DNA of 64,000 bases from Pseudalgibacter alginicilyticus (lineage in GTDB: Bacteria > Bacteroidota > Bacteroidia > Flavobacteriales > Flavobacteriaceae), in contig NZ_CP012898.1 in NCBI RefSeq assembly GCF_001310225.1, forward strand, positions 3,038,001 through 3,102,000, read 5' to 3'. Both the position numbers and the translations under genes were made by a program. This document shows, piece by piece, positions 1 through 64,000 of this stretch. The notes under the pieces were generated by a model. The model saw only the letters and a list, made by a program, of their open reading frames with translations. It was not told where the DNA came from and did no database searches. How positions within the stretch are numbered: position 1 is the first letter of the stretch; each line of letters starts with the position of its first letter.

Positions 1-441
1 AAGTTGTGAAGGTGTATGATCCATTCGCTCTCCTAATCCTACCATTTCTAAAGCTCTAATAGCTCTTTTTCTACGTTCTTCAGTAGAAACTTTACTGTTG
101 TATAGTAATGGCAATTCTACATTTTCTAAGGCGGAAGTTCTTGCTAATAAATTATAGGACTGAAAAATAAATCCAATTTTTTCATTTCTAATAGTGGCTA
201 ACTCGTTTCTACTGAGGTCTTTTACTTTTACACCGTCAATTTCATAAGTACCAGAAGTAGGCTGATCTAAACAACCCAGAATATTTAGCATGGTACTTTT
301 TCCAGAACCACTAGATCCCATAATGGTGACAAACTCGCCTTCTTTTATATCAAACGAAATCCCTTTTAAAGCATGAACCGTTTCGCTACCCATGGTGAAT
401 TCACGCTTCAAGTCTTCTATTTTAATAATATCTTTACCCAT
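1..441 (-). CDS. ABC transporter ATP-binding protein, MacB/LolD type (partial)
   Basis: The reading frame opens with ATG at 441 and runs off the window edge after 147 codons. It begins MGKDIIKIEDLKREF and carries a Walker A motif, GSSGSGKST, and a Q-loop, GFIFQSYNLL. The signature and Walker B motifs lie beyond the edge. These features fit the LolD/MacB class of ATPases that power tripartite export or lipoprotein release. It starts 7 bp after the stop of the HlyD-like gene, on the same strand, so the two are almost certainly co-transcribed with the upstream TolC-like gene. The likely role is to energise extrusion of a drug, peptide or other small molecule; the substrate cannot be read from sequence. 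The permease is expected just outside the window. Confidence 0.9.
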   Translation of the reverse strand, partial: MGKDIIKIEDLKREFTMGSETVHALKGISFDIKEGEFVTIMGSSGSGKSTMLNILGCLDQPTSGTYEIDGVKVKDLSRNELATIRNEKIGFIFQSYNLLARTSALENVELPLLYNSKVSTEERRKRAIRALEMVGLGERMDHTPSQL

Positions 442-448
442 GATGTTT

Positions 449-1654
449 TTATTTTTTCTTAGCTCCTGGACGTTGTGGCATAAACGGACTTTCGTTAGCT
501 CCAGCTGGAGGTCCAGCTTCTCCTTTGGTCACGCCTTTTAAGCTATACACTAATTGTTCTCCTTCTGAAATTCCGCTTAACACTTGAACATTAACACCAT
601 CACTAGCACCTAAGGTTACGGTTGTAGGTGTAATACTTCTATCCTTTCCTAGTACCCATAATACATTTTTTGATGTAGTTGGATGAGCTGTAGTTTCAGG
701 TAATTCATGATGCATATTGTAAGTTGACAATGTTTCAGTATCTGGGCTAAAATTGATGGCCTTGGCTTCTGCTGTTAAAACATTATTCAATTCTAAAGTA
801 TAAATGGAAATGGTTGCTGTTAAACCCGGTTTTAATTTTAAATCTTCATTTTCTGCTTTAACAATTACAGTATAAGTTACTACATTTGAGGTTATTGTGG
901 GGTTTAGGCGCACTTGTGTTACCACGCCATTAAACGTTTCGCCCATGTAGGCGTCTACTGTAAATTCTACACGTTGACCTTCTTTTACGTTACCTATATC
1001 GGCTTCATCAACATCGGCTTCCACTTGCATTTCTTTTAAATCTTGTGCAATGGTAAATAAGGTTGGTGTACTATAACTTGCTGCTACGGTTTGGCCTTCT
1101 TCAATATCTCTAGAGAGTACCACACCATCAATGGGTGAATAAATATTGGCATAACCCAAATTGGTTTTTGCTTGTTCTAAGTCTGAATAACGCTGTGTAA
1201 CCGTGCCTTTTGCTGTTTCGTAATTGTAGGTAGCATCATCAAAATCAGATTTGCTAATGACTTGATTGTCGAACAATGTTTTTTGTCTGTCGTAAATCGT
1301 TTTCATGTAATTTCTTTGACTTAAAGCATTGTCATAAGCTGCTTGAGCTTGTGTTTTTGCAGCTTGAAGGTTGGTTTTGTCCAATTCTGCAATTAATTGG
1401 CCTTGTTTAACCACACTGTTGTAGTCTACATAAATTTTTTCAACAACACCCGAAACTTGTGTACCAACATCTACTTGATTTATAGGTTCAATGGTTCCTG
1501 TTGCAGTTACCATAGTGGTTACATTTGCTTTTTTTGCTACTACCGTTTTTGCTTCTATAACTATGGCATCGCCACTGTTTATAAAACGCAATGCTATAAC
1601 GGTTAGTGCAATTAGTATTATGCCACTTATTATGATTTTCTTTTTGTTATTCAT
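449..1654 (-). CDS. HlyD/MacA-family periplasmic adaptor subunit
   Basis: This 401-residue protein has one N-terminal membrane anchor (about residues 7-25). A biotinyl-lipoyl-like half motif follows (about 60-95, with GTQVSGVVEKIYVDYN), then an alpha-helical hairpin (about 95-165), the second lipoyl half (SPIDGVVLSRDIEEGQTV) and a beta-barrel/membrane-proximal domain. This is the usual architecture of MacA-type adaptors that bridge an inner-membrane ABC transporter to a TolC channel. It lies between the TolC-like gene (10 bp upstream) and the ATPase (7 bp downstream), which supports one operon. The tail is Pro/Gly/Lys-rich. The substrate is unknown. Confidence 0.9.
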   Translation of the reverse strand: MNNKKKIIISGIILIALTVIALRFINSGDAIVIEAKTVVAKKANVTTMVTATGTIEPINQVDVGTQVSGVVEKIYVDYNSVVKQGQLIAELDKTNLQAAKTQAQAAYDNALSQRNYMKTIYDRQKTLFDNQVISKSDFDDATYNYETAKGTVTQRYSDLEQAKTNLGYANIYSPIDGVVLSRDIEEGQTVAASYSTPTLFTIAQDLKEMQVEADVDEADIGNVKEGQRVEFTVDAYMGETFNGVVTQVRLNPTITSNVVTYTVIVKAENEDLKLKPGLTATISIYTLELNNVLTAEAKAINFSPDTETLSTYNMHHELPETTAHPTTSKNVLWVLGKDRSITPTTVTLGASDGVNVQVLSGISEGEQLVYSLKGVTKGEAGPPAGANESPFMPQRPGAKKK

Positions 1655-1664
1655 GACTGTATTA

Positions 1665-2996
1665 TTAAAGTTTGATATCGTTTCCTTGGTAAAATTGTAA
1701 TAATTGATAGTATAGTATATTTAAATATTTTGCTTGCAAATAGTTTTGTTGAGCATTGGTATAAGTGTTTTGACTAATCACTAAATCTGTTGTGCTTAAG
1801 TCACCCAATTCGTATTTTTTCTGTGCAAGATTATAGCTTTGTTCAGCAGCCTCCTTAGAAGCTTCAGAAGCGATAACCTGTTCTTGTGCGGATAAAGCAT
1901 TTTGATAAGCTGTTTCTACTTTCTTGTAAACCTCTTTTTCTGTGGTTTGCTTTTGTATTTCGGCTTTTTCAATATTTATAGTAGCGGTTTGTACTGCAGC
2001 TTTTGTTTGATTTCTGTTAAATATTGGAATGGTTAAGGATAAACCTATTTTTTGATTGAAATTTAAATCAAACTGATCTGAAAATGTAGTGTCATTGATA
2101 CTTGTATATCCAGAACCAATGCTTCCATTTAATGATAATACTGGTAAAAACCCACCTTTAGCAATATCAAGTTCCTTCTCGTTGGCGGCTATGTTCAATT
2201 TGCTAGCTTGTATTTCTGGCAAAAATTCTAAGGCATTATTATAAACATCAATTTTGTTAAGGTTAAGATTTATTAGATCCATGTTATCATCAAGAGTTTC
2301 AATCTCCAGATTTTCTAATGGAGATAACTCTAATAATTGTTTTAGTTCTATAATATATTGCTGGTAGTTATTTTTAGCTGAAATAACATTGTATTTATTA
2401 GTTGCTGCTTGACTTTGAGCTTCGGTATAATCATTTAAAGCAATGGTACCTGCGTCTAATCTTGCTTTGGCTCTTAATACTTCTTTTTCTGAGGCGTCTA
2501 AGTTATTTTCTGCAATAACAATACTTTCTTTGCTATATAACGCTTGTAAGTAGGTTTCTAAAATATTTAATACAATACTATTTTTTTCTATTTCTTCTTG
2601 AAAAACACTCTGTTCAAGGAGGATTTTATTTTGTTTAATTTGATTACTAATTTGATTACCTTGAAATAGGGTCATTGAACTATTAATGCCAACATTGGTA
2701 CTATTAATTTGATCGGTTACATAATCACTCGTAATTGGATCTATGGTATTTCCGCTTGAAAAATTTTGCGAAGCACTACCAAATAAATTAGGTAACCTTG
2801 AAGATTTTGCTTTATTATAATCTACTTCGGCTATATTTTTGTTTAAACCAGCGTCTTTAATAGTAATGTTATTTTCAATTGCGTAAGTAATGCAATCTTC
2901 TAACGACCATATTTTTGATGTTGGGTTATTTGTAGCATCTTGTCCAAAGCTAAACTGGACAAAACATAAGCTTGCAATAATTAAATATAATTTCAT
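1665..2996 (-). CDS. TolC family outer membrane efflux protein
   Basis: This 443-residue protein starts with a signal peptide (MKLYLIIASLCFVQFSFGQ, cleavage near residue 19). The rest shows the two-fold repeat of outer membrane efflux proteins: long Ala/Gln/Lys-rich helices (about 125-225 and 335-435) separated by strand segments. The first repeat contains a segment like YTEAQSQAATNKYNV and the second YELGDLSTTDLVISQNTY, both typical of the OEP fold. It is the first gene of the efflux operon with the adaptor and ATPase. It would form the outer membrane and periplasmic conduit. No confident promoter was found upstream. Confidence 0.9.
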   Translation of the reverse strand: MKLYLIIASLCFVQFSFGQDATNNPTSKIWSLEDCITYAIENNITIKDAGLNKNIAEVDYNKAKSSRLPNLFGSASQNFSSGNTIDPITSDYVTDQINSTNVGINSSMTLFQGNQISNQIKQNKILLEQSVFQEEIEKNSIVLNILETYLQALYSKESIVIAENNLDASEKEVLRAKARLDAGTIALNDYTEAQSQAATNKYNVISAKNNYQQYIIELKQLLELSPLENLEIETLDDNMDLINLNLNKIDVYNNALEFLPEIQASKLNIAANEKELDIAKGGFLPVLSLNGSIGSGYTSINDTTFSDQFDLNFNQKIGLSLTIPIFNRNQTKAAVQTATINIEKAEIQKQTTEKEVYKKVETAYQNALSAQEQVIASEASKEAAEQSYNLAQKKYELGDLSTTDLVISQNTYTNAQQNYLQAKYLNILYYQLLQFYQGNDIKL

Positions 2997-3301
2997 TTTA
3001 GTGTGTTTTTAATTAACACTTCAAAGGTGAAATTATATGTGTTCTTATTAAATTGAAATAGATGTTTTAGGGAATTGTCTATATAAATGGATTGATTTTG
3101 TCGATGGGTTTTTGATACTATTTAAATTAAGAAACGATGTATGCATATAGTTTAATAAGTATAAACCAGGTTTCATATCAAATGATTTGAATAAAGTTAA
3201 TTTTCAGTTAGATTTATAGGTTTAAAAGCAATAATAATAGGAAACAATATGAATATAAAGAAAACAAATTGTTACCTTGTAGGCATTAGAGATTTTTTGA
3301 C

Positions 3302-3309
3302 TAATTTTG
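3302..3309 (+). promoter_or_regulatory. Probable -7 box for the thioredoxin gene
   Basis: TAATTTTG fits the Bacteroidota -7 consensus TAnnTTTG and lies about 40 bp before the thioredoxin ATG. The nearest upstream TTG (3277-3279) is 22 bp away, longer than the usual 19, so this is only a moderate prediction. The rest of the 353-bp gap between 2997 and 3349 shows nothing else recognisable. Confidence 0.45.
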
Positions 3310-3349
3310 TAGATATAAAAAAAGTAGAACAGATTTAAATTAAAATATT

Positions 3350-3667
3350 ATGGCATTAGAGATAACAGATGCAACGTTTGAGGAAACGGTTTTGAAAAGT
3401 GATAAACCAGTATTAGTAGATTTTTGGGCAGCTTGGTGTGGACCATGTAGAATGGTTGGTCCAATCATTGAACAAATTAGTGAGGAATACGAAGGAAAAG
3501 CCGTTGTTGGTAAGGTTGACGTTGATGCCAATCAAGAATTTGCTGCCAAATATGGAGTGCGTAACATCCCTACAGTTTTGGTTTTCCAAAATGGAGAGGT
3601 AGTCGGACGTCAAGTAGGAGTTGCTCCTAAAAATGCATATACAGATGCTATTGATGGTCTTTTATAA
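3350..3667 (+). CDS. trxA: Thioredoxin
   Basis: This 105-residue single-domain thioredoxin has no signal peptide, so it is a cytoplasmic disulfide reductase. The active site WCGPC is present with redox cysteines at residues 30 and 33. The cis-proline loop (RNIPTVLVFQNGEV) and the buried Asp (VDFWA) are conserved. Length is normal for TrxA. The gene appears monocistronic, with a terminator hairpin between it and clpP. Confidence 0.96.
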   Translation: MALEITDATFEETVLKSDKPVLVDFWAAWCGPCRMVGPIIEQISEEYEGKAVVGKVDVDANQEFAAKYGVRNIPTVLVFQNGEVVGRQVGVAPKNAYTDAIDGLL

Positions 3668-3689
3668 TAGATAAAACAAAAGAAACTTG

Positions 3690-3720
3690 AAAAGGTTTGC
3701 CAATATGGTAAACCTTTTTT
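3690..3720 (+). terminator. Rho-independent terminator after thioredoxin
   Basis: AAAAGGTTTGCC pairs with GGTAAACCTTTT across the 5-nt loop AATAT, with one G-U pair, and a run of Ts follows. It lies 23 bp after the thioredoxin stop. Confidence 0.8.
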
Positions 3721-3744
3721 TATTTTAGATGAAAAATTAAATTT

Positions 3745-4287
3745 ATGAGTGATAAAATAAAAGTACAGGATGCTATAGATAGCAAATTAATTGAGCAACG
3801 TAAAGTGTTTTTATGGGGTCAGGTGGATGATAAGTCTGCTAAGCATGTAGTTGATAGATTGCTGTATTTAGATGCTATAGGAAATGCTGATATTCATTTG
3901 TATATAAACAGTCCAGGAGGTTATGTAACATCTGGTTTTGCTATTTATGATTGTATAAAATCTTTAAATAGTCAAGTGTCTACAATATGTACTGGATTTG
4001 CGGCTTCTATGGGATCCATAATTCTTTCTGCAGGAGCAAAAGGTAAACGTTTTATTCAACCTCATGCGCGTGTAATGATTCATCAACCAAGTGGTGGCGC
4101 ACGTGGACAGGCTAGTGATATTGAAATTACAGCTAAAGAAATTGTTATTACAAAAGAATTGAGTGCTCAAATATTAGCAGATAATTGCGGGCAAACTTTT
4201 GAAAAAGTAATGAAAGATTTTAACCGAGATCACTGGATGGGTGCAGAAGAATCTGTAGCATATGGTATTGTTGATGGTATAATTTAA
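3745..4287 (+). CDS. clpP: ATP-dependent Clp protease proteolytic subunit
   Basis: This 180-residue ClpP-fold serine peptidase has the nucleophile Ser88 in GFAASMGSIILSAG, His113 in VMIHQPSGG and Asp162 in NRDHWMGA. The spacings of 25 and 49 residues match those of E. coli ClpP. The N-terminus is short, with little or no propeptide. ClpP forms a tetradecameric barrel that degrades proteins fed by ClpX or ClpA/C. No Clp ATPase gene is adjacent, so this could be a stand-alone or second ClpP paralogue; the genome would have to be checked. Confidence 0.93.
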   Translation: MSDKIKVQDAIDSKLIEQRKVFLWGQVDDKSAKHVVDRLLYLDAIGNADIHLYINSPGGYVTSGFAIYDCIKSLNSQVSTICTGFAASMGSIILSAGAKGKRFIQPHARVMIHQPSGGARGQASDIEITAKEIVITKELSAQILADNCGQTFEKVMKDFNRDHWMGAEESVAYGIVDGII

Positions 4288-4420
4288 AGTCTAAACTTAT
4301 CGGAGAGCTCTTGTTTTTGTTTGCAAAGTAGTGTTTTACAAGAGGAAAGTTTTTAATTTTAAATATGATTTGCTGTTGGAGTCCTTCTTTTTACTTGGGA
4401 GGTGTAGATGAGCTTTTTTT

Positions 4421-5350
4421 ATGAATTTACAGTCGGAATTAAATAAAATAGAGGGGTTTGATAATCTTGAGCTACTTGCTAAACAAGTGGTTGAGGGTTT
4501 TATTTCCGGTATGCATAAAAGTCCGTTTCATGGATTTTCAGCAGAATTTGCAGAGCATAAAATTTATAATCAAGGCGAAAGTACACGGCATATAGATTGG
4601 AAGCTGTTTGCAAAAACAGACAAGCTTTATACAAAACGCTTTGATGATGAAACCAATTTGCGTTGTCATATAATTTTAGACAATAGTAGTTCTATGCATT
4701 ATCCTAACATGAATACTTTTTCCATCGATAGATTGAATAAAGTAGGTTTTTCAGTTTTAGCAGCTGCTTCTCTCATGCAAATTTTAAAAAAGCAGCGAGA
4801 TGCTGTTGGTTTAAGTATTTATAGTGATAATTATGATTATTATGCCCCAGAAAAGGGTAGTGAACGTCATCATCAAATGCTTTTAAATCATTTAAGTGCA
4901 GCTGCTATTTCCAAGTCAACAAACAGAAAAACCGAAACGTATAAATATTTACATGAGATTGCTGAAAAAGTACATAGGCGTTCTATGATTTTTTTATTTA
5001 CCGATATGTTTCAAACCTCGGAAGATGAAATAAGATTGTTAGAAGCATTACGGCATCTTAAATATAATAAACATGAAGTGATTTTGTTTCATGTATTCGA
5101 TAAGGAGAAGGAATTAAAGTTTGATTTTGATAATAAACCTAAACAATTCATTGATATAGAAACAGGTGCTTATATTAATTTGTATGCTGATACTATAAAA
5201 GAGAATTATGAAACAGCAGTAAATGATTATTTTAATACGCTTCGTTTAAAATGTGCTCAATATAAGATTAAATATGTTGAGGCTGATATTAATAAAAAAT
5301 TTAGTAACATCCTCACAACCTATATGATAGAGCGTCAAAAATTTATTTGA
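4421..5350 (+). CDS. DUF58 domain-containing protein
   Basis: This 309-residue cytoplasmic protein of the DUF58 family has a vWA-like fold. The family signature region is present near the N-terminus (GESTRHIDWKLFAKTDKLYTK), followed by a MIDAS-like stretch (LDNSSSMHYP) in which Asp and the Ser cluster could bind a divalent metal. DUF58 proteins usually sit beside MoxR AAA+ ATPases; no MoxR gene is seen here, so this is a detached copy. The exact function is not known. Confidence 0.85.
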   Translation: MNLQSELNKIEGFDNLELLAKQVVEGFISGMHKSPFHGFSAEFAEHKIYNQGESTRHIDWKLFAKTDKLYTKRFDDETNLRCHIILDNSSSMHYPNMNTFSIDRLNKVGFSVLAAASLMQILKKQRDAVGLSIYSDNYDYYAPEKGSERHHQMLLNHLSAAAISKSTNRKTETYKYLHEIAEKVHRRSMIFLFTDMFQTSEDEIRLLEALRHLKYNKHEVILFHVFDKEKELKFDFDNKPKQFIDIETGAYINLYADTIKENYETAVNDYFNTLRLKCAQYKIKYVEADINKKFSNILTTYMIERQKFI

Positions 5351-5382
5351 CAAATTTTTTTTAAAAAAATGCTAAAAAAACG

Positions 5383-5413
5383 TTTGAGATATAAAAAAAG
5401 GCGTGTATATTTG
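5383..5413 (+). promoter_or_regulatory. Promoter of tRNA-Asp
   Basis: TTTG at 5383-5386 and TATATTTG at 5406-5413 are separated by 19 bp, an exact match to the Bacteroidota primary sigma promoter. The tRNA begins 18 bp after the -7 box. Confidence 0.85.
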
Positions 5414-5431
5414 CAACCGCAATAATGCAAC

Positions 5432-5508
5432 GGTCTGGTAGTTCAGTTGGTTAGAATGTCGCCCTGTCACGGCGAAGGTCGCGGGTTCGAGTCCCGTCCA
5501 GACCGCCA
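5432..5508 (+). tRNA. tRNA-Asp (GTC)
   Basis: A full cloverleaf can be folded. The acceptor stem GGTCTGG pairs with CCAGACC, the anticodon stem TCGCC pairs with GGCGA around loop CTGTCAC (anticodon GTC), and the T arm contains GGTTCGAGTCC. The discriminator is G5505 and CCA is encoded at 5506-5508. Confidence 0.97.
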
Positions 5509-5515
5509 AATTGCT

Positions 5516-5545
5516 AAAAAGCTCTAAGAGATTAGGGCTTTTTTT
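5516..5545 (+). terminator. Terminator after tRNA-Asp
   Basis: AAAAAGCTCTAA pairs with TTAGGGCTTTTT (one G-U pair) over a 4-nt loop and runs into a T tract. It lies 8 bp after the tRNA CCA. Confidence 0.8.
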
Positions 5546-5572
5546 GGCACTTAAAAGAAGTTGTGTTGTTTG

Positions 5573-5668
5573 GTAAGCACCCAGTGCTTATCACAGGTTT
5601 AAGTAGTTAAACCAATGGAAAGCTTTCCTTTTTTCTGTGAAGAAAATTGGGATGCTTTTTTGTTTTAT
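5573..5668 (+). other. Structured intergenic segment with three hairpins, the last terminator-like
   Basis: Between the tRNA-Asp terminator and the uxa promoter there is no gene. Three adjacent inverted repeats stand out: GTAAGCAC/GTGCTTAT (5573-5591), GGTTTAA/TTAAACC with a GTAG loop (5596-5613), and a longer T-tailed stem (5619-5668) starting AAAGCTTTCC. The third shares 42 of 50 bases with 39571-39620. No TAnnTTTG promoter was found in front. It may be a small structured RNA or a repeat-type terminator. The stretch 5669-5934 shows nothing further. Confidence 0.35.
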
Positions 5669-5934
5669 AGCCTTTTGTCTCAACAAAGGAATCTTAATTA
5701 GATCTTAATATAATGACAAATTATACAACTTTTGCAGCAGATTCCATACGGAAAATTACTTTTAGTTTTATTTATTTTGATATTTAATTGTTGTAAAATC
5801 AATGTTTTACAATTCTCATTGATAAGAGTGGTATATTTTTAAGAGAAATAAAACTTTAAAGAGTTTTCTGGTTTGTGTGTAGGCTATTTGCAACAAAATT
5901 AGTTTGAGTATTTTTAAATAAAAAAACTAAAACG

Positions 5935-5964
5935 TTGTATTTATGATTATTTATGTTAAATTTG
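5935..5964 (+). promoter_or_regulatory. Promoter of the uxaC-uxaB-uxaA operon
   Basis: TTG at 5935-5937, 19 bp, then TAAATTTG at 5957-5964: an exact Bacteroidota promoter. The predicted start lies within the operator that follows immediately, leaving a leader of roughly 160 nt before uxaC. Confidence 0.85.
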
Positions 5965-5978
5965 TGTAATCGATTACA
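5965..5978 (+). promoter_or_regulatory. LacI-type operator, uxaC promoter
   Basis: TGTAATCGATTACA is a perfect 14-bp palindrome with the central CG typical of LacI-family operators. It directly abuts the -7 box, so a bound repressor would cover the transcription start. An identical operator sits in the same position at the susC promoter. Confidence 0.85.
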
Positions 5979-6132
5979 ATTACATTTTTTTATAAGTATA
6001 ATTTCCAAAATTATTTTAAGAAGCAAGTAGAGGTTCGTTTTTTAAAATTTAATAGAACCATTTGTTTTTGTAAGCAACCAACAAGATGTATTGAAAATAG
6101 AGTTTTAACTAAGATTAAATCTGAATAGAGTA

Positions 6133-7536
6133 ATGACAAACAAAAAATTTATACATGATAATTTTTTATTAGAAAATAAATACGCAGAAGAATTATATCA
6201 TAATTATTCCAAAGATCTACCTATTATTGATTATCACAATCACTTATCACCTAAGTTTATTGCTGAAAACAAAACTTTTAAAAACATAACTGAAGTATGG
6301 ATAAACGGTGATCACTATAAATGGAGAGCAATGCGTACTCTAGGTGTTAATGAGTCGTATATTACAGGGGCAGCTTCGGATGAAGATAAGTTTAAAAAAT
6401 GGGCAGAAACAGTTCCTTATACTATGCGCAATCCATTGTATCACTGGACTCATTTAGAATTAGCTAGGTATTTTAATATCTATGATTTGTTGAATGATAA
6501 ATCAGGTCAAAGGGTTTTTGGTGAAACAAACGAAAAATTAAATTCTGGAGATTATAGTTGTCAGCAATTACTTCAAAAAATGAATGCAGAGGTGGTTTGT
6601 ACAACCGAAGGTCCTACCGATACCTTGAAATATCATCATCAACTTGCCAAAAGTGATTTTAAGGTAAAAGTTAGTACGGCATTTAGACCAGATGCAGCCA
6701 TATTAATTTCTAATTCTGGTTATAATAAATACCTGGATACTTTAAGTGATATTACTGGGCTGAATATAAATACATATACTGATCTATGTGAGGCGTTAAA
6801 AAACAGAATTGAATACTTTCATGAAAATGGATGTAAATTGAGTGACCATGGATTGGATCAAATCTATTTTGAAAATTTTACTGAAAACGAAGTAAATACC
6901 ATATTTAAAAAGAAAAGGGAGAATAAAAGCATTAGTACAGAGGAAGCTTTGAAATTTCAAAGTGCTATTCTTATTTTTCTGTGTGAAACATACCACGACT
7001 ATGGTTGGGTTCAGCAATTTCACGTAGGCGCTTTAAGAAATAATAATGAACGCATGCATCGCATTTTAGGGCCAGACACTGGTTGGGATTCTATAGGCGA
7101 TTTTCCACAAGCGCAAAAACTTTCGGCTTTTTTAAATGCTTTAGACGGTAAAGATAAATTAACTAAAACAATTATTTATAATTTGAATCCAGCTGATAAT
7201 GAAGTAATGGCTACTATGATAGGAAATTTTAATGACGGTAGCATAAAAGGAAAAGTTCAATTTGGTTCAGGTTGGTGGTTTTTAGATCAAAAGGATGGTA
7301 TGACAAAGCAATTAAATGCACTTTCAAACATGGGGCTTATAAGTTGTTTTATAGGAATGCTTACTGATTCTCGAAGCTTTCTATCGTTTCCTAGGCATGA
7401 ATATTTTAGGCGTGTGCTTTGTAATCTTTTGGGTGATGAAATAAAAAGAGGTGAGTTGCCAAATGATATGGATTGGATAGGTAAAATGGTTTCAGATATA
7501 AGTTATTATAATGCAAAGGAGTATTTCAATTTTTAA
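6133..7536 (+). CDS. uxaC: Uronate (glucuronate/galacturonate) isomerase
   Basis: This 467-residue cytoplasmic enzyme of the amidohydrolase-like UxaC family converts D-galacturonate to D-tagaturonate (and D-glucuronate to D-fructuronate), EC 5.3.1.12. The N-terminal metal motif DYHNHLSP puts metal-binding His at residues 35 and 37. Other family segments include GWDSIGDFPQA and the C-terminal LTDSRSFLSFPRHEYFRR. Length matches the family (about 465-470). It is the first gene of an operon, 21 bp before uxaB, and follows a LacI-type operator. It handles the galacturonate released by the pectinases encoded downstream. Confidence 0.96.
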   Translation: MTNKKFIHDNFLLENKYAEELYHNYSKDLPIIDYHNHLSPKFIAENKTFKNITEVWINGDHYKWRAMRTLGVNESYITGAASDEDKFKKWAETVPYTMRNPLYHWTHLELARYFNIYDLLNDKSGQRVFGETNEKLNSGDYSCQQLLQKMNAEVVCTTEGPTDTLKYHHQLAKSDFKVKVSTAFRPDAAILISNSGYNKYLDTLSDITGLNINTYTDLCEALKNRIEYFHENGCKLSDHGLDQIYFENFTENEVNTIFKKKRENKSISTEEALKFQSAILIFLCETYHDYGWVQQFHVGALRNNNERMHRILGPDTGWDSIGDFPQAQKLSAFLNALDGKDKLTKTIIYNLNPADNEVMATMIGNFNDGSIKGKVQFGSGWWFLDQKDGMTKQLNALSNMGLISCFIGMLTDSRSFLSFPRHEYFRRVLCNLLGDEIKRGELPNDMDWIGKMVSDISYYNAKEYFNF

Positions 7537-7557
7537 AAGAACCTTTTATATACATAG

Positions 7558-9003
7558 ATGAAAAATTTAAGCAGAAGTAATATAGGTCTCGAATCAAAGC
7601 CTCCAATCAAAGTTGTACAATTTGGAGAAGGTAACTTTTTAAGGGCTTTCGTTGGGTATGCCATACATGAATTAAACCATAAGGTTGATTTTAATGCAGG
7701 TATAGCTGTAGTGCAACCTATTGATAAAGGATTGGTGAAAATGTTAGAGGCTCAAGATGGGCTGTATACGCTTTTTATGAAAGGTGTTAAAAAAGGTGAA
7801 GAAATTCAGGAAGTAGAATTGATTTCTAATATTGTAAAAACAGTTAATCCATATATTAATTTTAATGATTATTTAAATTTGGCTAAAGAAGAATCATTAG
7901 AATTCATTATTTCAAATACTACCGAAGCAGGGATTACTTATGTAAGCTCTGATACTCCAGAAATGCAGCCGCCAAATTCGTTTCCAGCAAAATTAACACT
8001 TTTATTATACGAACGATTTAAGTATTTCAATGGAGATGTAACTAAAGGTTTAACTATTATTCCTTGTGAACTTATAAACCATAATGCAGAAACTCTAAAG
8101 AAAATTATATTAAAATATATTGTTGAATGGAATTTAGGTAGTGCATTTAAAACATGGGTATTAGAACATAGTTCATTTCACAGTACGTTAGTAGATAGAA
8201 TTGTGCCAGGGTATCCAAAAGATGAAATTGAAATTTATAATGCACAATTGCATTATAAAGATAACTTAATCGTAGCCTCAGAAGCATTTTTATTGTGGGT
8301 AATAGAAGGTGGAGATGATTTGAAAGCAAAATTACCTTTTAATAAAACTAATTTAGATGTTAAGATTGTTGATGATATGCAACCATACAGAACTAGAAAA
8401 GTGCGTATTTTAAATGGTGCTCATACAGCTATGGTTCCTTTTTCATTACTTTATGGAAATAAAACAGTAAAAGAATCAGTGGACAATAAATTTACTGGTG
8501 ATTTTATTAATAAGGCCGTTTATAATGAAATAAGCGAAACTTTAGAAATGGAAAAAGACGAATTAAATAATTTTATTGATGAGGTTTTTGATCGTTTTAG
8601 AAATCCTTTCATTATTCATAATTTATCTACGATTGCCCTAAACTCTATTTCTAAATTCAAAGTTCGAGTATTGCCAAGTTTATTGGATTACGTAGATATT
8701 TATAAAAAAGTGCCAACTAATTTAACATTTGCATTTGCTTGCTTAGTACGTTTTTATAAAGGCACTTGGAAAGGGAATGCTTTGCCAGTTCAAGATAGCC
8801 CTGATATAGTTTCTGCTTTTTATAAGTTTTGGGAATCGAATGATTATGAACAAATAGCAAAAAATGTTTTAAGTGTGAGTGATTACTGGGGAGAAGATTT
8901 AAATAGGGTAAAAGATTTACCAGAAGCAATTGCATTAGCATTAAAAGAAATAGACGCTAATGGTGTTGAAATAGGATTTACTAATTACAGCAAAAAGTTT
9001 TAA
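7558..9003 (+). CDS. uxaB: Tagaturonate reductase (altronate oxidoreductase)
   Basis: This 481-residue member of the mannitol dehydrogenase family reduces D-tagaturonate to D-altronate with NADH (EC 1.1.1.58). The N-terminal dinucleotide-binding region is VVQFGEGNFLRAFVGYA. The catalytic-domain segments KVRILNGAHTAMVPFSLLYG and FRNPFIIHNLSTIALNSISKFKVR are characteristic, with the Lys/Asn pair of polyol dehydrogenases. It lies 21 bp after uxaC and 19 bp before uxaA. Fructuronate reductase (UxuB) is the alternative, but pairing with an altronate dehydratase favours UxaB. Confidence 0.92.
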   Translation: MKNLSRSNIGLESKPPIKVVQFGEGNFLRAFVGYAIHELNHKVDFNAGIAVVQPIDKGLVKMLEAQDGLYTLFMKGVKKGEEIQEVELISNIVKTVNPYINFNDYLNLAKEESLEFIISNTTEAGITYVSSDTPEMQPPNSFPAKLTLLLYERFKYFNGDVTKGLTIIPCELINHNAETLKKIILKYIVEWNLGSAFKTWVLEHSSFHSTLVDRIVPGYPKDEIEIYNAQLHYKDNLIVASEAFLLWVIEGGDDLKAKLPFNKTNLDVKIVDDMQPYRTRKVRILNGAHTAMVPFSLLYGNKTVKESVDNKFTGDFINKAVYNEISETLEMEKDELNNFIDEVFDRFRNPFIIHNLSTIALNSISKFKVRVLPSLLDYVDIYKKVPTNLTFAFACLVRFYKGTWKGNALPVQDSPDIVSAFYKFWESNDYEQIAKNVLSVSDYWGEDLNRVKDLPEAIALALKEIDANGVEIGFTNYSKKF

Positions 9004-9022
9004 ACGGAATAAATTATTTTGT

Positions 9023-10630
9023 ATGCAAAAGAAAATAATGAAAGTAAATGAAGCAGATAATGTTGCGGTTGCTTTGGTAAACTTGGTAGAAGGAGAAACT
9101 ATTTCTTTTCAAGGGCAATATATCAAGGTGTTATCTGATATAAAATCTAAGCATAAAATAGCTTTAAATAGATTTGAATCAGGAGACAGGATTCTTATGT
9201 ATGGTGTATTAGTAGGTTCTGCTACTAAAATTATTGAAAAAGGAGATGTTTTAACTACTGAAAACGTAAAACACTTAAGTGAAAAAGTTTATGGAAGAAA
9301 TGATAGCCCTAATTGGATTGCTCCTAATGTTGATAAATGGAAAGGTAAAAAATTTTTAGGCTATCACAGAGAGGATGGACAAGTAGGAACAGAAAATGTG
9401 TGGTTGTTTTTTCCATTGGTATTTTGTGAAAACCGTAATATTGAAATTTTAAAAGAAATTTTTGAAAAGGAACTTTTAAAACAAAGAATAAGTTCTCATC
9501 AATTGCTGCTTCGTTCTTTAGTTAGTGGAAAAGAAGAAATTGACGAAGCATCGTTGTTTACAGATGTTTTTGACAATATAGATGTGAAATTTATAACCCA
9601 TCCGGGAGGATGTGGAGGAATTCGTCAAGACTCTGAAAGTTTAGCTAAGTTATTAGCAGGCTACGTTAATAATCCTAATGTTGCTGGTGTTACAGTGTTA
9701 AGTTTAGGGTGTCAAAATCTTCAAATTGATGTATTTAAAGAAGCGTTGAAAATAATCAATCCAAATTTAAAGAAACCTATTCTCATTTTTGAACAACAAC
9801 AAATAGGGACAGTAGATGAAATGTTGTCTGTAATTGTTAAGGAGTCTTTTGAATGTATAAAAAAAGCGAATAATATTAAGCGAGAACCAGCTCCTTTATC
9901 TAAACTTAAAGTAGGTTTAGAATGCGGAGGCTCTGATGGGTTTTCAGGAATATCAGCAAATCCTACATTAGGTGCTGTGTCAGATTTATTAGTAGCGCTT
10001 AATGGTACAGCTGTATTAGCTGAATTTCCTGAATTATGTGGCGTTGAACAAGAATTGGTGAATCGTTGTGTTGAAGATGAAAAAGGAGACAAGTTTTTAA
10101 AACTAATGAAAGCTTTTGAAAAATCAGTTGTAGATGCTGGATCTGGATTTGATATGAATCCTTCTCCTGGGAATATTAAAGATGGTTTAATTACAGACGC
10201 TATGAAATCTGCAGGAGCCGCTAAAAAAGGAGGAGCATCACCTGTTCAAGACGTATTAGACTATGGTGAGTATATTACTAAACCAGGATTGAATTTGTTG
10301 TGTACACCAGGCAATGATGTAGAAAGTACAACCGCTTTAGTAGGTTCAGGGGTTAATCTTGTATTGTTTACTACAGGTTTAGGAACCCCAACAGGTAATC
10401 CTATAGCGCCTGTAATAAAAGTAGCTTCAAGTACAGAACTTCAAGCTCGTATGCCAGATATTATTGACATTGAAACTGGTGCTGTTGTAAGAGGTGAAAA
10501 AACCATAGAGGAAATGGCTGATGAAATGCTTGGGTTCATAATAGAGGTAGCAAGTGGTAGGGTGAAAACTAAAGCAAAATTATTAAACCAAAATGATTTT
10601 ATACCTTGGAGACGAGGAGTGTCTTTGTAG
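9023..10630 (+). CDS. uxaA: Altronate dehydratase
   Basis: This 535-residue enzyme dehydrates D-altronate to 2-keto-3-deoxygluconate (EC 4.2.1.7). It has the two-part architecture of UxaA. An N-terminal SAF-like domain (about 1-95) is followed by the catalytic domain with FITHPGGCGGIRQDSE, LGCQNLQ, LECGGSDGFSGISANPTLG and GTPTGNPIAPVIKV; the conserved Cys residues fit its iron dependence. It is the last gene of the operon and is followed by a terminator. No KDG kinase or KDPG aldolase follows, so those steps must be encoded elsewhere. Confidence 0.95.
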   Translation: MQKKIMKVNEADNVAVALVNLVEGETISFQGQYIKVLSDIKSKHKIALNRFESGDRILMYGVLVGSATKIIEKGDVLTTENVKHLSEKVYGRNDSPNWIAPNVDKWKGKKFLGYHREDGQVGTENVWLFFPLVFCENRNIEILKEIFEKELLKQRISSHQLLLRSLVSGKEEIDEASLFTDVFDNIDVKFITHPGGCGGIRQDSESLAKLLAGYVNNPNVAGVTVLSLGCQNLQIDVFKEALKIINPNLKKPILIFEQQQIGTVDEMLSVIVKESFECIKKANNIKREPAPLSKLKVGLECGGSDGFSGISANPTLGAVSDLLVALNGTAVLAEFPELCGVEQELVNRCVEDEKGDKFLKLMKAFEKSVVDAGSGFDMNPSPGNIKDGLITDAMKSAGAAKKGGASPVQDVLDYGEYITKPGLNLLCTPGNDVESTTALVGSGVNLVLFTTGLGTPTGNPIAPVIKVASSTELQARMPDIIDIETGAVVRGEKTIEEMADEMLGFIIEVASGRVKTKAKLLNQNDFIPWRRGVSL

Positions 10631-10657
10631 CATAGAAATGGTTAAGATTAATAGTGT

Positions 10658-10689
10658 AAAAAAGTCAAGGTTATGGTCTTGGCTTTTTT
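10658..10689 (+). terminator. Terminator of the uxa operon
   Basis: AAAAAAGTCAAG pairs with CTTGGCTTTTTT (one G-U pair), ending in T-rich sequence 28 bp after the uxaA stop and before the convergent lacI gene. Confidence 0.75.
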
Positions 10690-10713
10690 ATTAAATTCAT
10701 GGGTTGATCTAAT

Positions 10714-11733
10714 TTAAGCATCAGATTTTAAAGATGATTTTCTTATTATTAATTTAGGCTTTAGTATAATTCTTTTTTCAATTTTAAATTTATTATTCAT
10801 TTGTTCTAAAAAAACTTGAGCAGCCATTTTTCCCATTTCAAGTGGAGATTGATCAATAGATGTTATAGATAGTTCCATGAATTTGGTAAATGGTTCGTTA
10901 CTAAAGCCAACAACACAAAAATCTTTAGGAACTTTAATTCCTTGTGATTTTAGCTCTTGAATGGCTCCTAATGCACTAAAATCACTTGATGAAAAAAGCC
11001 CATCTGGAGGTGTTTTCATTTTTAGCAATGATTTCATTGCTTTTGCGCCTTTAGTAATATCGCTTTTTATTTGAATGATATAATCTTCATTTAACTCTAT
11101 ACCATTATCCTCTAACGCTTGTTTATACCCTAAATACCTGTCTTTAAATATATCAATGTTATGACTTCCAGTATAATGTGCTATATGTTTACAGCCTTGG
11201 TTAATTAAATGTTTTGTTGCTTGATATCCCCCTTCAAAATCATCAATGGTCACAGAGCTAACACCCTCCATATTGTGTCTTCTATCAAAAAATATAAGTG
11301 GAATATTCTTTTTGATAACCCGGTTAAAATGGTTGGACTCTATGTTTGATTTTGTAATAGACATTAAAACACCATCTACCTGGGCGTTTAATAGAGTGTC
11401 TATATTTTCAATTTCTTTAGCATTCTCTTCATGAGTCTGGCAAATAATTACTTGGTAACCAAAAGGTGAAAGTTCATCTTCAATTCCTCTAATGATTGAG
11501 GCGAAAAAATTACTGTCTATACGAGGAACAATAACACCTACATTATAACTTTTTCCACTTTTTAGAGCTTGAGCAAGTTTGTTTTGTTCATAATTCATTT
11601 TAGCAGCAGTTTCTAATACAAGTTCTTTTGTAGCCGCACTAATTTTAGGATTATTGTTTAGTGCTCTTGAAACTGTAGCTGCTGTAATGTTCAGCTTTTT
11701 TGCGATATCATAAATAGTTGTCTTTTTTCCCAT
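10714..11733 (-). CDS. LacI family transcriptional regulator, likely the pectin/uronate repressor
   Basis: This protein of 339 residues from the ATG at 11733 is preferred over an in-frame TTG at 11742. The N-terminal helix-turn-helix is TIYDIAKKLNITAATVSRAL, followed by the hinge helix (NKLAQALKSGKS) that inserts into a central CG. A periplasmic-binding-protein-like effector domain follows (VGVIVPRIDSNFFASIIRGIEDEL, then SSDFSALGAIQELKSQGIKVP). It sits between the uxa operon and the divergent pectate lyase, whose promoter carries one of six copies of the palindrome TGTAATCGATTACA (12/14 here). It is therefore the best candidate to bind that operator and to release it on a pectin-derived sugar acid. 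This is inference from context. Confidence 0.88.
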   Translation of the reverse strand: MGKKTTIYDIAKKLNITAATVSRALNNNPKISAATKELVLETAAKMNYEQNKLAQALKSGKSYNVGVIVPRIDSNFFASIIRGIEDELSPFGYQVIICQTHEENAKEIENIDTLLNAQVDGVLMSITKSNIESNHFNRVIKKNIPLIFFDRRHNMEGVSSVTIDDFEGGYQATKHLINQGCKHIAHYTGSHNIDIFKDRYLGYKQALEDNGIELNEDYIIQIKSDITKGAKAMKSLLKMKTPPDGLFSSSDFSALGAIQELKSQGIKVPKDFCVVGFSNEPFTKFMELSITSIDQSPLEMGKMAAQVFLEQMNNKFKIEKRIILKPKLIIRKSSLKSDA

Positions 11734-11796
11734 AATAACCAATAATACAAAGTAGTAATTAGATTCAACAAAAGTAATATTTTTTGTATTTATATT

Positions 11797-11826
11797 TTGC
11801 TTATCGGATATTAATAATTAATATTG
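11797..11826 (+). promoter_or_regulatory. Promoter of the PL10 pectate lyase gene
   Basis: TTG at 11797-11799, exactly 19 bp, then TAATATTG at 11819-11826, one mismatch from TAnnTTTG. The operator begins at the next base and the ATG lies about 30 bp downstream. Confidence 0.7.
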
Positions 11827-11840
11827 ATTAATCGATTACA
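11827..11840 (+). promoter_or_regulatory. LacI-type operator, pectate lyase promoter
   Basis: ATTAATCGATTACA matches 12 of 14 positions of the TGTAATCGATTACA palindrome. The core TAATCGATTA is intact. It abuts the -7 box and lies in the lacI/pectate lyase divergent region, so it could also affect lacI transcription. Confidence 0.75.
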
Positions 11841-11855
11841 TCTCTGTTAAATAGT

Positions 11856-13097
11856 ATGAAAATGAATAAAAAAATAAAAATTATATTATTGTTTCTATGT
11901 TCTTTTATAGTTTACAACTCTTATGGAAGTGATTTAAGTGTTGCTCATGCATATCGGTACGCTGTAATGAAAAAAGCTAAGGGTAGTGATATTTTGTTGT
12001 TGGGTGAAGTTTTTGAAAATAACAACAGCTTAGAATCAAGGATTTATGAGTCATTTTTGTTTGACGAAAAGAGAATTGTTATAGCTAAAATATCTTCTCA
12101 TATAAACAAGGAGAAAATACGTGCAAAAGGCTTTTGTTCTTCAATAATTTCAGATTTAAAAGCAGAAAATATATTATTGTGGCAGCGTAACAATGGTGGT
12201 TGGCCAAAAGAACCCCACAATAATTTTTCTGGATACAATAGGGCGCAAACAGAAAAAGAGAAGGTATTAGCTCTGAGTACTAAAAATAGTACAGATACAA
12301 CCATTGATAATAATCATACAGTAGGCGAGATCAAATATCTATTAAAGGCTTATAAATTAACTAATAATATTAATTATTTAACAGGTGCTATTAAAGGTGT
12401 AGATTACCTTTTGGTAGCCCAATATGACAATGGGGGCTGGCCACAATATTATCCAGATAAAAGTGCTTATAGGCATCAGATAACTTTTAATGATAATGCC
12501 ATGGTTAATGTAATGAATTTAATGTGGGATATTTCAAAAGGGATTAATAATACAGATGTTCTTGATGTTAAATATAAAGAAAAAGCAATCAATGCATTTG
12601 CAAAAGGAATTGATATTATATTACAAACTCAGATAAGTATAGATGGAAAAAAAACAGGTTGGTGTGCACAATATGATGAAGTGACATTATTACCAGCATT
12701 GGCAAGGTCTTATGAATTACCTTCTATAAGTGGTTCCGAATCTGTAGGTATTGTTAGGGTGCTTATGCTTGTTGAAAACCCTTCATTTGAAATTATACAT
12801 TCTATACATTCTGCCGTTGATTGGTTTAATAAGGTTAAGATTAAAGATTTAGGTATACAAAAAACTTTTAATCCTGAGGATATGAAAGTAGTATCAAAAC
12901 CAGGAAATATTATGTGGGCTCGTTTTTATGATTTAAAAACACAACAGCCTTTTTTTTCAGGAAGGGATGGTGTTAAAAAAAACACATTAGCTGAAATAGA
13001 GATTGAAAGACGAGTTGGGTATGCTTGGTACGTTAAAGGTCCTAATAAATTGATAGGGACTCAATATACTAAATGGAAGTCTAAACATGGATTGTAG
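11856..13097 (+). CDS. Pectate lyase, PL10 family
   Basis: This 413-residue protein is predicted to be secreted (N-terminal hydrophobic stretch at about 6-24; an alternative ATG is two codons in). It matches the PelA/Pel-15E family PL10, an (alpha/alpha) toroid that cleaves polygalacturonate by beta-elimination using calcium. Visible family segments are NNGGWPKEP, DNNHTVGEIKYLLKAY, QYDNGGWPQYYPDKSAYRHQITFNDNAM (quoted in part as DNGGWPQYYP and ITFNDNAM), YELPSISGSESVGI and the C-terminal FFSGRDGVKK, which carries the Arg-Asp pair of the active site. The first ~90 residues before NNGGWP resemble the usual PL10 lead-in helices. It is divergent from lacI and under the shared operator. Confidence 0.88.
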   Translation: MKMNKKIKIILLFLCSFIVYNSYGSDLSVAHAYRYAVMKKAKGSDILLLGEVFENNNSLESRIYESFLFDEKRIVIAKISSHINKEKIRAKGFCSSIISDLKAENILLWQRNNGGWPKEPHNNFSGYNRAQTEKEKVLALSTKNSTDTTIDNNHTVGEIKYLLKAYKLTNNINYLTGAIKGVDYLLVAQYDNGGWPQYYPDKSAYRHQITFNDNAMVNVMNLMWDISKGINNTDVLDVKYKEKAINAFAKGIDIILQTQISIDGKKTGWCAQYDEVTLLPALARSYELPSISGSESVGIVRVLMLVENPSFEIIHSIHSAVDWFNKVKIKDLGIQKTFNPEDMKVVSKPGNIMWARFYDLKTQQPFFSGRDGVKKNTLAEIEIERRVGYAWYVKGPNKLIGTQYTKWKSKHGL

Positions 13098-13161
13098 GTT
13101 TTTAATATATGATTTTCATTACTTTGCACTCTTTTAGTTATGTAGGTATAAAAAGAAATAA

Positions 13162-14001
13162 TTAATTGGATGTTATGTTGAGTTCTTGTAAACCTATATA
13201 AACTAATTTAGCAACTTCTGTAGCTCCTTCAGATTGAAAATGAGTATTATCACTTAAGCCGTCAGGGTAAGCTTCATAAGTATCAGGCGGAAGATTCATA
13301 AAGTATTTTTGAGTCACGTATTCTTTGCCTGTTTTAGTAAAGAAATCTTTTGATTTTTTATTTAAATCAATAAGCATAACATCTAATTCTTTGGCAACAT
13401 CTTTAGGGGCCTTCCCGTATTCACCGTGAACATCACCAAGTATACCGTCTTGCCATGATTTATTTATAGCTACTGGAGTTAATATTATAGGTATAGCACC
13501 TTTGTCTCTAGTTTGATTTACAAAAAGCCTTAAAAATTCTTTATAACCTTTAATATCTACATAACGGTCTATTTTATTAGAGGATGCATCATTATGTCCA
13601 AATTGCATCATCACTATGTCATCTTTTTTAAGACTTTGATACACTGAGCGCCATCGACCTTCTTGAAAAAACGAACGTGTGCTACGCCCCCCTCGAGCCC
13701 TATTGTCAACATAGACACTGTCGTTTTTAATAATATTTCTTAGTTTTAACAAACTATCAGATTGCATGAACTGTTGAAAAACTTGCCCCCAACCTGTTAT
13801 GGGATATTTTTTTTTAATATAATCTTCTTTAGAATCATAATAGCTAATATAATCGGCCATAGTGGAATCACCAATTAGATATAGTGTTGTGAAAAATGTG
13901 TGTTCTTGATCTTTTGGTTTATCGTCATTTTTTTTTACGTTACAAGATAAATTAGTAAATAAAAGAGTTAATAATATTATAGCAATGGTTATTTTTTTCA
14001 T
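13162..14001 (-). CDS. Rhamnogalacturonan acetylesterase, CE12-like SGNH lipoprotein
   Basis: This 279-residue lipoprotein has lipobox cysteine at residue 20 (FTNLSC). The SGNH blocks are complete: GDST (Ser46), the Gly block GGRS (104-107), FGHND (Asn137) and DNTH (Asp251, His254). It is expected to remove O-acetyl groups from the rhamnogalacturonan I backbone so that lyases and hydrolases can act. It is the third gene after GH28 and GH105 on the same strand (gap of 44 bp to GH105), so it probably belongs to that operon. A second, non-lipidated paralogue is at 34423. Confidence 0.88.
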   Translation of the reverse strand: MKKITIAIILLTLLFTNLSCNVKKNDDKPKDQEHTFFTTLYLIGDSTMADYISYYDSKEDYIKKKYPITGWGQVFQQFMQSDSLLKLRNIIKNDSVYVDNRARGGRSTRSFFQEGRWRSVYQSLKKDDIVMMQFGHNDASSNKIDRYVDIKGYKEFLRLFVNQTRDKGAIPIILTPVAINKSWQDGILGDVHGEYGKAPKDVAKELDVMLIDLNKKSKDFFTKTGKEYVTQKYFMNLPPDTYEAYPDGLSDNTHFQSEGATEVAKLVYIGLQELNITSN

Positions 14002-14045
14002 AATATATAGATGGGCCTTGTAAGTATGTATATTGGTTTGAAAAT

Positions 14046-15293
14046 TTATTTATTGAGTTCTAAAGCCGCTAATATAAAAGGACCGGTAGCCTTAGGGTCG
14101 TTTGAACGAATAATTTCATTTACGTAATATTCAAATGAACCATCTCTATAAGGTTTACCTCCTAATCCTGCAACTCCACAACATTTGTTAATATTTACCA
14201 ATCCATTTTCTTCTACTGAAATTAAATTGTTTATTAAACCATTAAAAGCTTTTTCTGCAGTTTTTTGATATTTTTTAGGGAGATAGCCTTTATTGACCCC
14301 TTTGGCAAAAGTATAAGTAAACATAGCTGTTCCTGAGGCTTCTAAATAATTTCCTTTTCTATTTCCTTGATCTAAAACTTGCCACCATAAACCAGATTTA
14401 TCTTGTACTTTGTTTAAAGCTTCAGCATATAGATTTAGGTAATTTATTATGCGTTCTCTTCCAGGATGGTTTAATGGTAAAAAATCTAATACATCTACCA
14501 TTGCCATGCCGTACCATCCCATACCTCTTGACCAAAAATGTTTTGAATTTCCTGTTTTTTTGTTAGCCCATTGTTCTTGCTTGCTTTCATCCCAACCATG
14601 GTAAAGCAAGCCTGATTCTTTATCAAAACTATGTTTTTGAATTAAATCAAATTGATGCACAACATCTTCATAAATTTTAAATTTAATACTTTCATTATTA
14701 ATATATGTTTTTGCATATTGCGCATGAAACGGCTCTGCCATGTATAGCCCATCTAACCACATTTGATATGGGTATATTTTTTTATGCCAATAACCACCAT
14801 TGGAAGTTTTTGGTTGTGTTTCCATTTGGTTATTTAATGTTTCTGCGGCCGTTAAGAATCGTTTTTCTTTTGTTTTTGGATATAAATACAATAAAATATC
14901 ACCAGACTTAATCATGTCTAAATTTTTATTTGAATATTTATAAGTTAATATGCCACCCATACTATCTATCATTTTGTTAGCGTACTGATAGATATAATCA
15001 AAGTAAAGTTGTTTTTTCGTTTTTTCGTAAACTTTAGCAGAAGCAGATAATACAAGTCCTGGGGTATAACTCCAATGTGGTGCTTTTTTAAAATCTAAAA
15101 GTGAGGCATCGGGAAAGCGTTGCATCTCTGAAAGCAGCATCCTTTCTGACCATTTTAAATTTTCAGGAATAATATTTTTTACGTTATTGTTTTGTAATAT
15201 AGACTTTTGATGAGTTATGTTGTTTTTACAGCCTGTTATTATAATTAGAAATGCTATAAAATATAGCGGGTTAAGTATTATTGATTTTTTCAT
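14046..15293 (-). CDS. Unsaturated rhamnogalacturonyl hydrolase, GH105 family
   Basis: This 415-residue protein starts at ATG 15293; the further upstream in-frame start would only lengthen the signal. It is a lipoprotein (FLIIITGC). The fold is the (alpha/alpha)6 barrel of GH88/GH105. The hallmark segment SRGMGWYGMAMVDVLDFLP is present, with further matches at YPYQMWLDGLYMAEPF (containing a catalytic Asp candidate) and YLEASGTAMFTYTFAKGV. GH105 enzymes release the unsaturated uronyl residue left by pectin and rhamnogalacturonan lyases, via hydration of the double bond. It lies 116 bp after the GH28 gene in the operon. Confidence 0.9.
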   Translation of the reverse strand: MKKSIILNPLYFIAFLIIITGCKNNITHQKSILQNNNVKNIIPENLKWSERMLLSEMQRFPDASLLDFKKAPHWSYTPGLVLSASAKVYEKTKKQLYFDYIYQYANKMIDSMGGILTYKYSNKNLDMIKSGDILLYLYPKTKEKRFLTAAETLNNQMETQPKTSNGGYWHKKIYPYQMWLDGLYMAEPFHAQYAKTYINNESIKFKIYEDVVHQFDLIQKHSFDKESGLLYHGWDESKQEQWANKKTGNSKHFWSRGMGWYGMAMVDVLDFLPLNHPGRERIINYLNLYAEALNKVQDKSGLWWQVLDQGNRKGNYLEASGTAMFTYTFAKGVNKGYLPKKYQKTAEKAFNGLINNLISVEENGLVNINKCCGVAGLGGKPYRDGSFEYYVNEIIRSNDPKATGPFILAALELNK

Positions 15294-15409
15294 AATTTTT
15301 AAATTCATTTAAATATTCTGCCCTTGTATTTTCTGCTTTCCCAATTGTTTTTGTTTTCAATATTGGCAATAACTTATAGATTTAAACTCAATTTTTTTGA
15401 ATAAGTGTA

Positions 15410-16828
15410 TTAATATTGCTTTCCGTTTATAAATGTATTTTTAAATGTAATAGGCTCAGAATTTTCAATAGATAATGGTGTTTTTGCACCTTTAATGGTT
15501 ACATTAGTAAGTGTTACATTTTCAACAGGACTTTGTTCTCTACCTTTTATAAGTATGCCATATTTACCACTGTTTTCTACTTGAATATCTTCTAAATGAA
15601 TGTTTTTTATTGAAGGGATAAAGTCTCCTTCTTGATTGGCATAAATAGCATAATATGTGTTTATACGTAAGAAGGCTTCTTTTATTTGTCCAACTTGAAC
15701 GTTTTTAACATACAGGTTCTCCACAAATCCACCTCTTAATGTGTTGGTCTTAATACGAATAGCTCGATCTAAGTTAGGACTGTCCATTTTGCAATTTCTT
15801 ACAAATACATTTTTAACTCCTGCTGAAATTTCGCTACCAATAACAACACCGCCATGACCGTCTATCATATGACAATTTTCAATAACTATATTTTCACTAA
15901 CGATGTTTACGCTTCTACCATCATTATTTCTTCCTGATTTGATAGCAATACAATCATCACCTGTATTAAATGTGCAATTTGTTATATGAACATTTTTAGA
16001 ATATTCTGGGTCACAGCCATCGTTATTTGGCCCATGGCTATTTACTATTACACTATCAACTCGAACATAATTACATTTTATGGGGTGTATTACCCAAAAC
16101 GGAGCATTTGTAAAAGTTACACCTTGCAGTAGCACATTTTCGCACTCAAAAGGTTCAAAAAAATTAGGTCTTAATTGATAGCCATCACCAAAAACACGTT
16201 CAGATACTGGTATACCTTTTTCATTCATCATTCTTAATCTTGGTAAATTGATTGAATCATGTTGGCTCAAAGAGCCTTCTTCATATCCATAAGTGTTTTT
16301 CCCTACCCAAGGCCACCAGTTTGTATTGTTTGCTTGACCATCAAAAGTACCTTTGCCTGTTACTGCTATATTTTTTTGTTTATAAGCATAAATCAGAGGC
16401 GAGTAATTCATTAGTTCAGTTCCTTCAAAAGATGTATGTACAACAGGTAAGTAAGCTTTTTTATCTGTTGTAAAAAGTACGATGGCCCCCTCTTCTAAAT
16501 GCAAATTTACATTGCTTTTTAAGTGTATAGGACCAGTTAAGAATTGACCATTAGGTATGAGAACTTTTCCTCCTCCTGCTTGCGTACAACTTTCAATGGC
16601 TTTTTTAATTGCTGTAGAATTATTAGTCTTTCCATCTCCTTTAGCACCAAAATCTATAATATTAAATACGTTATTTGGGAATTTTAATTCTTTTATTTCT
16701 TCAATAATTTCGTCTGCTTTATCAAAATTATTGATTACTTCTGTTTTAGGATTCTTGTTTTTACATGAATTAAAGAAAAAAACAAAAGCTGAAAGAATTA
16801 GGATTGGAAATAAGGTTTTATTTTTCAT
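15410..16828 (-). CDS. Polygalacturonase, GH28 family lipoprotein
   Basis: This protein of 472 residues starts from ATG 16828. The longer in-frame start at 16858 would overlap the operator and is rejected. It has a lipobox at FFFNSC (Cys22), then a right-handed beta-helix. All four GH28 motifs are present: NND (268-270), GDD (290-292), GHG (324-326) and RIK (358-360), so it should be an active inverting hydrolase on galacturonan-type chains. An N-terminal segment FNIIDFGAKGDGKTNN marks the start of the fold. It is the first gene of the GH28-GH105-CE12 operon and is under the LacI-type operator. Confidence 0.92.
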   Translation of the reverse strand: MKNKTLFPILILSAFVFFFNSCKNKNPKTEVINNFDKADEIIEEIKELKFPNNVFNIIDFGAKGDGKTNNSTAIKKAIESCTQAGGGKVLIPNGQFLTGPIHLKSNVNLHLEEGAIVLFTTDKKAYLPVVHTSFEGTELMNYSPLIYAYKQKNIAVTGKGTFDGQANNTNWWPWVGKNTYGYEEGSLSQHDSINLPRLRMMNEKGIPVSERVFGDGYQLRPNFFEPFECENVLLQGVTFTNAPFWVIHPIKCNYVRVDSVIVNSHGPNNDGCDPEYSKNVHITNCTFNTGDDCIAIKSGRNNDGRSVNIVSENIVIENCHMIDGHGGVVIGSEISAGVKNVFVRNCKMDSPNLDRAIRIKTNTLRGGFVENLYVKNVQVGQIKEAFLRINTYYAIYANQEGDFIPSIKNIHLEDIQVENSGKYGILIKGREQSPVENVTLTNVTIKGAKTPLSIENSEPITFKNTFINGKQY

Positions 16829-16841
16829 ATTTATATTTTTA

Positions 16842-16855
16842 TGTAATCGATTGCT
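16842..16855 (-). promoter_or_regulatory. LacI-type operator, GH28 operon
   Basis: Read on the minus strand the site is AGCAATCGATTACA, 12 of 14 positions of the palindrome. It follows the -7 box directly and ends 13 bp before the GH28 ATG. Confidence 0.75.
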
Positions 16856-16863
16856 CAAATATA
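16856..16863 (-). promoter_or_regulatory. -7 box of the GH28-GH105-CE12 operon
   Basis: TATATTTG on the minus strand is a perfect TAnnTTTG. No clear TTG lies 19 bp upstream, so the -33 element is weak. The 16864-17160 stretch between the two divergent promoters shows no gene. Confidence 0.65.
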
Positions 16864-17160
16864 GGTATTTTTTAAATGTCTTTAAAAATCATTCTGATTT
16901 TAATATTAATAATCTTTAATTTTAGCTGTATATAGACTCTAATACTTGTTTTATATTAATTTATTAATACTTGTAATGCCAACTGTGTATTCTTAACTAA
17001 AGTTAACTTTTTTTAATGGTGAATTTGATTTCTCTCGTTTATTAACGTTTTTCTATTCTTAGTATCCTAATATTAGTGGTTTAGATTTTGATTTGTCTGA
17101 TTTTGTGGTGAGTATTGAATATAATTTATGAATTAATTACAGTGATTAAAAAAAAACACT

Positions 17161-17168
17161 TATATTTG
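17161..17168 (+). promoter_or_regulatory. -7 box of the T9SS-sorted protein gene
   Basis: TATATTTG, a perfect TAnnTTTG, is followed at once by an operator. No obvious -33 TTG is present. The ATG is 40 bp downstream. Confidence 0.65.
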
Positions 17169-17182
17169 AGTAATCGATTACA
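17169..17182 (+). promoter_or_regulatory. LacI-type operator, T9SS-sorted protein gene
   Basis: AGTAATCGATTACA matches 13 of 14 positions of the palindrome and abuts the -7 box, the same geometry as at the other pectin promoters. Confidence 0.8.
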
Positions 17183-17207
17183 TTATTATAATTTAAAACA
17201 TTACAAA

Positions 17208-18137
17208 ATGAAAAAACAACTACTTTTACTTATCGTATTAATGTTAAGTTTTACAACAGCACTCGAGGCACAAATCAAAGTATGGGATTTAGCCGGTGAA
17301 CAATTAGGAGCGGGTTACACGAATATGTTAACGACAAATGATTTGAATGACATATTTCATAATGGTATTACCTATGGAAATTCTGGGCTATCAATGGCTG
17401 CAGGTACTTTTGTTATTAATTCTAGTGAGCCTGGAATCAGTTATGTTACAACATCTGCCAATCAAGACAGGATTAGAACCAATAATACAACACAAACAAG
17501 ATATGATGAATCAGCTGTTCCTGGTCCAGCAGCAGAAGCTCCTTATACTAATGGCACAACTAATTATGTAGGCGGAATCTATGCAAATGGTACAGGAAAT
17601 CATGGAAGACGTCATTTATTATTAGATTTAGTGTCTGGTGATAAAATAACTGTTATAATGTCACTGCAATCTACTGGTGGTGCTACAGAGGGAACATTTA
17701 CTGTTAGGGATCCTTTAGATGTAGATGTGGTTTATGGTCCTTATGATACAACACCTGATTATTATGGTGCTTATGCAATACATATTGAAGCGGCCACTAC
17801 TGGTGCCTATAAATTATACACAACAGAAAATAAAGCTAAATTTTATAGAGTTTATGATGATTATGTTACCATGACAGGTATTCCAGATATAAATGGAGAA
17901 GCGCTTTCTGTTAAAAACATGTCTCATGTAACTACAGATTTACATGCGGCTGGAGATAGAGTGTATGTATCAAATGTAAAATCAAATACAGAAATTAAAA
18001 TATATAGCATTACAGGTGTTTTAGTTAAAGCATTTAAAACAAATATCGATACAGACTTTAGTTTTAAATCAGGTTTATATATTGCAACAGTAAAGACTTT
18101 TGAAGGTCAAAAATCAATTAAATTATTATTAAATTAA
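17208..18137 (+). CDS. Secreted protein of unknown function with T9SS C-terminal sorting domain
   Basis: This protein of 309 residues starts from ATG 17208; an upstream in-frame extension would run through the operator. A signal peptide (MKKQLLLLIVLMLSF, cleaved near LEAQ) precedes about 220 residues of Gly/Thr/Tyr-rich beta sequence with no enzyme motif I can recognise. The last ~75 residues (VKSNTEIKIYSITG through GLYIATVKTFEGQKSIKLLL) match the type A sorting domain recognised by the type IX secretion system, so the protein is exported to the surface or medium. A promoter with the shared pectin operator drives it and a strong hairpin follows, so it looks monocistronic. A carbohydrate-binding role is plausible but unproven. 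Confidence 0.75.
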   Translation: MKKQLLLLIVLMLSFTTALEAQIKVWDLAGEQLGAGYTNMLTTNDLNDIFHNGITYGNSGLSMAAGTFVINSSEPGISYVTTSANQDRIRTNNTTQTRYDESAVPGPAAEAPYTNGTTNYVGGIYANGTGNHGRRHLLLDLVSGDKITVIMSLQSTGGATEGTFTVRDPLDVDVVYGPYDTTPDYYGAYAIHIEAATTGAYKLYTTENKAKFYRVYDDYVTMTGIPDINGEALSVKNMSHVTTDLHAAGDRVYVSNVKSNTEIKIYSITGVLVKAFKTNIDTDFSFKSGLYIATVKTFEGQKSIKLLLN

Positions 18138-18152
18138 TTAGTTAATATATTT

Positions 18153-18201
18153 TATAAATAAGAAAAGATATGTGTGAAAAATATATCTTTTCTTATTTAT
18201 A
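18153..18201 (+). terminator. Strong hairpin after the T9SS-sorted protein gene
   Basis: Two perfect 19-bp arms (18153-18171 and 18183-18201, starting TATAAATAAG) are separated by 11 nt. The arms are AT-rich and the hairpin starts 15 bp after the stop codon. It probably acts as a terminator or 3' stabiliser. Confidence 0.7.
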
Positions 18202-18395
18202 GATACTATAGTCTTACAACATATAGCAGTAATGAATTAATCTATAAGATAAATAGATCATAATAAAATGAGTTAAAGATGCTTACTAAATAATGTTATT
18301 AAGGCTGGAGATTCCAAATGGGTAAAAAATACAATATTTAAGTAAAGAAATTAAAAAAGAACCTTTTAAAGAGAGAAATAAATAAAAAGTAAAAT

Positions 18396-20399
18396 ATGAG
18401 AAAAATAAAATATGAGAAAATAAAAAGTTATTATAAAATAATACTGTTTTGCATTTCTTTAAGTGTTCTGTCATGCAAAAGCTCTTCTTTCGTTATAGAT
18501 AGTGAGGCATTGGATAGTACAGTTATTGTATTACCTGAAAACCCTAACTCAATAAATTTATTTTCAGCAAGAGAATTAAATTATCACCTTAAGTTAATAT
18601 ATGGAAAAGAGTTACCTATTATTAACACAAAAGATCCTGAATATAAACAGCATATATTTTTAGGGATAATGCCGAAAGTGTATGAAAAAGATCTTAGTAG
18701 CGAAGAAGGAGTTTATCTTGTTCAGGATACTGATATATATGTGTTTGGTTATGATAAAGTTAATAGTACTTACAACAATTCTAATCCAGGGGATTACAAT
18801 GATATTGTATTGAGTGAAGTGTTAGATATGCGCTATAATCAAACGGGCTCCTTGTTTGGTTTGTATAATTTTATTGAAAAAGAACTTGAAGTTACTTGGT
18901 TGAAATCTGGTGAAAACGGTGTTTTTTATACAGAAAATGTATCTCATTCTATAAAAAATAAAGAAGTTTCCTGGGTGCCATCTTTTACTCAAAGGAATAT
19001 TAGAACTGGAGATTTTAAGACGGTATCAGGTAAAAAATTTGCACCTGATGAATTTGATTTAACTGAAGAAGAGAGAATACAAAGCAATATAGATCATTAC
19101 GTGTGGCTTAGACGAATGAAATTTGGTTATAGTAACTATTATCAATTTCAACATGCTTTTAACACTTATTGGGATGATTTTAAAGATACAAAACCAGATA
19201 TTTTTGCACTGAATGGTAATGGTGAAAGAAAACCCTATAACAGAAAAGATAGAAAAGGAAGAACTGAAAGAATTAAGATGTGTCCATCTAATGAGGATTT
19301 ACCTGGAATTATGGTTGAAAAATGGTTAGAAGCTAAGAAAAACAACCCACTACAACATAGTGGTTCTATTTCTGTTTGTGAAAATGATAGTGATGGTTTT
19401 GGAGATCCTGAATGGTGTCATTGTGAAGGGTGTTTGGCATTAGATACTCGCGAAGAAGGAGAGCCATTAAGTAAGAGCCTCTCAGATAGATATATTCACT
19501 TATGGAACAAAGTTGTAACAGAAGCACAAAAGTATCAAAAAGATATTTTAGTTTCTGGCTATGCTTATGAACAAATGTTGTTACCTCCTAAAAGAGAAAA
19601 ATTACATCCTTCTACTTTAGTAGAATTTGTACCTGAATTGTTAGCGGACTTTGATAAAACTCAAAAGTTATACGAGGATTGGAGAGCTGTAGGTATGACA
19701 AAAATGTACTTCAGACCTAATGATTTACATTGGCAATTTGGTATGTCGTTAGGATTAGAAAAACGAGTTTTTGAGCATTTTCAATTAGCTGTTAAGAATG
19801 GAGCTGAAGGGACTGATTATGATTCTTTAATTATATTTGGAGAAGGTGTTTCTGATATGGTTAACTTCATATTGGCAAAAGCACATCAGAATCCTGATGA
19901 AACGTTTGAGAACCTTGAAAATGAGTTTTTAGACGTTTTTGGAGCGGCTAAAGAAGACATCAGGAAATTTTATGGATATTGGAGAGAAATCTACACTAAT
20001 GAATTAGTTCCTGAGGATTTATCTCTAAGTGATGGCAGGATACCTACTTATTTCAAATTTGGTAAAATGGGTGGGCTAACAAGACGAATTGATGAATTTT
20101 ATGAAATATCTGATTTTGATAAAACAGATATGTTATTAAACAATGCTCTCGATAAAGATATTTCAGATCAAGCTAAAGATTATATCAATAGAATGAAAAT
20201 TTCGAATAAACATTCAAGATTAACCTTCTTGGCTTTAGTGGCAGGAATTGATGGCGATTCGGAAGAACTTACAAAAAAAACAAAGGAACTTATAGCTTTT
20301 AGAGTTGCCAATAAAAATATTATTGATGTAGATTGGGAAGAGCTTTTTAATGTTCAATACAGGCAATTAAAAAATCAATTAAAAATTGAGAACCTTTAG
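18396..20399 (+). CDS. DUF4838 domain-containing lipoprotein
   Basis: This 667-residue protein has an N-terminal lipoprotein signal (about 12-27, ending VLSCKSS). The N-terminal part (SARELNYHLKLIYGKELPIIN) resembles the alpha-glucuronidase-type N-terminal domain that often precedes DUF4838. The central part matches DUF4838 style (IMVEKWLEAKKNNP, SISVCENDSDGFGDPEWCHCEGC, YEQMLLPPKREKLHPSTLVEFVPE) and probably forms a TIM-like barrel. The family is common in polysaccharide utilisation loci and assumed to be a glycoside hydrolase; no catalytic residues are assigned here. The start is ambiguous because ATGAGAAAA occurs twice in tandem around 18396. No shared operator was seen upstream. Confidence 0.75.
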   Translation: MRKIKYEKIKSYYKIILFCISLSVLSCKSSSFVIDSEALDSTVIVLPENPNSINLFSARELNYHLKLIYGKELPIINTKDPEYKQHIFLGIMPKVYEKDLSSEEGVYLVQDTDIYVFGYDKVNSTYNNSNPGDYNDIVLSEVLDMRYNQTGSLFGLYNFIEKELEVTWLKSGENGVFYTENVSHSIKNKEVSWVPSFTQRNIRTGDFKTVSGKKFAPDEFDLTEEERIQSNIDHYVWLRRMKFGYSNYYQFQHAFNTYWDDFKDTKPDIFALNGNGERKPYNRKDRKGRTERIKMCPSNEDLPGIMVEKWLEAKKNNPLQHSGSISVCENDSDGFGDPEWCHCEGCLALDTREEGEPLSKSLSDRYIHLWNKVVTEAQKYQKDILVSGYAYEQMLLPPKREKLHPSTLVEFVPELLADFDKTQKLYEDWRAVGMTKMYFRPNDLHWQFGMSLGLEKRVFEHFQLAVKNGAEGTDYDSLIIFGEGVSDMVNFILAKAHQNPDETFENLENEFLDVFGAAKEDIRKFYGYWREIYTNELVPEDLSLSDGRIPTYFKFGKMGGLTRRIDEFYEISDFDKTDMLLNNALDKDISDQAKDYINRMKISNKHSRLTFLALVAGIDGDSEELTKKTKELIAFRVANKNIIDVDWEELFNVQYRQLKNQLKIENL

Positions 20400-20447
20400 T
20401 TTAATTAGAATTCAAAATTAAATTTTTGTACAGATACCTTATAATTC

Positions 20448-20491
20448 GTTCGAGTGGTTTTTTGTGAAACACACATGAGATTTACTCGAAC
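20448..20491. repeat. Inverted repeat between DUF4838 and GH28-like genes
   Basis: GTTCGAGT (20448-20455) and ACTCGAAC (20484-20491) are perfect 8-bp arms around 28 nt that contain an inner TGTG/CACA pair. It lies 48 bp after the DUF4838 stop. It could be a weak terminator or an operator-like element; it differs from the TGTAATCGATTACA palindrome. Confidence 0.3.
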
Positions 20492-20607
20492 AGATTATAT
20501 CTATACAATCTTAAAATATACTTACACCAAATGTTTTCTTTATTTTATTTAACCCATAGACTTTAGAAAATCAGTGGAAATTAATAGTCATATTAAATAT
20601 ATATAAA

Positions 20608-22614
20608 ATGAATTATACATTTTTATTAAGAAAAATAATGCTGAATAATCAATTACAATTAAAAAAACTGATAACCTTATTTATTATAATAGGCTTTTCA
20701 GCTTTAGCTTCAAGTCAAGTATACAACGTTAAAGATTATGGGGCTATTGGTAATGCAACAGCATTAGACACCAAGGCTATACAAGAGGCTATAGATACAG
20801 CCTTTAAAGCTGGAGGGGGACAAGTTTTACTTCCACCTGGAACATATAAAGTAGGTGGTGTAGAGTTAAAAGATAATATCAATCTCCACATATCAGCAGG
20901 TGCTACTTTATTAGGTAGTGAGTTACAAAGTGATTATATAGAATGGGATAGCAAAGCAGAATCTCGAACAACTATTTATGCAAATAAATTTGTTGTATAT
21001 GCCAACGGAGCAAAAAACATTTCTATTTCAGGTCAAGGCGTTATTCATGGAAATGGGGATAATTATTTTCAAATAACAGCACCTCAAATTAACCGTCCTT
21101 TTCTTATTCAATTGGTAAACTGTAAAAATGTTAGAATCCGTGATATTCAAATGCTTGAATCAGCAAATTGGACCTGTCATTTACTTTTTTGTGAAAACGT
21201 GGTAGTCGATGGAATAACACTAAAAAATTCTACAAGAGCCAACCGAGATGGATTGGATATTGATGGTTGCAACAATGTGATAGTAACTAATTCAATAGTT
21301 CATTCTCAAGATGATGCCATTGTTCTTAAATCTTCGGGTAATAAAGTTTGCAAAAACATTAAAATTAGTAACTGTATTGTTACTACTGAAGCGTCTGCCA
21401 TAAAATTAGGAACAGAATCTAGTGGTGGATACCAAAACATTACTATTTCAGACTGTACTATAAAAGATGTACCACTTTTATCTGGGTTAAGTATCATGTC
21501 TGTAGATGGTGCTATTTTAGATAATCTACAAATTAGCAATATTCAAATGGAAAATGTAGCAACACCTATCTTCTTAAGATTAGGAAACCGCAACAGACCA
21601 TATAAAACAGGAGAATATGTACCCACAATAGCTACGGTTTCTAATATTTCATTTAATAATATAACTGCTATTAATGCTAAGTATCCTTCTATTATGGCTG
21701 GTTTACATTCAAAGAAGATAAGTGATATAACCATTAATAATTTTAGTGTATCCTATATAGATCCTTTTGAAGGCCCTTTTGTTGAACCAAACAAAATTCC
21801 TTTTAATGATATGGTTTATCCATCAGCATTAATATTTGGAAGAAATTTACCTACTTATGCCTTTTATGTTCGTAATATAGAAAATATAAGTATGTCTAAT
21901 ATTTCTATAAGTTCTAAAGCTACACAAAAAGTACATCCTTTCCTTTTTGATTATATAGATAATTTAAAATTAAAAAATATAACGGCTGACACTTTTAAAA
22001 AAGATGGATCGATTGCATATCTTAGAAATATTAATGGCCTCACTGCTTCAGAATTTCATTTGAAGAATGGACATATCAATACTTTTACTATTGAAAAAGA
22101 CAATTGTTCAGACATACATATCGAAAACACATCTAAAGGTTCTGTTATTAATGAAATCCCTGCGTTAAAGGATGAACAATTATACGCTACTGTTATGGCA
22201 ACTACTATTTTTGACATTGATGGGATTATAAAAAACAAGCCAATAGAGTCTATAAATAAATTTGAGGTAGAAGGAGCATTAAAAGATGAACCATTACCTT
22301 ATCATAATTTAAAATCACCACTTAAAATTCAGTTTAAAATTGAAGGCGAACCACAATCAACTCCACAATTATGTTTTTTAGTTAAAAACAAAAACTCTTT
22401 GTCAAGCGAGAAGAATAATTATTTAATACTGGAATATGAAGGCGTTGAGCAAAAAGTGAATGTAGAATGGAATCGTTGGGGATGGGCTTCATTAACTTTA
22501 AGTAAAAAGATACCCGTAGGGTCAAAAATTAAATTTAAGCTTGCTCAAGAGCATTCAGATTTACTTATTTCAAAAGTATATTTGCGTTATTTAAATTTAG
22601 GATATACAGACTAA
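20608..22614 (+). CDS. GH28-like secreted protein with C-terminal extension
   Basis: This 668-residue protein has a signal peptide (about 18-37, IGFSALASSQ); an alternative ATG is at 20638. The beta-helix starts with YNVKDYGAIGNATALDTKAIQEA (residues from about 39). GH28 motif I is altered to NRDG (212-215) and motif II is kept as QDD (234-236). I could not find the GHG or RIK motifs where they should be (the segment reads EASAIKLGTESSGG). Residues from about 530 form a separate beta-rich C-terminal region. It may be a divergent hydrolase on a rhamnogalacturonan-type substrate, or a binding protein. It is not obviously operated by the shared operator. Confidence 0.75.
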   Translation: MNYTFLLRKIMLNNQLQLKKLITLFIIIGFSALASSQVYNVKDYGAIGNATALDTKAIQEAIDTAFKAGGGQVLLPPGTYKVGGVELKDNINLHISAGATLLGSELQSDYIEWDSKAESRTTIYANKFVVYANGAKNISISGQGVIHGNGDNYFQITAPQINRPFLIQLVNCKNVRIRDIQMLESANWTCHLLFCENVVVDGITLKNSTRANRDGLDIDGCNNVIVTNSIVHSQDDAIVLKSSGNKVCKNIKISNCIVTTEASAIKLGTESSGGYQNITISDCTIKDVPLLSGLSIMSVDGAILDNLQISNIQMENVATPIFLRLGNRNRPYKTGEYVPTIATVSNISFNNITAINAKYPSIMAGLHSKKISDITINNFSVSYIDPFEGPFVEPNKIPFNDMVYPSALIFGRNLPTYAFYVRNIENISMSNISISSKATQKVHPFLFDYIDNLKLKNITADTFKKDGSIAYLRNINGLTASEFHLKNGHINTFTIEKDNCSDIHIENTSKGSVINEIPALKDEQLYATVMATTIFDIDGIIKNKPIESINKFEVEGALKDEPLPYHNLKSPLKIQFKIEGEPQSTPQLCFLVKNKNSLSSEKNNYLILEYEGVEQKVNVEWNRWGWASLTLSKKIPVGSKIKFKLAQEHSDLLISKVYLRYLNLGYTD

Positions 22615-22655
22615 ACACTTTACCTAATAAAAATATTTAAATAAACTTAAAAAAT

Positions 22656-22700
22656 TATCTAAGAAGTTTGTGCTAATGAGTAATGCAAACTTCTTAGATA
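22656..22700 (-). terminator. Terminator at the end of the sus operon
   Basis: Perfect 15-bp arms (TATCTAAGAAGTTTG and its complement) flank a 15-nt loop. The T-rich tail is on the minus strand (AATTTTTTAAG), so it ends transcripts coming from the susC side; it may also work for the convergent GH28-like gene. Confidence 0.75.
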
Positions 22701-22727
22701 TGTTTACTCAAGTATTTAATAAAGATT

Positions 22728-22854
22728 CTATTTGAATTTAGAGGCTACTTTTACACAAAAAGCCACATCCAAAGCGTTTTCCCAAAATATTGTTACTTTT
22801 TCTCCCTCTGAATCTCTTATAGAATAGCCATTAGAAATTGGACTTGCAATAAAA
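22728..22854 (-). pseudogene. C-terminal gene remnant left of the IS element
   Basis: An open frame of 40 codons reaches a stop at 22728-22730. It reads IASPISNGYSIRDSEGE and continues to CVKVASKFK. It has no start codon and abuts the IS inverted repeat, so it is the tail of a disrupted gene. Simple rejoining across the target duplication puts it out of frame with the GH28-like N-terminal remnant on the other side, so small indels or a deletion must also have occurred, or the two fragments come from different genes. I do not recognise the family. Confidence 0.55.
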
Positions 22855-22876
22855 AGTCGGACATTTTTTCTAAGAC

Positions 22877-23755
22877 CTATGCTACATTTTTAAATTGATA
22901 AAATTCTTGTTCTACTTCATAAGGAGTTTTATACCCTAAAAAAGAGTGTAAACGTTTCCTATTGTACCATATTTCGATGTATTCAAAAACAGCTGTTTTA
23001 GCCTGCTCAATAGTTTTAAAATCATCATCATAAATAAGTTCAACCTTTAATGTTTTAAAGAAGGATTCAGCAACGGCATTATCCCAACAATTACCCTTTC
23101 TACTCATAGATTGGGTTACCAAAGGGTTGGATTTAATAAAAGTTCTAAATGCTTTTGAGGCGTATTGTATCCCTCGATCTGAGTGAAATATTAACCCCAT
23201 GTTTATAGTACGCTTGTTTACAGCCATTTTCCATGCAGGAATAATAGTTTGATTGGTGTGTAAACTTGTACTTAATGACCAACCTATTACCTGCCTATCA
23301 AACAAATCAATAATAGTGGTTAGGTACAGCCAACCTTGATTGGTCTGGATGTAAGTGATATCGCTGACCCAAGCTTCATTCAACCTACTGGGGTTAAAGT
23401 TCCTGTTCAGCAGATTTCTGCAAACATGATAACCGTGGTTGGAATCTGTAGTTGCCTTAAACTTCCTTTTGTGTTTGCTTGCCCAATTGTTCATCCTCAT
23501 AATTTTAGCCACTCTACATCTGGATATACAGTACCCTTTGCGTTTTAGTTGTTCTGCTATTCTTGTGGAGCCATAACGCTGTTTACTCAGGTCAAATTCC
23601 TTTTTTATTAAATCTGTAAACAAGCTCTTTTCAAATGTTCGTTTTGATGGTCCTGCTGTGTACCATCTATAAAAACTGCTCCTACTTACTTTAAAAACTT
23701 TGCATATCTTCTCGATGGGGTATAAATGCCTGTAGCTGGCTATAAATCCATAGAT
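22877..23755 (-). CDS. IS3-family transposase orfB (DDE integrase)
   Basis: The orfB frame opens upstream of the first ATG (23623) and overlaps the end of orfA near 23755. Extended, it begins with QIYGFIASYRHLYPIEKICK and FYRWYTAGPS, as in other IS3 OrfB proteins. The HTH_21 segment (KKEFDLSKQRYGSTRIAEQL) is followed by an rve core with the DDE triad: Asp in WVSDITYI, Asp in FHSDRGIQY and Glu in VAESFFKTLKVE. It ends with WYNRKRLHSFLGYKTPYE. It should be made as an OrfAB fusion by -1 frameshifting; an AAAAAC stretch lies in the overlap but is not the classic A AAA AAG heptamer. The catalytic part is intact. Confidence 0.88.
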   Translation of the reverse strand: MYGFIASYRHLYPIEKICKVFKVSRSSFYRWYTAGPSKRTFEKSLFTDLIKKEFDLSKQRYGSTRIAEQLKRKGYCISRCRVAKIMRMNNWASKHKRKFKATTDSNHGYHVCRNLLNRNFNPSRLNEAWVSDITYIQTNQGWLYLTTIIDLFDRQVIGWSLSTSLHTNQTIIPAWKMAVNKRTINMGLIFHSDRGIQYASKAFRTFIKSNPLVTQSMSRKGNCWDNAVAESFFKTLKVELIYDDDFKTIEQAKTAVFEYIEIWYNRKRLHSFLGYKTPYEVEQEFYQFKNVA

Positions 23756-24036
23756 TTGCCATCGTTTTTGGAGAAGATGTGCACGGCCTTTTTTAGTATT
23801 TCAAGTTCAAGTTCCTTTTCTCTAAGAGCTTTACGCAATCTTTTAACTTCTAATGTGTCATCAGGTATTGCTTTTTCTGGCTTAGGAGATATTGTTGTTT
23901 TAGCTGCCTTACGCCATTTATAAATCCTTTGGACTTCTAAACCCAACTCGTCTGCTAATTCTTTTATATTCTCTCGTTGGTAACTTAACCGAACTGCTTG
24001 CTCCTTTTATTCAGGGCTGTAATATCGTTTTTTCAT
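23740..24036 (-). pseudogene. IS3-family transposase orfA with premature stop
   Basis: The natural start is ATG at 24036 (MKKRYYSPE). Codon 10 is TAA (24007-24009), after which the same frame continues KEQAVRLSYQRENIKELADELGLEVQRIYKWRKA and the Leu-zipper-like RLRKALREKELELEILKKAV (quoted in pieces). The HTH and zipper are those of IS3 OrfA (HTH_8/transposase_8). One nonsense change therefore truncates OrfA to nine residues unless translation restarts internally (for example at 23946). The element may thus be unable to move by itself. Confidence 0.8.
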
Positions 24037-24089
24037 GTTTCTAAGATATTTGTTTTATAACAAAATGGTCTTAAATTTTATGTCCGAGT

Positions 24090-24299
24090 AAAGTTAGCAA
24101 ATCTATTTTTCTTTATCACCATGGCGCCAAAGCTTAAGATTGAAAACTCTTCAGTATTGATGAAATTTGGAACTTTTATATGGGAAGTTTCAAAAGGAGT
24201 AATTAATTTGACATCATCAATTTTCAGATTTAGATTGTTTGTTTTACAAGAATCAAAAAACAGAGTGATTCCTATAAAGACAAAACAGATTTTTTTCAT
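24090..24299 (-). pseudogene. GH28 lipoprotein N-terminal fragment interrupted by the IS
   Basis: The fragment starts one base after the esterase stop, with ATG at 24299. It reads as a lipoprotein (MKKICFVFIGITLFFDSC), then IKVPNFINTEEFSILSFGA, the standard entry into a GH28 beta-helix (compare FNIIDFGAKGDG in the intact GH28). Right after FGA the sequence departs: in the -1 frame it would continue HGDKEK, which looks like the missing GxGD, suggesting a 1-bp frameshift before the IS. About 400 residues of a normal GH28 are missing. It was probably the sixth gene of the sus operon. Confidence 0.6.
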
Positions 24300-24300
24300 A

Positions 24301-25254
24301 TTAATTAGCTCTCTTTAATATGTACTTATTGAAAGCTAACCAGTTTTCACATGCAATTGGCCAGAAATTGTTATTTTCCTCAGATCCCATTCCAAAGCCA
24401 TGACCTCCCTTTTGGTATATATGCATTTCAACTGGAACTTTATTTTTGTTAAGAGCCCTGTAGTAAGTTAAAGAATTCTGCACGGGCACAGAATTATCAT
24501 CTGAAGCATGTACTAAAAAGGTTTTCGGGGTATTTCCGTTAACTTGAATTTCATTAGAATATTTATTTAAATATTTTTCTGTTATATCTGTTCCTAATAA
24601 GTTTTTTCTCGAATTTATATGTGTCATTTCATCTTTCATAGAAATAACAGGGTATATTAAAATAGAAAAATTAGGTTTGGCACTAATACTGTCTAATGTT
24701 GGTAATAGTTTTTCTGCATATCGAGTTGATAAGGTAGCTGCTAAATGTCCTCCAGCAGAAAATCCCATAATTCCAATTTTATTGGGGTTTAAATGCCATT
24801 TTTTAGAATGTAACCTTACTAACTTCATTGCTTGTTGTGCATCTTGAAGTGGCCCTATTGATTTATCAATCATAATAGCATCAGAAGGGAGTCTGTATTT
24901 AAGTACAAAAGCAGATATCCCAATAGAATTAAGCCATTTTGCTACTGAAAATCCTTCTTTATTTATTGATAAATGAGAGTATGCTCCACCTGGGCATATT
25001 ACTAGCCCTGTACCATTTGAAATTGTAGAGTCTGCTAAAAAAACAGTTATAGTAGGCTGTGATACCTTACTAACGCCATTTATCTCTCCGTTATTAAAGT
25101 AAGTGAATTGTTCTTTGTAATCTATATCTTTTATAGCTCCAGGCACATTACTCCATAAATTTATTTCAAAACCTTGAGAGAAGCTCAAGGTTTTGAAACA
25201 AAAAATATATAAAATAAAACCAATTTTTAAATTGTTAAAAATATGTATCAACAT
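24301..25254 (-). CDS. Alpha/beta hydrolase, probable carbohydrate acetylesterase
   Basis: This 317-residue protein has an N-terminal hydrophobic signal (about 8-27, ending SFSQG), so it is probably periplasmic. The oxyanion region is VICPGGAYSHLS, the nucleophile elbow GFSAGGH, and the Asp/His pair lie in HASDDNSVPVQN and KGGHGFGMG. This resembles the BD-FAE/xylan esterase-like group often found in pectin loci, where they remove acetyl or other ester groups from oligosaccharides. It is the fifth gene of the sus operon, 12 bp after the PL1 gene. The precise ester is not known. Confidence 0.82.
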   Translation of the reverse strand: MLIHIFNNLKIGFILYIFCFKTLSFSQGFEINLWSNVPGAIKDIDYKEQFTYFNNGEINGVSKVSQPTITVFLADSTISNGTGLVICPGGAYSHLSINKEGFSVAKWLNSIGISAFVLKYRLPSDAIMIDKSIGPLQDAQQAMKLVRLHSKKWHLNPNKIGIMGFSAGGHLAATLSTRYAEKLLPTLDSISAKPNFSILIYPVISMKDEMTHINSRKNLLGTDITEKYLNKYSNEIQVNGNTPKTFLVHASDDNSVPVQNSLTYYRALNKNKVPVEMHIYQKGGHGFGMGSEENNNFWPIACENWLAFNKYILKRAN

Positions 25255-25266
25255 AAAAGTTAACCT

Positions 25267-26805
25267 CTAAATCTGGTTGTTTGTAATATTTTCAACAAGA
25301 CTGTTAATATAAACTTCAACATTATCGTAACCCGTACTTAAATCATTTCCATTAGGATTTGATTCAGATACATTTAATTTTTTCTCAATTTTCCATGCGT
25401 CTGGCATACCATCACCTGAAGTATCAACAGGAGCTGGTTCTGATATTAATTCTGGCCAACCACCAACATCTGCTTGGGAATCAATTAATCCTAAAGTACT
25501 GCCTTCAGAACCTTCATATTGATAAGTACCTGTTCTTACATCATTTACAACTCTAATGTCAACAACATCACGTACTAATGATGCACCTGCGTAATCAAGA
25601 ACTTTGTTGTAAGCTATTTCTGCAGTATGTGTTGTTACATTATTCTCAATATCATGAGGTTCGCTTAATTTCATGGCTGCTTTATCTTCATCAGTTACAG
25701 GAATACTATATCCACAATTAATAATGTAGCCATTAGAATCTGTACAGGTATTTGTGTAAGATGTGTAAGATGCATGAAATTGGTTATAAACACCATAGGT
25801 CCAATTATCATTTGTTGAATTTGGGTAACCATCTACATAGTTTCCATCTATATAAAATTTACCCCAAACATCATAATTGTCATATCCATATACCTTTGTT
25901 TTATCCATAGCAAAAATACGTCCTTCCTTTAAAGCTGTATTTTGAAAAGTTCTAGGCCCTGGTTTGTAATAATTGTTAACAATATTAGCATTCATACCTT
26001 CTCCTCCATAAGTACTATTGCTTCCCCAGTTATAAATAACATTATTTCTTAAATCTGTTAAATCTGTAAAAGAAAAAGAAGAGCCTGTTGTTTCACTTAA
26101 TCTTGGGTTTCTAGCATCATGGTGCGCTAATAAGTTATGATGAAAAGAAGCGTATTTTCCACCCCATATGCCTCCATAACCGTGAGCACCTTTATCATGA
26201 ACAGAAATTGTTAAACTTTCTGAAATCATACACCATTGTATTGTTGTATTTGTATTATTATAAAATGAGGCACACTCATCAGTAGACCAGCTCATAGAAC
26301 AATGGTCTACAACAATATTTTCTTGAAACCGAGCTCCTAATGCATCATCTTCTTGTTGTGCTTCATCTCCCATTCTGAATCTTAAATATCTGATAATAAC
26401 ATTATTAGTGTTTATTGTGACAGGGTAATTTTTTATACAAATTCCATCGCCTGGAGCTGTTTGTCCTGCAATTGTAACATCGCCATTTTCTATTTTTAAG
26501 TCCGATCTAAGCGCTATGGTACCTGAAACTTTAAATAAAATATAACGAGGTCCTGATGCCTGAATAGCTGATCGTAAACTACCAGAGCCACTATCTTGTA
26601 GATTGGTAACGTAAATCACTCTGCCGCCTCTACCTCCGGTAGTGTTTTTACCAAAACCTTCTGCTCCAGGGAATGCCAAAGCCTCTTCTACAACAGCTGT
26701 TGGGCCATCTTGGCCTTCACCTCCATTTTCTTCATCAGGTGAATCACTACCACAAGCTGAAAAAAGAAGCAATGCTATTACTATAATTGGATAATATATT
26801 TTCAT
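25267..26805 (-). CDS. Pectate lyase, PL1 family lipoprotein
   Basis: This 512-residue lipoprotein (LLLFSAC, Cys18) has an acidic Gly-rich linker. The beta-helix begins at AFPGAEGFGKNTTGGRGG, with VSGTIAL, VDHCSMSWSTDE and the Arg-containing HDARNPRLSE, which together mark the PL1 (Pel-like) fold with calcium ligands and the catalytic Arg. A C-terminal stretch contains DTSGDGMPDAWKIEKKLN, a calcium-binding-like segment. It should cleave polygalacturonate at the cell surface, feeding oligosaccharides to the adjacent SusCD. The gene is in the sus operon between the surface lipoprotein and the esterase. Confidence 0.9.
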   Translation of the reverse strand: MKIYYPIIVIALLLFSACGSDSPDEENGGEGQDGPTAVVEEALAFPGAEGFGKNTTGGRGGRVIYVTNLQDSGSGSLRSAIQASGPRYILFKVSGTIALRSDLKIENGDVTIAGQTAPGDGICIKNYPVTINTNNVIIRYLRFRMGDEAQQEDDALGARFQENIVVDHCSMSWSTDECASFYNNTNTTIQWCMISESLTISVHDKGAHGYGGIWGGKYASFHHNLLAHHDARNPRLSETTGSSFSFTDLTDLRNNVIYNWGSNSTYGGEGMNANIVNNYYKPGPRTFQNTALKEGRIFAMDKTKVYGYDNYDVWGKFYIDGNYVDGYPNSTNDNWTYGVYNQFHASYTSYTNTCTDSNGYIINCGYSIPVTDEDKAAMKLSEPHDIENNVTTHTAEIAYNKVLDYAGASLVRDVVDIRVVNDVRTGTYQYEGSEGSTLGLIDSQADVGGWPELISEPAPVDTSGDGMPDAWKIEKKLNVSESNPNGNDLSTGYDNVEVYINSLVENITNNQI

Positions 26806-26896
26806 AATTTTTATTTTAACTAATTTTTTAAAAGTGTTTATTTTTTTGTAACAACATTAACTATCCAAGTTAAGAATATTAAATTGGTTCAATCTG

Positions 26897-28549
26897 TTAT
26901 AATTGAACTCGCCATCTTGGATCACCAGTATCATATTTACCAATAAACCCACTATTTTTAATAGTAAAATTATTATTGTCTGGGTCTTCCCATAAATCTT
27001 CTTGTGTGATACCAGCATTCCCTACAGGAAGTGTTAATATAGGATAAGCTTCCCATGAAAAATCGGAAACAGTATAGTTATTAGGTGTATTAAAAAAGGT
27101 GTCTTCAAGGCCGTCAGTTCCTCTGATTGCAGTAGTTCCATCGCCTGCTCTATCCCACGCATGTCCAATAATACAGTTTCTGATAATTATACCATCGGTT
27201 ACATTGTCTTGACCACTTTGTCTGTATCTAAACATAGGGCGTTGAACTTCTAAAATATTGGCAATAGTACAGTCCTCTACTATTATAGATTTAGAATTAT
27301 TTCTAGAAATAATAAAGTAACCAGCACGATTAATAGTGCTATTAGAAAATTTGATATTATTTAAAACACTTCCTGCGTGATCTTGTCCTGCAATTCCATA
27401 TCCATTAATACTATCAACTATTGAATTGTTAATTATATAATTATCAACTGTGATGTCTGCTGCTTTTATTTTTAAAACACCTCTAAAATTAGTAATGTAG
27501 CAATTTTCAAAATTCACCTCTCCAATAGAACCTCTTTTGCCAAGATCCAAAAGATATTTACTATCCCAGTTTGTACTTCTAAGTTCTAAATCTACAAATC
27601 GTAAATGATTAACGGAAGCATATTCAACAAGGTCAAAACTACCAGAAAAAAGAAGTTGCGCTTTTTTATCACCAAATCCATAGGCTGCACGTATGGTTAT
27701 TGATTTATCAAGGCTAATTGTAGGTGCAGCATATTCTACTCCTCTTTTAACCAAAATCACAGAATTATCAGGAGCTGTATACATTGCATCCAATACAGCA
27801 CTGCTATATTCATTATCACGAATATCAATTACATTTGGTCCGTTTGGATCAATATCAGGTACGCGTGTTGTATATTTTACCCATCCTCTAAGTTCCTCTC
27901 CACTGTAAATTCCTATTTGATAGATTGTTTCAGGGTCTAAACCATAAACAAAAGACTCGCCAGCTTCCTGTTCTTCTGGTGATACCGATATTTCAGAAAA
28001 AAGGGGGGTTTCTAACCTTAAATCATCTGCTGAAAAAACTTTGATTCCAGTTACTGCAGCTCCAGAGTTTTCTGTAGACCATGACACTCTTGCTGCAACA
28101 TCAATAACGTCATTTGTTGTTGGAACATTTAATATTGAAGGAAATCGTTCTGTTCTTACATTTCCTAAATCTGAATATTTGCTATCATATTGGCTATCGG
28201 AAGAGTGAGCTATAGATCTTACTTGGTATAACGTATTCCAAAATAGTTCTTCTCCCACAGTATTTGAGTCAAGTAATAAATAATTATCATCCGATTTCAC
28301 TGTATATTCAATTGTAGCAAATGTATCTCTACTTACTTCTATGGTATATCCAACGGCCTCTTTTAATTTTCCCATATTCACGATTATTGTGTTTCCTTCT
28401 GCTGTTAATTCTTCATTAAGAACAGGACGAAATAATCGTGTTTTTTCAAATGTTTCGTCATTATCTTTATCACAAGCGTTAAATATTGCAACGACTAGAC
28501 ACATAAATATAACTGTCTTAATATTAAAAATATTTTTTTTATTTTTCAT
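26897..28549 (-). CDS. Surface lipoprotein with FN3-like and beta-helix domains (DUF4957/DUF5123-like)
   Basis: This 550-residue lipoprotein (VVAIFNAC, Cys26) follows SusD in the operon, the place of SusE/F-like surface glycan-binding proteins. Residues about 40-130 and 135-235 look like two fibronectin-III-type domains (VGYTIEVSRDTFATIEYTV; VPTTNDVIDVAARVSWST). The C-terminal half is a parallel beta-helix with repeated short strands (LRFVDLELRSTNWDSKYLLD, IIRNCIIGHAWDRAGDG) as in DUF4957/DUF5123 proteins of pectin loci. No catalytic motif is seen; a pectin-binding role is inferred. Confidence 0.78.
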   Translation of the reverse strand: MKNKKNIFNIKTVIFMCLVVAIFNACDKDNDETFEKTRLFRPVLNEELTAEGNTIIVNMGKLKEAVGYTIEVSRDTFATIEYTVKSDDNYLLLDSNTVGEELFWNTLYQVRSIAHSSDSQYDSKYSDLGNVRTERFPSILNVPTTNDVIDVAARVSWSTENSGAAVTGIKVFSADDLRLETPLFSEISVSPEEQEAGESFVYGLDPETIYQIGIYSGEELRGWVKYTTRVPDIDPNGPNVIDIRDNEYSSAVLDAMYTAPDNSVILVKRGVEYAAPTISLDKSITIRAAYGFGDKKAQLLFSGSFDLVEYASVNHLRFVDLELRSTNWDSKYLLDLGKRGSIGEVNFENCYITNFRGVLKIKAADITVDNYIINNSIVDSINGYGIAGQDHAGSVLNNIKFSNSTINRAGYFIISRNNSKSIIVEDCTIANILEVQRPMFRYRQSGQDNVTDGIIIRNCIIGHAWDRAGDGTTAIRGTDGLEDTFFNTPNNYTVSDFSWEAYPILTLPVGNAGITQEDLWEDPDNNNFTIKNSGFIGKYDTGDPRWRVQL

Positions 28550-28575
28550 ATCTATAAGTATTATATAAGTTGTTT

Positions 28576-30384
28576 TTAAAACTGATAACCATCATTAACA
28601 AGTGTTCCTTGACTGTTTTCCACTGCTATAGTTGGGAGAGGGAATACATATCTAACAACACCAGGAACAGGGCCGTTAATATAATTTTCATAATCTCTTG
28701 TAATCCATTCTGTGTATGTTGTGGTGTTATTGTGTAAATCGAGTAAAAAAGATTGTCTAATCCAAGTGTCATCTGGAGCAGCCAATATTTTTGTATCTGG
28801 ATTTAGTACTACAAAATCTCCGCTTTCATCTACTTTCCAATACATGTAATCTGGACCAGTTCCAATGCCATTGTAGGCATCATCAGCTAATTTTTTTAAG
28901 CCCTCTACTGTCTCTGCTACTTTTTCAGAATAGATCCCCCAGCGAATCAATTCATATTTACGAATCATTTCTCCACCAAACTCCCAAGCTCTTTCATCTA
29001 CAATGGCATCGAAAAATGTTTCTTTAGAGGCAGATTTTTCAGCTAAATAAGCGTCTACTTTAGTTGACCAATCTTCTGAATTAAATGCACGTTGACGGAC
29101 TCTTTTGAAAGCAGCTTGAGCCTCAGCGGTTGGTCCATTATTTAATTCGTTGTCAGCTTCTGCATACATTAAAAGCACATCGGCATAGCGCATCATTGGC
29201 CAGTTAATGCCTGTTCCTTTAGCAGATAGTTGCCCTGGAGGCGTATCCAATTCCCACCTGCTCCATTTGGCTTGAGATATGTCTCGACCTCCAACATGTA
29301 TAAATTCTGCATCAGTTGTAATTCTATACAATCCACAAGTAACGTCTCTACGTACATCTTTGCTGTCAAATGATAAATAATATGTAGCAGGTATAGCCAT
29401 ATGACTGGATCCAGATCCATAATTATGTTTAGCGCTACTACCACCATCTACACGTATTCCAATATTCCAACCCACATCACCATCACCAAGAGGAAATGGT
29501 ACTTCAAAAAGAATGTCATCATTAGTTGGAGTTATAAACTTACACTGATTTAAAAAGATTTGTTTGAAGTCAGTAGGTAGCGCTCTATCTTTTAAATCTA
29601 TCAACTTTTTAGTATAATCTTTAGCAATTTGGTAGTATTCTAAATAATCACTATCTCTTACCATGGTCAATTCGGGAGTTAAATAATAACCACCCCTTTG
29701 TAAGGCTATTCTAGCTATCATCCCTAACGTATATTCTCGGTTTACCTGCTCAATTCCATAAGATAATTGGTCCGCCCATTGCATGTTTTCTTCAATGTCT
29801 CTCAAGGCTTGAATTTCGCTACTTAGAATTTCATTTCGATTTGTTTTTGGTAAAAAGAAATTGTCTCCTGCAACTGGTGCTTTAGTTACATAAGGTACAT
29901 CACCAAAGTGAAACGTTAACATGCTATACCAGTAAGCTCTTAATGTATGTGCTTCTCCTAATAATTGATTAAAAGTGGTTTTGATAACTGCATCAGATGA
30001 ATTTAAATTACCACTAGCGTTTATACCTTCTATGGCTATATTGGCATCTCTGATTGCTCTATAGGCATAGGTCCATACAATTTCTAAATCTCGATTAGAT
30101 TCTTGGGCATCCAGATTCCAAATTTGATAGCGGTCCGCTGTACTATTCCAACCAGATTGTCTTTCAGTGTCAGTATTACCTGTCATATTATTAGATAATC
30201 TTGATTTAAAAGCATCTTGATTAAAGTAAGAATAAATAGCATTTACACCACTTCTAGCATCATCTACATTGGAATACACATAATTCAAATCAAATGTTGA
30301 AATAGACTCAGGTTCTAAAAAATCCTTTTCACATGAAGTTATTAACATTAGTGGGATAATGGCTAATATATATTTTAGTTTCAT
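28576..30384 (-). CDS. SusD/RagB family nutrient-binding outer membrane lipoprotein
   Basis: This 602-residue lipoprotein (LMLITSC, Cys18) shows the SusD pattern of an N-terminal TPR-like helical scaffold (ESISTFDLNYVYSNVDDARSG, RALRDANIAIEGI-like YRAIRDANIAIEG) and a C-terminal RagB/SusD domain (NWPMMRYADVLLMYAEADNEL, AFKRVRQRA, ERAWEFGGEMIRKYELIRWG). It forms the lid on the SusC barrel and captures oligosaccharides, here presumably pectin fragments. It sits 17 bp after susC. Confidence 0.95.
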   Translation of the reverse strand: MKLKYILAIIPLMLITSCEKDFLEPESISTFDLNYVYSNVDDARSGVNAIYSYFNQDAFKSRLSNNMTGNTDTERQSGWNSTADRYQIWNLDAQESNRDLEIVWTYAYRAIRDANIAIEGINASGNLNSSDAVIKTTFNQLLGEAHTLRAYWYSMLTFHFGDVPYVTKAPVAGDNFFLPKTNRNEILSSEIQALRDIEENMQWADQLSYGIEQVNREYTLGMIARIALQRGGYYLTPELTMVRDSDYLEYYQIAKDYTKKLIDLKDRALPTDFKQIFLNQCKFITPTNDDILFEVPFPLGDGDVGWNIGIRVDGGSSAKHNYGSGSSHMAIPATYYLSFDSKDVRRDVTCGLYRITTDAEFIHVGGRDISQAKWSRWELDTPPGQLSAKGTGINWPMMRYADVLLMYAEADNELNNGPTAEAQAAFKRVRQRAFNSEDWSTKVDAYLAEKSASKETFFDAIVDERAWEFGGEMIRKYELIRWGIYSEKVAETVEGLKKLADDAYNGIGTGPDYMYWKVDESGDFVVLNPDTKILAAPDDTWIRQSFLLDLHNNTTTYTEWITRDYENYINGPVPGVVRYVFPLPTIAVENSQGTLVNDGYQF

Positions 30385-30401
30385 ATTTATTATTTTTATA
30401 A

Positions 30402-33400
30402 TTAAAATGTTAGGTTAACGCCAAATGTATATGAGCGTGATCTTGGGTAAGATGAATTATCAAGCCCAGGTGTAAAAGGATTAGAACTTGAGTTAACTTC
30501 TGGATCGTAGCCAGAGTATTTAGTCCAAATAGCAAGGTTTCTACCAGTTGCAAACACTCTAAATTGGGAAAGTCCTATTTTAGAGATTAATTTTTTTGGT
30601 AAACTATAACCTAATGTAACATTATTTAGCCTTAAGAAAGAACCGTCTTCTATAGCCCAACTATGGATTGTAGCAGTATAGTTAGTAAAACTTCGATGTG
30701 ACCACATGGTTTTACCTTCATTTAATTCTCTTAACTGTTCTAAATCAGTTACAATACCTCCAGGAGTACCCGTGTATGAACCATCAACATCAAGATATGT
30801 GAATCTGTTATCTATACTCATGGTGTTCAGTAGGTTTCCGTTTGTAACTCTGAAATATTGGTTGAATTGTATTTTACCAGAATTATACACGTCATTTCCT
30901 ACTTGAAAATTTAGGAAGGTTGCTAAATCAAAGTTTTTATATCTTACATTAAAACCAAAACCACCTTGAAAATCTGGTAGAGCATTCCCGATTACTTGTC
31001 TATCACCATCATCAGTTATATACCCATCACCATTTAAATCTTTTAGTTTTAAAAACCCTGGTCTAACCTCGTTTCCAACAGTAGCTGAAGCATCAGCAAC
31101 TCCTTCTTTTAAATTATATTCATTGGATGATTCGTTATAACTATCAAAATCATCAATTTCATAATAGCCATCAGTAACAAATCCGTACATATTTCCTATT
31201 TTTCCGCCAACTTCAAGTTGATAGTCATTAATGTTTTTTAAACTGGTACTGGCCCAATTTGATTGAGCAAATAATGATTGCGTGCCATCTAATCTTTCAA
31301 TAGTAAGTGTGTTTTTACCAATATTAAAGTTTGCAGATAAGGTAAAATCTTTACTATCTATAATATATCCAGTTAAACCAAGTTCAATTCCTTTATTAGC
31401 AGTAACACCCACATTGGCATATTGTGCTGTAAATCCTGTATTATTTGGTATGGCTTGCGTATATAGTAAATCTTTTGTTTGGTTTTCGTAGTATTCAAAA
31501 CTACCATCCAACCGCTTGTTAAACAATGTGAAATCAAGTCCAAAATTACTTGTTGAGGTTGTTTCCCATTTTAAGTCAGGGTTATACAAGCTTGAACTTT
31601 GAGGGTAATAGATAAGATTATTTACATTGTCAAAGCCAGGGCCTCTTAATGTTGTTGTGGAAAATAAAAATTGGGTTAAACCACTACTAATCCTATCGTT
31701 ACCAGTTTCTCCGTAACTTATTCTAAGTTTTAATTGATTAATAAAATCAATATCTTTAATAAAATTCTCTTCGTTAAGTTTCCAAGCAAAAGCTAATGCA
31801 GGAAATATGCCCAAGGTGTTTTTGCCTCTAAACCTACTAGATTCGTCTGCTCTAGCAGTAAGCGTGAATATATATTTGTCTTGTAGCTGAAAGTCAAATC
31901 TACCAAAAAAAGATTTTCTGTTAGTTTCTATACTCTCACCACTTGTTTGTCTATCAAAAGTTCCTAATTGCATATTTGCAAATAGTTCTTCGGGAGTAAT
32001 TGATACTCTAAATTGCTCTGCTCTAAGAAAGTTTGATTGACCTCCTGCAGATGAAATTTCGTGACCTACTAAGATGTCTAATTTAGAGTCCACCCATTCT
32101 TTTTTATAGTTTAGAGTATTAATGAAACGATAACTATTGTCCTTGCTACTTGTTCTTTCTCCTAACGGTAAGCTACCACCATTGTTAAATGATTCGCTTG
32201 TTAGTGGGCCATAAAATCTTAATGTTTCTGTGGTGCCATGTGAATCTGAATAGGATGATTTAGCAGTTAAATTATCAGTTATATTCCATGTTAATGCTGC
32301 GTTGAAAACGTAATCATAATCAGTTCTTTTTCTCCAATCTTGTTCAACTAATTCACTCGGATCCACTAAACTTAAAAGAAACTGTTGATAATCGTCATTT
32401 TCGTTTGTTGCATTTAAATCTATTTCTAACTCATCTGCAATACCGTTTACTGGTCTGGCTTGTACAGCATCTCTTATTTTTAGTTGTCCACTTGATGTAC
32501 CTGCGCCGTCTTTTACACTATTTGTAATTCTTGCTTGGGCGTCAAAAGTAAGTTTGTTTGATATCTTTTGGTTTAATTTAAAATTTATTGATGTTCTTTC
32601 ATAACCTGAGCCATCCAATAAGCCTTCGTCTTTATTATTAGAAAGACTTAAATTCATTTTAGTCATTTCAGTACCACCTCCAATACTTAAGTTGTGAGAT
32701 TGTGATACTCTAGAACCCCCAAATAATTCGTCCTGCCAATCGGTACCTTCTTTACTTTTATAAAGTTCAAAATCGTCGTATTTGCCATAATATTTTTCAA
32801 ATGCATCAATGGCAGCTTGCCCTCTCATAGCTTCATATTCATAATTTGCTAAAACAAACTCATAAGGACTTAAAACTTCATATTTTCTATCTCCAGGTAA
32901 TTCACTAAATTGAAAATAATTATTATAAGAAATTGTTGTCTTTCCCTCTTCTGGTGATTTTGTTGTTACAACAATAACCCCATTTGAAGCTTGAGCTCCA
33001 TAGACTGCTGTTGCTGCAGCATCTTTTAAAACGTTAATACTTGCAATATCATTTACAGGTATGTTGTCAATACTTGACACAATAAAGCCATCAACAACAA
33101 ATAAAGGACTATTGTCTTGAGATAAAGAAGTACCACCTCGAATTCGAATTGTAACTTCAGAACCTGGCTCTCCATCAGCAGAAGTTACATTAACACCTGA
33201 TAGACGACCAGAAAGTGCTTCCGAAGCACTGGAAACGGGGATTGTTGATAGCTCTTTACCACTAATACTTGTTGTTGAGCCAGTCATATCTGTTTTTTTT
33301 ACTTTCCCATAGCCATAATCAACAAGAACTATTTCGTCTAATTGAGAAATGTCTTCAACCATTTCAACATTAATTATATTTTCATTTCCTATGGGTATTT

Positions 33401-33659
33401 CCTGTGTTTTGTAACCAACATAAGAAAATACCAAAGTTTCGCCATTGTTAGGAATATTTAATGTAAATTTCCCGTTAAAATCGGTAGTAACTCCTGTGGT
33501 TGTTCCTTTAACGAGGATGGTTACACCAGGAAGAGGGAGTTCTGATTTTTCATCTGTTATTGTTCCGTTAACACTTTTATTTTGTGATTGTATGATACTT
33601 GTAAAGATGAAAAAGACTTTAATTACAAATAAATTCTTTTTTTTAAAGAATGTTTTCAT
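30402..33659 (-). CDS. SusC/RagA family TonB-linked outer membrane transporter
   Basis: This protein of 1085 residues starts from ATG 33659 (MKTFFKKKNL); the longer in-frame start at 33716 is less likely. A signal peptide is followed by a carboxypeptidase-regulatory-like domain (VNGTITDEKSELPLPGVTI), then the plug with the SusC signature VSSASEALSGRLSGVNV, SPLFVVDGF and AAATAVYGAQASNGV, and a long barrel ending in aromatic YTFGVNLTF. It imports oligosaccharides with SusD in a TonB-dependent way. It is the first gene of a six-gene minus operon (susC, susD, surface lipoprotein, PL1, esterase, broken GH28) driven by a promoter with a perfect pectin operator. Confidence 0.95.
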   Translation of the reverse strand: MKTFFKKKNLFVIKVFFIFTSIIQSQNKSVNGTITDEKSELPLPGVTILVKGTTTGVTTDFNGKFTLNIPNNGETLVFSYVGYKTQEIPIGNENIINVEMVEDISQLDEIVLVDYGYGKVKKTDMTGSTTSISGKELSTIPVSSASEALSGRLSGVNVTSADGEPGSEVTIRIRGGTSLSQDNSPLFVVDGFIVSSIDNIPVNDIASINVLKDAAATAVYGAQASNGVIVVTTKSPEEGKTTISYNNYFQFSELPGDRKYEVLSPYEFVLANYEYEAMRGQAAIDAFEKYYGKYDDFELYKSKEGTDWQDELFGGSRVSQSHNLSIGGGTEMTKMNLSLSNNKDEGLLDGSGYERTSINFKLNQKISNKLTFDAQARITNSVKDGAGTSSGQLKIRDAVQARPVNGIADELEIDLNATNENDDYQQFLLSLVDPSELVEQDWRKRTDYDYVFNAALTWNITDNLTAKSSYSDSHGTTETLRFYGPLTSESFNNGGSLPLGERTSSKDNSYRFINTLNYKKEWVDSKLDILVGHEISSAGGQSNFLRAEQFRVSITPEELFANMQLGTFDRQTSGESIETNRKSFFGRFDFQLQDKYIFTLTARADESSRFRGKNTLGIFPALAFAWKLNEENFIKDIDFINQLKLRISYGETGNDRISSGLTQFLFSTTTLRGPGFDNVNNLIYYPQSSSLYNPDLKWETTSTSNFGLDFTLFNKRLDGSFEYYENQTKDLLYTQAIPNNTGFTAQYANVGVTANKGIELGLTGYIIDSKDFTLSANFNIGKNTLTIERLDGTQSLFAQSNWASTSLKNINDYQLEVGGKIGNMYGFVTDGYYEIDDFDSYNESSNEYNLKEGVADASATVGNEVRPGFLKLKDLNGDGYITDDGDRQVIGNALPDFQGGFGFNVRYKNFDLATFLNFQVGNDVYNSGKIQFNQYFRVTNGNLLNTMSIDNRFTYLDVDGSYTGTPGGIVTDLEQLRELNEGKTMWSHRSFTNYTATIHSWAIEDGSFLRLNNVTLGYSLPKKLISKIGLSQFRVFATGRNLAIWTKYSGYDPEVNSSSNPFTPGLDNSSYPRSRSYTFGVNLTF

Positions 33660-33845
33660 AGCCTCTCTTTTTTTAGAAAAGAATGCTAAGTAACTTAATA
33701 AGTATGGGCTAGTCATAAATGCGTTTGTTTATTAGTTATTATTGTAAGTTTTTAATTTAAAAAATGATTAAATCATGATAATTGTGTAACATATTGCTAA
33801 TGGTTGTTTTTTGTATAGTTGGTTGTAAATTAATGAGTAATATTT

Positions 33846-33859
33846 TGTAATCGATTACA
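33846..33859 (-). promoter_or_regulatory. LacI-type operator, susC promoter
   Basis: A perfect TGTAATCGATTACA palindrome directly downstream of the susC -7 box. It is identical in sequence and position to the uxaC operator. Confidence 0.85.
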
Positions 33860-33889
33860 CAAATTTAACTATTTTTTAATAATAACCAA
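33860..33889 (-). promoter_or_regulatory. Promoter of the susCD operon
   Basis: On the minus strand TTG (33889-33887), 19 bp, then TAAATTTG (33867-33860). The leader before susC is about 190 nt. The 33660-34184 region between the divergent promoters holds no gene that I can support. Confidence 0.85.
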
Positions 33890-34184
33890 ATTTTAAGTTT
33901 AAAAAGTTGTTTTTAACTTAATGTATAATAGGTGCTTGTTATTGTTTTTTTTGCTGCTTATAGTAATTACATAATATTTGCCAGATGTTTTTCAATAATA
34001 AAGAGATTTGTTTTTTGTAGTTGCTGTTATTTTTACAATAGCTGATTTGTCAAGCTATATAGGGGTTGTTATGGGTAGTGTTTTTTTTATTATTTTATAG
34101 TATAATGAGTTTATGTGCTAAATTTATGTTTCTTCTTATAATTATTTTAATATAGATTTGTTGCGGCTTTTTTTTGTTTCAAAT

Positions 34185-34213
34185 TTGTATTATAGATATT
34201 TTTATTATCTTTG
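34185..34213 (+). promoter_or_regulatory. Promoter of the second CE12 esterase gene
   Basis: TTG at 34185-34187, 18 bp, then TATCTTTG at 34206-34213. The predicted leader is about 200 nt, with no reading frame that I would call. Confidence 0.75.
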
Positions 34214-34227
34214 GGTAATCGATTACA
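34214..34227 (+). promoter_or_regulatory. LacI-type operator, second CE12 gene
   Basis: GGTAATCGATTACA, 13 of 14 positions, abutting the -7 box as at the other five sites. Confidence 0.8.
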
Positions 34228-34422
34228 AAGCATTTATTTTTTATTGAAAATCATATATGCTTCATTAAAAAGTGATGTTTGGTTTTTATGTCTATAATTT
34301 ATATTGCAATCAATGTGCTTTGTGTACATATGATAAGTGTATGTTGTCAATTGGAAAACTGTTAACCTGTGTTTTCTTCCTATAAGCTTGAGGTAGAAGT
34401 GCGAAAAATAAAATAAAATAAA

Positions 34423-35169
34423 ATGAATAGATTAATTAAAATTAATGTAGTCTTGTTACTATTATTTGTAGTGGCAAATGGTATGGCTCAACAAACAACA
34501 ATTTATACAATTGGTGATTCTACAATGTCAAATAAAGCCAATCCAGAGAATAACCCTGAATTTGGATGGGGACAAGTGTTGCAACCGTATTTTAAAGATG
34601 GTATTGTTATAGATAATAGAGCTGTAAATGGACGCAGTAGTAAAAGTTTTATTGATGAAGGTCGTTGGGAGTCTGTACTTGAAACATTAAAAAAAGGAGA
34701 TTATGTTTTAATTCAGTTTGGACATAATGATCAGAAAAATCAATCTCCAGAACGATACACAAATGCTCATGTTGGTTATCGTCATAACTTAATTAAATAT
34801 GTTGAGGAAACCAGAAGTAAAGGTGCAATACCAATTTTGTTATCTTCTATTGTTAGAAGAAATTTTAACGAAAATGGTGTTTTGATAGATACTCATGGTG
34901 ATTATCCTTTAGTGCTAAGGTTGGTGGCTTTGGAATATAATGTGCCTTTTATTGATCTTCAGTACCTTTCAGAGAACTTAGAGAAATCTTATGGAGTTAT
35001 AGGTTCTAAAAAGCTTCATTTGCATTTTGAGCCAGGAGAAAATCCATATTATCCAGAAGGAAAAGTAGATAATACCCATTTATCATTTTTGGGGGCTACT
35101 GAAATTGCCAAATTAGCCGTAAATGAAATGAAAATCAAAGTACCTAATTTTTTAGAAATTGTAAAGTAG
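34423..35169 (+). CDS. Rhamnogalacturonan acetylesterase, CE12-like SGNH hydrolase
   Basis: This 248-residue protein has a classic signal peptide (cleaved near MAQQ, residue 23), so it is periplasmic or secreted, not lipidated. SGNH blocks: GDST (Ser33), NGRS (Gly70), FGHND (Asn102), DNTH (Asp216, His219). It is related to the lipoprotein at 13162 but shorter by about 30 residues. It probably deacetylates rhamnogalacturonan fragments after or during uptake. It is divergent from susC with its own operator-controlled promoter. Confidence 0.88.
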   Translation: MNRLIKINVVLLLLFVVANGMAQQTTIYTIGDSTMSNKANPENNPEFGWGQVLQPYFKDGIVIDNRAVNGRSSKSFIDEGRWESVLETLKKGDYVLIQFGHNDQKNQSPERYTNAHVGYRHNLIKYVEETRSKGAIPILLSSIVRRNFNENGVLIDTHGDYPLVLRLVALEYNVPFIDLQYLSENLEKSYGVIGSKKLHLHFEPGENPYYPEGKVDNTHLSFLGATEIAKLAVNEMKIKVPNFLEIVK

Positions 35170-35300
35170 TTTAATTATTTGTCATGTTAGTTATTTAGAT
35201 ATATAGTTGATTTATTAAAATTAGAAATTTTAGATATTATAATGTGAATGATGATTGTTAAAATTGTTTTGCTAACACTAAATGGAAAAATGAATAAGAT

Positions 35301-35957
35301 TTGAAGTTAAAGAAATATTCTACAGTAAAAATTGATGCTAACCAATTAAAAATTAATGGGAAGGGTGACCATCCACTATGGGAGAAGGCTATAAGCTTGA
35401 CAGATTTTAGTTCGCCTTGGGATGATGAAATAATAAAAAGAATAGAATTTAAGGCTTTGTGGGATGGCGTTAATTTATATTGTTGTTTTAAAGTTGAAGA
35501 TTCTAAAACATATATTGACACAACTGATAATACAAAAAGTAGTATTAATAATTCTGATAGAGTAGAACTTTTTTTTAGAAGAAGCAAAGCCTTAAATCCG
35601 TATTATTGTTTAGAAATAGATCCAACTCCACGTTTGATGGATTTTAAAGCAAAGCCGAATAAAGAATTTGATTTCAATTGGAATTGGCCAATAAACGATA
35701 TTGTAATTAAATCACATACTGGGTCTACATTTTTTACAGTCGAAATTGAAATAAGCCTCCTGTCACTTAAAAATTTTGAACTTATAAATAACGGTCAAAT
35801 TGAAATCGGAATTTTTAGAGCAAAATACCATCAACAAACAAATGGTAGTTATGAACCTACTTGGATAACTTGGGTAGACCCTAAAACAGAAACTCCTAAT
35901 TTTCATACAGCAAAAGCTTTTGGACTTATGAATTTGGAGTGTTTTGAGCTTCATTAA
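35301..35957 (+). CDS. CBM9-like carbohydrate-binding protein
   Basis: This 218-residue protein has no signal peptide. The only possible start is TTG at 35301, because an in-frame TAA lies two codons upstream. The pattern LKINGKGDHPLWEKA, then ALWDGVNLYCCFKVEDS, SDRVELFFRRS and a final GIFRAKYHQQ/EPTWITWVDP matches the CBM9-like beta-sandwich of DOMON/CBM9 proteins found near sugar-catabolic genes. Aromatic residues in WITWVDP could stack on a sugar. Without an export signal it may be intracellular, or its true start may be lost. It lies between the CE12 esterase and the nucleotidyltransferase. Confidence 0.65.
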   Translation: MKLKKYSTVKIDANQLKINGKGDHPLWEKAISLTDFSSPWDDEIIKRIEFKALWDGVNLYCCFKVEDSKTYIDTTDNTKSSINNSDRVELFFRRSKALNPYYCLEIDPTPRLMDFKAKPNKEFDFNWNWPINDIVIKSHTGSTFFTVEIEISLLSLKNFELINNGQIEIGIFRAKYHQQTNGSYEPTWITWVDPKTETPNFHTAKAFGLMNLECFELH

Positions 35958-36102
35958 ATAAAAAGCAGCAATTTTTGTAATGTTTTGAAAATCAAAATGT
36001 ATTGCGCATCTTTTTAAACCCCTCTTGTTTGAACAGCTTAACCCCCTTTTGTTTTCTGTAGTTTTAAGAGTTTTGTTTTAGGATTAATTAATAAAAAGAA
36101 AT

Positions 36103-37011
36103 ATGAAAATAGAAAAACCGACACTTATTATACTAGCAGCTGGCATGGGAAGTAGATATGGTGGCTTAAAGCAAATAGATTCATTTACTCCAGAAGGCGA
36201 TACAATTATAGATTTTTCATTGTATGATGCCTTGAGTGCAGGGTTTGGTAAATTTGTTTTTATTATTAGAAAAAGCTTTGAAAAAGAATTTAAAGAAATT
36301 TTTAATAAAAAACTGGAAGGTAAAGTTGAAGTTGATTATGTATTTCAAGAACTTGAAAATGTACCAGAAAAGTATGTTAACCCTGAACGTACTAAACCGT
36401 GGGGAACAGGTCATGCTTTATTAATGGCGAAAAATGCTGTAAAAGAAAATTTTGCAATAATAAATGGAGATGATTTTTACGGAAAGGAAGCTTTTGATGT
36501 AATGGCAAAGTCTTTGGCAAAAAAAGATAAAGATTCTTACGATTTTAATACTATGGCATATTTGCTTAAAAACACGGTGTCTGATCATGGTTATGTTTCT
36601 AGAGGTGAATGTAAAGTAAATGATGAAGGTTTTTTGATAGATGTTACAGAGCGCACTCATATAGAAAAAATTGATGGTAAACTTATGCGTGAAGATGATA
36701 ATGGTAGTTTTATTCCTATAGATCGAAATACTGTGGTGTCCATGAATTTTTGGGGATTTACTCCAAAGTGTTTTGAATTTGGAGATCAATTGTTTGAAAG
36801 TTTTTTGGAGGCCAATAAAGCAAATTTAAAAGCAGAATTTTATTTACCTTCAATAGTCAATGAAATATTGAAATCAGAAAAAGCAAGTGTAGAAGTCTTA
36901 AGGTCTGATGCTAAGTGGTTTGGGGTGACGTATAAAGAAGATAAGGCTATTGTTCAAAAAGCTATTGAGGAATTGAAAATGAAGGGGGTTTATCCTAAAA
37001 AATTATGGTAA
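36103..37011 (+). CDS. Sugar-phosphate nucleotidyltransferase
   Basis: This 302-residue protein has the Rossmann-type NTP_transferase fold. The signature LAAGMGSRYGGLKQ binds nucleotide; GDDFYG gives the metal-binding Asp, and RTHIEKIDGK and MNFWGFTPKCFE are later family segments. It would make an NDP-sugar from a sugar-1-phosphate. It is followed one base later by an APH-type kinase, resembling kinase plus nucleotidyltransferase pairs such as AmgK-MurU. The substrate here is unknown; proximity to the pectin locus is suggestive only. Confidence 0.82.
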   Translation: MKIEKPTLIILAAGMGSRYGGLKQIDSFTPEGDTIIDFSLYDALSAGFGKFVFIIRKSFEKEFKEIFNKKLEGKVEVDYVFQELENVPEKYVNPERTKPWGTGHALLMAKNAVKENFAIINGDDFYGKEAFDVMAKSLAKKDKDSYDFNTMAYLLKNTVSDHGYVSRGECKVNDEGFLIDVTERTHIEKIDGKLMREDDNGSFIPIDRNTVVSMNFWGFTPKCFEFGDQLFESFLEANKANLKAEFYLPSIVNEILKSEKASVEVLRSDAKWFGVTYKEDKAIVQKAIEELKMKGVYPKKLW

Positions 37012-37012
37012 T

Positions 37013-38095
37013 ATGTTAGAAGAAAAATTAAAAAATATTTTTGAAAAATTTGAACATGGAAGTGAATTTTATGCGTTTAAAGAATTGGCTTCTGGCCATA
37101 TAAATGACACCTATTTAATATTAACAAAAAAGAAACCCTACTTTGTGTTACAACGAATTAATCATGGTGTTTTTAAAGACGTTCCCGGTTTAATTAACAA
37201 CAAAGTGCTAATAAGTCAACATATAAAAAGCAAGCTTAAAAACCAGTTAAAAAAAGATTTGGATAAACACGTTTTAACGTTTGCTAAAACAAAACAAGAC
37301 AACGCATACTTTAAAGATGAATTAGGTAATTATTGGAATTTAATGTATTTTATAGATGAAAGTTTAACTTTTGAAACAGTAAAAGATGAAGAGGTGGCTT
37401 ATGAAGGAGGGAAGTTATTTGGAGAGTTCTTAAATCTAACAGATGATTTTGATGCTAAGAAACTAATTGAGGTTATCCCCAATTTCCATGATATGTCCTT
37501 TCGGTATTCCCAATTCCAATTGGCCTTGCAATCGTCATCCAAAGAGCGACTTTTGCAAGCTGCTGAATGTATAGATTTTGTTACAGAACTAAAGGAAGAA
37601 ATGCATATTCTTCAAAATTTAAAAGAATCTGGCGAAATTAAATTGCGGGTTACTCATAATGATACTAAAATATCAAATGCGTTATTTACAAAAGATAATA
37701 AGGGGCTTTGCGTTATAGATACGGATACAGTTATGCCAGGTATAGTACATTATGATTTTGGTGATGCCATAAGAACTATTTGTAATACTGCTGCTGAAGA
37801 TGAAATAAATTTAGATTTAGTAGAGTTTAACTTAGTATATTATAAAGCATATACCAAAGGATTTTTAGAAAAAATAAAAGATTCATTAACTCCTTTAGAA
37901 ATAAAGTATTTGCCTCTTGGTGCAAAAACTATGATATTCATAATGGCTTTAAGGTTTTTAACAGATTACTTAAATAATGATATTTATTACAAAATAAAAT
38001 ACCCAGAACATAATTTAAATCGGGCAAAAAATCAATTTAAATTAATACATAGTTTTGCTAAAAAATATGATGAAGTTTATTTAGTAGATTGTTAG
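37013..38095 (+). CDS. APH-fold sugar kinase
   Basis: This 360-residue phosphotransferase of the aminoglycoside phosphotransferase (APH)/choline kinase-like fold has a Gly-containing N-lobe (LASGHINDTYLI), the catalytic loop HNDTKISNALF (HxDxxxxN) and the metal motif VIDTDTVMPG. The family includes anomeric sugar kinases (NahK, AmgK). Coupled translation with the preceding nucleotidyltransferase (1-bp gap) suggests that it phosphorylates a sugar at C1, then activates it to an NDP-sugar. The substrate is not known. Confidence 0.8.
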   Translation: MLEEKLKNIFEKFEHGSEFYAFKELASGHINDTYLILTKKKPYFVLQRINHGVFKDVPGLINNKVLISQHIKSKLKNQLKKDLDKHVLTFAKTKQDNAYFKDELGNYWNLMYFIDESLTFETVKDEEVAYEGGKLFGEFLNLTDDFDAKKLIEVIPNFHDMSFRYSQFQLALQSSSKERLLQAAECIDFVTELKEEMHILQNLKESGEIKLRVTHNDTKISNALFTKDNKGLCVIDTDTVMPGIVHYDFGDAIRTICNTAAEDEINLDLVEFNLVYYKAYTKGFLEKIKDSLTPLEIKYLPLGAKTMIFIMALRFLTDYLNNDIYYKIKYPEHNLNRAKNQFKLIHSFAKKYDEVYLVDC

Positions 38096-38568
38096 TTCAC
38101 GTAAACATTATGTCAAACACTCAAAATTTGTCCTCTAAAATTATAATTTAATACTGATTTCAATATAGAAGAGTCGCTGATTTTGGTTTTCTAATGCGGA
38201 CAATGAGTATATTTTTTTCATGCATATTTAAAGTTACTTTATTTTTTATAGAAAATGAGGTATTATTGATGATGCCATACATGTCTATTGGTGTTTTTAG
38301 GAAAGTCTACTATTTTTAAGTTCTTTAACTATTTCTTTAGTTATTTATGGTTATATTTAAATAAGTTGTCATCACATCTTATTATGGGAGTTTTAGGATT
38401 GTCTATAAGAAGTTAAAGAGTGGAATGAAAAATAAACACATTAAAAGATAGTTATTAGATTTTAATTTCTTGCTAAGGTATTATTTTGTTTTTTTGTACT
38501 ACAGAGAGATAAAAAAGTTAAGCATAGAAATAAAAGAAGTTAAAAAAATTTAAATAGTAATTTAGGAA
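38096..38568. other. Intergenic stretch with no recognised feature
   Basis: This 473-bp AT-rich gap separates the kinase and the oxidoreductase. I see no convincing open frame, hairpin or TAnnTTTG promoter, though a promoter for the downstream gene is expected. Confidence 0.5.
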
Positions 38569-39549
38569 ATGAGTCAAGTTTATAAGTGGGGAATTATTGG
38601 ATGCGGAAATGTTACTGAACTTAAAAGCGGTCCTGCATATCAAAAAGTAGAGGGCTTTAGTTTACATGCTGTGATGCGTCGAGATATTCATAAAGCCAAA
38701 GATTATGCTTTAAGACATAAGGTTTCAATGTTTTATGATGATGCAGATGAGTTAATAAATGACCCTGAAGTTGATGCTATATACATAGCTACTCCACCAG
38801 ATTCTCATGGATATTATGCACTAAAGGTAGCTGCAGCAGGAAAAATTTGCTGTATTGAAAAGCCTATGGCTCCTACACATGAAGAGTGTGTACAAATTAC
38901 AAATGTCTTTCAAGAAAAAAATATACCGCTATTTGTGGCCTATTATCGTAGGTCTCTTCCGAGGTTTCAAAAGATTAAATCTTGGATTGAAGACCATAAA
39001 ATTGGAGTTGTAAGGCATATTAATTGGCACCTAAGTAAGCCAGCTAACGCAATTGATTTATCTAAAATGTATAATTGGCGCACTGATGCTAATATTGCCT
39101 ATGGAGGCTATTTTGATGATTTAGCATCTCACGGTATTGATTTGTTTATGCATCTTCTTGGTGATATTGAAATAGCCAATGGCGTGTCAATCAATCAACA
39201 GGGTTTGTATTCAGCCATGGATTCTGTTACAGGACATTGGATTCATAAAACAGGAATTACAGGTTCAGGTAGTTGGAACTTTGGAACAGAAAAAAGAGAA
39301 GATCATGTTGAAATATACGGAAATAAGGGTAAAATCACTTTTTCTGTTTTTGATGAACAACCTATAAAATTAGAACATGATGGAGTTGTAGAAAGTATAA
39401 CAATAGAACATCCTGAAAATATTCAATTTTATCATGTTCAGAATATTAAAAATCATTTATTACAAAAAATGACTCATCCATCCACAGGTGTAACGGCTAC
39501 AAAAACAAGTTGGGTGTTAGATAGAATTTTAGGAAAAGACAATTTATAG
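38569..39549 (+). CDS. Gfo/Idh/MocA family oxidoreductase
   Basis: This 326-residue NAD(P)-dependent dehydrogenase has an N-terminal Rossmann motif WGIIGCGNVTELKSGP, the conserved IEKPMAPTHEE segment with the catalytic-type EKP, and a C-terminal substrate domain (YFDDLASHGIDLFMHLLGDI). It is cytoplasmic. The substrate could be a sugar or sugar acid. It is followed by a repeat-type terminator and then a LacI gene. Confidence 0.9.
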   Translation: MSQVYKWGIIGCGNVTELKSGPAYQKVEGFSLHAVMRRDIHKAKDYALRHKVSMFYDDADELINDPEVDAIYIATPPDSHGYYALKVAAAGKICCIEKPMAPTHEECVQITNVFQEKNIPLFVAYYRRSLPRFQKIKSWIEDHKIGVVRHINWHLSKPANAIDLSKMYNWRTDANIAYGGYFDDLASHGIDLFMHLLGDIEIANGVSINQQGLYSAMDSVTGHWIHKTGITGSGSWNFGTEKREDHVEIYGNKGKITFSVFDEQPIKLEHDGVVESITIEHPENIQFYHVQNIKNHLLQKMTHPSTGVTATKTSWVLDRILGKDNL

Positions 39550-39570
39550 TTTCAGAAACTAAACAAATAT

Positions 39571-39620
39571 AAAGTTTCCCTTTTTTGTGCGAAGAAAATA
39601 GGGGAGCTTTTTTGTTTTAA
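39571..39620 (+). terminator. Terminator-like repeat after the oxidoreductase gene
   Basis: AAAGTTTCCC pairs with GGGGAGCTTT (with G-U pairs) around an inner TTTTTT/GAAGAAAA pairing, ending in a T tract. It shares 42 of 50 bases with 5619-5668. Confidence 0.65.
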
Positions 39621-39735
39621 TGCTGTTAGGTAGTTTTGAATTTTTCTACTATCAACTTATTTTAAGTTGTCTCGTTTTTTGATGATTGTAATTTTGTAAA
39701 TTGCATCGGCATTAATAAATACATGGTTTATAAGA

Positions 39736-40743
39736 ATGATTACATTAAAACAATTAGCAAAGGAATTAAACGTATCGATTTCAACCGTTTCTAAAGCTTT
39801 AAATAATAGTGACGAAATTGGAAAAGAAACTATTAAGCGCGTTAAGGAACTTGCAGAGTTTTATAATTATAAGCCTAATAAAGTCGCTTTAAGTTTAAAA
39901 CAGAATAAAACCAAAACAATAGGTGTTATTATCCCAGATATTTTAAATTATTATTTAGCAAAGGTATTATTTGGAATAGAAAGAGAAGCATCGGAATATG
40001 GATATAATATTATAACTTGTATTTCCAATGAGTCTTTAGAGAAAGAAAAGGAGAGTCTTCAATTACTTGCCAATGGCAGTGTAGATGGCTTTATATTGTC
40101 TTTGGCCAAAGAAACTCAAATTAAAGGAGAAATAGCCCATTTTAATAGAACTATTGAAAGCGGTTTACCAATTGTAATGTTTGATAGAGTAGCACATGAT
40201 GTTATCTGTGATAAGGTTATTGTAGATGATTTTGAGGCAACTTATAATGCTACAAAAAATTTATTAGCCGAAAAAAGAAAACAAATTGCATTTATAAGTA
40301 GTATAGATAGTTTGAGTGTCGGGAAGTTGCGTGAAAGAGGCTATATTAAGGCTATTTCTGAAACGACTACCCATCAACCCTTGCTTTTAAAAATGAGTAA
40401 TAAAAAGGAGTGTTCAAAAAAAATAAAATCTTTTTTTAAAAAGAATAAGACTATCGACGGAATTATTGCTGCCGACAGCGCATCAGGAATTATATCTGTT
40501 AATACTGCTGTAAATTTAGGATTGAGTGTTCCAAAAAACATATCGGTTATTGCTTTTGGCAGTAAGTCTGTTTCTTATCATTCTATCCCACAATTAACAA
40601 CAATTAGGCAGCATGCTAAAAAAATAGGTTCTATTGCTGCTCAACAACTTATTAAGAGATTGGAGTTGAAAAATGCAGAAAAAATGGAAGTAACCACTAA
40701 AATAGTAAAAACTAGCTTGGTGAAAAGCAAATCAACATTGTAG
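39736..40743 (+). CDS. LacI family transcriptional regulator
   Basis: This 335-residue protein has HTH ITLKQLAKELNVSISTVSKAL, hinge NKVALSLKQNKTK and a sugar-binding domain (IGVIIPDILNYYLAKVLFGIE; later AFGSKSVSYHSIPQLTTI). It is downstream of the oxidoreductase and belongs to a group found beside Gfo/Idh/MocA genes. It is less likely than the 10714-11733 regulator to control the pectin palindrome, but it cannot be excluded. Target unknown. Confidence 0.88.
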   Translation: MITLKQLAKELNVSISTVSKALNNSDEIGKETIKRVKELAEFYNYKPNKVALSLKQNKTKTIGVIIPDILNYYLAKVLFGIEREASEYGYNIITCISNESLEKEKESLQLLANGSVDGFILSLAKETQIKGEIAHFNRTIESGLPIVMFDRVAHDVICDKVIVDDFEATYNATKNLLAEKRKQIAFISSIDSLSVGKLRERGYIKAISETTTHQPLLLKMSNKKECSKKIKSFFKKNKTIDGIIAADSASGIISVNTAVNLGLSVPKNISVIAFGSKSVSYHSIPQLTTIRQHAKKIGSIAAQQLIKRLELKNAEKMEVTTKIVKTSLVKSKSTL

Positions 40744-40810
40744 TATGTTTCTTTCGATAAATGTCTTATGACGAAGTAATTTTCATCTCGTCTAAAAAAT
40801 ATTTGCTTTT

Positions 40811-40839
40811 AATCGATAAAATCAATCATTTTGTCGATT
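40811..40839 (+). promoter_or_regulatory. Hairpin/palindrome downstream of the second lacI
   Basis: AATCGATAAAAT and ATTTTGTCGATT are 12-bp arms with one G-U mismatch around CAATC. The half-sites contain TCGAT, like LacI operators, but the spacing differs from the pectin palindrome. It is either an operator or a weak hairpin terminator. The remainder of the 40744-41126 gap shows nothing else. Confidence 0.3.
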
Positions 40840-41126
40840 ATATTTTTGTAGTTATACTACTGTATCATACATTTGAACTTCTTAATAGAACCATTTATAG
40901 TTTTCCCCTCAGTTCTCATTAAGTAAATTAATCCATTTTTGACCATAGAGTCAATTTTCCCTCAAAATAATAGTAAATAAATCTGTGTGCTTTTTGCATT
41001 CGGTTTAAAGTTAATTATCCATTTATTCCCTTAGTCAAGATTTTGTTTGTCAAAATCTCGATTCTGAATTTGTTGTTCTAAATAGTGCAGCAAATTATAA
41101 TGTGTAACCTTAAAATCGAAATTAAT

Positions 41127-41258
41127 ATGAAAGCCCTAAGAATTACTTTAATTGTAGCTGTACTTGTAGCATCTTTAACTTCTTGTACAAAACAAGATTT
41201 AAATGAAGATGAAGTGTTAACCACTTATGCTACTGGTGGTGGTAAAGACATAAAATAA
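41127..41258 (+). CDS. Small lipoprotein, 43 residues, unknown function
   Basis: ATG at 41127 gives a 43-residue peptide: a signal-like helix with the lipobox LTSC (Cys20), then a short acidic tail ending with ATGGGKDIK. It has a good reading frame and its own terminator. Small lipoproteins of similar size with KQDLNEDE-like tails occur in flavobacteria, but no function is known to me. It lies just upstream of a histidine kinase/response regulator pair. Confidence 0.55.
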   Translation: MKALRITLIVAVLVASLTSCTKQDLNEDEVLTTYATGGGKDIK

Positions 41259-41280
41259 TTGTTAAGTATTAATAATTTTT

Positions 41281-41311
41281 AAGCCCTTATTTATTTATAA
41301 GGGCTTTTTTT
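41281..41311 (+). terminator. Terminator after the small lipoprotein
   Basis: AAGCCCTTAT and ATAAGGGCTT are perfect 10-bp arms with a 6-nt loop and a T tail. It separates the small lipoprotein from the histidine kinase. Confidence 0.88.
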
Positions 41312-41365
41312 ATTCATATAAATGAAAAATTATAAATACTTTTGAGTAGGTATTTTTAAAAAACA

Positions 41366-43381
41366 TTGAATATAAAATCTTTAACTTTATTAATAATATT
41401 AATTGTTCCAGCCTTGTGTTGGACGCAAACTGATTTTAAAGCTAAATCAGATAGTCTTTCGTTTTACCTATCTAAATCTCAAGACGAAGCTAATACATCA
41501 GATATAAGATTGGAATATGCTAAAAAGGCTAAAAGAGTTGCTTTTGATTTAAATGACAAATCTTTGCTTATTCAAAGTAATTTGAATTTAAGTAAAATTT
41601 ATTTAGATATTGGACTTAAAGAAAATTTCTTAAAGTCAAGTCACAATAATTTAAAGCTTACTAACAAAGTAAAAGACACCATATCAACAGCTCTAATCAA
41701 TAAAGATTTAGGAGATTATTATTATATAAATACATCAGACAGTGCGTATTATTATTATAATGAGTCATTGAAGCTATACAGAGCATTAAATGATGATTTT
41801 AATACCGCTGTACTACTCTTGGATATTGCTATAATTCAAAAAAACGAAAAAGATTTTACTGGAAGTGAAATTAGTTCCATTGAAGGAGTGTCTTTATTGG
41901 AATCTTTAGGTAATGATAATGAAGTAAATAAAAAAAAAGCATTTCATTACAATAACTTAGGTTTGGTCTTTGATCAGTTAGAACAATATGAAGAATCAAT
42001 AAAATACTTTAAAAAATCTATAGAATTAATTCAAAAATTAGACGGCGAAAATAAATTAGCCTTAGATGTTTTGAAAAATAATTTGGGTTTAGCTTATAGG
42101 AACTCAAAGCAGTATGATTTAGCATTACTGATTTACCGATTAATGTTAAAAGATGACAATTTAATTAAACAAGATTTAGACTTTTATTCATTAGTACTTG
42201 ATAATTATGCCCATACTTTATATTTGTCAAACCAACACGAGCAACTTCCCGGACTTTATATTAAAGCGTTAAAGGCCATAGATACTATTAAGCCAACAGT
42301 CTACCCATCAATAGCCATACACCAGCATTTAGCAGAGTATTATTTTAAATACCAACAAAAAGATTCTGCGAAATACTATGCTTATAAAGCGAAAGCAATT
42401 TCGGAGCAATATCATAATGATGATTTATTAAAATCATTACTCCTGCTCTCAAGAATTGAAGAGGACAGTATAGCTGTTAATTTTTTTGATGCGTATATTA
42501 AGTTAAATGATAGTTTGCAAAAAAGTGAACGTAAAACACGAAATAAATTTACACGAATTCGTTTTGAAACGAAACAAATAGAAGCAGAAAACGCAAAAAT
42601 TGCTAAAGAAAAAGTATGGCTTATGTTGCTTTCAGGTATTTTAATAATAACCGCGATGCTGCTTTATATTATTATAACACAACGAAGCAAAAATAAAGAA
42701 TTAGAGCTTCTTCAACAACAACAAGCAGCTAATGAAGAAATTTACAATCTCATGCTGTCTCAACAGGAGAAAATAGAAGAAGCTAGGATTATAGAAAAAA
42801 AGCGGGTTTCTCAAGAATTGCATGATGGGGTTTTAGGACGTTTATTTGGTACACGCTTAAGTTTAGATAGTTTGAATATGAGTTCCTCTATGGATGCTAT
42901 AAAAACAAGAGGACAATATATAGACAAACTTAAGACTATTGAAGAAGATATTAGAAAAGTATCCCATGAATTAAATACCGATTTTATTTCAGGTTCTGGT
43001 TTTGTTGATATCATAAAAACATTGGTAGACACACAAACAGAAGTATATAACCTGCAATATAAATTTAATAGTGATGATACTATTAATTGGGAAGATATAT
43101 CTAATAAATCTAAAATACATGTGTATAGAATTGTTCAGGAAGCTTTGCATAATATTTATAAACACGCGCAAGCAAGTTTGGTAGATATTAGCTTTGAATT
43201 AAAAAATGATGTAATTTGCTTGTCGATAAAAGATAATGGGGTTGGTTTTGAAGTTGATAAAACAAAAAAAGGAATTGGTGTTAAAAATATGAATTCTAGA
43301 ATTGATGAAATAGCAGGCACTTTATATATTGAATCAGAAAAAAATATAGGAACAACTATAATAATTACTATACCTATTTAA
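41366..43381 (+). CDS. Sensor histidine kinase with TPR sensor region
   Basis: This 671-residue protein has a TTG start at 41366 (the frame is closed by TAA just upstream). A signal peptide (ending LCWTQ) precedes periplasmic tetratricopeptide-like repeats (about 50-400; KAFHYNNLGLVFDQLEQYEESIKYFKKSIEL is quoted here only by its core NNLGLVFDQLEQYEESI). A single membrane helix (VWLMLLSGILIITAMLLYII) is followed by a coiled coil and a HisKA_3 dimerisation domain with phospho-acceptor His486 (RVSQELHDGVLGRLFG). The ATPase domain has VQEALHNIYKHAQA (N box) and DNGVGF and GIGVKNMNSRI (G boxes). It pairs with the adjacent response regulator. Confidence 0.93.
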   Translation: MNIKSLTLLIILIVPALCWTQTDFKAKSDSLSFYLSKSQDEANTSDIRLEYAKKAKRVAFDLNDKSLLIQSNLNLSKIYLDIGLKENFLKSSHNNLKLTNKVKDTISTALINKDLGDYYYINTSDSAYYYYNESLKLYRALNDDFNTAVLLLDIAIIQKNEKDFTGSEISSIEGVSLLESLGNDNEVNKKKAFHYNNLGLVFDQLEQYEESIKYFKKSIELIQKLDGENKLALDVLKNNLGLAYRNSKQYDLALLIYRLMLKDDNLIKQDLDFYSLVLDNYAHTLYLSNQHEQLPGLYIKALKAIDTIKPTVYPSIAIHQHLAEYYFKYQQKDSAKYYAYKAKAISEQYHNDDLLKSLLLLSRIEEDSIAVNFFDAYIKLNDSLQKSERKTRNKFTRIRFETKQIEAENAKIAKEKVWLMLLSGILIITAMLLYIIITQRSKNKELELLQQQQAANEEIYNLMLSQQEKIEEARIIEKKRVSQELHDGVLGRLFGTRLSLDSLNMSSSMDAIKTRGQYIDKLKTIEEDIRKVSHELNTDFISGSGFVDIIKTLVDTQTEVYNLQYKFNSDDTINWEDISNKSKIHVYRIVQEALHNIYKHAQASLVDISFELKNDVICLSIKDNGVGFEVDKTKKGIGVKNMNSRIDEIAGTLYIESEKNIGTTIIITIPI

Positions 43382-43393
43382 AAATTACTTTTT

Positions 43394-44068
43394 ATGGCAG
43401 AAACCATTAAAATATTGATGATAGATGATCATCCAATGATTATTGAAGGGTATCAAAACACTTTACTTTTTACCAAAAAAGAAAACCAGAATTTAATAAT
43501 CGATATTGCTAACAATTGTGATGAAGCGGTTTATTATATTGATAAATCTGTTGAAAAAGAATATCCGTATGATGTGTTGTTCGTTGATATTAGCTTGCCA
43601 CCATCAAAAGATGGTACCATGGCATCTGGAGAAGATTTAGCTGAATATGCACGTAAAAATCTGCCAAATACTAAAATTATTATTCTTACAATGTTTAATG
43701 AATCATTTAGAATTCATAATATTATAAAAACGATTGATCCTGAAGGGTTTTTAATAAAAAGTGATTTAACTTCAAGTGAATTAGCAAGTGCCTTTCAGGC
43801 GGTACTTAACAATCCTCCGTTTTACAGTGGTACAGTAAATAGTCATATCCGAAAATCTATTGTTAGTGATATTGTTATTGATGAGAAAAATAGAAAAATT
43901 CTTCATTTACTTTCACAGGGAGTTAAAACCAAAAACTTAGCTCCACATGTTGATATTTCTTTAAGCGCTGTAGAAAAGAGAAAGAAGCAGTTAAAAGAAA
44001 TATTTATGATTCAAGATGGTCAAGATGAAACGCTTATAAAAGCAGCTAAAGAGAAAGGATTTATTTAA
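43394..44068 (+). CDS. LuxR-type response regulator
   Basis: This 224-residue two-domain protein has a receiver with the acidic pair Asp11-Asp12 (MIDDHPM), phospho-acceptor Asp65 (VLFVDISLPP), Thr-containing ILTMFNES and the Lys in GFLIKSD. A C-terminal HTH (KILHLLSQGVKTKNLAPHVDISLSAVEKRKKQLK) resembles LuxR/GerE. It lies 12 bp after the kinase gene and is presumably its partner. Target genes unknown. Confidence 0.92.
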   Translation: MAETIKILMIDDHPMIIEGYQNTLLFTKKENQNLIIDIANNCDEAVYYIDKSVEKEYPYDVLFVDISLPPSKDGTMASGEDLAEYARKNLPNTKIIILTMFNESFRIHNIIKTIDPEGFLIKSDLTSSELASAFQAVLNNPPFYSGTVNSHIRKSIVSDIVIDEKNRKILHLLSQGVKTKNLAPHVDISLSAVEKRKKQLKEIFMIQDGQDETLIKAAKEKGFI

Positions 44069-44162
44069 ATACCTGTGTTCTAATTTCTTTTTTAGATAAA
44101 AGCAATAAAAGTTTCTTTTTTTTTAGTCTTGAAAAGCCTTACCATATCTAAATTCTATTTTT

Positions 44163-44188
44163 AAACCGTAACAGTGTTACGGTTTTTC
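44163..44188 (+). terminator. Terminator of the two-component operon
   Basis: AAACCGTAAC pairs perfectly with GTTACGGTTT over loop AGT and runs into Ts. Confidence 0.85.
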
Positions 44189-44193
44189 CGTAG

Positions 44194-44222
44194 TTGAAAG
44201 ACAAATGTTATCTATATATTTG
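44194..44222 (+). promoter_or_regulatory. Promoter of a candidate small RNA
   Basis: TTG at 44194-44196, 18 bp, then TATATTTG at 44215-44222, followed by CAGTAT, very like the tRNA-Leu promoter. No reading frame follows. Confidence 0.6.
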
Positions 44223-44228
44223 CAGTAT

Positions 44229-44336
44229 CAACACTTCAAAAATTAATTAATCCCTCAATTTTTTTGTTGATAATAGCAATTTACATTAGCCCTATGGACC
44301 TGAGAGACCCATAGGGCTTTCTTCTTTTTTTTAATG
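44229..44336 (+). ncRNA. Candidate small RNA ending in a strong terminator
   Basis: About 105 nt between a promoter-like sequence (44194-44222) and a hairpin with perfect 10-bp arms AGCCCTATGG/CCATAGGGCT followed by T-rich sequence (44288-44336). The T tail is on the plus strand, so it does not serve the DUF456 gene, which is on the minus strand. There is no useful open frame inside. No known RNA family was recognised. Confidence 0.45.
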
Positions 44337-44348
44337 CCTAATATAAAT

Positions 44349-44846
44349 TTATAAGAGCACCTCTTTATAATCCCATAAAATTCCAATAAAAAGGGCTAAG
44401 TAAATGATGGCAACTACAAATTTTATAAAGGTAGAAGTTAAGAAACCTAAAAACGAACCAAATGCAGCCTTAAGAGCAATGTTTGTATCTGCTTTATTAG
44501 TTAGTTCTCCTATAAAAGCACCTGCAAATGGGCCAATGATAATACCAAAAGGAATAGGGCTTAATATGCCAACTACAAGTCCAATAGAGGTGCCAATCAT
44601 GCCCGCTTTACTGCCTCCAAATCGTTTAGTGCCCATAGCGGGAATGATATAGTCTAAAACCCATATTAAAATAGCTATTGCCAGCGTAATAATTAAAAAA
44701 GATTTGTTTATGGGTATAGGCTCAATAAAATGGAGTATTAATAAGCCCAGCCAACTTGTAATTGGTCCAGGAAGTACAGGAAGAAAGCTGCCTAAAATTC
44801 CTAAAATCATGCATAAAGTAGCAAGGATCAATAATATAACGTCCAT
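44349..44846 (-). CDS. DUF456 domain-containing membrane protein
   Basis: This 165-residue protein has about four transmembrane helices (residues ~3-25, 30-45, 50-68, 85-120 and 130-160). DUF456 hallmark segments are GSFLPVLPGPITSWLGLLIL, GTKRFGGSKAGMIGTSIGLVVG and PFGIIIGPFAGAFIGEL, with the usual small-residue Gly-rich pattern. It sits in the inner membrane; function unknown. Confidence 0.88.
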   Translation of the reverse strand: MDVILLILATLCMILGILGSFLPVLPGPITSWLGLLILHFIEPIPINKSFLIITLAIAILIWVLDYIIPAMGTKRFGGSKAGMIGTSIGLVVGILSPIPFGIIIGPFAGAFIGELTNKADTNIALKAAFGSFLGFLTSTFIKFVVAIIYLALFIGILWDYKEVLL

Positions 44847-45347
44847 AAAAATATATTGGTTTTTATTATTTGACGAATAAAAAGTGAAATAGTTACATTG
44901 GAGTCATGTAACTATTTTCTTTACAAAAAAAGACACCATACATTTAAACTAACAGATAAAATAATTACCCACTAATTTGTTAATGGATTGATAGCAGTAG
45001 TACTGTTTTACTATCAAAGGGAAGTACATTATATAACAAAGAGTTTGCCTTTCAATATTTTTTTGTTGATTTATAATATTGAAACTTTGGTTTTTAACGA
45101 GTAGGTTCGTATAGATAATAAAAATTCAAAAATAGCATTATCAATTAGGGTTGGTGTTAGTGCAAATAACCAATCACATAAAGATGTTGATACTTGTACT
45201 AGCTCTTTAAACAATAAAAAGTAACGGTTCATAAAAAAATGCTTTCACTAATATAGTTATTATGGAATTGCTCAATTAAAAAGGAAAAGTTCTTGAAATC
45301 AGATTAAAAAGCAAAAAAATCGTACTTTTCGGGTTTCATTTAAACCC
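44847..45347. other. 501-bp intergenic region with one perfect inverted repeat
   Basis: AAATAGTTACAT and ATGTAACTATTT form 12-bp arms around 7 nt (44887-44917), with T-rich sequence on the minus-strand side. Otherwise I see no gene or promoter. The hairpin may be a terminator for an unrecognised minus-strand transcript, or part of the DUF456 leader. Confidence 0.4.
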
Positions 45348-45836
45348 ATGAAACAAATTTACGTTTTTAGCTTATTTTTAGTGTTTACCTCTTGTGAGTA
45401 TTTTGGTGAGTATTTTAATGTAAAAAAAACATCTTCTGAAACTATATTAAATGAGGAGTTGCAAACATTTAATTGGAAAGAAATTGATGCTTATCCTACG
45501 TTTTCTTCCTGTGATTCATCTGTAACTAAAATGGAAAGCGAACGGTGTTTTGAGCGAACTTTAACTTCGCATATTACCAATTATTTACAGAAAGAAATTA
45601 TTGTGGTAACTCAAGATGTTAACGATACTATACTATTAGATTTTCAAGTATCTGAAGCGGGCGTATTGTCTTTATTGAATTCAAAGATAGATTCCATTAC
45701 ACTAAAAGAAATACCCAATATAGAGAAGCTTTTGGTTTTAAGTTTAGATTCCTTGCCAAAAGTGTTTCCCGCTATTAAACGTGGGCAGCAAGTAAAAACA
45801 CAGTTTAAATTGCCTGTAATTATTACAGTGAATTAA
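45348..45836 (+). CDS. Lipoprotein with TonB-C-like domain
   Basis: This 162-residue lipoprotein (LVFTSC, Cys16) has a middle part, YPTFSSCDSSVTKMESERCFERTLTSHI, that follows the Cys-spaced pattern common in flavobacterial energy-transducer TonB proteins. The C-terminal half (LLDFQVSEAGVLSLL to FKLPVIITV) also fits the TonB C-terminal fold. It is not a full TonB because it lacks the membrane anchor and Pro-rich linker. Role unknown. Confidence 0.6.
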   Translation: MKQIYVFSLFLVFTSCEYFGEYFNVKKTSSETILNEELQTFNWKEIDAYPTFSSCDSSVTKMESERCFERTLTSHITNYLQKEIIVVTQDVNDTILLDFQVSEAGVLSLLNSKIDSITLKEIPNIEKLLVLSLDSLPKVFPAIKRGQQVKTQFKLPVIITVN

Positions 45837-45878
45837 GGGGTGTTTGAACATTGAGAAATTAGAAAAGAATCTAATATT

Positions 45879-47018
45879 TTATTTTTTAAAATATCTTCCT
45901 TTCCATTTATAGCTTTTGAAAGTAGATAAAAAAACTACATAGACACTAAAGAATGGATATAAAATAAAAGCGACTAAAAAGCTTCTTAAAATTGCTTTTT
46001 GATTAAAAAAATCGGCAGTCTTGTAAATTAAAATAAAATCAATATTTAATTTAATGACTAAAACGTATAGTAATATGTTTGGAGACATACTACTCAAAAT
46101 GGAAAGAAGTAGCAATGTAATTACAAGGGCATTTGCTAATAAAACAATAGCGCCAGTAAGTTTTCCAAACCAATTATTATAACTACTTGTTTTGGCGGCC
46201 CACCTAAGTCGTTGAGAGATTAAATCTTTATATGAAAGTTGAGGTTTTGTGGTAACTATTGCTTGTGAGCATTTTAAATATTCTATGTTTTTTGAGTGCT
46301 TTATGGTAGCTTTTTCAAGAAAAAAAATATCATCGCCACTCGCTATATGTGTGTTGCCTTCAAAACCATTTAATTCATTAAATAATCTTTTTTGATAGGC
46401 AAAATTAGCGCCATTACATAAAAAAGGTTTTCTAATCCCAAAACCACCAATTGTTGCGCCTTGTAAACTCAAGAGATCTGCTAATTGGAATCGACTTAAA
46501 AAAGAATTTGTTTTAGTATAAATAATAGGTGCTGCAATGCATTTAGCATTTGTTTTTTGAATGAATTGGTCAAAACTGTTCAACCAAAACTTTGGTAAAA
46601 CACAATCAGCATCGCTGGTAATAATCCACTCGTATTTTATTTGTTTAATGGCCGTAGTTATGGCGTCTTTTTTAGGTGAATTTGTTTTGCGTTCATTTTG
46701 AATAACTCTTATGTCAAGTTGAATATGTTTAACTTGTTTTATATTTAGAATTTTCTGTATTGATTCTTTTGAACCATCCTTAGAGTGGTCATCCACCAAA
46801 ATAATTTCATAAAGTTGATTTGGATATTCTAAAGCAAAAATAGAATTTAATAATTCGGGTAAATTTTCAACTTCATTTCTAAAAGGAATAATAATTGAAA
46901 ATTTTGTTTTAGCTGGAATATTTTGCAATTTAAAACGCTTTACTTTGTTAAAACCATAAACAAAACTACCAATTAAAAAAAGGTAGGCTAAGGATATGCA
47001 AATGCTAATTGGAATCAT
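45879..47018 (-). CDS. Family 2 glycosyltransferase, membrane-anchored
   Basis: This 379-residue protein has an N-terminal membrane helix (residues 2-22) and a GT2 catalytic domain: FSIIIPFRNEVENLPELLNS, the Asp pair LVDDHSKDGS, SDADCVLP (DxD) and later a QRLRW motif. Two or three helices near the C-terminus anchor it. It probably acts on a lipid or surface glycan. The 4-bp overlap with the upstream gene indicates coupled expression. Confidence 0.9.
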   Translation of the reverse strand: MIPISICISLAYLFLIGSFVYGFNKVKRFKLQNIPAKTKFSIIIPFRNEVENLPELLNSIFALEYPNQLYEIILVDDHSKDGSKESIQKILNIKQVKHIQLDIRVIQNERKTNSPKKDAITTAIKQIKYEWIITSDADCVLPKFWLNSFDQFIQKTNAKCIAAPIIYTKTNSFLSRFQLADLLSLQGATIGGFGIRKPFLCNGANFAYQKRLFNELNGFEGNTHIASGDDIFFLEKATIKHSKNIEYLKCSQAIVTTKPQLSYKDLISQRLRWAAKTSSYNNWFGKLTGAIVLLANALVITLLLLSILSSMSPNILLYVLVIKLNIDFILIYKTADFFNQKAILRSFLVAFILYPFFSVYVVFLSTFKSYKWKGRYFKK

Positions 47019-47986
47019 ACTTGAACGGGTGTTTTAGGGAAATTAAAACGAAGTACATAATAACTCCCAAGAAAGCTGGGTAGTACAAAATTGAAAAGCC
47101 ACATAATTGTAACAATTGCCAAAACGGTGACTTCATTTATCTCAAGAAAACTAAACAAATAAACAGCTACACTACCTTTTATTGCTATATCAAGAATAGA
47201 AATAGTGGGCACAATGGAAGCTAATAAATACATGGAAGTAATAGTTTTAAAAGCATTTAAATACCCCACTTCTGTTCCGAAAATAGTCAATAAAAGATAA
47301 AATTGAAATGAAAAAATAAGATAGCGTAATAATGAAAAAATAAATCCGTAAAAAATAATTTTTTTAGGAAAATGGCTTAAAAAATCTATGATTTTTTTAA
47401 ATAGAATGGCTTTGGTTTTTGAAACATTTTTACGAATTAGAAAAAACATTATAACTAATATTAATAAGCCAGAAATTAAACCATAAATAAAGTTACTGTA
47501 ATTAATATCAATTGAATACTCTTTAATAAAAAAATACAAGCCTATAGTTCCAAGGATAGCAGTTATACTCATTTGTAGACCATTAGAAAGTAAGTTTGCT
47601 AATAGTATTTGCTTTCTTAATCCTTTAGTGTAAAAAATGGCTTTTGCTCCGTATTCACCAATTCTGTTGGGGGTGAATAAAGAGGCTGTAAAAGAACCCA
47701 AACTTTGTTTGGTTGCATTTTTAAAATTAATTTTTATAATAGGACTCACTAATTTTTGCCATTTTGTGATTTCAAAAAACCAATTAAAAAAGGTTAAAAT
47801 GAGAAGAAATAAGATATTTTTCAGAGAAAAAAAATGGTTTTTTGACGAAAATTGAATAAAGTTATTAATATTGAAACTGCTGTTATTCACCAATTTGTAG
47901 TAAATAAAATAAAACGCTATAAGTACAATACTTAATTTAATGAGTACAAAAAAGAATTGTTTAGTTTTGTATGGTCGCGTATTCAT
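47015..47986 (-). CDS. Lysylphosphatidylglycerol synthase/UPF0104-like membrane protein
   Basis: This 323-residue protein has about seven to eight transmembrane helices and resembles the UPF0104/LPG synthase transmembrane region. The conserved stretch SLGSFTASLFTPNRIGEYGAKAIFYTKG is typical of the family, which is seen beside GT2 genes and thought to move or flip a lipid-linked substrate. Overlaps the GT2 start. Confidence 0.8.
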   Translation of the reverse strand: MNTRPYKTKQFFFVLIKLSIVLIAFYFIYYKLVNNSSFNINNFIQFSSKNHFFSLKNILFLLILTFFNWFFEITKWQKLVSPIIKINFKNATKQSLGSFTASLFTPNRIGEYGAKAIFYTKGLRKQILLANLLSNGLQMSITAILGTIGLYFFIKEYSIDINYSNFIYGLISGLLILVIMFFLIRKNVSKTKAILFKKIIDFLSHFPKKIIFYGFIFSLLRYLIFSFQFYLLLTIFGTEVGYLNAFKTITSMYLLASIVPTISILDIAIKGSVAVYLFSFLEINEVTVLAIVTIMWLFNFVLPSFLGSYYVLRFNFPKTPVQV

Positions 47987-48018
47987 AATAAAGCCCGCAA
48001 ATTAAACAATATTAATAA

Positions 48019-48657
48019 ATGACCTCAAATTTTAAATTGATTAGTAATTTTACTCTTGTTTTAGCACTGTGTTTTTTGAGTTTGTTAGGTTTTTCTCAAA
48101 ATGATACGAGTAAATTTAAGGCACAGTTTGCTTTAGGAGTAAATAACCCGTCGCCTTCTGGGTTTGTAAATGATTTTGAAGCGAAATTAATAAATTTCCC
48201 GAGTATTAATTTAGGGTTACAATATATGCTCAAGTCACCTTTAGGGCTAAAGTTAGATTTTGGATATAATCGATTTTCTAATTTGAATGATACACCAGAC
48301 TTTAAGGTCAATTACACGCGCATCAATGCTCAGTTGGTATATGATACTTATGGTTTGTTTGGTGTTTTGCCTCAGCAAATGGGGGTTTTTGTACATGCTG
48401 GTCCTGGATTTTCAATAATAAAACCACTTGGGAATTATCCAAATAATAATATTTCATTTTTAAATACTATGGTAGGCATGGAGTTTCATTATGCAATTTC
48501 AGATACGTTTTCAGTATTTTTAGATGGTTCATATATCTTAGGTTTTAGTAATGATTTTAACCCTGTTTCTGATGGTTTTGGGTCATTTAATGGAAATCTT
48601 TTAACTATAAGCATTGGTGCATCAATTTCGCTCAGTGGTTGTTATTATTGTAATTAA
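48019..48657 (+). CDS. Outer membrane beta-barrel protein
   Basis: This 212-residue protein has a signal peptide (ending GFSQN) and alternating hydrophobic strands, with repeated aromatic ends ([24 protein letters not shown]), as in OmpA/OmpW-type porin-like barrels. It overlaps ruvC by one base. Function unknown. Confidence 0.75.
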
Positions 48658-49211
48658 TGACAAAGGAAAAAATTATATTAGGCATAGATCCAGGTACAAC
48701 CATTATGGGGTTTGGACTTATAAAAGTGGTGGGGAAAACTATGCAGTTTGTGCAGTTAAATGAGTTGGACTTAAAAAAATACGATGATCACTATTTAAAA
48801 TTGAAACTTATTTTTGAGCGTACCATAGAATTAATTGATACACATCATCCGGATGAAATTGCCATTGAAGCTCCTTTTTTTGGTAAAAATGTACAAAGTA
48901 TGTTAAAATTAGGGCGTGCTCAAGGTGTTGCTATGGCCGCAGGTTTGAGTAGAGAAATACCCATTACGGAATATCTGCCTAAAAAAATAAAAATGGCTAT
49001 AACAGGAAATGGAAATGCTAGTAAAGAGCAAGTAGCAAAAATGCTTCAGGGTTTGTTAGGGTTAAAAACTTTGCCTAAAAATTTGGATGCTACAGATGGG
49101 TTAGCAGCAGCAGTATGTCATTTTTATAATTCAGGAAGAGTTTCTGTAGGAAAAAGCTATTCTGGTTGGGATGCTTTTGTAAAGCAGAATGAAAGCCGCA
49201 TTAAAAAATAA
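48657..49211 (+). CDS. ruvC: Crossover junction endodeoxyribonuclease RuvC
   Basis: This 184-residue protein has the RNase H-like core with the first catalytic Asp in [13 protein letters not shown], Glu in [11 protein letters not shown] and Asp in [14 protein letters not shown]. It resolves Holliday junctions as a dimer. It overlaps the next gene (hemW) by one base. Confidence 0.95.
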
Positions 49212-50395
49212 TGGCAGGCATTTACATCCATATTCCATTTTGCAAGCAAGCATGTTTTTATTGCGATTTTCATTTTTCAACGTCATTAAAGAAGAAAGAC
49301 ACCCTTATTCAGTCTTTAGTAAAAGAATTGGAATTAAGACAAAACGAACTTCAAAATCAAATAGTTGAAAGCATATATTTTGGAGGAGGTACACCGTCGT
49401 TATTGTCTATTGATGAGCTACAACTGTTGATTGGTAGCATTTATAAATATTATAAAGTTTCAGAAAATCCAGAAATAACTTTGGAAGCTAATCCAGATGA
49501 TTTATCTGAAAATAAAATGATTCAACTATCTAAAAGTCCCATAAATAGGCTTAGTATTGGAATTCAATCTTTTTTTGAAGATGATTTAAAGAGTATGAAT
49601 CGTGCTCATAATGCTGAAGAAGCAATAAACTGTTTGTCTTTTGCGACTCGTTTTTTTGATAATATTACTATTGACCTTATTTATGGTATTCCTAATATGA
49701 GTTTAGAGAAATGGCAAGAAAATTTAGAAAAGGCCTTTAGTTTTGGCGTGAATCATGTTTCAAGTTATGCTTTAACGGTTGAGCCAAAAACGGCATTAGA
49801 TACGTTTATAAAAAAAGGGAATTACCCGCCAATTGATGAAAATTTAGCGCTGCAACATTTTAATCATTTAATAGAAAAAACAAAAGGGCAAGGTTTTGTG
49901 CATTACGAAATTTCGAATTTTGGAAAACCAAATTTTTTTTCAAAACATAATACTAGCTATTGGCAAGGAAAACCATATTTAGGCATCGGACCTTCTGCAC
50001 ATTCATTTTTTGAAAACCAACGCAGTTGGAACGTGTCAAACAATTCAAAATACATTCAGTCTATTCAAAAGAGTAAGTTGCCAAATACCATTGAAATTTT
50101 GTCCAAACAAGATCAATATAATGAGTATATCATGACGGGACTAAGAACTATCTGGGGAGTTTCTTTAAATAAAGTTGAACATGATTTTGGAGCAGATATT
50201 CTTCAGCATTTAAAGACATCTTCAGAAAAATTTATAAATCAAAGTTTACTTGTCATTGTATATGAAACGGAAAAGCCTGTTCAAGATGAAATATTTACTT
50301 CTGAGCAAGTGCCTTTTAATGACGTTGTATTAAAAATTACTCAAAAAGGAAAGTTTTTAGTTGATGGAATTGCATCAGAACTATTTATGATTTGA
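49211..50395 (+). CDS. hemW: Radical SAM heme chaperone/oxygen-independent coproporphyrinogen oxidase-like HemW
   Basis: This 394-residue radical SAM protein has the Cx3Cx2C cluster motif CKQACFYC near the N-terminus. Other segments are ESIYFGGGTPSLLS (Gly-rich SAM motif), TLEANPDDL and LSIGIQSF. Its length and the absence of a fourth upstream Cys suit HemW better than HemN. It likely delivers heme to respiratory proteins. Confidence 0.88.
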   Translation: MAGIYIHIPFCKQACFYCDFHFSTSLKKKDTLIQSLVKELELRQNELQNQIVESIYFGGGTPSLLSIDELQLLIGSIYKYYKVSENPEITLEANPDDLSENKMIQLSKSPINRLSIGIQSFFEDDLKSMNRAHNAEEAINCLSFATRFFDNITIDLIYGIPNMSLEKWQENLEKAFSFGVNHVSSYALTVEPKTALDTFIKKGNYPPIDENLALQHFNHLIEKTKGQGFVHYEISNFGKPNFFSKHNTSYWQGKPYLGIGPSAHSFFENQRSWNVSNNSKYIQSIQKSKLPNTIEILSKQDQYNEYIMTGLRTIWGVSLNKVEHDFGADILQHLKTSSEKFINQSLLVIVYETEKPVQDEIFTSEQVPFNDVVLKITQKGKFLVDGIASELFMI

Positions 50396-50407
50396 TTATC
50401 TTTGGGG

Positions 50408-51157
50408 ATGATTGCAACTATACAATACAACTCCAGAAAACTTCAAATAGATTTATCAGAACCTTTAGATATTTCTATTCCAATAAAGGCTTCAAAAAGC
50501 AATGTAAATGCATGGAACCTTAATCCTCCTAAAATAGAGCCGGTAAAATATAAAGAGTGGATTGCTAACGTAAATGAGGGTGCTTGCGTAAATTCCAATA
50601 ATATTTCTTTTAATCCACACGCACACGGAACCCATACCGAATGTGTTGGACATATTACGGAAAAATCGTATTCTATTAATCAAAATTTAAAAAGGTTTTT
50701 CTTTTTAGCAGAAGTTATAACTGTAGCACCTGAAACATTAAAAGGTGATAAAGTTATTTCAAGGAAACAATTGCAATTTGCAATTGGGAATAAAAAAAGA
50801 GATGCCATTATTATTAGAACCATTCCTAATACAATTGAAAAGTTAACTAAGCAGTATTCTAATACCAATTGGCCTTATTTATTACCAGATGCTGTGGAAT
50901 TGTTGGTTTCAAAAGGAGTAAAGCATCTGTTGTTAGATACCCCAAGTATTGATAAAGAAAAAGATGAATGTGAACTTTTAGGTCATAATGCTTTTTGGAA
51001 TACTAAAGGAAAATTAAGATTAGATTCTACAATTACAGAGTTTGTTTTCGTGCCTAATTTGGTTGAAGATGGCGAGTATTTTTTGAATCTACAAATAGCT
51101 CCATTTGAAAATGATGCTTCGCCAAGTAAACCTATTCTGTATAAAATAAAGGAATGA
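50408..51157 (+). CDS. Cyclase family protein (kynurenine formamidase-like)
   Basis: This protein of 249 residues starts from ATG 50408, preferred over an in-frame TTG at 50402. It is a metal-dependent hydrolase of the cyclase/KynB family, with the metal ligands in NPHAHGTHTECVGHI. The fold also shows LLDTPSIDKEKDECELLGHN. The substrate is not known; no tryptophan catabolism gene is nearby. It overlaps DUF4260 by 4 bp. Confidence 0.88.
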   Translation: MIATIQYNSRKLQIDLSEPLDISIPIKASKSNVNAWNLNPPKIEPVKYKEWIANVNEGACVNSNNISFNPHAHGTHTECVGHITEKSYSINQNLKRFFFLAEVITVAPETLKGDKVISRKQLQFAIGNKKRDAIIIRTIPNTIEKLTKQYSNTNWPYLLPDAVELLVSKGVKHLLLDTPSIDKEKDECELLGHNAFWNTKGKLRLDSTITEFVFVPNLVEDGEYFLNLQIAPFENDASPSKPILYKIKE

Positions 51158-51507
51158 TGAAAGCGTTTTTAAAAATAGAAGAATTATTTATGTTTCTTTT
51201 AGGTATTTTCATGTTTAACCAATTAGAATATAGTTGGTGGTGGTTTTTAGTTTTAATATTAATGCCAGATATTGGGATGCTTGGTTACGTAATAAACACT
51301 AAAATAGGAGCTATAACATATAATTTTTTTCATCATAGAGCTATTGCTATTTTAATTTATTTTGTAGGTGTTTGTTTTCAAAACGGTATGGTGCAATTAG
51401 TGGGGATTATCCTGTTTTCTCATGCATCGTTAGATAGAATTTTTGGTTACGGTTTAAAATATACTGATGCCTTCAAACATACTCATTTGGATGATTTAGA
51501 GAACTAA
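51154..51507 (+). CDS. DUF4260 family membrane protein
   Basis: This 117-residue protein has several membrane helices and the family segments LMPDIGMLGYVINTKIGAITYNFFHH and HASLDRIFGYGLKYTDAFKHTHL. Translationally coupled to the cyclase gene (ATGA). Function unknown. Confidence 0.88.
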   Translation: MMKAFLKIEELFMFLLGIFMFNQLEYSWWWFLVLILMPDIGMLGYVINTKIGAITYNFFHHRAIAILIYFVGVCFQNGMVQLVGIILFSHASLDRIFGYGLKYTDAFKHTHLDDLEN

Positions 51508-51521
51508 TTAATTCACTTAAA

Positions 51522-51884
51522 ATGAATATAGAGCAAATTAGAGCATATTGCTTAAGTAAAAAAGGTACTTCAGAAGATTTTCCTTTTGACGAACAAATTT
51601 TAGTATTTAAAGTTTTAGGAAAAATGTTTGCTTTAACTTCTTTAAAAGGCTGGGAAACTAATACGCCATCAATTAATTTAAAAGCAGATCCGGATTATGC
51701 ACAAGAACTTCGTGCAGAATATCCAAGTATACGTCCTGGCTACCATATGAGTAAAAAACATTGGAATACCATTTATATTCATGAAGGGGAAGTGTCTCCA
51801 AAATTTTTGTTCCAATTAATAGATCATTCCTACGATATGGTTGTTAAAGGTTTGCCTAAAAAAACAAGAGATAGTTTAATGTAA
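51522..51884 (+). CDS. MmcQ/YjbR family protein
   Basis: This 120-residue DNA-binding-like protein of the MmcQ/YjbR family has the core KVLGKMFALTSLKGWETNTPSINLKADP and MSKKHWNTIYI. It follows DUF4260 by 14 bp. Its cellular role is unclear. Confidence 0.9.
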   Translation: MNIEQIRAYCLSKKGTSEDFPFDEQILVFKVLGKMFALTSLKGWETNTPSINLKADPDYAQELRAEYPSIRPGYHMSKKHWNTIYIHEGEVSPKFLFQLIDHSYDMVVKGLPKKTRDSLM

Positions 51885-52055
51885 TTTATAAATCATTCAT
51901 TTTGTGTAAGTTGTTGTTTTTTTTGTACCTTACAAATCTCCTCTCTAAAATAGTAATTATATAGCGCAGTAAGTTTTTATATACTTACTTAGCGCCCCAT
52001 AATCTTGAAATAGTATTTAATTTTTAACCATTATACTAATTTAATTTTACAGATT

Positions 52056-52883
52056 ATGAAAAAAAACAATCAATTTTTTGTAACATTCGTGTTGTCACTT
52101 TTGTTATTCAGTAGTACAACTATTTTAGCTCAGGAGGAGCCACAAACTTCAGAGTACATTACCATAACCACGCTCCATTGGAATATGGATATTGAAGATT
52201 TTGATATGGATACTTGGAAATCTGTAGAAAAAGAATATTTAGAAAAAGTAACGGCCAAAAATGAATATATTATGGGGTCGTCATTTTATTTACATGAGTT
52301 TTCTCCTGATAATACAGAGTTAATTTATGTAGGGGTTTATGAGTCTTGGGAAGCTATTGAAAAAGCATCTAAGAGAAATTTAGAGTTAGAAAAGGAAGCA
52401 TGGCCTGATGAAGCCGATAGAAAAGCTTTTTTCAAGAAGCAGACTGCTTATTATTCTCCTAACCATTCTGATGAAATTTATTCAACCATACCTTTAACCA
52501 AACCTATATCTATGGATAATACAAAAGATTTAGTTTGTTATGTGCGAACAAGTCATTTGGCATTTCCAGAAGATGGAGAAGATGGTGAGATTAAAACATT
52601 AATGAATGAAAATTTTGAAAAATTAATAAAAAATAATCCGTTAATAAAGGGGTATTATCTTAATAGACATGCTTGGGGCAAAGATGGTACCGAAATAATG
52701 GAGGCTTTTTATTTAGATTCTATGACAGATTTAGATAAAATGTTTGAAGGGCTTCCAGAGTTGGTAGAGCAAGTTTGGCCAGATGAAGCTGTTCGTAAGG
52801 AAAGAGGAAAAAAGTTTGATAAATATTTTACAGGCGTTCATGGTGATGCTCTTTATAGACTTGTAACTGAGCTCTCAAAATAG
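52056..52883 (+). CDS. Secreted protein with two repeated alpha/beta domains, unknown function
   Basis: This 275-residue protein has a signal peptide (ending STTILAQ). Two segments of about 110 residues resemble each other: the first ends EKEAWPDEADRKAFFKKQTAYYSPNH, the second VEQVWPDEAVRKERGKKFDKYFTGVHGDALY. This looks like a tandem dimeric-barrel-type fold. No family name assigned. Not in an obvious operon. Confidence 0.65.
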   Translation: MKKNNQFFVTFVLSLLLFSSTTILAQEEPQTSEYITITTLHWNMDIEDFDMDTWKSVEKEYLEKVTAKNEYIMGSSFYLHEFSPDNTELIYVGVYESWEAIEKASKRNLELEKEAWPDEADRKAFFKKQTAYYSPNHSDEIYSTIPLTKPISMDNTKDLVCYVRTSHLAFPEDGEDGEIKTLMNENFEKLIKNNPLIKGYYLNRHAWGKDGTEIMEAFYLDSMTDLDKMFEGLPELVEQVWPDEAVRKERGKKFDKYFTGVHGDALYRLVTELSK

Positions 52884-52958
52884 AATTTTAATAGCTTAAA
52901 TCTAATATTTGTGGAAGCTTATATTTTGCTGTATTATTGCAAAATAAAATAACAAAAT

Positions 52959-53537
52959 ATGAGCGTTCTACAAACCCTACAAGACAGAAGCAATAATACT
53001 TGTGAATTATGTACATCCACTGATAATTTAAAGCAATATACCATTCCACCTTCTTTAAATGAAAATGTGGCTAATGATGTATTGGTTTGTGGTACTTGTT
53101 TAAGTCAAATAAATGGCGATTCAGATATGGATGCTAATCATTGGCGTTGTTTAAACGATAGTATGTGGAGCGAACATATTGCAGTACAAATTATGGCTTG
53201 GCGTATGCTACAACGACTGCGTAATGAAGGTTGGCCTAAGGATTTGCTGGATATGATGTATTTAGATGAAGAGGCTATGGCATTGGCAAGGGCAACTGGA
53301 GAGCATGAAGATGAAGCTAATAAAGTGATCCATCGTGATGTCAATGGTGTTATTTTACAAGCAGGAGATTCTGTTGTGTTAATAAAAGATTTAAAAGTAA
53401 AAGGGTCAAGTATGGTTGCAAAACAAGGTACTGCAGTAAGAAATATTCGCTTGGATCATGAAAATGATAAATATATTGAAGGTAAAGTAGGTGCGCAGCA
53501 AATAGTTATTATTACAGACTACGTTAAAAAGATGTAA
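52959..53537 (+). CDS. PhnA domain-containing protein
   Basis: This 192-residue protein has a zinc-ribbon-like N-terminus (CELCTSTDN and VCGTCLSQI), then the PhnA C-terminal domain (VILQAGDSVVLIKDLKVKGSSMVAKQGTAVRNI). Related to the YjdM family despite the name; no phosphonate genes nearby. Longer than the 110-residue version due to a middle helical insert. Function not established. Confidence 0.85.
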   Translation: MSVLQTLQDRSNNTCELCTSTDNLKQYTIPPSLNENVANDVLVCGTCLSQINGDSDMDANHWRCLNDSMWSEHIAVQIMAWRMLQRLRNEGWPKDLLDMMYLDEEAMALARATGEHEDEANKVIHRDVNGVILQAGDSVVLIKDLKVKGSSMVAKQGTAVRNIRLDHENDKYIEGKVGAQQIVIITDYVKKM

Positions 53538-53644
53538 CAATTATGCGTTACCCAAAAGTGAGGTTTGACCTTTATCTTGAAGTCAGTCAAAAGACTATAT
53601 TTTTGCTTTTTATTATTCCAGATTTAAGTTGAAATAAATAAACC

Positions 53645-55234
53645 ATGTTAACAGGAAAAAGTTATATAGGTAGTCAATTATCAAGAAACGAAACTAAAAC
53701 CTTCAAAACCTTCAATCCACAATTGAATGCTGAAAATCCTACTGTTTTTTTTGAAGCGACTTCCAATGAAGTAAATCAGGCAGTACAATTAGCCGCTCAA
53801 GCATTTAAAACATATCGGAATATTTCAGGGTCACAAAAAGCTGCTTTTTTAAATGCTGTTGCAGATGAAATTTTAAAACTAGGAGACATACTTCTCAAAA
53901 TGTATTGTCAGGAATCAGGGTTATCCATTTCGCGTGCAGAAAGTGAACGTGAGAGAACCATTGGTCATTTACGGATGTTTGCTAATCTCGTACAAGAAGG
54001 GTCATGGGTGCAGGCAACTATTGATACATCAGAACCAAGTCGAGTGCCAAATGCTAAACCGGATATTCGAAACATGTTAATGCCATTAGGGCCAGTGGTA
54101 GTTTTTGGAGCCAGCAATTTTCCGTTAGCATATTCTACGGCTGGAGGCGATACCGTTTCGGCGCTGGCAGCTGGGTGCCCAGTCATCGTAAAATCTCATG
54201 CTATGCATGCGGGTACTGGCGAGTTAGTGGCTGCTGCTATCATACAAGCCGTGGAAAAAACAAATATGCCTCATGGGGTGTTTTCAAATCTAAATAGCGG
54301 TGGGATAGAGGTAGGCCAGCAATTGGTTAAACATCCTGAGGTAAAAGCTGTTGGTTTTACAGGAAGTATTACTGGAGGTCGTGCCTTGTACGATTTGGCT
54401 GCTAAACGTGAAGTGCCAATACCCGTTTTTGCCGAAATGGGAAGTATCAATCCTGTTGTTATTTTACCTGAAGCTTTACGGTATAAAAAAGAAGCATTTG
54501 CAAATACGTTAGCTAAATCAATGACAACTGGAACAGGACAATTTTGTACCAATCCAGGTTTAATAATTGGCATTAAAAATGATTTTTTAGATGATTTTAT
54601 TGTCAAGTTGTCAGAAGAGGTTGCTAAAATCTCTCCATCTTGTATGCTACATCCTAATATTAAAGCAGCTTTTAGAAAGGGGAAAAGTAAAGCTTTGGAG
54701 CAAGATGGATTAAGAACAGAAGTGGTTTATACTGATAATGTAAAACCTAACTATGCAAAACAAATGCTGGTTTCTGTGGAGGGACAGTTTTTTTTAAATA
54801 ATAAAATACTGCATGAAGAAGTTTTTGGCCCTTATTCTATAGTGGTGAAATGCAAGGACAAAAACGAAATGGAAATGATTATTTCTAACTTAGAAGGGCA
54901 ACTAACAGGAACAATAATTGCGGAAAATAACGAAATGCAAAATTATATGAGTATTGTAGAGGCACTTCAAAATAGAGTAGGACGCATTATTTTTAATGGA
55001 GTCCCAACAGGGGTTGAGGTTTGTAATGCCATGGTGCACGGTGGGCCTTATCCAGCATCATCAGATAGTAGGTTTACTGCTGTAGGGATAAATGCTATAA
55101 AACGTTGGGTAAGACCTTTTTGTTATCAAAATTGGCCTGATTATTTGTTGCCAGATGCTCTTAAAAATGAAAATCCTCTGGGTCTTTTAAGAGAGGTTGA
55201 TACTAAGCACACGAAGTCTTCTATTTTAGTGTAG
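53645..55234 (+). CDS. Aldehyde dehydrogenase, 2,5-dioxovalerate dehydrogenase-like
   Basis: This 529-residue protein of the alpha-ketoglutarate semialdehyde dehydrogenase group has VVVFGASNFPLAYSTAGGDTVSALAAGCPVIVKSHAMHAGT, a Gly-rich nucleotide site VGFTGSITGGRALYDLAA, Glu in VFAEMGSINPV and the catalytic Cys in GTGQFCTNPG. Such enzymes complete oxidative pentose, uronate or hydroxyproline catabolism by forming 2-oxoglutarate. It lies 14 kb from the pectin locus without an operator, so a link is not supported. Confidence 0.88.
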   Translation: MLTGKSYIGSQLSRNETKTFKTFNPQLNAENPTVFFEATSNEVNQAVQLAAQAFKTYRNISGSQKAAFLNAVADEILKLGDILLKMYCQESGLSISRAESERERTIGHLRMFANLVQEGSWVQATIDTSEPSRVPNAKPDIRNMLMPLGPVVVFGASNFPLAYSTAGGDTVSALAAGCPVIVKSHAMHAGTGELVAAAIIQAVEKTNMPHGVFSNLNSGGIEVGQQLVKHPEVKAVGFTGSITGGRALYDLAAKREVPIPVFAEMGSINPVVILPEALRYKKEAFANTLAKSMTTGTGQFCTNPGLIIGIKNDFLDDFIVKLSEEVAKISPSCMLHPNIKAAFRKGKSKALEQDGLRTEVVYTDNVKPNYAKQMLVSVEGQFFLNNKILHEEVFGPYSIVVKCKDKNEMEMIISNLEGQLTGTIIAENNEMQNYMSIVEALQNRVGRIIFNGVPTGVEVCNAMVHGGPYPASSDSRFTAVGINAIKRWVRPFCYQNWPDYLLPDALKNENPLGLLREVDTKHTKSSILV

Positions 55235-55430
55235 TGTTTAGAATGAGAATAAAAAAACAGTTGTTTTAAGTCGTACATCGGTAAATTTTACACTTTTTTT
55301 TTGTTGAACTAAAAACCATCTCGTTTTGACGAAAAAATAGTACAAATGTAGCTTTTGATAATATATTTACTGTCTAATCAATTGATTAATAGCCCAAATT
55401 TATTGTTAAACGATTAAACTCTATTTTATT

Positions 55431-55709
55431 ATGAGCCTAAGAATTACAAGTTGCAACAACTACTTTAAGTTAAAAGGAATTTTTAACAAAGAAAGTATGA
55501 ATGTGTTTAAATCTGAATTTGAAAATATATTTGATCATTTCAGTTCACTTACAATTAATATTGAAGATATAGAAAGCATGGATAGCTTTGGGGTAAACGC
55601 CTTGGCTGGTTTACATGAACAATCTGTTTCCAAAAACAGAAAATTATCAATAATAGGTTTGGGCTGTAAAGACTTGTACGATCACTTTAAATCTAATTCT
55701 GCTGCGTAA
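55431..55709 (+). CDS. STAS domain protein
   Basis: This 92-residue STAS-like protein has the fold core LTINIEDIESMDSFGVNALAGLHEQS, in which Ser at DSFG is at the position phosphorylated in anti-sigma factor antagonists. No kinase/anti-sigma partner is adjacent, so its network is unknown. Confidence 0.82.
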   Translation: MSLRITSCNNYFKLKGIFNKESMNVFKSEFENIFDHFSSLTINIEDIESMDSFGVNALAGLHEQSVSKNRKLSIIGLGCKDLYDHFKSNSAA

Positions 55710-55731
55710 GAGCGCATGTTGTTTGTTATAT

Positions 55732-55768
55732 AAAAATCCAATCGGATATTAATTTGATTGGATTTTTT
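55732..55768 (+). terminator. Terminator after the STAS gene
   Basis: AAAAATCCAATC and GATTGGATTTTT are perfect 12-bp arms over a 12-nt loop with a T tail. It may work for both convergent genes. Confidence 0.85.
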
Positions 55769-55792
55769 GTTGTAATAAATTAAATATTACAT

Positions 55793-56659
55793 TTAATTAT
55801 TTTCTTTTCTGGATCGAATACTTTCAACAATTACGGTAATTAAAATTAAAGAACCGCCAATAAAAGTATTTAGTGTGGGGGTTTCTCCTAAAAATATAAA
55901 AGCAATGATAATTCCGAAAATAGGTTGCGTACTACCAATAATACTTGCAGTGCTAACTGAAAAATATTTTAAGCTACTAATAAATAATGAGTGACCTATA
56001 GCGGTTGTGAGCAAGCCTAATAAAATAAGGTAGGGAAATTGGTTTGAAAGATTACTAAGATCTTTCATGAATAATACAGGAAATAAAACAATAGTTACAA
56101 TAACGGTTTGAAACAACATGAGGGATGTACCATCGTAGTTAGCAGCTGGTTTTTTAAGCATTAAATTTCTAGTGGCATAACAAAATGCTGAAAAAACACC
56201 GAATATAATGCCTTTTAAATGAGCGCTTTCAAAATCAAAACTAGGAGCAAGAATATAAATGCCCAACAATACTAAAGCGCCTAAAAAAATGTGAATACTA
56301 CTTAATTTGGAGTTTGTAAATAGGGGTTCTAAAAAAGTAGTAATAATTGGAAATGTAAACATTGATAACATACCTAATGCGACATTAGATAATTTTAAGG
56401 CATAAAAATACGTTACCCAATGTGCTGCTAAAAATAGACTACTGAGTAATATGATGAAAAAATCCTTTCTTGAATGAATTTTAAGGTTCGTTTTTTTGTA
56501 TTTAGAAAATATAAAAAGAAACAAAGCAGCTAAGGCTGCACGCCACCATATAATTATGGACGTTGGTAAATCGATAAACCGACCCAAGGTACCTGAAGTG
56601 CTAATAAATAAAGTAGCTAATGTGAGTAATAGTAAATGATTGCTGTGTTGATTTTTCAT
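55793..56659 (-). CDS. EamA/DMT family transporter
   Basis: This 288-residue inner membrane protein has about ten helices in two EamA repeats (first: IIWWRAALAALFLFIF; second: GIIFGVFSAFCYATRNLM and TAIGHSLFISSLKYFSVSTASI). It probably exports a metabolite or amino acid. It follows the M20 peptidase gene on the same strand, with a strong hairpin between. Confidence 0.88.
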   Translation of the reverse strand: MKNQHSNHLLLLTLATLFISTSGTLGRFIDLPTSIIIWWRAALAALFLFIFSKYKKTNLKIHSRKDFFIILLSSLFLAAHWVTYFYALKLSNVALGMLSMFTFPIITTFLEPLFTNSKLSSIHIFLGALVLLGIYILAPSFDFESAHLKGIIFGVFSAFCYATRNLMLKKPAANYDGTSLMLFQTVIVTIVLFPVLFMKDLSNLSNQFPYLILLGLLTTAIGHSLFISSLKYFSVSTASIIGSTQPIFGIIIAFIFLGETPTLNTFIGGSLILITVIVESIRSRKENN

Positions 56660-56730
56660 TTGAAGTAAGCCTGCAGTGTTAGCGATTGGATCGGAAATCC
56701 TTTTGCTTTTGCAAAAGATTGTAACGTAAA

Positions 56731-56763
56731 GTGTTACCCCTGATTAAAAATCAGGGGTAACAC
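56731..56763 (-). terminator. Perfect 15-bp hairpin after the M20 peptidase gene
   Basis: GTGTTACCCCTGATT, loop of 3 nt, and its exact complement. Located 8 bp after the M20 stop and followed on the minus strand by TTTACGTTAC. It is GC-richer than its surroundings. Confidence 0.7.
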
Positions 56764-56770
56764 CCAAATA

Positions 56771-58159
56771 TTATTTAGAAAGTTCCGTAAAATATTTATA
56801 AAAATAAGGAATGGTTTCGATGCCTTTTAAATAATTAAAAATCCCAAAGTGTTCGTTTGGTGAGTGAATAGCATCACTATCTAAGCCAAAGCCCATTAAA
56901 ATGGTTTTGCTGTTGAGCTCTTTCTCAAAAAGTGCTACAATGGGGATACTGCCACCGCTGCGTTGCGGAATAGGTGTTTTTTCAAACGTTTTTTGATAGG
57001 CTTTGGATGCGGCTTGGTAGCCCGTGCTATCAATGGGTGTAACATAACCTTGCCCACCGTGGTGTGGTGTTACTTTTACTTTCACGCTTTTTGGAGCAAT
57101 ACTTTCAAAATGATTTTTGAAAAGCTGTGTTATTTCTTCCCAATCTTGGTGAGGAACCAAACGCATTGAGATTTTTGCATAGGCTTTGCTGGCTATAACG
57201 GTTTTTGCGCCTTCACCTGTGTAGCCACCCCAAATACCATTCACATCTAATGTAGGTCTGATAGAATTACGTTCGTTGGTGGTGTATCCTTTTTCGCCGT
57301 AAACAGAATCTATATTTAATGCTTTTTGGTAGTTTTCTAATGAAAAAGGTGCTTTGGCCATTTCTGAACGTTCTGTTTTTGAAAGTTCTTCAACGGCATC
57401 ATAAAATCCAGGAATGGTAATATGATTATTTTCATCGTGTAAGGATGCAATCATTTTAGTTAAAATATTGATAGGATTGGCAACAGCACCGCCATAGAGA
57501 CCAGAATGTAAATCGCGATTTGGTCCCGTTATTTCCACTTCTACATAGCTTAATCCACGTAAACCTGTAGTAATTGAAGGAATGTCATTGGCTATCATTC
57601 CTGTGTCGGATATTAAAATAACATCGTTTTTTAGCTTCTTACGATTGTTTTTTACAAATTCATTCAAGTTTTTGCTGCCAACTTCTTCTTCGCCCTCAAT
57701 CATAAACTTAACATTGCAAGGAAGTTGGTTGGTTGAAGTCATAAATTCCAAAGCTTTCACGTGCATATACATTTGCCCTTTGTCATCGCAAGCTCCACGA
57801 GCAAAAATAGCACCCTCAGGATGGGAGTCTGTTTTTTTAATTACGGGCTCAAAAGGAGGTGAAGTCCATAATTCTATGGGGTCTGCTGGTTGTACATCGT
57901 AGTGCCCATAAACCAAAATGGTAGGTAGGTTTTTGTTAATTGTTTTTTCGCCAAATACAATAGGAAAACCGTTGGTTTCACAAATTTCAACGGTTTCACA
58001 ACCTGCTTTTTCTAAGCTTATTTTAATAGATTCAGCAGTTTTTAATACATCAGATATATAAGCGGAATCGGCACTTATAGATGGGATTTTTAGTAGTTCT
58101 ATTAATTCGTTTATGAAACGATTTTTATGTTCTTTTATATAAGATTGAATGTTTTGCAT
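56771..58159 (-). CDS. M20/M28 family dipeptidase
   Basis: This 462-residue zinc peptidase has VYGHYDVQPADP, FARGACDDKGQMYMHVKALE (bridging Asp), EGEEEVGSKNL (catalytic and metal Glu) and RDLHSGLYGGAVANP in the dimerisation/lid region, typical of the PepV/CNDP-like dipeptidase group. It has no signal peptide, so it probably acts in the cytoplasm on dipeptides. Confidence 0.92.
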   Translation of the reverse strand: MQNIQSYIKEHKNRFINELIELLKIPSISADSAYISDVLKTAESIKISLEKAGCETVEICETNGFPIVFGEKTINKNLPTILVYGHYDVQPADPIELWTSPPFEPVIKKTDSHPEGAIFARGACDDKGQMYMHVKALEFMTSTNQLPCNVKFMIEGEEEVGSKNLNEFVKNNRKKLKNDVILISDTGMIANDIPSITTGLRGLSYVEVEITGPNRDLHSGLYGGAVANPINILTKMIASLHDENNHITIPGFYDAVEELSKTERSEMAKAPFSLENYQKALNIDSVYGEKGYTTNERNSIRPTLDVNGIWGGYTGEGAKTVIASKAYAKISMRLVPHQDWEEITQLFKNHFESIAPKSVKVKVTPHHGGQGYVTPIDSTGYQAASKAYQKTFEKTPIPQRSGGSIPIVALFEKELNSKTILMGFGLDSDAIHSPNEHFGIFNYLKGIETIPYFYKYFTELSK

Positions 58160-58220
58160 GTGAAAAATATGAAGTTAGTTTCAAAAGTATAAAAAAAGAA
58201 TGTTTTTAGTGCTTAAGAAG

Positions 58221-58250
58221 TTTGCAATTTAAAAATCTTGTTTATATTTG
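58221..58250 (+). promoter_or_regulatory. Promoter of tRNA-Leu
   Basis: TTTG at 58221-58224 and TATATTTG at 58243-58250, spaced 18 bp, just 10 bp before the tRNA. Confidence 0.8.
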
Positions 58251-58260
58251 CAGTCCTTTA

Positions 58261-58342
58261 GCGGGCGTGGTGGAATTGGTAGACACGCTAGACTTAGGAT
58301 CTAGTGCCGCGAGGTGTGGGAGTTCGAGTCTCCCCGCCCGCA
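58261..58342 (+). tRNA. tRNA-Leu (TAG)
   Basis: The acceptor stem GCGGGCG pairs with CGCCCGC and the discriminator is A. The anticodon stem CTAGA/TCTAG holds loop CTTAGGA (anticodon TAG), a long variable arm follows (GTGCCGCGAGGTGT), and the T arm contains AGTTCGAGTCT. CCA is not encoded. Confidence 0.97.
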
Positions 58343-58365
58343 CTTTTTAAAAAGTTAATTTATAT

Positions 58366-58397
58366 AAAAAAGCTTCTCAGTATTGAGAGGCTTTTTT
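58366..58397 (+). terminator. Terminator after tRNA-Leu
   Basis: AAAAAAGCTTCTC pairs with GAGAGGCTTTTTT (one G-U) over loop AGTATT. The rest of the gap to 58815 contains only a weak 69-codon minus-strand frame with a TTG start (58535-58744), which I do not call. Confidence 0.8.
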
Positions 58398-58815
58398 GTT
58401 TAGGAATAACAATAGGTGCTATATTTTGTTTTTATTAATATTTTGTATTTGATTTAGTTTGAGTTTATTTAATATGTTAGTATAAAACGAACATGTATCA
58501 GTATCTAAACAAAAAAGTAATTCATTAGGGTCATTTAATACCAATGAAAAATAACCTTATTTAACGAAGAACTTTTTTTAAGATTGTCCATTTTTTTAGA
58601 ATAATCGTATAAGCATATAAAAGGAAACATATTTGATTTATAATCGTTATAATCATAAGTGATAGTTTGGCCATTGAAAAAATCACACAAGGGTATAAGT
58701 ATAACCATTGTTATGGTGAATAATGTGTTTTTAGTTTGAAACAAAAAATATTACTATGAATTAAATTAATGATTTTTTAACATCAATAGAAAGAAAGTCT
58801 TTAAATAAAATTTAG

Positions 58816-58823
58816 TAGCTTTG
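58816..58823 (+). promoter_or_regulatory. -7 box before the metal-associated cluster
   Basis: TAGCTTTG fits TAnnTTTG and lies 7 bp before the ATG at 58831, implying a very short or absent leader. No clear -33 TTG. Confidence 0.4.
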
Positions 58824-58830
58824 TAGATTA

Positions 58831-59139
58831 ATGGAAACGAGTCGTATAAAAAATAGCATAACCTACCTGTTACTTATCCTTTTTCTATCAATGAAAACGG
58901 TAGGACTGCATGCGTTGTCTCATGACCACGATCAAGATCATGCTTTGCACTGTGTTGTCTGTGATTATGCAACAGCACAAAATTTAACACCAATATTAGC
59001 TCCAGACTTACAAGGTTTCATAATAGAAAATACTGAGTTTGTTCTTAAAACTGAAATAACTAATAATTACAGTTTTGCTGTTTCAAGTACTATTGCTACG
59101 AATCAATTATTTTGTAGACCCCCACCTTTTTTATTCTAA
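58831..59139 (+). CDS. Small His/Cys-rich exported protein
   Basis: This 102-residue protein has a membrane/signal segment (YLLLILFLSMKTVGLHAL), then HDHDQDHALHCVVCDYA, a possible metal ligand set, and a FCRPPPFLF tail. Similar small proteins precede TonB-dependent receptors of probable metal function in flavobacteria; proteobacterial DUF2946 proteins play an analogous place. The function is not shown. Confidence 0.65.
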   Translation: METSRIKNSITYLLLILFLSMKTVGLHALSHDHDQDHALHCVVCDYATAQNLTPILAPDLQGFIIENTEFVLKTEITNNYSFAVSSTIATNQLFCRPPPFLF

Positions 59140-59365
59140 ATCCTCCTATACATTTATTATTTAAGCCATAGCCCGTTTTGTTTAGGCTAAAGGTTTTATG
59201 TCTTGTCTTTAATTCACATAAATATCCTTGTATTCTATACCTCTATTTTTTAGGTGTATTGGGTGTTGAGATATTTGTACTCCGTTTAAATTAGATAAAC
59301 ACTTGTGTAGGTTTTGTCAATATTCTTGTTCAAGAACATTTATACAAATTTTATAGTATTTAAAT

Positions 59366-61741
59366 ATGTTTCAAAAAATATTAAGCATATGGCTATGTTT
59401 TAGCTTTAGCACTGTTGCCTTTTCACAAGATACTTTTCAAATCAAAGGTATTGTTCTGAACACGGATACTTTACATCCAGTGGAAGGAGCCCATGTTGTT
59501 GGAAAAAATTTATTTTCAGTTACAACTTCAACAGGTGATTTTACTATAAATAATGTGAGAGAAGGCGTTTATACTTTTTCAATTTACCATATAGGGTATT
59601 CGCCTAAAAAATTTACGGTCAATGTTGGTACAGAGATGGAGTCTGTTACAGTATACTTAAATGAATCTGCCACCAATTTAGAAGAAATAGAGGTTAATGG
59701 TAAAAGTAAAAAAAGAGAGGCGATGGAATCTCCTATAGTGACTCATATAGTTTCAAAGGCATTTCTAAATAAAAATAGAGAAAATAGTTTAATGCAAACT
59801 TTAAGTAAGATTCCTGGGGTAAGTACTATTAATATTGGGTCTGGGCAGTCTAAGCCAGTTATAAGAGGTTTAGGGTTTAATAGAGTAGCAGTCGTTCAAA
59901 ATGGTGTAAAACATGAAGCCCAACAATGGGGGAATGACCATGGCTTAGAAATTGATCAATATGGAATTGAAAATATACAAATTGTAAAAGGTCCTGCGTC
60001 ATTAATATATGGATCTGATGCCATTGCGGGAGTTGTGGACATTCAGCCGAATAAAATGCCTATGCAACATTCATTGAAAGGCGAGATAAATGTATTGGGA
60101 GAAAGTAATAATGATTTATTTGGGATTTCTGCAGGTGTTATTACTAGAAAGGATAAATGGTTTTATGGAGGTAGGGTAACGTATAGAGATTATGGGGATT
60201 ATAAAGTGCCCACAGATAAAATAAATTATGAAAATTACATTTTTGATTTACATGATAATAATTTAAGAAATACAGCCGGTAAAGAGGCTAATGCAAGTGC
60301 TAGTATTGGTTATGTTTCTGACTTTATGAAATCTGAAACGACGTTTAGCAATGTGAATGCAAAAAATGGTTTTTTTGCTAATGCTCATGGCTTGGAGGTT
60401 AGGGCATCAAATATTGATTATGATAGTTCGAGTAGAGATATTGATTTGCCTTACCATAAAGTAAATCATTTTAAAATTACAAATAACACGACTTTGTATG
60501 GTGAAAAACACACTTTTCATATTGATTTAGGGTATCAAAATAATTTAAGAGAAGAGCGTTCAGAGCCTTCGGCACATGGCTACATGCCAGCTCCATCAGA
60601 TAGTAACGAACGCCTTTTTAGTAAAAATAGCTACGCCTTAAATGTGAGAGATGCTTTTAAGCCTAATGATAAGCATGATGTTGTTATGGGGGTGAATATA
60701 GAGTATCAGGATAACAATATTGGTGGCTGGGGATTTTTAATTCCAGAATATAACAGGTTTGTTGTAGGAGCATTTGCTTTTGATCAATTTGAGATTCATC
60801 CCGATTTGCATTTTCTGGCAGGAATACGTTATGATTATGGTTTTATAGACACTAAAGCTTATTTTGACTGGTTCCCTTCTACTATAAATAATAGTGATGG
60901 CTCTACGTCTCATGTGTATTTGCAACGATCTAAAAATAAATCTTCCAATTTTGGAAATATTAGTGCGTCAACTGGGCTGAGTTATATCAAAAAGAATACT
61001 ACTTACAAAATGAATATAGGTAAAAGCTTCAGGATGCCTTTATCTAATGAGTTAGCTTCAGATGGTGTAAACTATCACATGTATCGTTATGAAAAAGGAA
61101 ATCTTGATTTAGACCCTGAAGAATCGTATCAATTAGATGTTGATATAGATCATACCACCAAATTATTTAGTGTTGGTATCAGTCCTTTTGTTAATTTTTT
61201 CGAGAACTATATTTATTTGAATCCAACTTCAAATTATTACGAGACTTTGCAGATATATGAATATACACAGACTAAAGTTTTTAGGTTTGGTGGTGAACTT
61301 AGAGTAGGTGCTAAGGTGTTTAATAACTTGCAATTAGATGCTTCAGCAGAGTATGTGTATTCCAGACAAACAAGTGGAGCAAAAGAAGGTTTTACATTGC
61401 CTTTTTCACCACCATTATCCGGATTGTTTTCTGCAAACTACCAATTCAAAGATTTTTTCTTTTTAAATAAACCACAATTAATAGCTGATTTTAAAATAGC
61501 AAACTCTCAAGATGAAATTGTGCCGCCTGAAGAAAAAACGGATGGCTATCAGTTATTAAATATGTCTTTTTTAGCAGAGATGGATTTCTTCAGAAATAAT
61601 CAGTCTATTGAAATGCGTATCAAGCTTAACAATGTATTTAATACTAAATATTATGATCATACCAGCTATTATAGATTAATAGATGTGCCAGAGCCTGGCA
61701 GAAATATATCAATATCATTAACAATACCATTTAATAAATAA
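59366..61741 (+). CDS. TonB-dependent outer membrane receptor
   Basis: This 791-residue protein has a signal peptide (ending VAFSQD), a CarboxypepD_reg-like domain (IKGIVLNTDTLHPVEGAHVVG), a plug (ENSLMQTLSKIPGVSTIN; VIRGLGFNRVAVVQNGVKHE; IQIVKGPASLIYGSDAIAGVV) and a barrel ending FNTKYYDHTSYYRLIDVPEPGRN and NISISLTIPF. It is not SusC-like. The His-rich genes on both sides and MerC suggest a metal or metal complex as ligand; this is inference. Confidence 0.92.
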   Translation: MFQKILSIWLCFSFSTVAFSQDTFQIKGIVLNTDTLHPVEGAHVVGKNLFSVTTSTGDFTINNVREGVYTFSIYHIGYSPKKFTVNVGTEMESVTVYLNESATNLEEIEVNGKSKKREAMESPIVTHIVSKAFLNKNRENSLMQTLSKIPGVSTINIGSGQSKPVIRGLGFNRVAVVQNGVKHEAQQWGNDHGLEIDQYGIENIQIVKGPASLIYGSDAIAGVVDIQPNKMPMQHSLKGEINVLGESNNDLFGISAGVITRKDKWFYGGRVTYRDYGDYKVPTDKINYENYIFDLHDNNLRNTAGKEANASASIGYVSDFMKSETTFSNVNAKNGFFANAHGLEVRASNIDYDSSSRDIDLPYHKVNHFKITNNTTLYGEKHTFHIDLGYQNNLREERSEPSAHGYMPAPSDSNERLFSKNSYALNVRDAFKPNDKHDVVMGVNIEYQDNNIGGWGFLIPEYNRFVVGAFAFDQFEIHPDLHFLAGIRYDYGFIDTKAYFDWFPSTINNSDGSTSHVYLQRSKNKSSNFGNISASTGLSYIKKNTTYKMNIGKSFRMPLSNELASDGVNYHMYRYEKGNLDLDPEESYQLDVDIDHTTKLFSVGISPFVNFFENYIYLNPTSNYYETLQIYEYTQTKVFRFGGELRVGAKVFNNLQLDASAEYVYSRQTSGAKEGFTLPFSPPLSGLFSANYQFKDFFFLNKPQLIADFKIANSQDEIVPPEEKTDGYQLLNMSFLAEMDFFRNNQSIEMRIKLNNVFNTKYYDHTSYYRLIDVPEPGRNISISLTIPFNK

Positions 61742-61791
61742 CAATAATTAAAATTAGAAACATGAAAACAAACCCTATCAAAACAAACATT

Positions 61792-62574
61792 ATGAAAACA
61801 AATTTTAAATTTTTAGCTATCATTGCTTTCCTTGGAACCTTTTTATATTCTTGTAGTAGTGATGACGACAGTTCAGCATTAAATGCGCCTGTAATCTCTA
61901 ATTTTGAATATGGAGAAGGCAGTGAGCATTCAACAGATCCTGTGGCTTATATAGGATCAGATATTCATTTAGAAGCAGAAATTAGTGCAGAGGCTACCGT
62001 AAGTAGCATAACCCTTATAATTCACGACCATGATTTAGAAGTTGGAGAAGGTGAAGAAAAATGGAGTTTTGAACAAGTATTTACCAAAGAAAGTTATTTG
62101 GTTATTAACCCTACTTTTCATGAGCATGTAGATGTTCCATCAACAGCGCCAGAAGGTGAGTATCATATAGAACTTATAGTAACTGATGCGTTGGGTAACA
62201 TTACCGAAGTTGAAGGTCATATTGAAATTTTACATCCAATTACAATTAGTGATTTTTCTATTGATAGTACGGTAGCTAGAGGGGATGATTTTCATGTAGA
62301 GTTTATGATAGATGCAGTAAATGGTATTCATAGCATTTTTGTTGATATGCATGCGGATGGACTTTCAGTTGGTGAAGGCGAAGAAGAATTTGATTATGAA
62401 TATGAATATTTGGGTGATTACCACGAACAAACTTCTGTAGAATTTCATGAACATATAGATGTTGCCCCTACTGCACCTGCTGGAGAGTATCATATCATTT
62501 TTACAGTTGAAGATGAAGATGGTAATACCAAAGAATATGAAACACATATAGATGTTACAGCGCCTGTTGTTTAA
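61792..62574 (+). CDS. DUF4625 lipoprotein with two His-rich repeats
   Basis: This protein of 260 residues starts from ATG 61792; an in-frame ATG at 61762 would add ten residues. Lipobox FLYSCSSDDD. Two tandem DUF4625-type Ig-like repeats each contain IIHDHDLEVGEGEEKW or DMHADGLSVGEGEEEF, and HEHVDVPSTAPEGEYH or HEHIDVAPTAPAGEYH. The repeated His/Asp/Glu clusters look like metal ligands. It follows the TonB receptor and is probably a surface or periplasmic metal-binding partner. Confidence 0.8.
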   Translation: MKTNFKFLAIIAFLGTFLYSCSSDDDSSALNAPVISNFEYGEGSEHSTDPVAYIGSDIHLEAEISAEATVSSITLIIHDHDLEVGEGEEKWSFEQVFTKESYLVINPTFHEHVDVPSTAPEGEYHIELIVTDALGNITEVEGHIEILHPITISDFSIDSTVARGDDFHVEFMIDAVNGIHSIFVDMHADGLSVGEGEEEFDYEYEYLGDYHEQTSVEFHEHIDVAPTAPAGEYHIIFTVEDEDGNTKEYETHIDVTAPVV

Positions 62575-62634
62575 TTAAAATAATAATACACCGCATAATA
62601 CCTTAGTGTGTTGTGCGGTTATAAATTTTATAAA

Positions 62635-63114
62635 ATGAAATCTACTTTAAAAAAGATATGTTTTTTTCTTCCTCTACTTATAATAGCTTCATGTTCGAGT
62701 GATGATGGGGCAGATAAAGATGAAGAAAAACCAACTATTACTATTAATTACAATGAAGGTTTTCCACAAGCTTGTGCAGAACTTGTTAGAGGTGAAACCT
62801 ATAATTTCAAGGCTATGGTGACTGATAATCAAGCATTGGCTTCATATAGTTTAGATATTCATCATAATTTTAACCAACATACTCATGATGATCAAGTTGG
62901 TGAATGTGTTTTAGATGAAATAAAGACAGCTGTCAATCCTTTAGTTTTTATAAAAAATTATTCCATTGAAAACGGACCAAAAAGCTATGAAATAAGTATA
63001 AGTGTTACTATTCCTGACGATATTGATACTGGAGATTATCACTGCGCTTATTCTATAACAGATGAAACTGGTTGGCAAACTAGAACTTCCATAGATATAA
63101 AAATTGTTGAATAA
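62635..63114 (+). CDS. DUF4625 lipoprotein
   Basis: This protein of 159 residues starts from ATG 62635 (an upstream GTG frame is less likely). Lipobox IIASCSSDDG. One DUF4625-type domain with SLDIHHNFNQHTHDDQVGEC, another His cluster, and DDIDTGDYHCAYSITDETG. Single-repeat paralogue of the gene before it. Confidence 0.8.
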   Translation: MKSTLKKICFFLPLLIIASCSSDDGADKDEEKPTITINYNEGFPQACAELVRGETYNFKAMVTDNQALASYSLDIHHNFNQHTHDDQVGECVLDEIKTAVNPLVFIKNYSIENGPKSYEISISVTIPDDIDTGDYHCAYSITDETGWQTRTSIDIKIVE

Positions 63115-63159
63115 TTTAAAGAATAACATAATTTCTATCATTAGAAACTAATAATTGAA

Positions 63160-63564
63160 ATGATATTTATAAATAGAAAAGCAGATAGTATCGGGGTTAT
63201 ATCTAGTGCTCTATGTTTAATACATTGTGTAGCTACACCGTTTATTTTTATAGCACAAACCGGTTTATTAACCTGTTGTAGTGCTACACCTAGTTGGTGG
63301 GGACTAATAGATTATTTTTTCTTAGGAATTTCTTTTCTTGCTGTTTATCATACAACAAATACAACGGTAAGTAAATGGGTAAAACCGGCTTTATGGTTAA
63401 GTTGGGGCTTGTTGTTTTTAGTAATTATTAACGAAAAAACAACTTGGTTTTCTTTTGGAGAAAACATAATTTATATACCAACAATTTCATTGATAGTTTT
63501 GCATTTATACAATAGAAAATATTGTAAATGTGATATAGATAAGTGTTGCGTGCATAAGGGATAA
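63160..63564 (+). CDS. MerC domain-containing membrane protein
   Basis: This 134-residue protein has four membrane helices. It carries the MerC-type Cys pairs LCLIHCVATP and LLTCCSATP and a Cys-rich tail (YCKCDIDKCCVHKG). In mercury operons MerC transports metal; in flavobacteria it accompanies metal-receptor clusters, as here. Substrate unproven. Confidence 0.85.
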   Translation: MIFINRKADSIGVISSALCLIHCVATPFIFIAQTGLLTCCSATPSWWGLIDYFFLGISFLAVYHTTNTTVSKWVKPALWLSWGLLFLVIINEKTTWFSFGENIIYIPTISLIVLHLYNRKYCKCDIDKCCVHKG

Positions 63565-63825
63565 GGAATGGTTGGTTATTGTATTTTGCTAAATAAAATT
63601 TGTTAACAAAACAAAATCTTAATCAAAGGCTTGGGAATTTGGAATACACTATTTGGGTAATCTTTATGATAACACAACTTTTAAATTGAGTTTATTTTAT
63701 GATGCCTTGGTTGCCTTAGCGACTTAAAAAAATTGTAAGGATAAAAATACATGTAAGATTAACAGCTTGGCGTTCTAAATATTATATTAGCTGCGAAGAT
63801 TGTTACTTATAAAAATCTAATATAA

Positions 63826-64000
63826 ATGGATAGAAGAAAATTTTTTAAAAACGGATCGATTCTCGCATTAGGAACAAGCATGCTAAATCCTTTTGGGATT
63901 GATGCAAGTAATGTTCAACTCTTAAACAAGAACAAAAAAGCAAAGAATATTATCATTATTGTTAGTGATGGGATGAGTATTGGTACTTTAAACATGACAG
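63826..64000 (+). CDS. Alkaline phosphatase-like protein (partial)
   Basis: The gene starts at ATG 63826 and is cut by the window end after 58 codons. A twin-arginine-like leader (DRRKFFKNGSILALG) is followed by NIIIIVSDGMSIGTLNM, where the Asp is the first metal ligand of alkaline phosphatases. Probably periplasmic phosphate release. Confidence 0.75.
   Translation, partial: MDRRKFFKNGSILALGTSMLNPFGIDASNVQLLNKNKKAKNIIIIVSDGMSIGTLNMT

Follow-up and report, generated by a model that had tools for sequence, protein, structure and literature searches.

The gene at 17208-18137 of the window, by which we mean the whole stretch of 64,000 nucleotides of Pseudalgibacter alginicilyticus DNA that was analysed, probably encodes a secreted or surface-held, non-catalytic pectin-binding protein belonging to a pectin regulon, the binding being predicted from sequence relationships and a model structure. 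By sequence comparison, the main domain of this protein is a distant stand-alone version of a module of about 185 residues that lies N-terminal to the CE8 domain, the hosts being large pectin methylesterases in Bacteroidota and some Bacillota. On the same comparison, it represents a new free-standing form within a CBM-like family of modules that neither Pfam nor NCBIfam lists. The gene, its tail, its operator, the module family, the predicted fold and the linkage to CE8 are supported by the computations.

17208-18137, plus strand: gene for a stand-alone, T9SS-tailed carbohydrate-binding-like protein of 309 amino acids (translation of the open reading frame)
17208-17270, plus strand: signal peptide, residues 1-21, MKKQLLLLIVLMLSFTTALEA/Q, cut before Gln22 (inspection)
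17268-17915, plus strand: CE8-associated beta-sandwich module, residues 21-236 as folded (profile, A2 alignment, model and fold search)
17964-18131, plus strand: T9SS type A C-terminal sorting domain, residues 253-308 (TIGR04183)

A longer mechanical open reading frame opens at TTG 17115, upstream of ATG 17208; the ATG is preferred as the start, as it fits a normal signal peptide and agrees with the homologs. Gln22, the first residue after the predicted cleavage, agrees with the ‘Q-rule’ of Bacteroidetes signal peptides (PMC5837995, excerpt). TIGR04183 matches residues 253-308 at 27.7 bits, above its cut-off of 23, and the Pfam tail model PF18962 reaches 21.1 bits, under its cut-off of 27. Besides this tail, the protein had no match to any Pfam or NCBIfam model up to an E-value of 10. 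The architecture described in the initial annotation, with a signal peptide, some 220 residues of no known domain and a T9SS sorting domain, is thus borne out, the stretch that matches no family in these collections being about 215 residues long. PF01095 was among the models that gave no match up to E 10, so the protein is not a CE8 pectin methylesterase, and inspection found no cysteine among residues 1-30, which sets it apart from the SusE/F-like SGBP lipoproteins. The P. alginicilyticus genome encodes SprA (2750 bits in a profile search) and has 59 matches to the T9SS tail, 58 of them over the cut-off, so the export route is likely to be present. T9SS type A cargo is cleaved by PorU and then either attached to the surface or released (PMC10202324, excerpt), which leaves the location of the protein between surface and medium.

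When 397 genomes of the taxonomic family were searched with the single protein, 30 gave matches, many of them via the tail only, and the matches to the domain fell into four short frames and frames of about 1150-2600 amino acids. Seven of the large proteins were scanned: the four with the module have PF01095, and the three that share only the tail have no Pfam match. As a side observation, the proteins at L046:9531-12986, L044:8844-12884 and L044:5907-8552 are large and T9SS-tailed (881-1346 amino acids), carry the tail of the window protein and have no Pfam match at E 0.01. Independent single-sequence matches to enzyme-linked modules went down to E 6e-21. An iterated local profile gave a 19-row alignment that includes the window row (A1), and a scan of the P. 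alginicilyticus genome with a profile based on it returned one copy of the domain, covering model positions 2-182 of 184, the window row being part of that profile. A single-sequence scan of genome contigs found no relative, whereas the A1 profile found 127 among 154 candidate stretches, from which the best 80 loci were used. Together with 20 further stretches, these loci yielded 98 module-bearing rows representing 90 distinct proteins, the window protein excluded.

PF01095 was found in the C-terminal part of 68 of the 79 large relatives from the 80-locus set (up to 560 residues scanned), and a home-made profile of the C-terminal parts detected a CE8-like part in 85 of the 98 rows (79 of the 90 distinct proteins). 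The 13 rows lacking such a part comprise five stand-alone rows (four proteins), four rows with three or four copies of the module (three proteins), one protein of the companion type, the match to which is weak and partial, and three frames that are short or cut off by a contig end. We count it in favour of pectin binding that a module with no CE8 domain attached is found either stand-alone or in three to four copies. A separate case is L091:9503-10888 in Mariniflexile gromovii, where the module-bearing frame stops at 461 amino acids, mid-contig and with no CE8 domain; this is either a truncated gene or a true short form. The module profile detects the family in 17 of 397 family genomes and 6 of 395 class genomes, and A1 in 7 of 395 phylum genomes, so its distribution is sporadic. 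Matches that are outside Bacteroidota by label include Lachnospiraceae, Oscillospiraceae and one Phycisphaerae MAG, and the names and sample labels of the module-bearing bacteria point to sea, soil and gut.

A larger alignment (A2) holds 72 rows, the window row and 71 of the 110 module rows after clustering at 78%. Scans of these 72 domain rows against Pfam and NCBIfam gave only weak matches confined to single members, and none for the window row. W26, D27, N39, N47 and R88 are invariant throughout A2, and the window row shares with most others W26, D27, N39, N47, D87, R88, R98, D100, R135, K209 and R214. Both a whole-module match and the conserved W-D, N, N and R positions, by which we define the CE8-associated module family, are thus found in the window domain. 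In the window protein the profile match stops near residue 224-229. Several features count against the pectin-binding reading: the window row lacks some family residues (Gly for Arg at 123, Ile for Trp at 49 and Leu for Phe at 28), it is only 23-35% identical to the other 71 rows, and it lies on a long branch in the tree. The initial annotation had suggested that the domain could be new, and this holds in that no Pfam or NCBIfam family covers it and fails in that distant relatives have solved structures.

The search of the 397 family genomes gave four other stand-alone relatives (L050, L047, L043 and L046). A quick tree separates the five stand-alone rows from the remaining 67 (SH-aLRT 93), with branches so long that the program flags them. 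A single origin of the five is possible from this tree, with the proviso that long branches may attract each other. An origin of the domain by recent loss of the enzyme part was considered and found unsupported, the five stand-alone rows being separate from the 67 in the same quick tree. Arrays of three to four module copies with no CE8 domain occur at L111:8798-12526, L116:8807-12775 and L121:9308-12772 (Salegentibacter and Salinimicrobium). The L111 array, from Salegentibacter, is the one for which neighbouring genes were scanned; it has TSP3 repeats and a T9SS tail, and sits between SusC, SusD and DUF4957/5123 genes on one side and PL9-like and pectic acid lyase genes on the other.

The regulatory context of the gene agrees with a role in pectin use. 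Its neighbours in the locus include, by Pfam, genes for UxaC, a mannitol-dehydrogenase-type protein, an altronate dehydratase, a LacI regulator, GDSL esterases, SusC and SusD, and further genes for a pectic acid lyase, a GH88-family protein, two GH28 proteins, a DUF4838 protein, an alpha/beta hydrolase and a DUF4957/5123 protein. Three other features of the window were noted in passing: a transposase with an integrase core (rve, HTH_21) at 22877-23623, between GH28 and esterase genes; a pectate-lyase-like protein at 25267-26805, seen by inspection and with no Pfam match at E 1e-5; and a CBM9-like protein of 218 amino acids with no other Pfam domain at 35301-35957, at the edge of the locus. The regulatory features are listed below.

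17161-17168, plus strand: TATATTTG, -7 promoter box TAnnTTTG, the same box standing directly before the operator at five of six locus sites
17169-17182, plus strand: operator AGTAATCGATTACA, probable LacI-family site, one mismatch from TGTAATCGATTACA
5965-5978: operator copy upstream of uronate-pathway genes (UxaC at 6133 and following; pattern scan)
11827-11840: operator copy with two mismatches and no TAnnTTTG box, upstream of the pectic acid lyase gene at 11856 (pattern scan)
16842-16855: operator copy with two mismatches, for the GH28 gene on the minus strand (15410-16828; pattern scan)
33846-33859: operator copy for the SusC-like TonB receptor gene on the minus strand (30402-33716; pattern scan)
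34214-34227: operator copy for the GDSL esterase gene at 34423 (pattern scan)
10714-11742, minus strand: LacI-family regulator (PF00356), probable reader of the operator (Pfam and homology)

The statement that the gene has its own copy of the operator was correct: AGTAATCGATTACA abuts the 3′ end of the TATATTTG box, and we take TAnnTTTG, and hence TATATTTG, to be a -7 promoter box of the Bacteroidota type. When up to two mismatches are allowed, the locus has six operator sites, and in all except the one at 11827 the box directly precedes the operator and is oriented towards the next gene, these genes being UxaC at 6133, the GH28 gene at 15410-16828, the gene at 17208, the SusC-like gene and the GDSL gene at 34423. 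In the whole 3.99-Mb genome there are four sites with at most one mismatch, and all four are in the pectin locus. At two mismatches the genome holds 19 sites, six of them in the locus, and a reversed control pattern gives 42, so the remaining 13 are likely to be background. The operator pattern GTAATCGATTAC occurs in 56 copies in 32 of the 80 best module-bearing loci, as against one copy of the reversed pattern; these loci had been picked by the protein module alone and not by the operator. In the 20 further stretches, several of which are the same loci, there were 16 copies in 11 stretches, against one for the reversed pattern. Exact GTAATCGATTAC is absent from 48 of the 80 loci, and this we count against the pectin-binding reading.

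The same operator accompanies some of the stand-alone relatives. GTAATCGATTAC stands just behind a TTTG box upstream of the stand-alone genes in L050 and L047. L050, from Mariniflexile maritimum (with a twin, L086), has mannitol-dehydrogenase-type, altronate-dehydratase (uxaA/uxaB-like) and LacI genes nearby, and the LacI protein encoded at 10714-11742 of the window is 75% identical to the LacI protein near this M. maritimum homolog. L047 is a 14-kb stretch of a MAG in which 12 of the 14 neighbouring frames were scanned and no pectin gene was found; the neighbours include thymidylate synthase, AIM24, LysR, ferritin, a transporter, an isomerase, an acyltransferase and a two-component pair, among others. 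Of the regulatory links this is the most telling, since the gene carries the operator and yet none of the frames scanned around it is a pectin gene. Upstream of the stand-alone genes in L043 and L046 no such operator was found, which again counts against pectin binding; the L043 gene adjoins SusC/SusD, and that in L046 is near a SusC-like gene.

These last two relatives bear on the nature of the ligand, which could be RG-I, RG-II or alginate and not homogalacturonan, a reading that overlaps with our preferred one where the glycan is pectic. The GH28, GH88-family, GDSL and SusC/SusD genes of the window locus could serve rhamnogalacturonan, and the L043 and L046 genes have their Sus-type neighbours and no operator. 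The strongest linkage of the module, however, is to CE8, the substrate of which is methyl-esterified homogalacturonan (PMC12109409, excerpt), and we consider one of the other glycans unlikely on balance as the ligand.

Structure prediction and fold search had been proposed as a check on the initial annotation, and gave a beta sandwich with the PDB entries 8wc1 and 8x8h as its first matches. The AlphaFold2 model made on A2 (pLDDT 77.6, pTM 0.81) has a weak stretch at model residues 87-97. Foldseek ranked 8wc1 (E 2.5e-5) and 8x8h (E 6.2e-5) as the top two, and in VIA-align 8x8h scored Z 12.2 (140 residues, 3.0 Å) and 8wc1 Z 11.5 (143 residues, 3.4 Å), the next row being at 8.2. Both entries are titled ‘a carbohydrate binding domain of a putative pectate lyase’, which is the wording of the depositors. 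Profile searches of the PDB also had 8x8h and 8wc1 as their best matches, at E 6.5e-5 and 5.8e-4 with A1 and at E 6.6e-6 and 0.03 with A2, and phmmer with the single window protein found nothing there. These profile matches span only the C-terminal half of the domain, for 8x8h about profile positions 80-173, a point that counts against the pectin-binding reading. Several CBM35 rows were at Z about 7-7.5, no better than background in the VIA-align list, and CBM77 does not appear in the list of fold matches, which excludes nothing. With regard to the usual marks of a CBM, the model shares its fold with the solved carbohydrate-binding domains 8x8h and 8wc1, though fold alone shows no function, and the link to carbohydrate-active enzymes is found in the relatives through CE8 and not in the window protein, which has no enzyme linked to it.

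Beta sandwiches have many roles, and the rows at Z 6-8 for the window model include MAM, adhesin and other domains, so that the module might be a structural spacer or a protein-protein docking domain, which would place other modules within the CE8 enzymes, the free protein docking to a secreted or surface partner and not to a glycan. Its position N-terminal to the CE8 part of long multi-domain proteins would suit such a role, as would the acidic character of the window domain (13 K+R against 23 D+E), which tells against a simple charge-based model of binding. We nevertheless find this distinctly improbable: the two top structures, well separated from all other rows, bear titles that describe a carbohydrate-binding domain of a putative pectate lyase, and free copies bearing the pectin operator and arrays of three to four copies in a pectin locus are better suited to glycan binding. 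Pectin binding, put forward in the initial annotation as one of two possibilities, is supported by the homology to the CE8-associated module, the fold of 8x8h and 8wc1 and the operator of the pectin locus.

The second possibility, an enzyme, was not supported. No match to PF01095 was found in the P. alginicilyticus genome, despite its large pectin locus, and three genomes with other stand-alone relatives have matches in 4, 5 and 6 places. The organism may meet low-methyl pectin, or another esterase of the locus may substitute, the candidates being the GDSL proteins at 13162 and 34423 and the alpha/beta hydrolase at 24301. That the window protein is itself such a substitute, a pectin-active enzyme from a new family, is highly improbable, since the CE8 gap and the nearly invariant Asp, Arg and Asn residues are set against nearest structures titled as binding domains, no known catalytic motif seen on inspection, two GDSL esterases and an alpha/beta hydrolase that are better candidates, and the separate CE8 domain in most of the large relatives, fusion to which means that the module need not supply esterase activity.

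The module-bearing loci also contain a second family of small T9SS proteins, of about 265 amino acids, each with a signal peptide, a sandwich domain and a similar T9SS tail. It was aligned as A5, with 29 of 32 rows used.

L033:10964-11773, L034:4260-5057, L040:5065-5892, L035:6881-7711, L039:6905-7735 and others: members of the companion family (A5)

In 63 loci the sequence downstream of a large module-bearing protein extends for 3.5 kb or more; three of these proteins are arrays with no CE8. The companion lies downstream of the large protein in 24 of the 63, within 400 bp in 14 of these, and is found in none of the other 39; L103, counted among the 24, has its match in a 736-residue protein. 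The operator was found upstream of four of the five companion genes checked (L034, L035, L040 and, with one mismatch, L039) and not of L033. The companion model (pLDDT 85.5) matches 8x8h at Z 17.5 and 8wc1 at Z 17.2, the next row being at 10.8, and is thus closer to 8x8h than the window model is. The two families are alike in signal peptide, sandwich, T9SS tail, operator and the 8x8h/8wc1 fold, and are distant in sequence, with an hhalign probability of 94% over 81 columns of a weak alignment. The companion has no Pfam family, only weak PPC matches in 3 of 29 rows, and its profile gave one weak PDB match (5iku, E 0.21), though its fold matched 8x8h and 8wc1. A 298-residue frame in G126, considered as a fifth small relative of the window protein on the strength of a single-protein match at E 3e-7, was rejected, since it belongs to the companion type. 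On sequences and models, free-standing T9SS-tailed binding-like proteins recur in module-bearing pectin loci, and the window protein is, as far as sequence can tell, the one built on the module that the esterases themselves carry. The pattern of operators points to one pectin operator common to such proteins across genera.

A hairpin follows the gene.

18153-18201, plus strand: perfect 19-bp hairpin with an 11-nucleotide loop, a terminator or a 3′-end or processing element (inverted-repeat search and folding)

Its arms, 18153-18171 and 18183-18201, pair at all 19 positions, as the initial annotation had it. The folding z-score is -5.8, none of 200 shuffles folded as well, and no other perfect 19-bp inverted repeat in the 64-kb window has a loop of 3-15 nucleotides. 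That the gene is ended by the hairpin, as had also been claimed, is unproven, since it is A+T-rich, has no T run behind it and is not listed by a terminator-consensus scan that requires both G-C pairs and a run of Ts. The next genes, at 18396 (DUF4838) and 20608 (GH28), have no close operator, the nearest site (20644, three mismatches) being inside the second of them; the hairpin is therefore possibly a partial stop or a stabilised 3′ end, and as such it may favour the first gene of a longer transcript.

Considering these results together, we infer a scheme that covers repression and induction, export, final location, the pectin ligand, the binding site and the benefit to the cell. Pectin products would inactivate the LacI-type repressor and the promoter at 17161 would fire. 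The protein would pass the inner membrane through Sec and the outer one through the T9SS, after which the tail would be removed. The beta sandwich would then bind pectin, most likely the polygalacturonate backbone (homogalacturonan), via a putative site of conserved residues that includes R88, R90, R98, R135, K209 and R214, the domain itself presumably having no catalytic function. Held at the surface or released, the protein may gather pectin close to the cell, or loosen it to the benefit of the lyase and the GH28 enzymes encoded in the locus.

SGBPs are lipoproteins of the Sus machinery. SGBP-B-like proteins such as CHU_1279 are non-catalytic glycan-binding proteins of a utilisation locus, as the window protein is predicted to be; unlike them, it has a T9SS tail and no cysteine near its N-terminus. 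CHU_1279 binds cellulose at the surface and is required for growth on it; growth was also restored by variants that bind far less, so that binding is perhaps not its whole role (PMC12016534, excerpt). The nearest solved structures, 8x8h and 8wc1, agree with the window protein in predicted fold and profile match and were deposited as parts of pectate lyases; they differ in sequence (about 11-14% identity), and also in that the window protein stands alone and ends in a T9SS tail. BT0996-C of Bacteroides thetaiotaomicron (PDB 7zvo) is a Lys-rich polygalacturonate-binding module (PMC9843283, excerpt). It is likewise a beta-sandwich binder of the pectin backbone and appears among the fold matches at Z 7.7, a score at the level of unrelated rows, whereas it is part of an RG-II enzyme and has a Lys-rich patch where the window domain is acidic. 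The large multidomain CE8 pectin methylesterases of Bacteroidota and Bacillota share the module sequence family, and the window protein differs in having no catalytic domain; PmeC5 of Butyrivibrio is likened to them by description only, its paper naming likely CBMs and adhesin-like domains and, in the excerpt available, nothing more specific (PMC12109409). No paper carrying the codes 8x8h or 8wc1 was found in the open-access literature, and among the matches listed there, judged by title and the start of the abstract, none describes a stand-alone T9SS pectin binder. These searches also yielded no binding data on the window protein or its close relatives, which counts against the pectin-binding reading. 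Such a protein is not mentioned in the available part of a study of the Gramella flava pectin PUL (PMC5306329).

In conclusion, the analysis assigns a likely function to a secreted protein of the ‘hypothetical’ kind, and defines within large pectin methylesterases a module family that lies outside Pfam and NCBIfam. The free-standing, T9SS-tailed binding-like proteins come in two sequence types. There is, in our estimation, an even chance that some Bacteroidota export free pectin-binding modules through the T9SS as members of a regulon, in one case with no pectin gene among the scanned neighbours, and that a CBM family absent from Pfam and NCBIfam and otherwise found in CE8 enzymes survives here where CE8 itself is lacking. 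Such proteins would act as diffusible or surface-held pectin traps or wall looseners, not as appendages of enzymes, and free binding modules of this kind could explain how cells attach to, or loosen, the walls of plant or algal cells.
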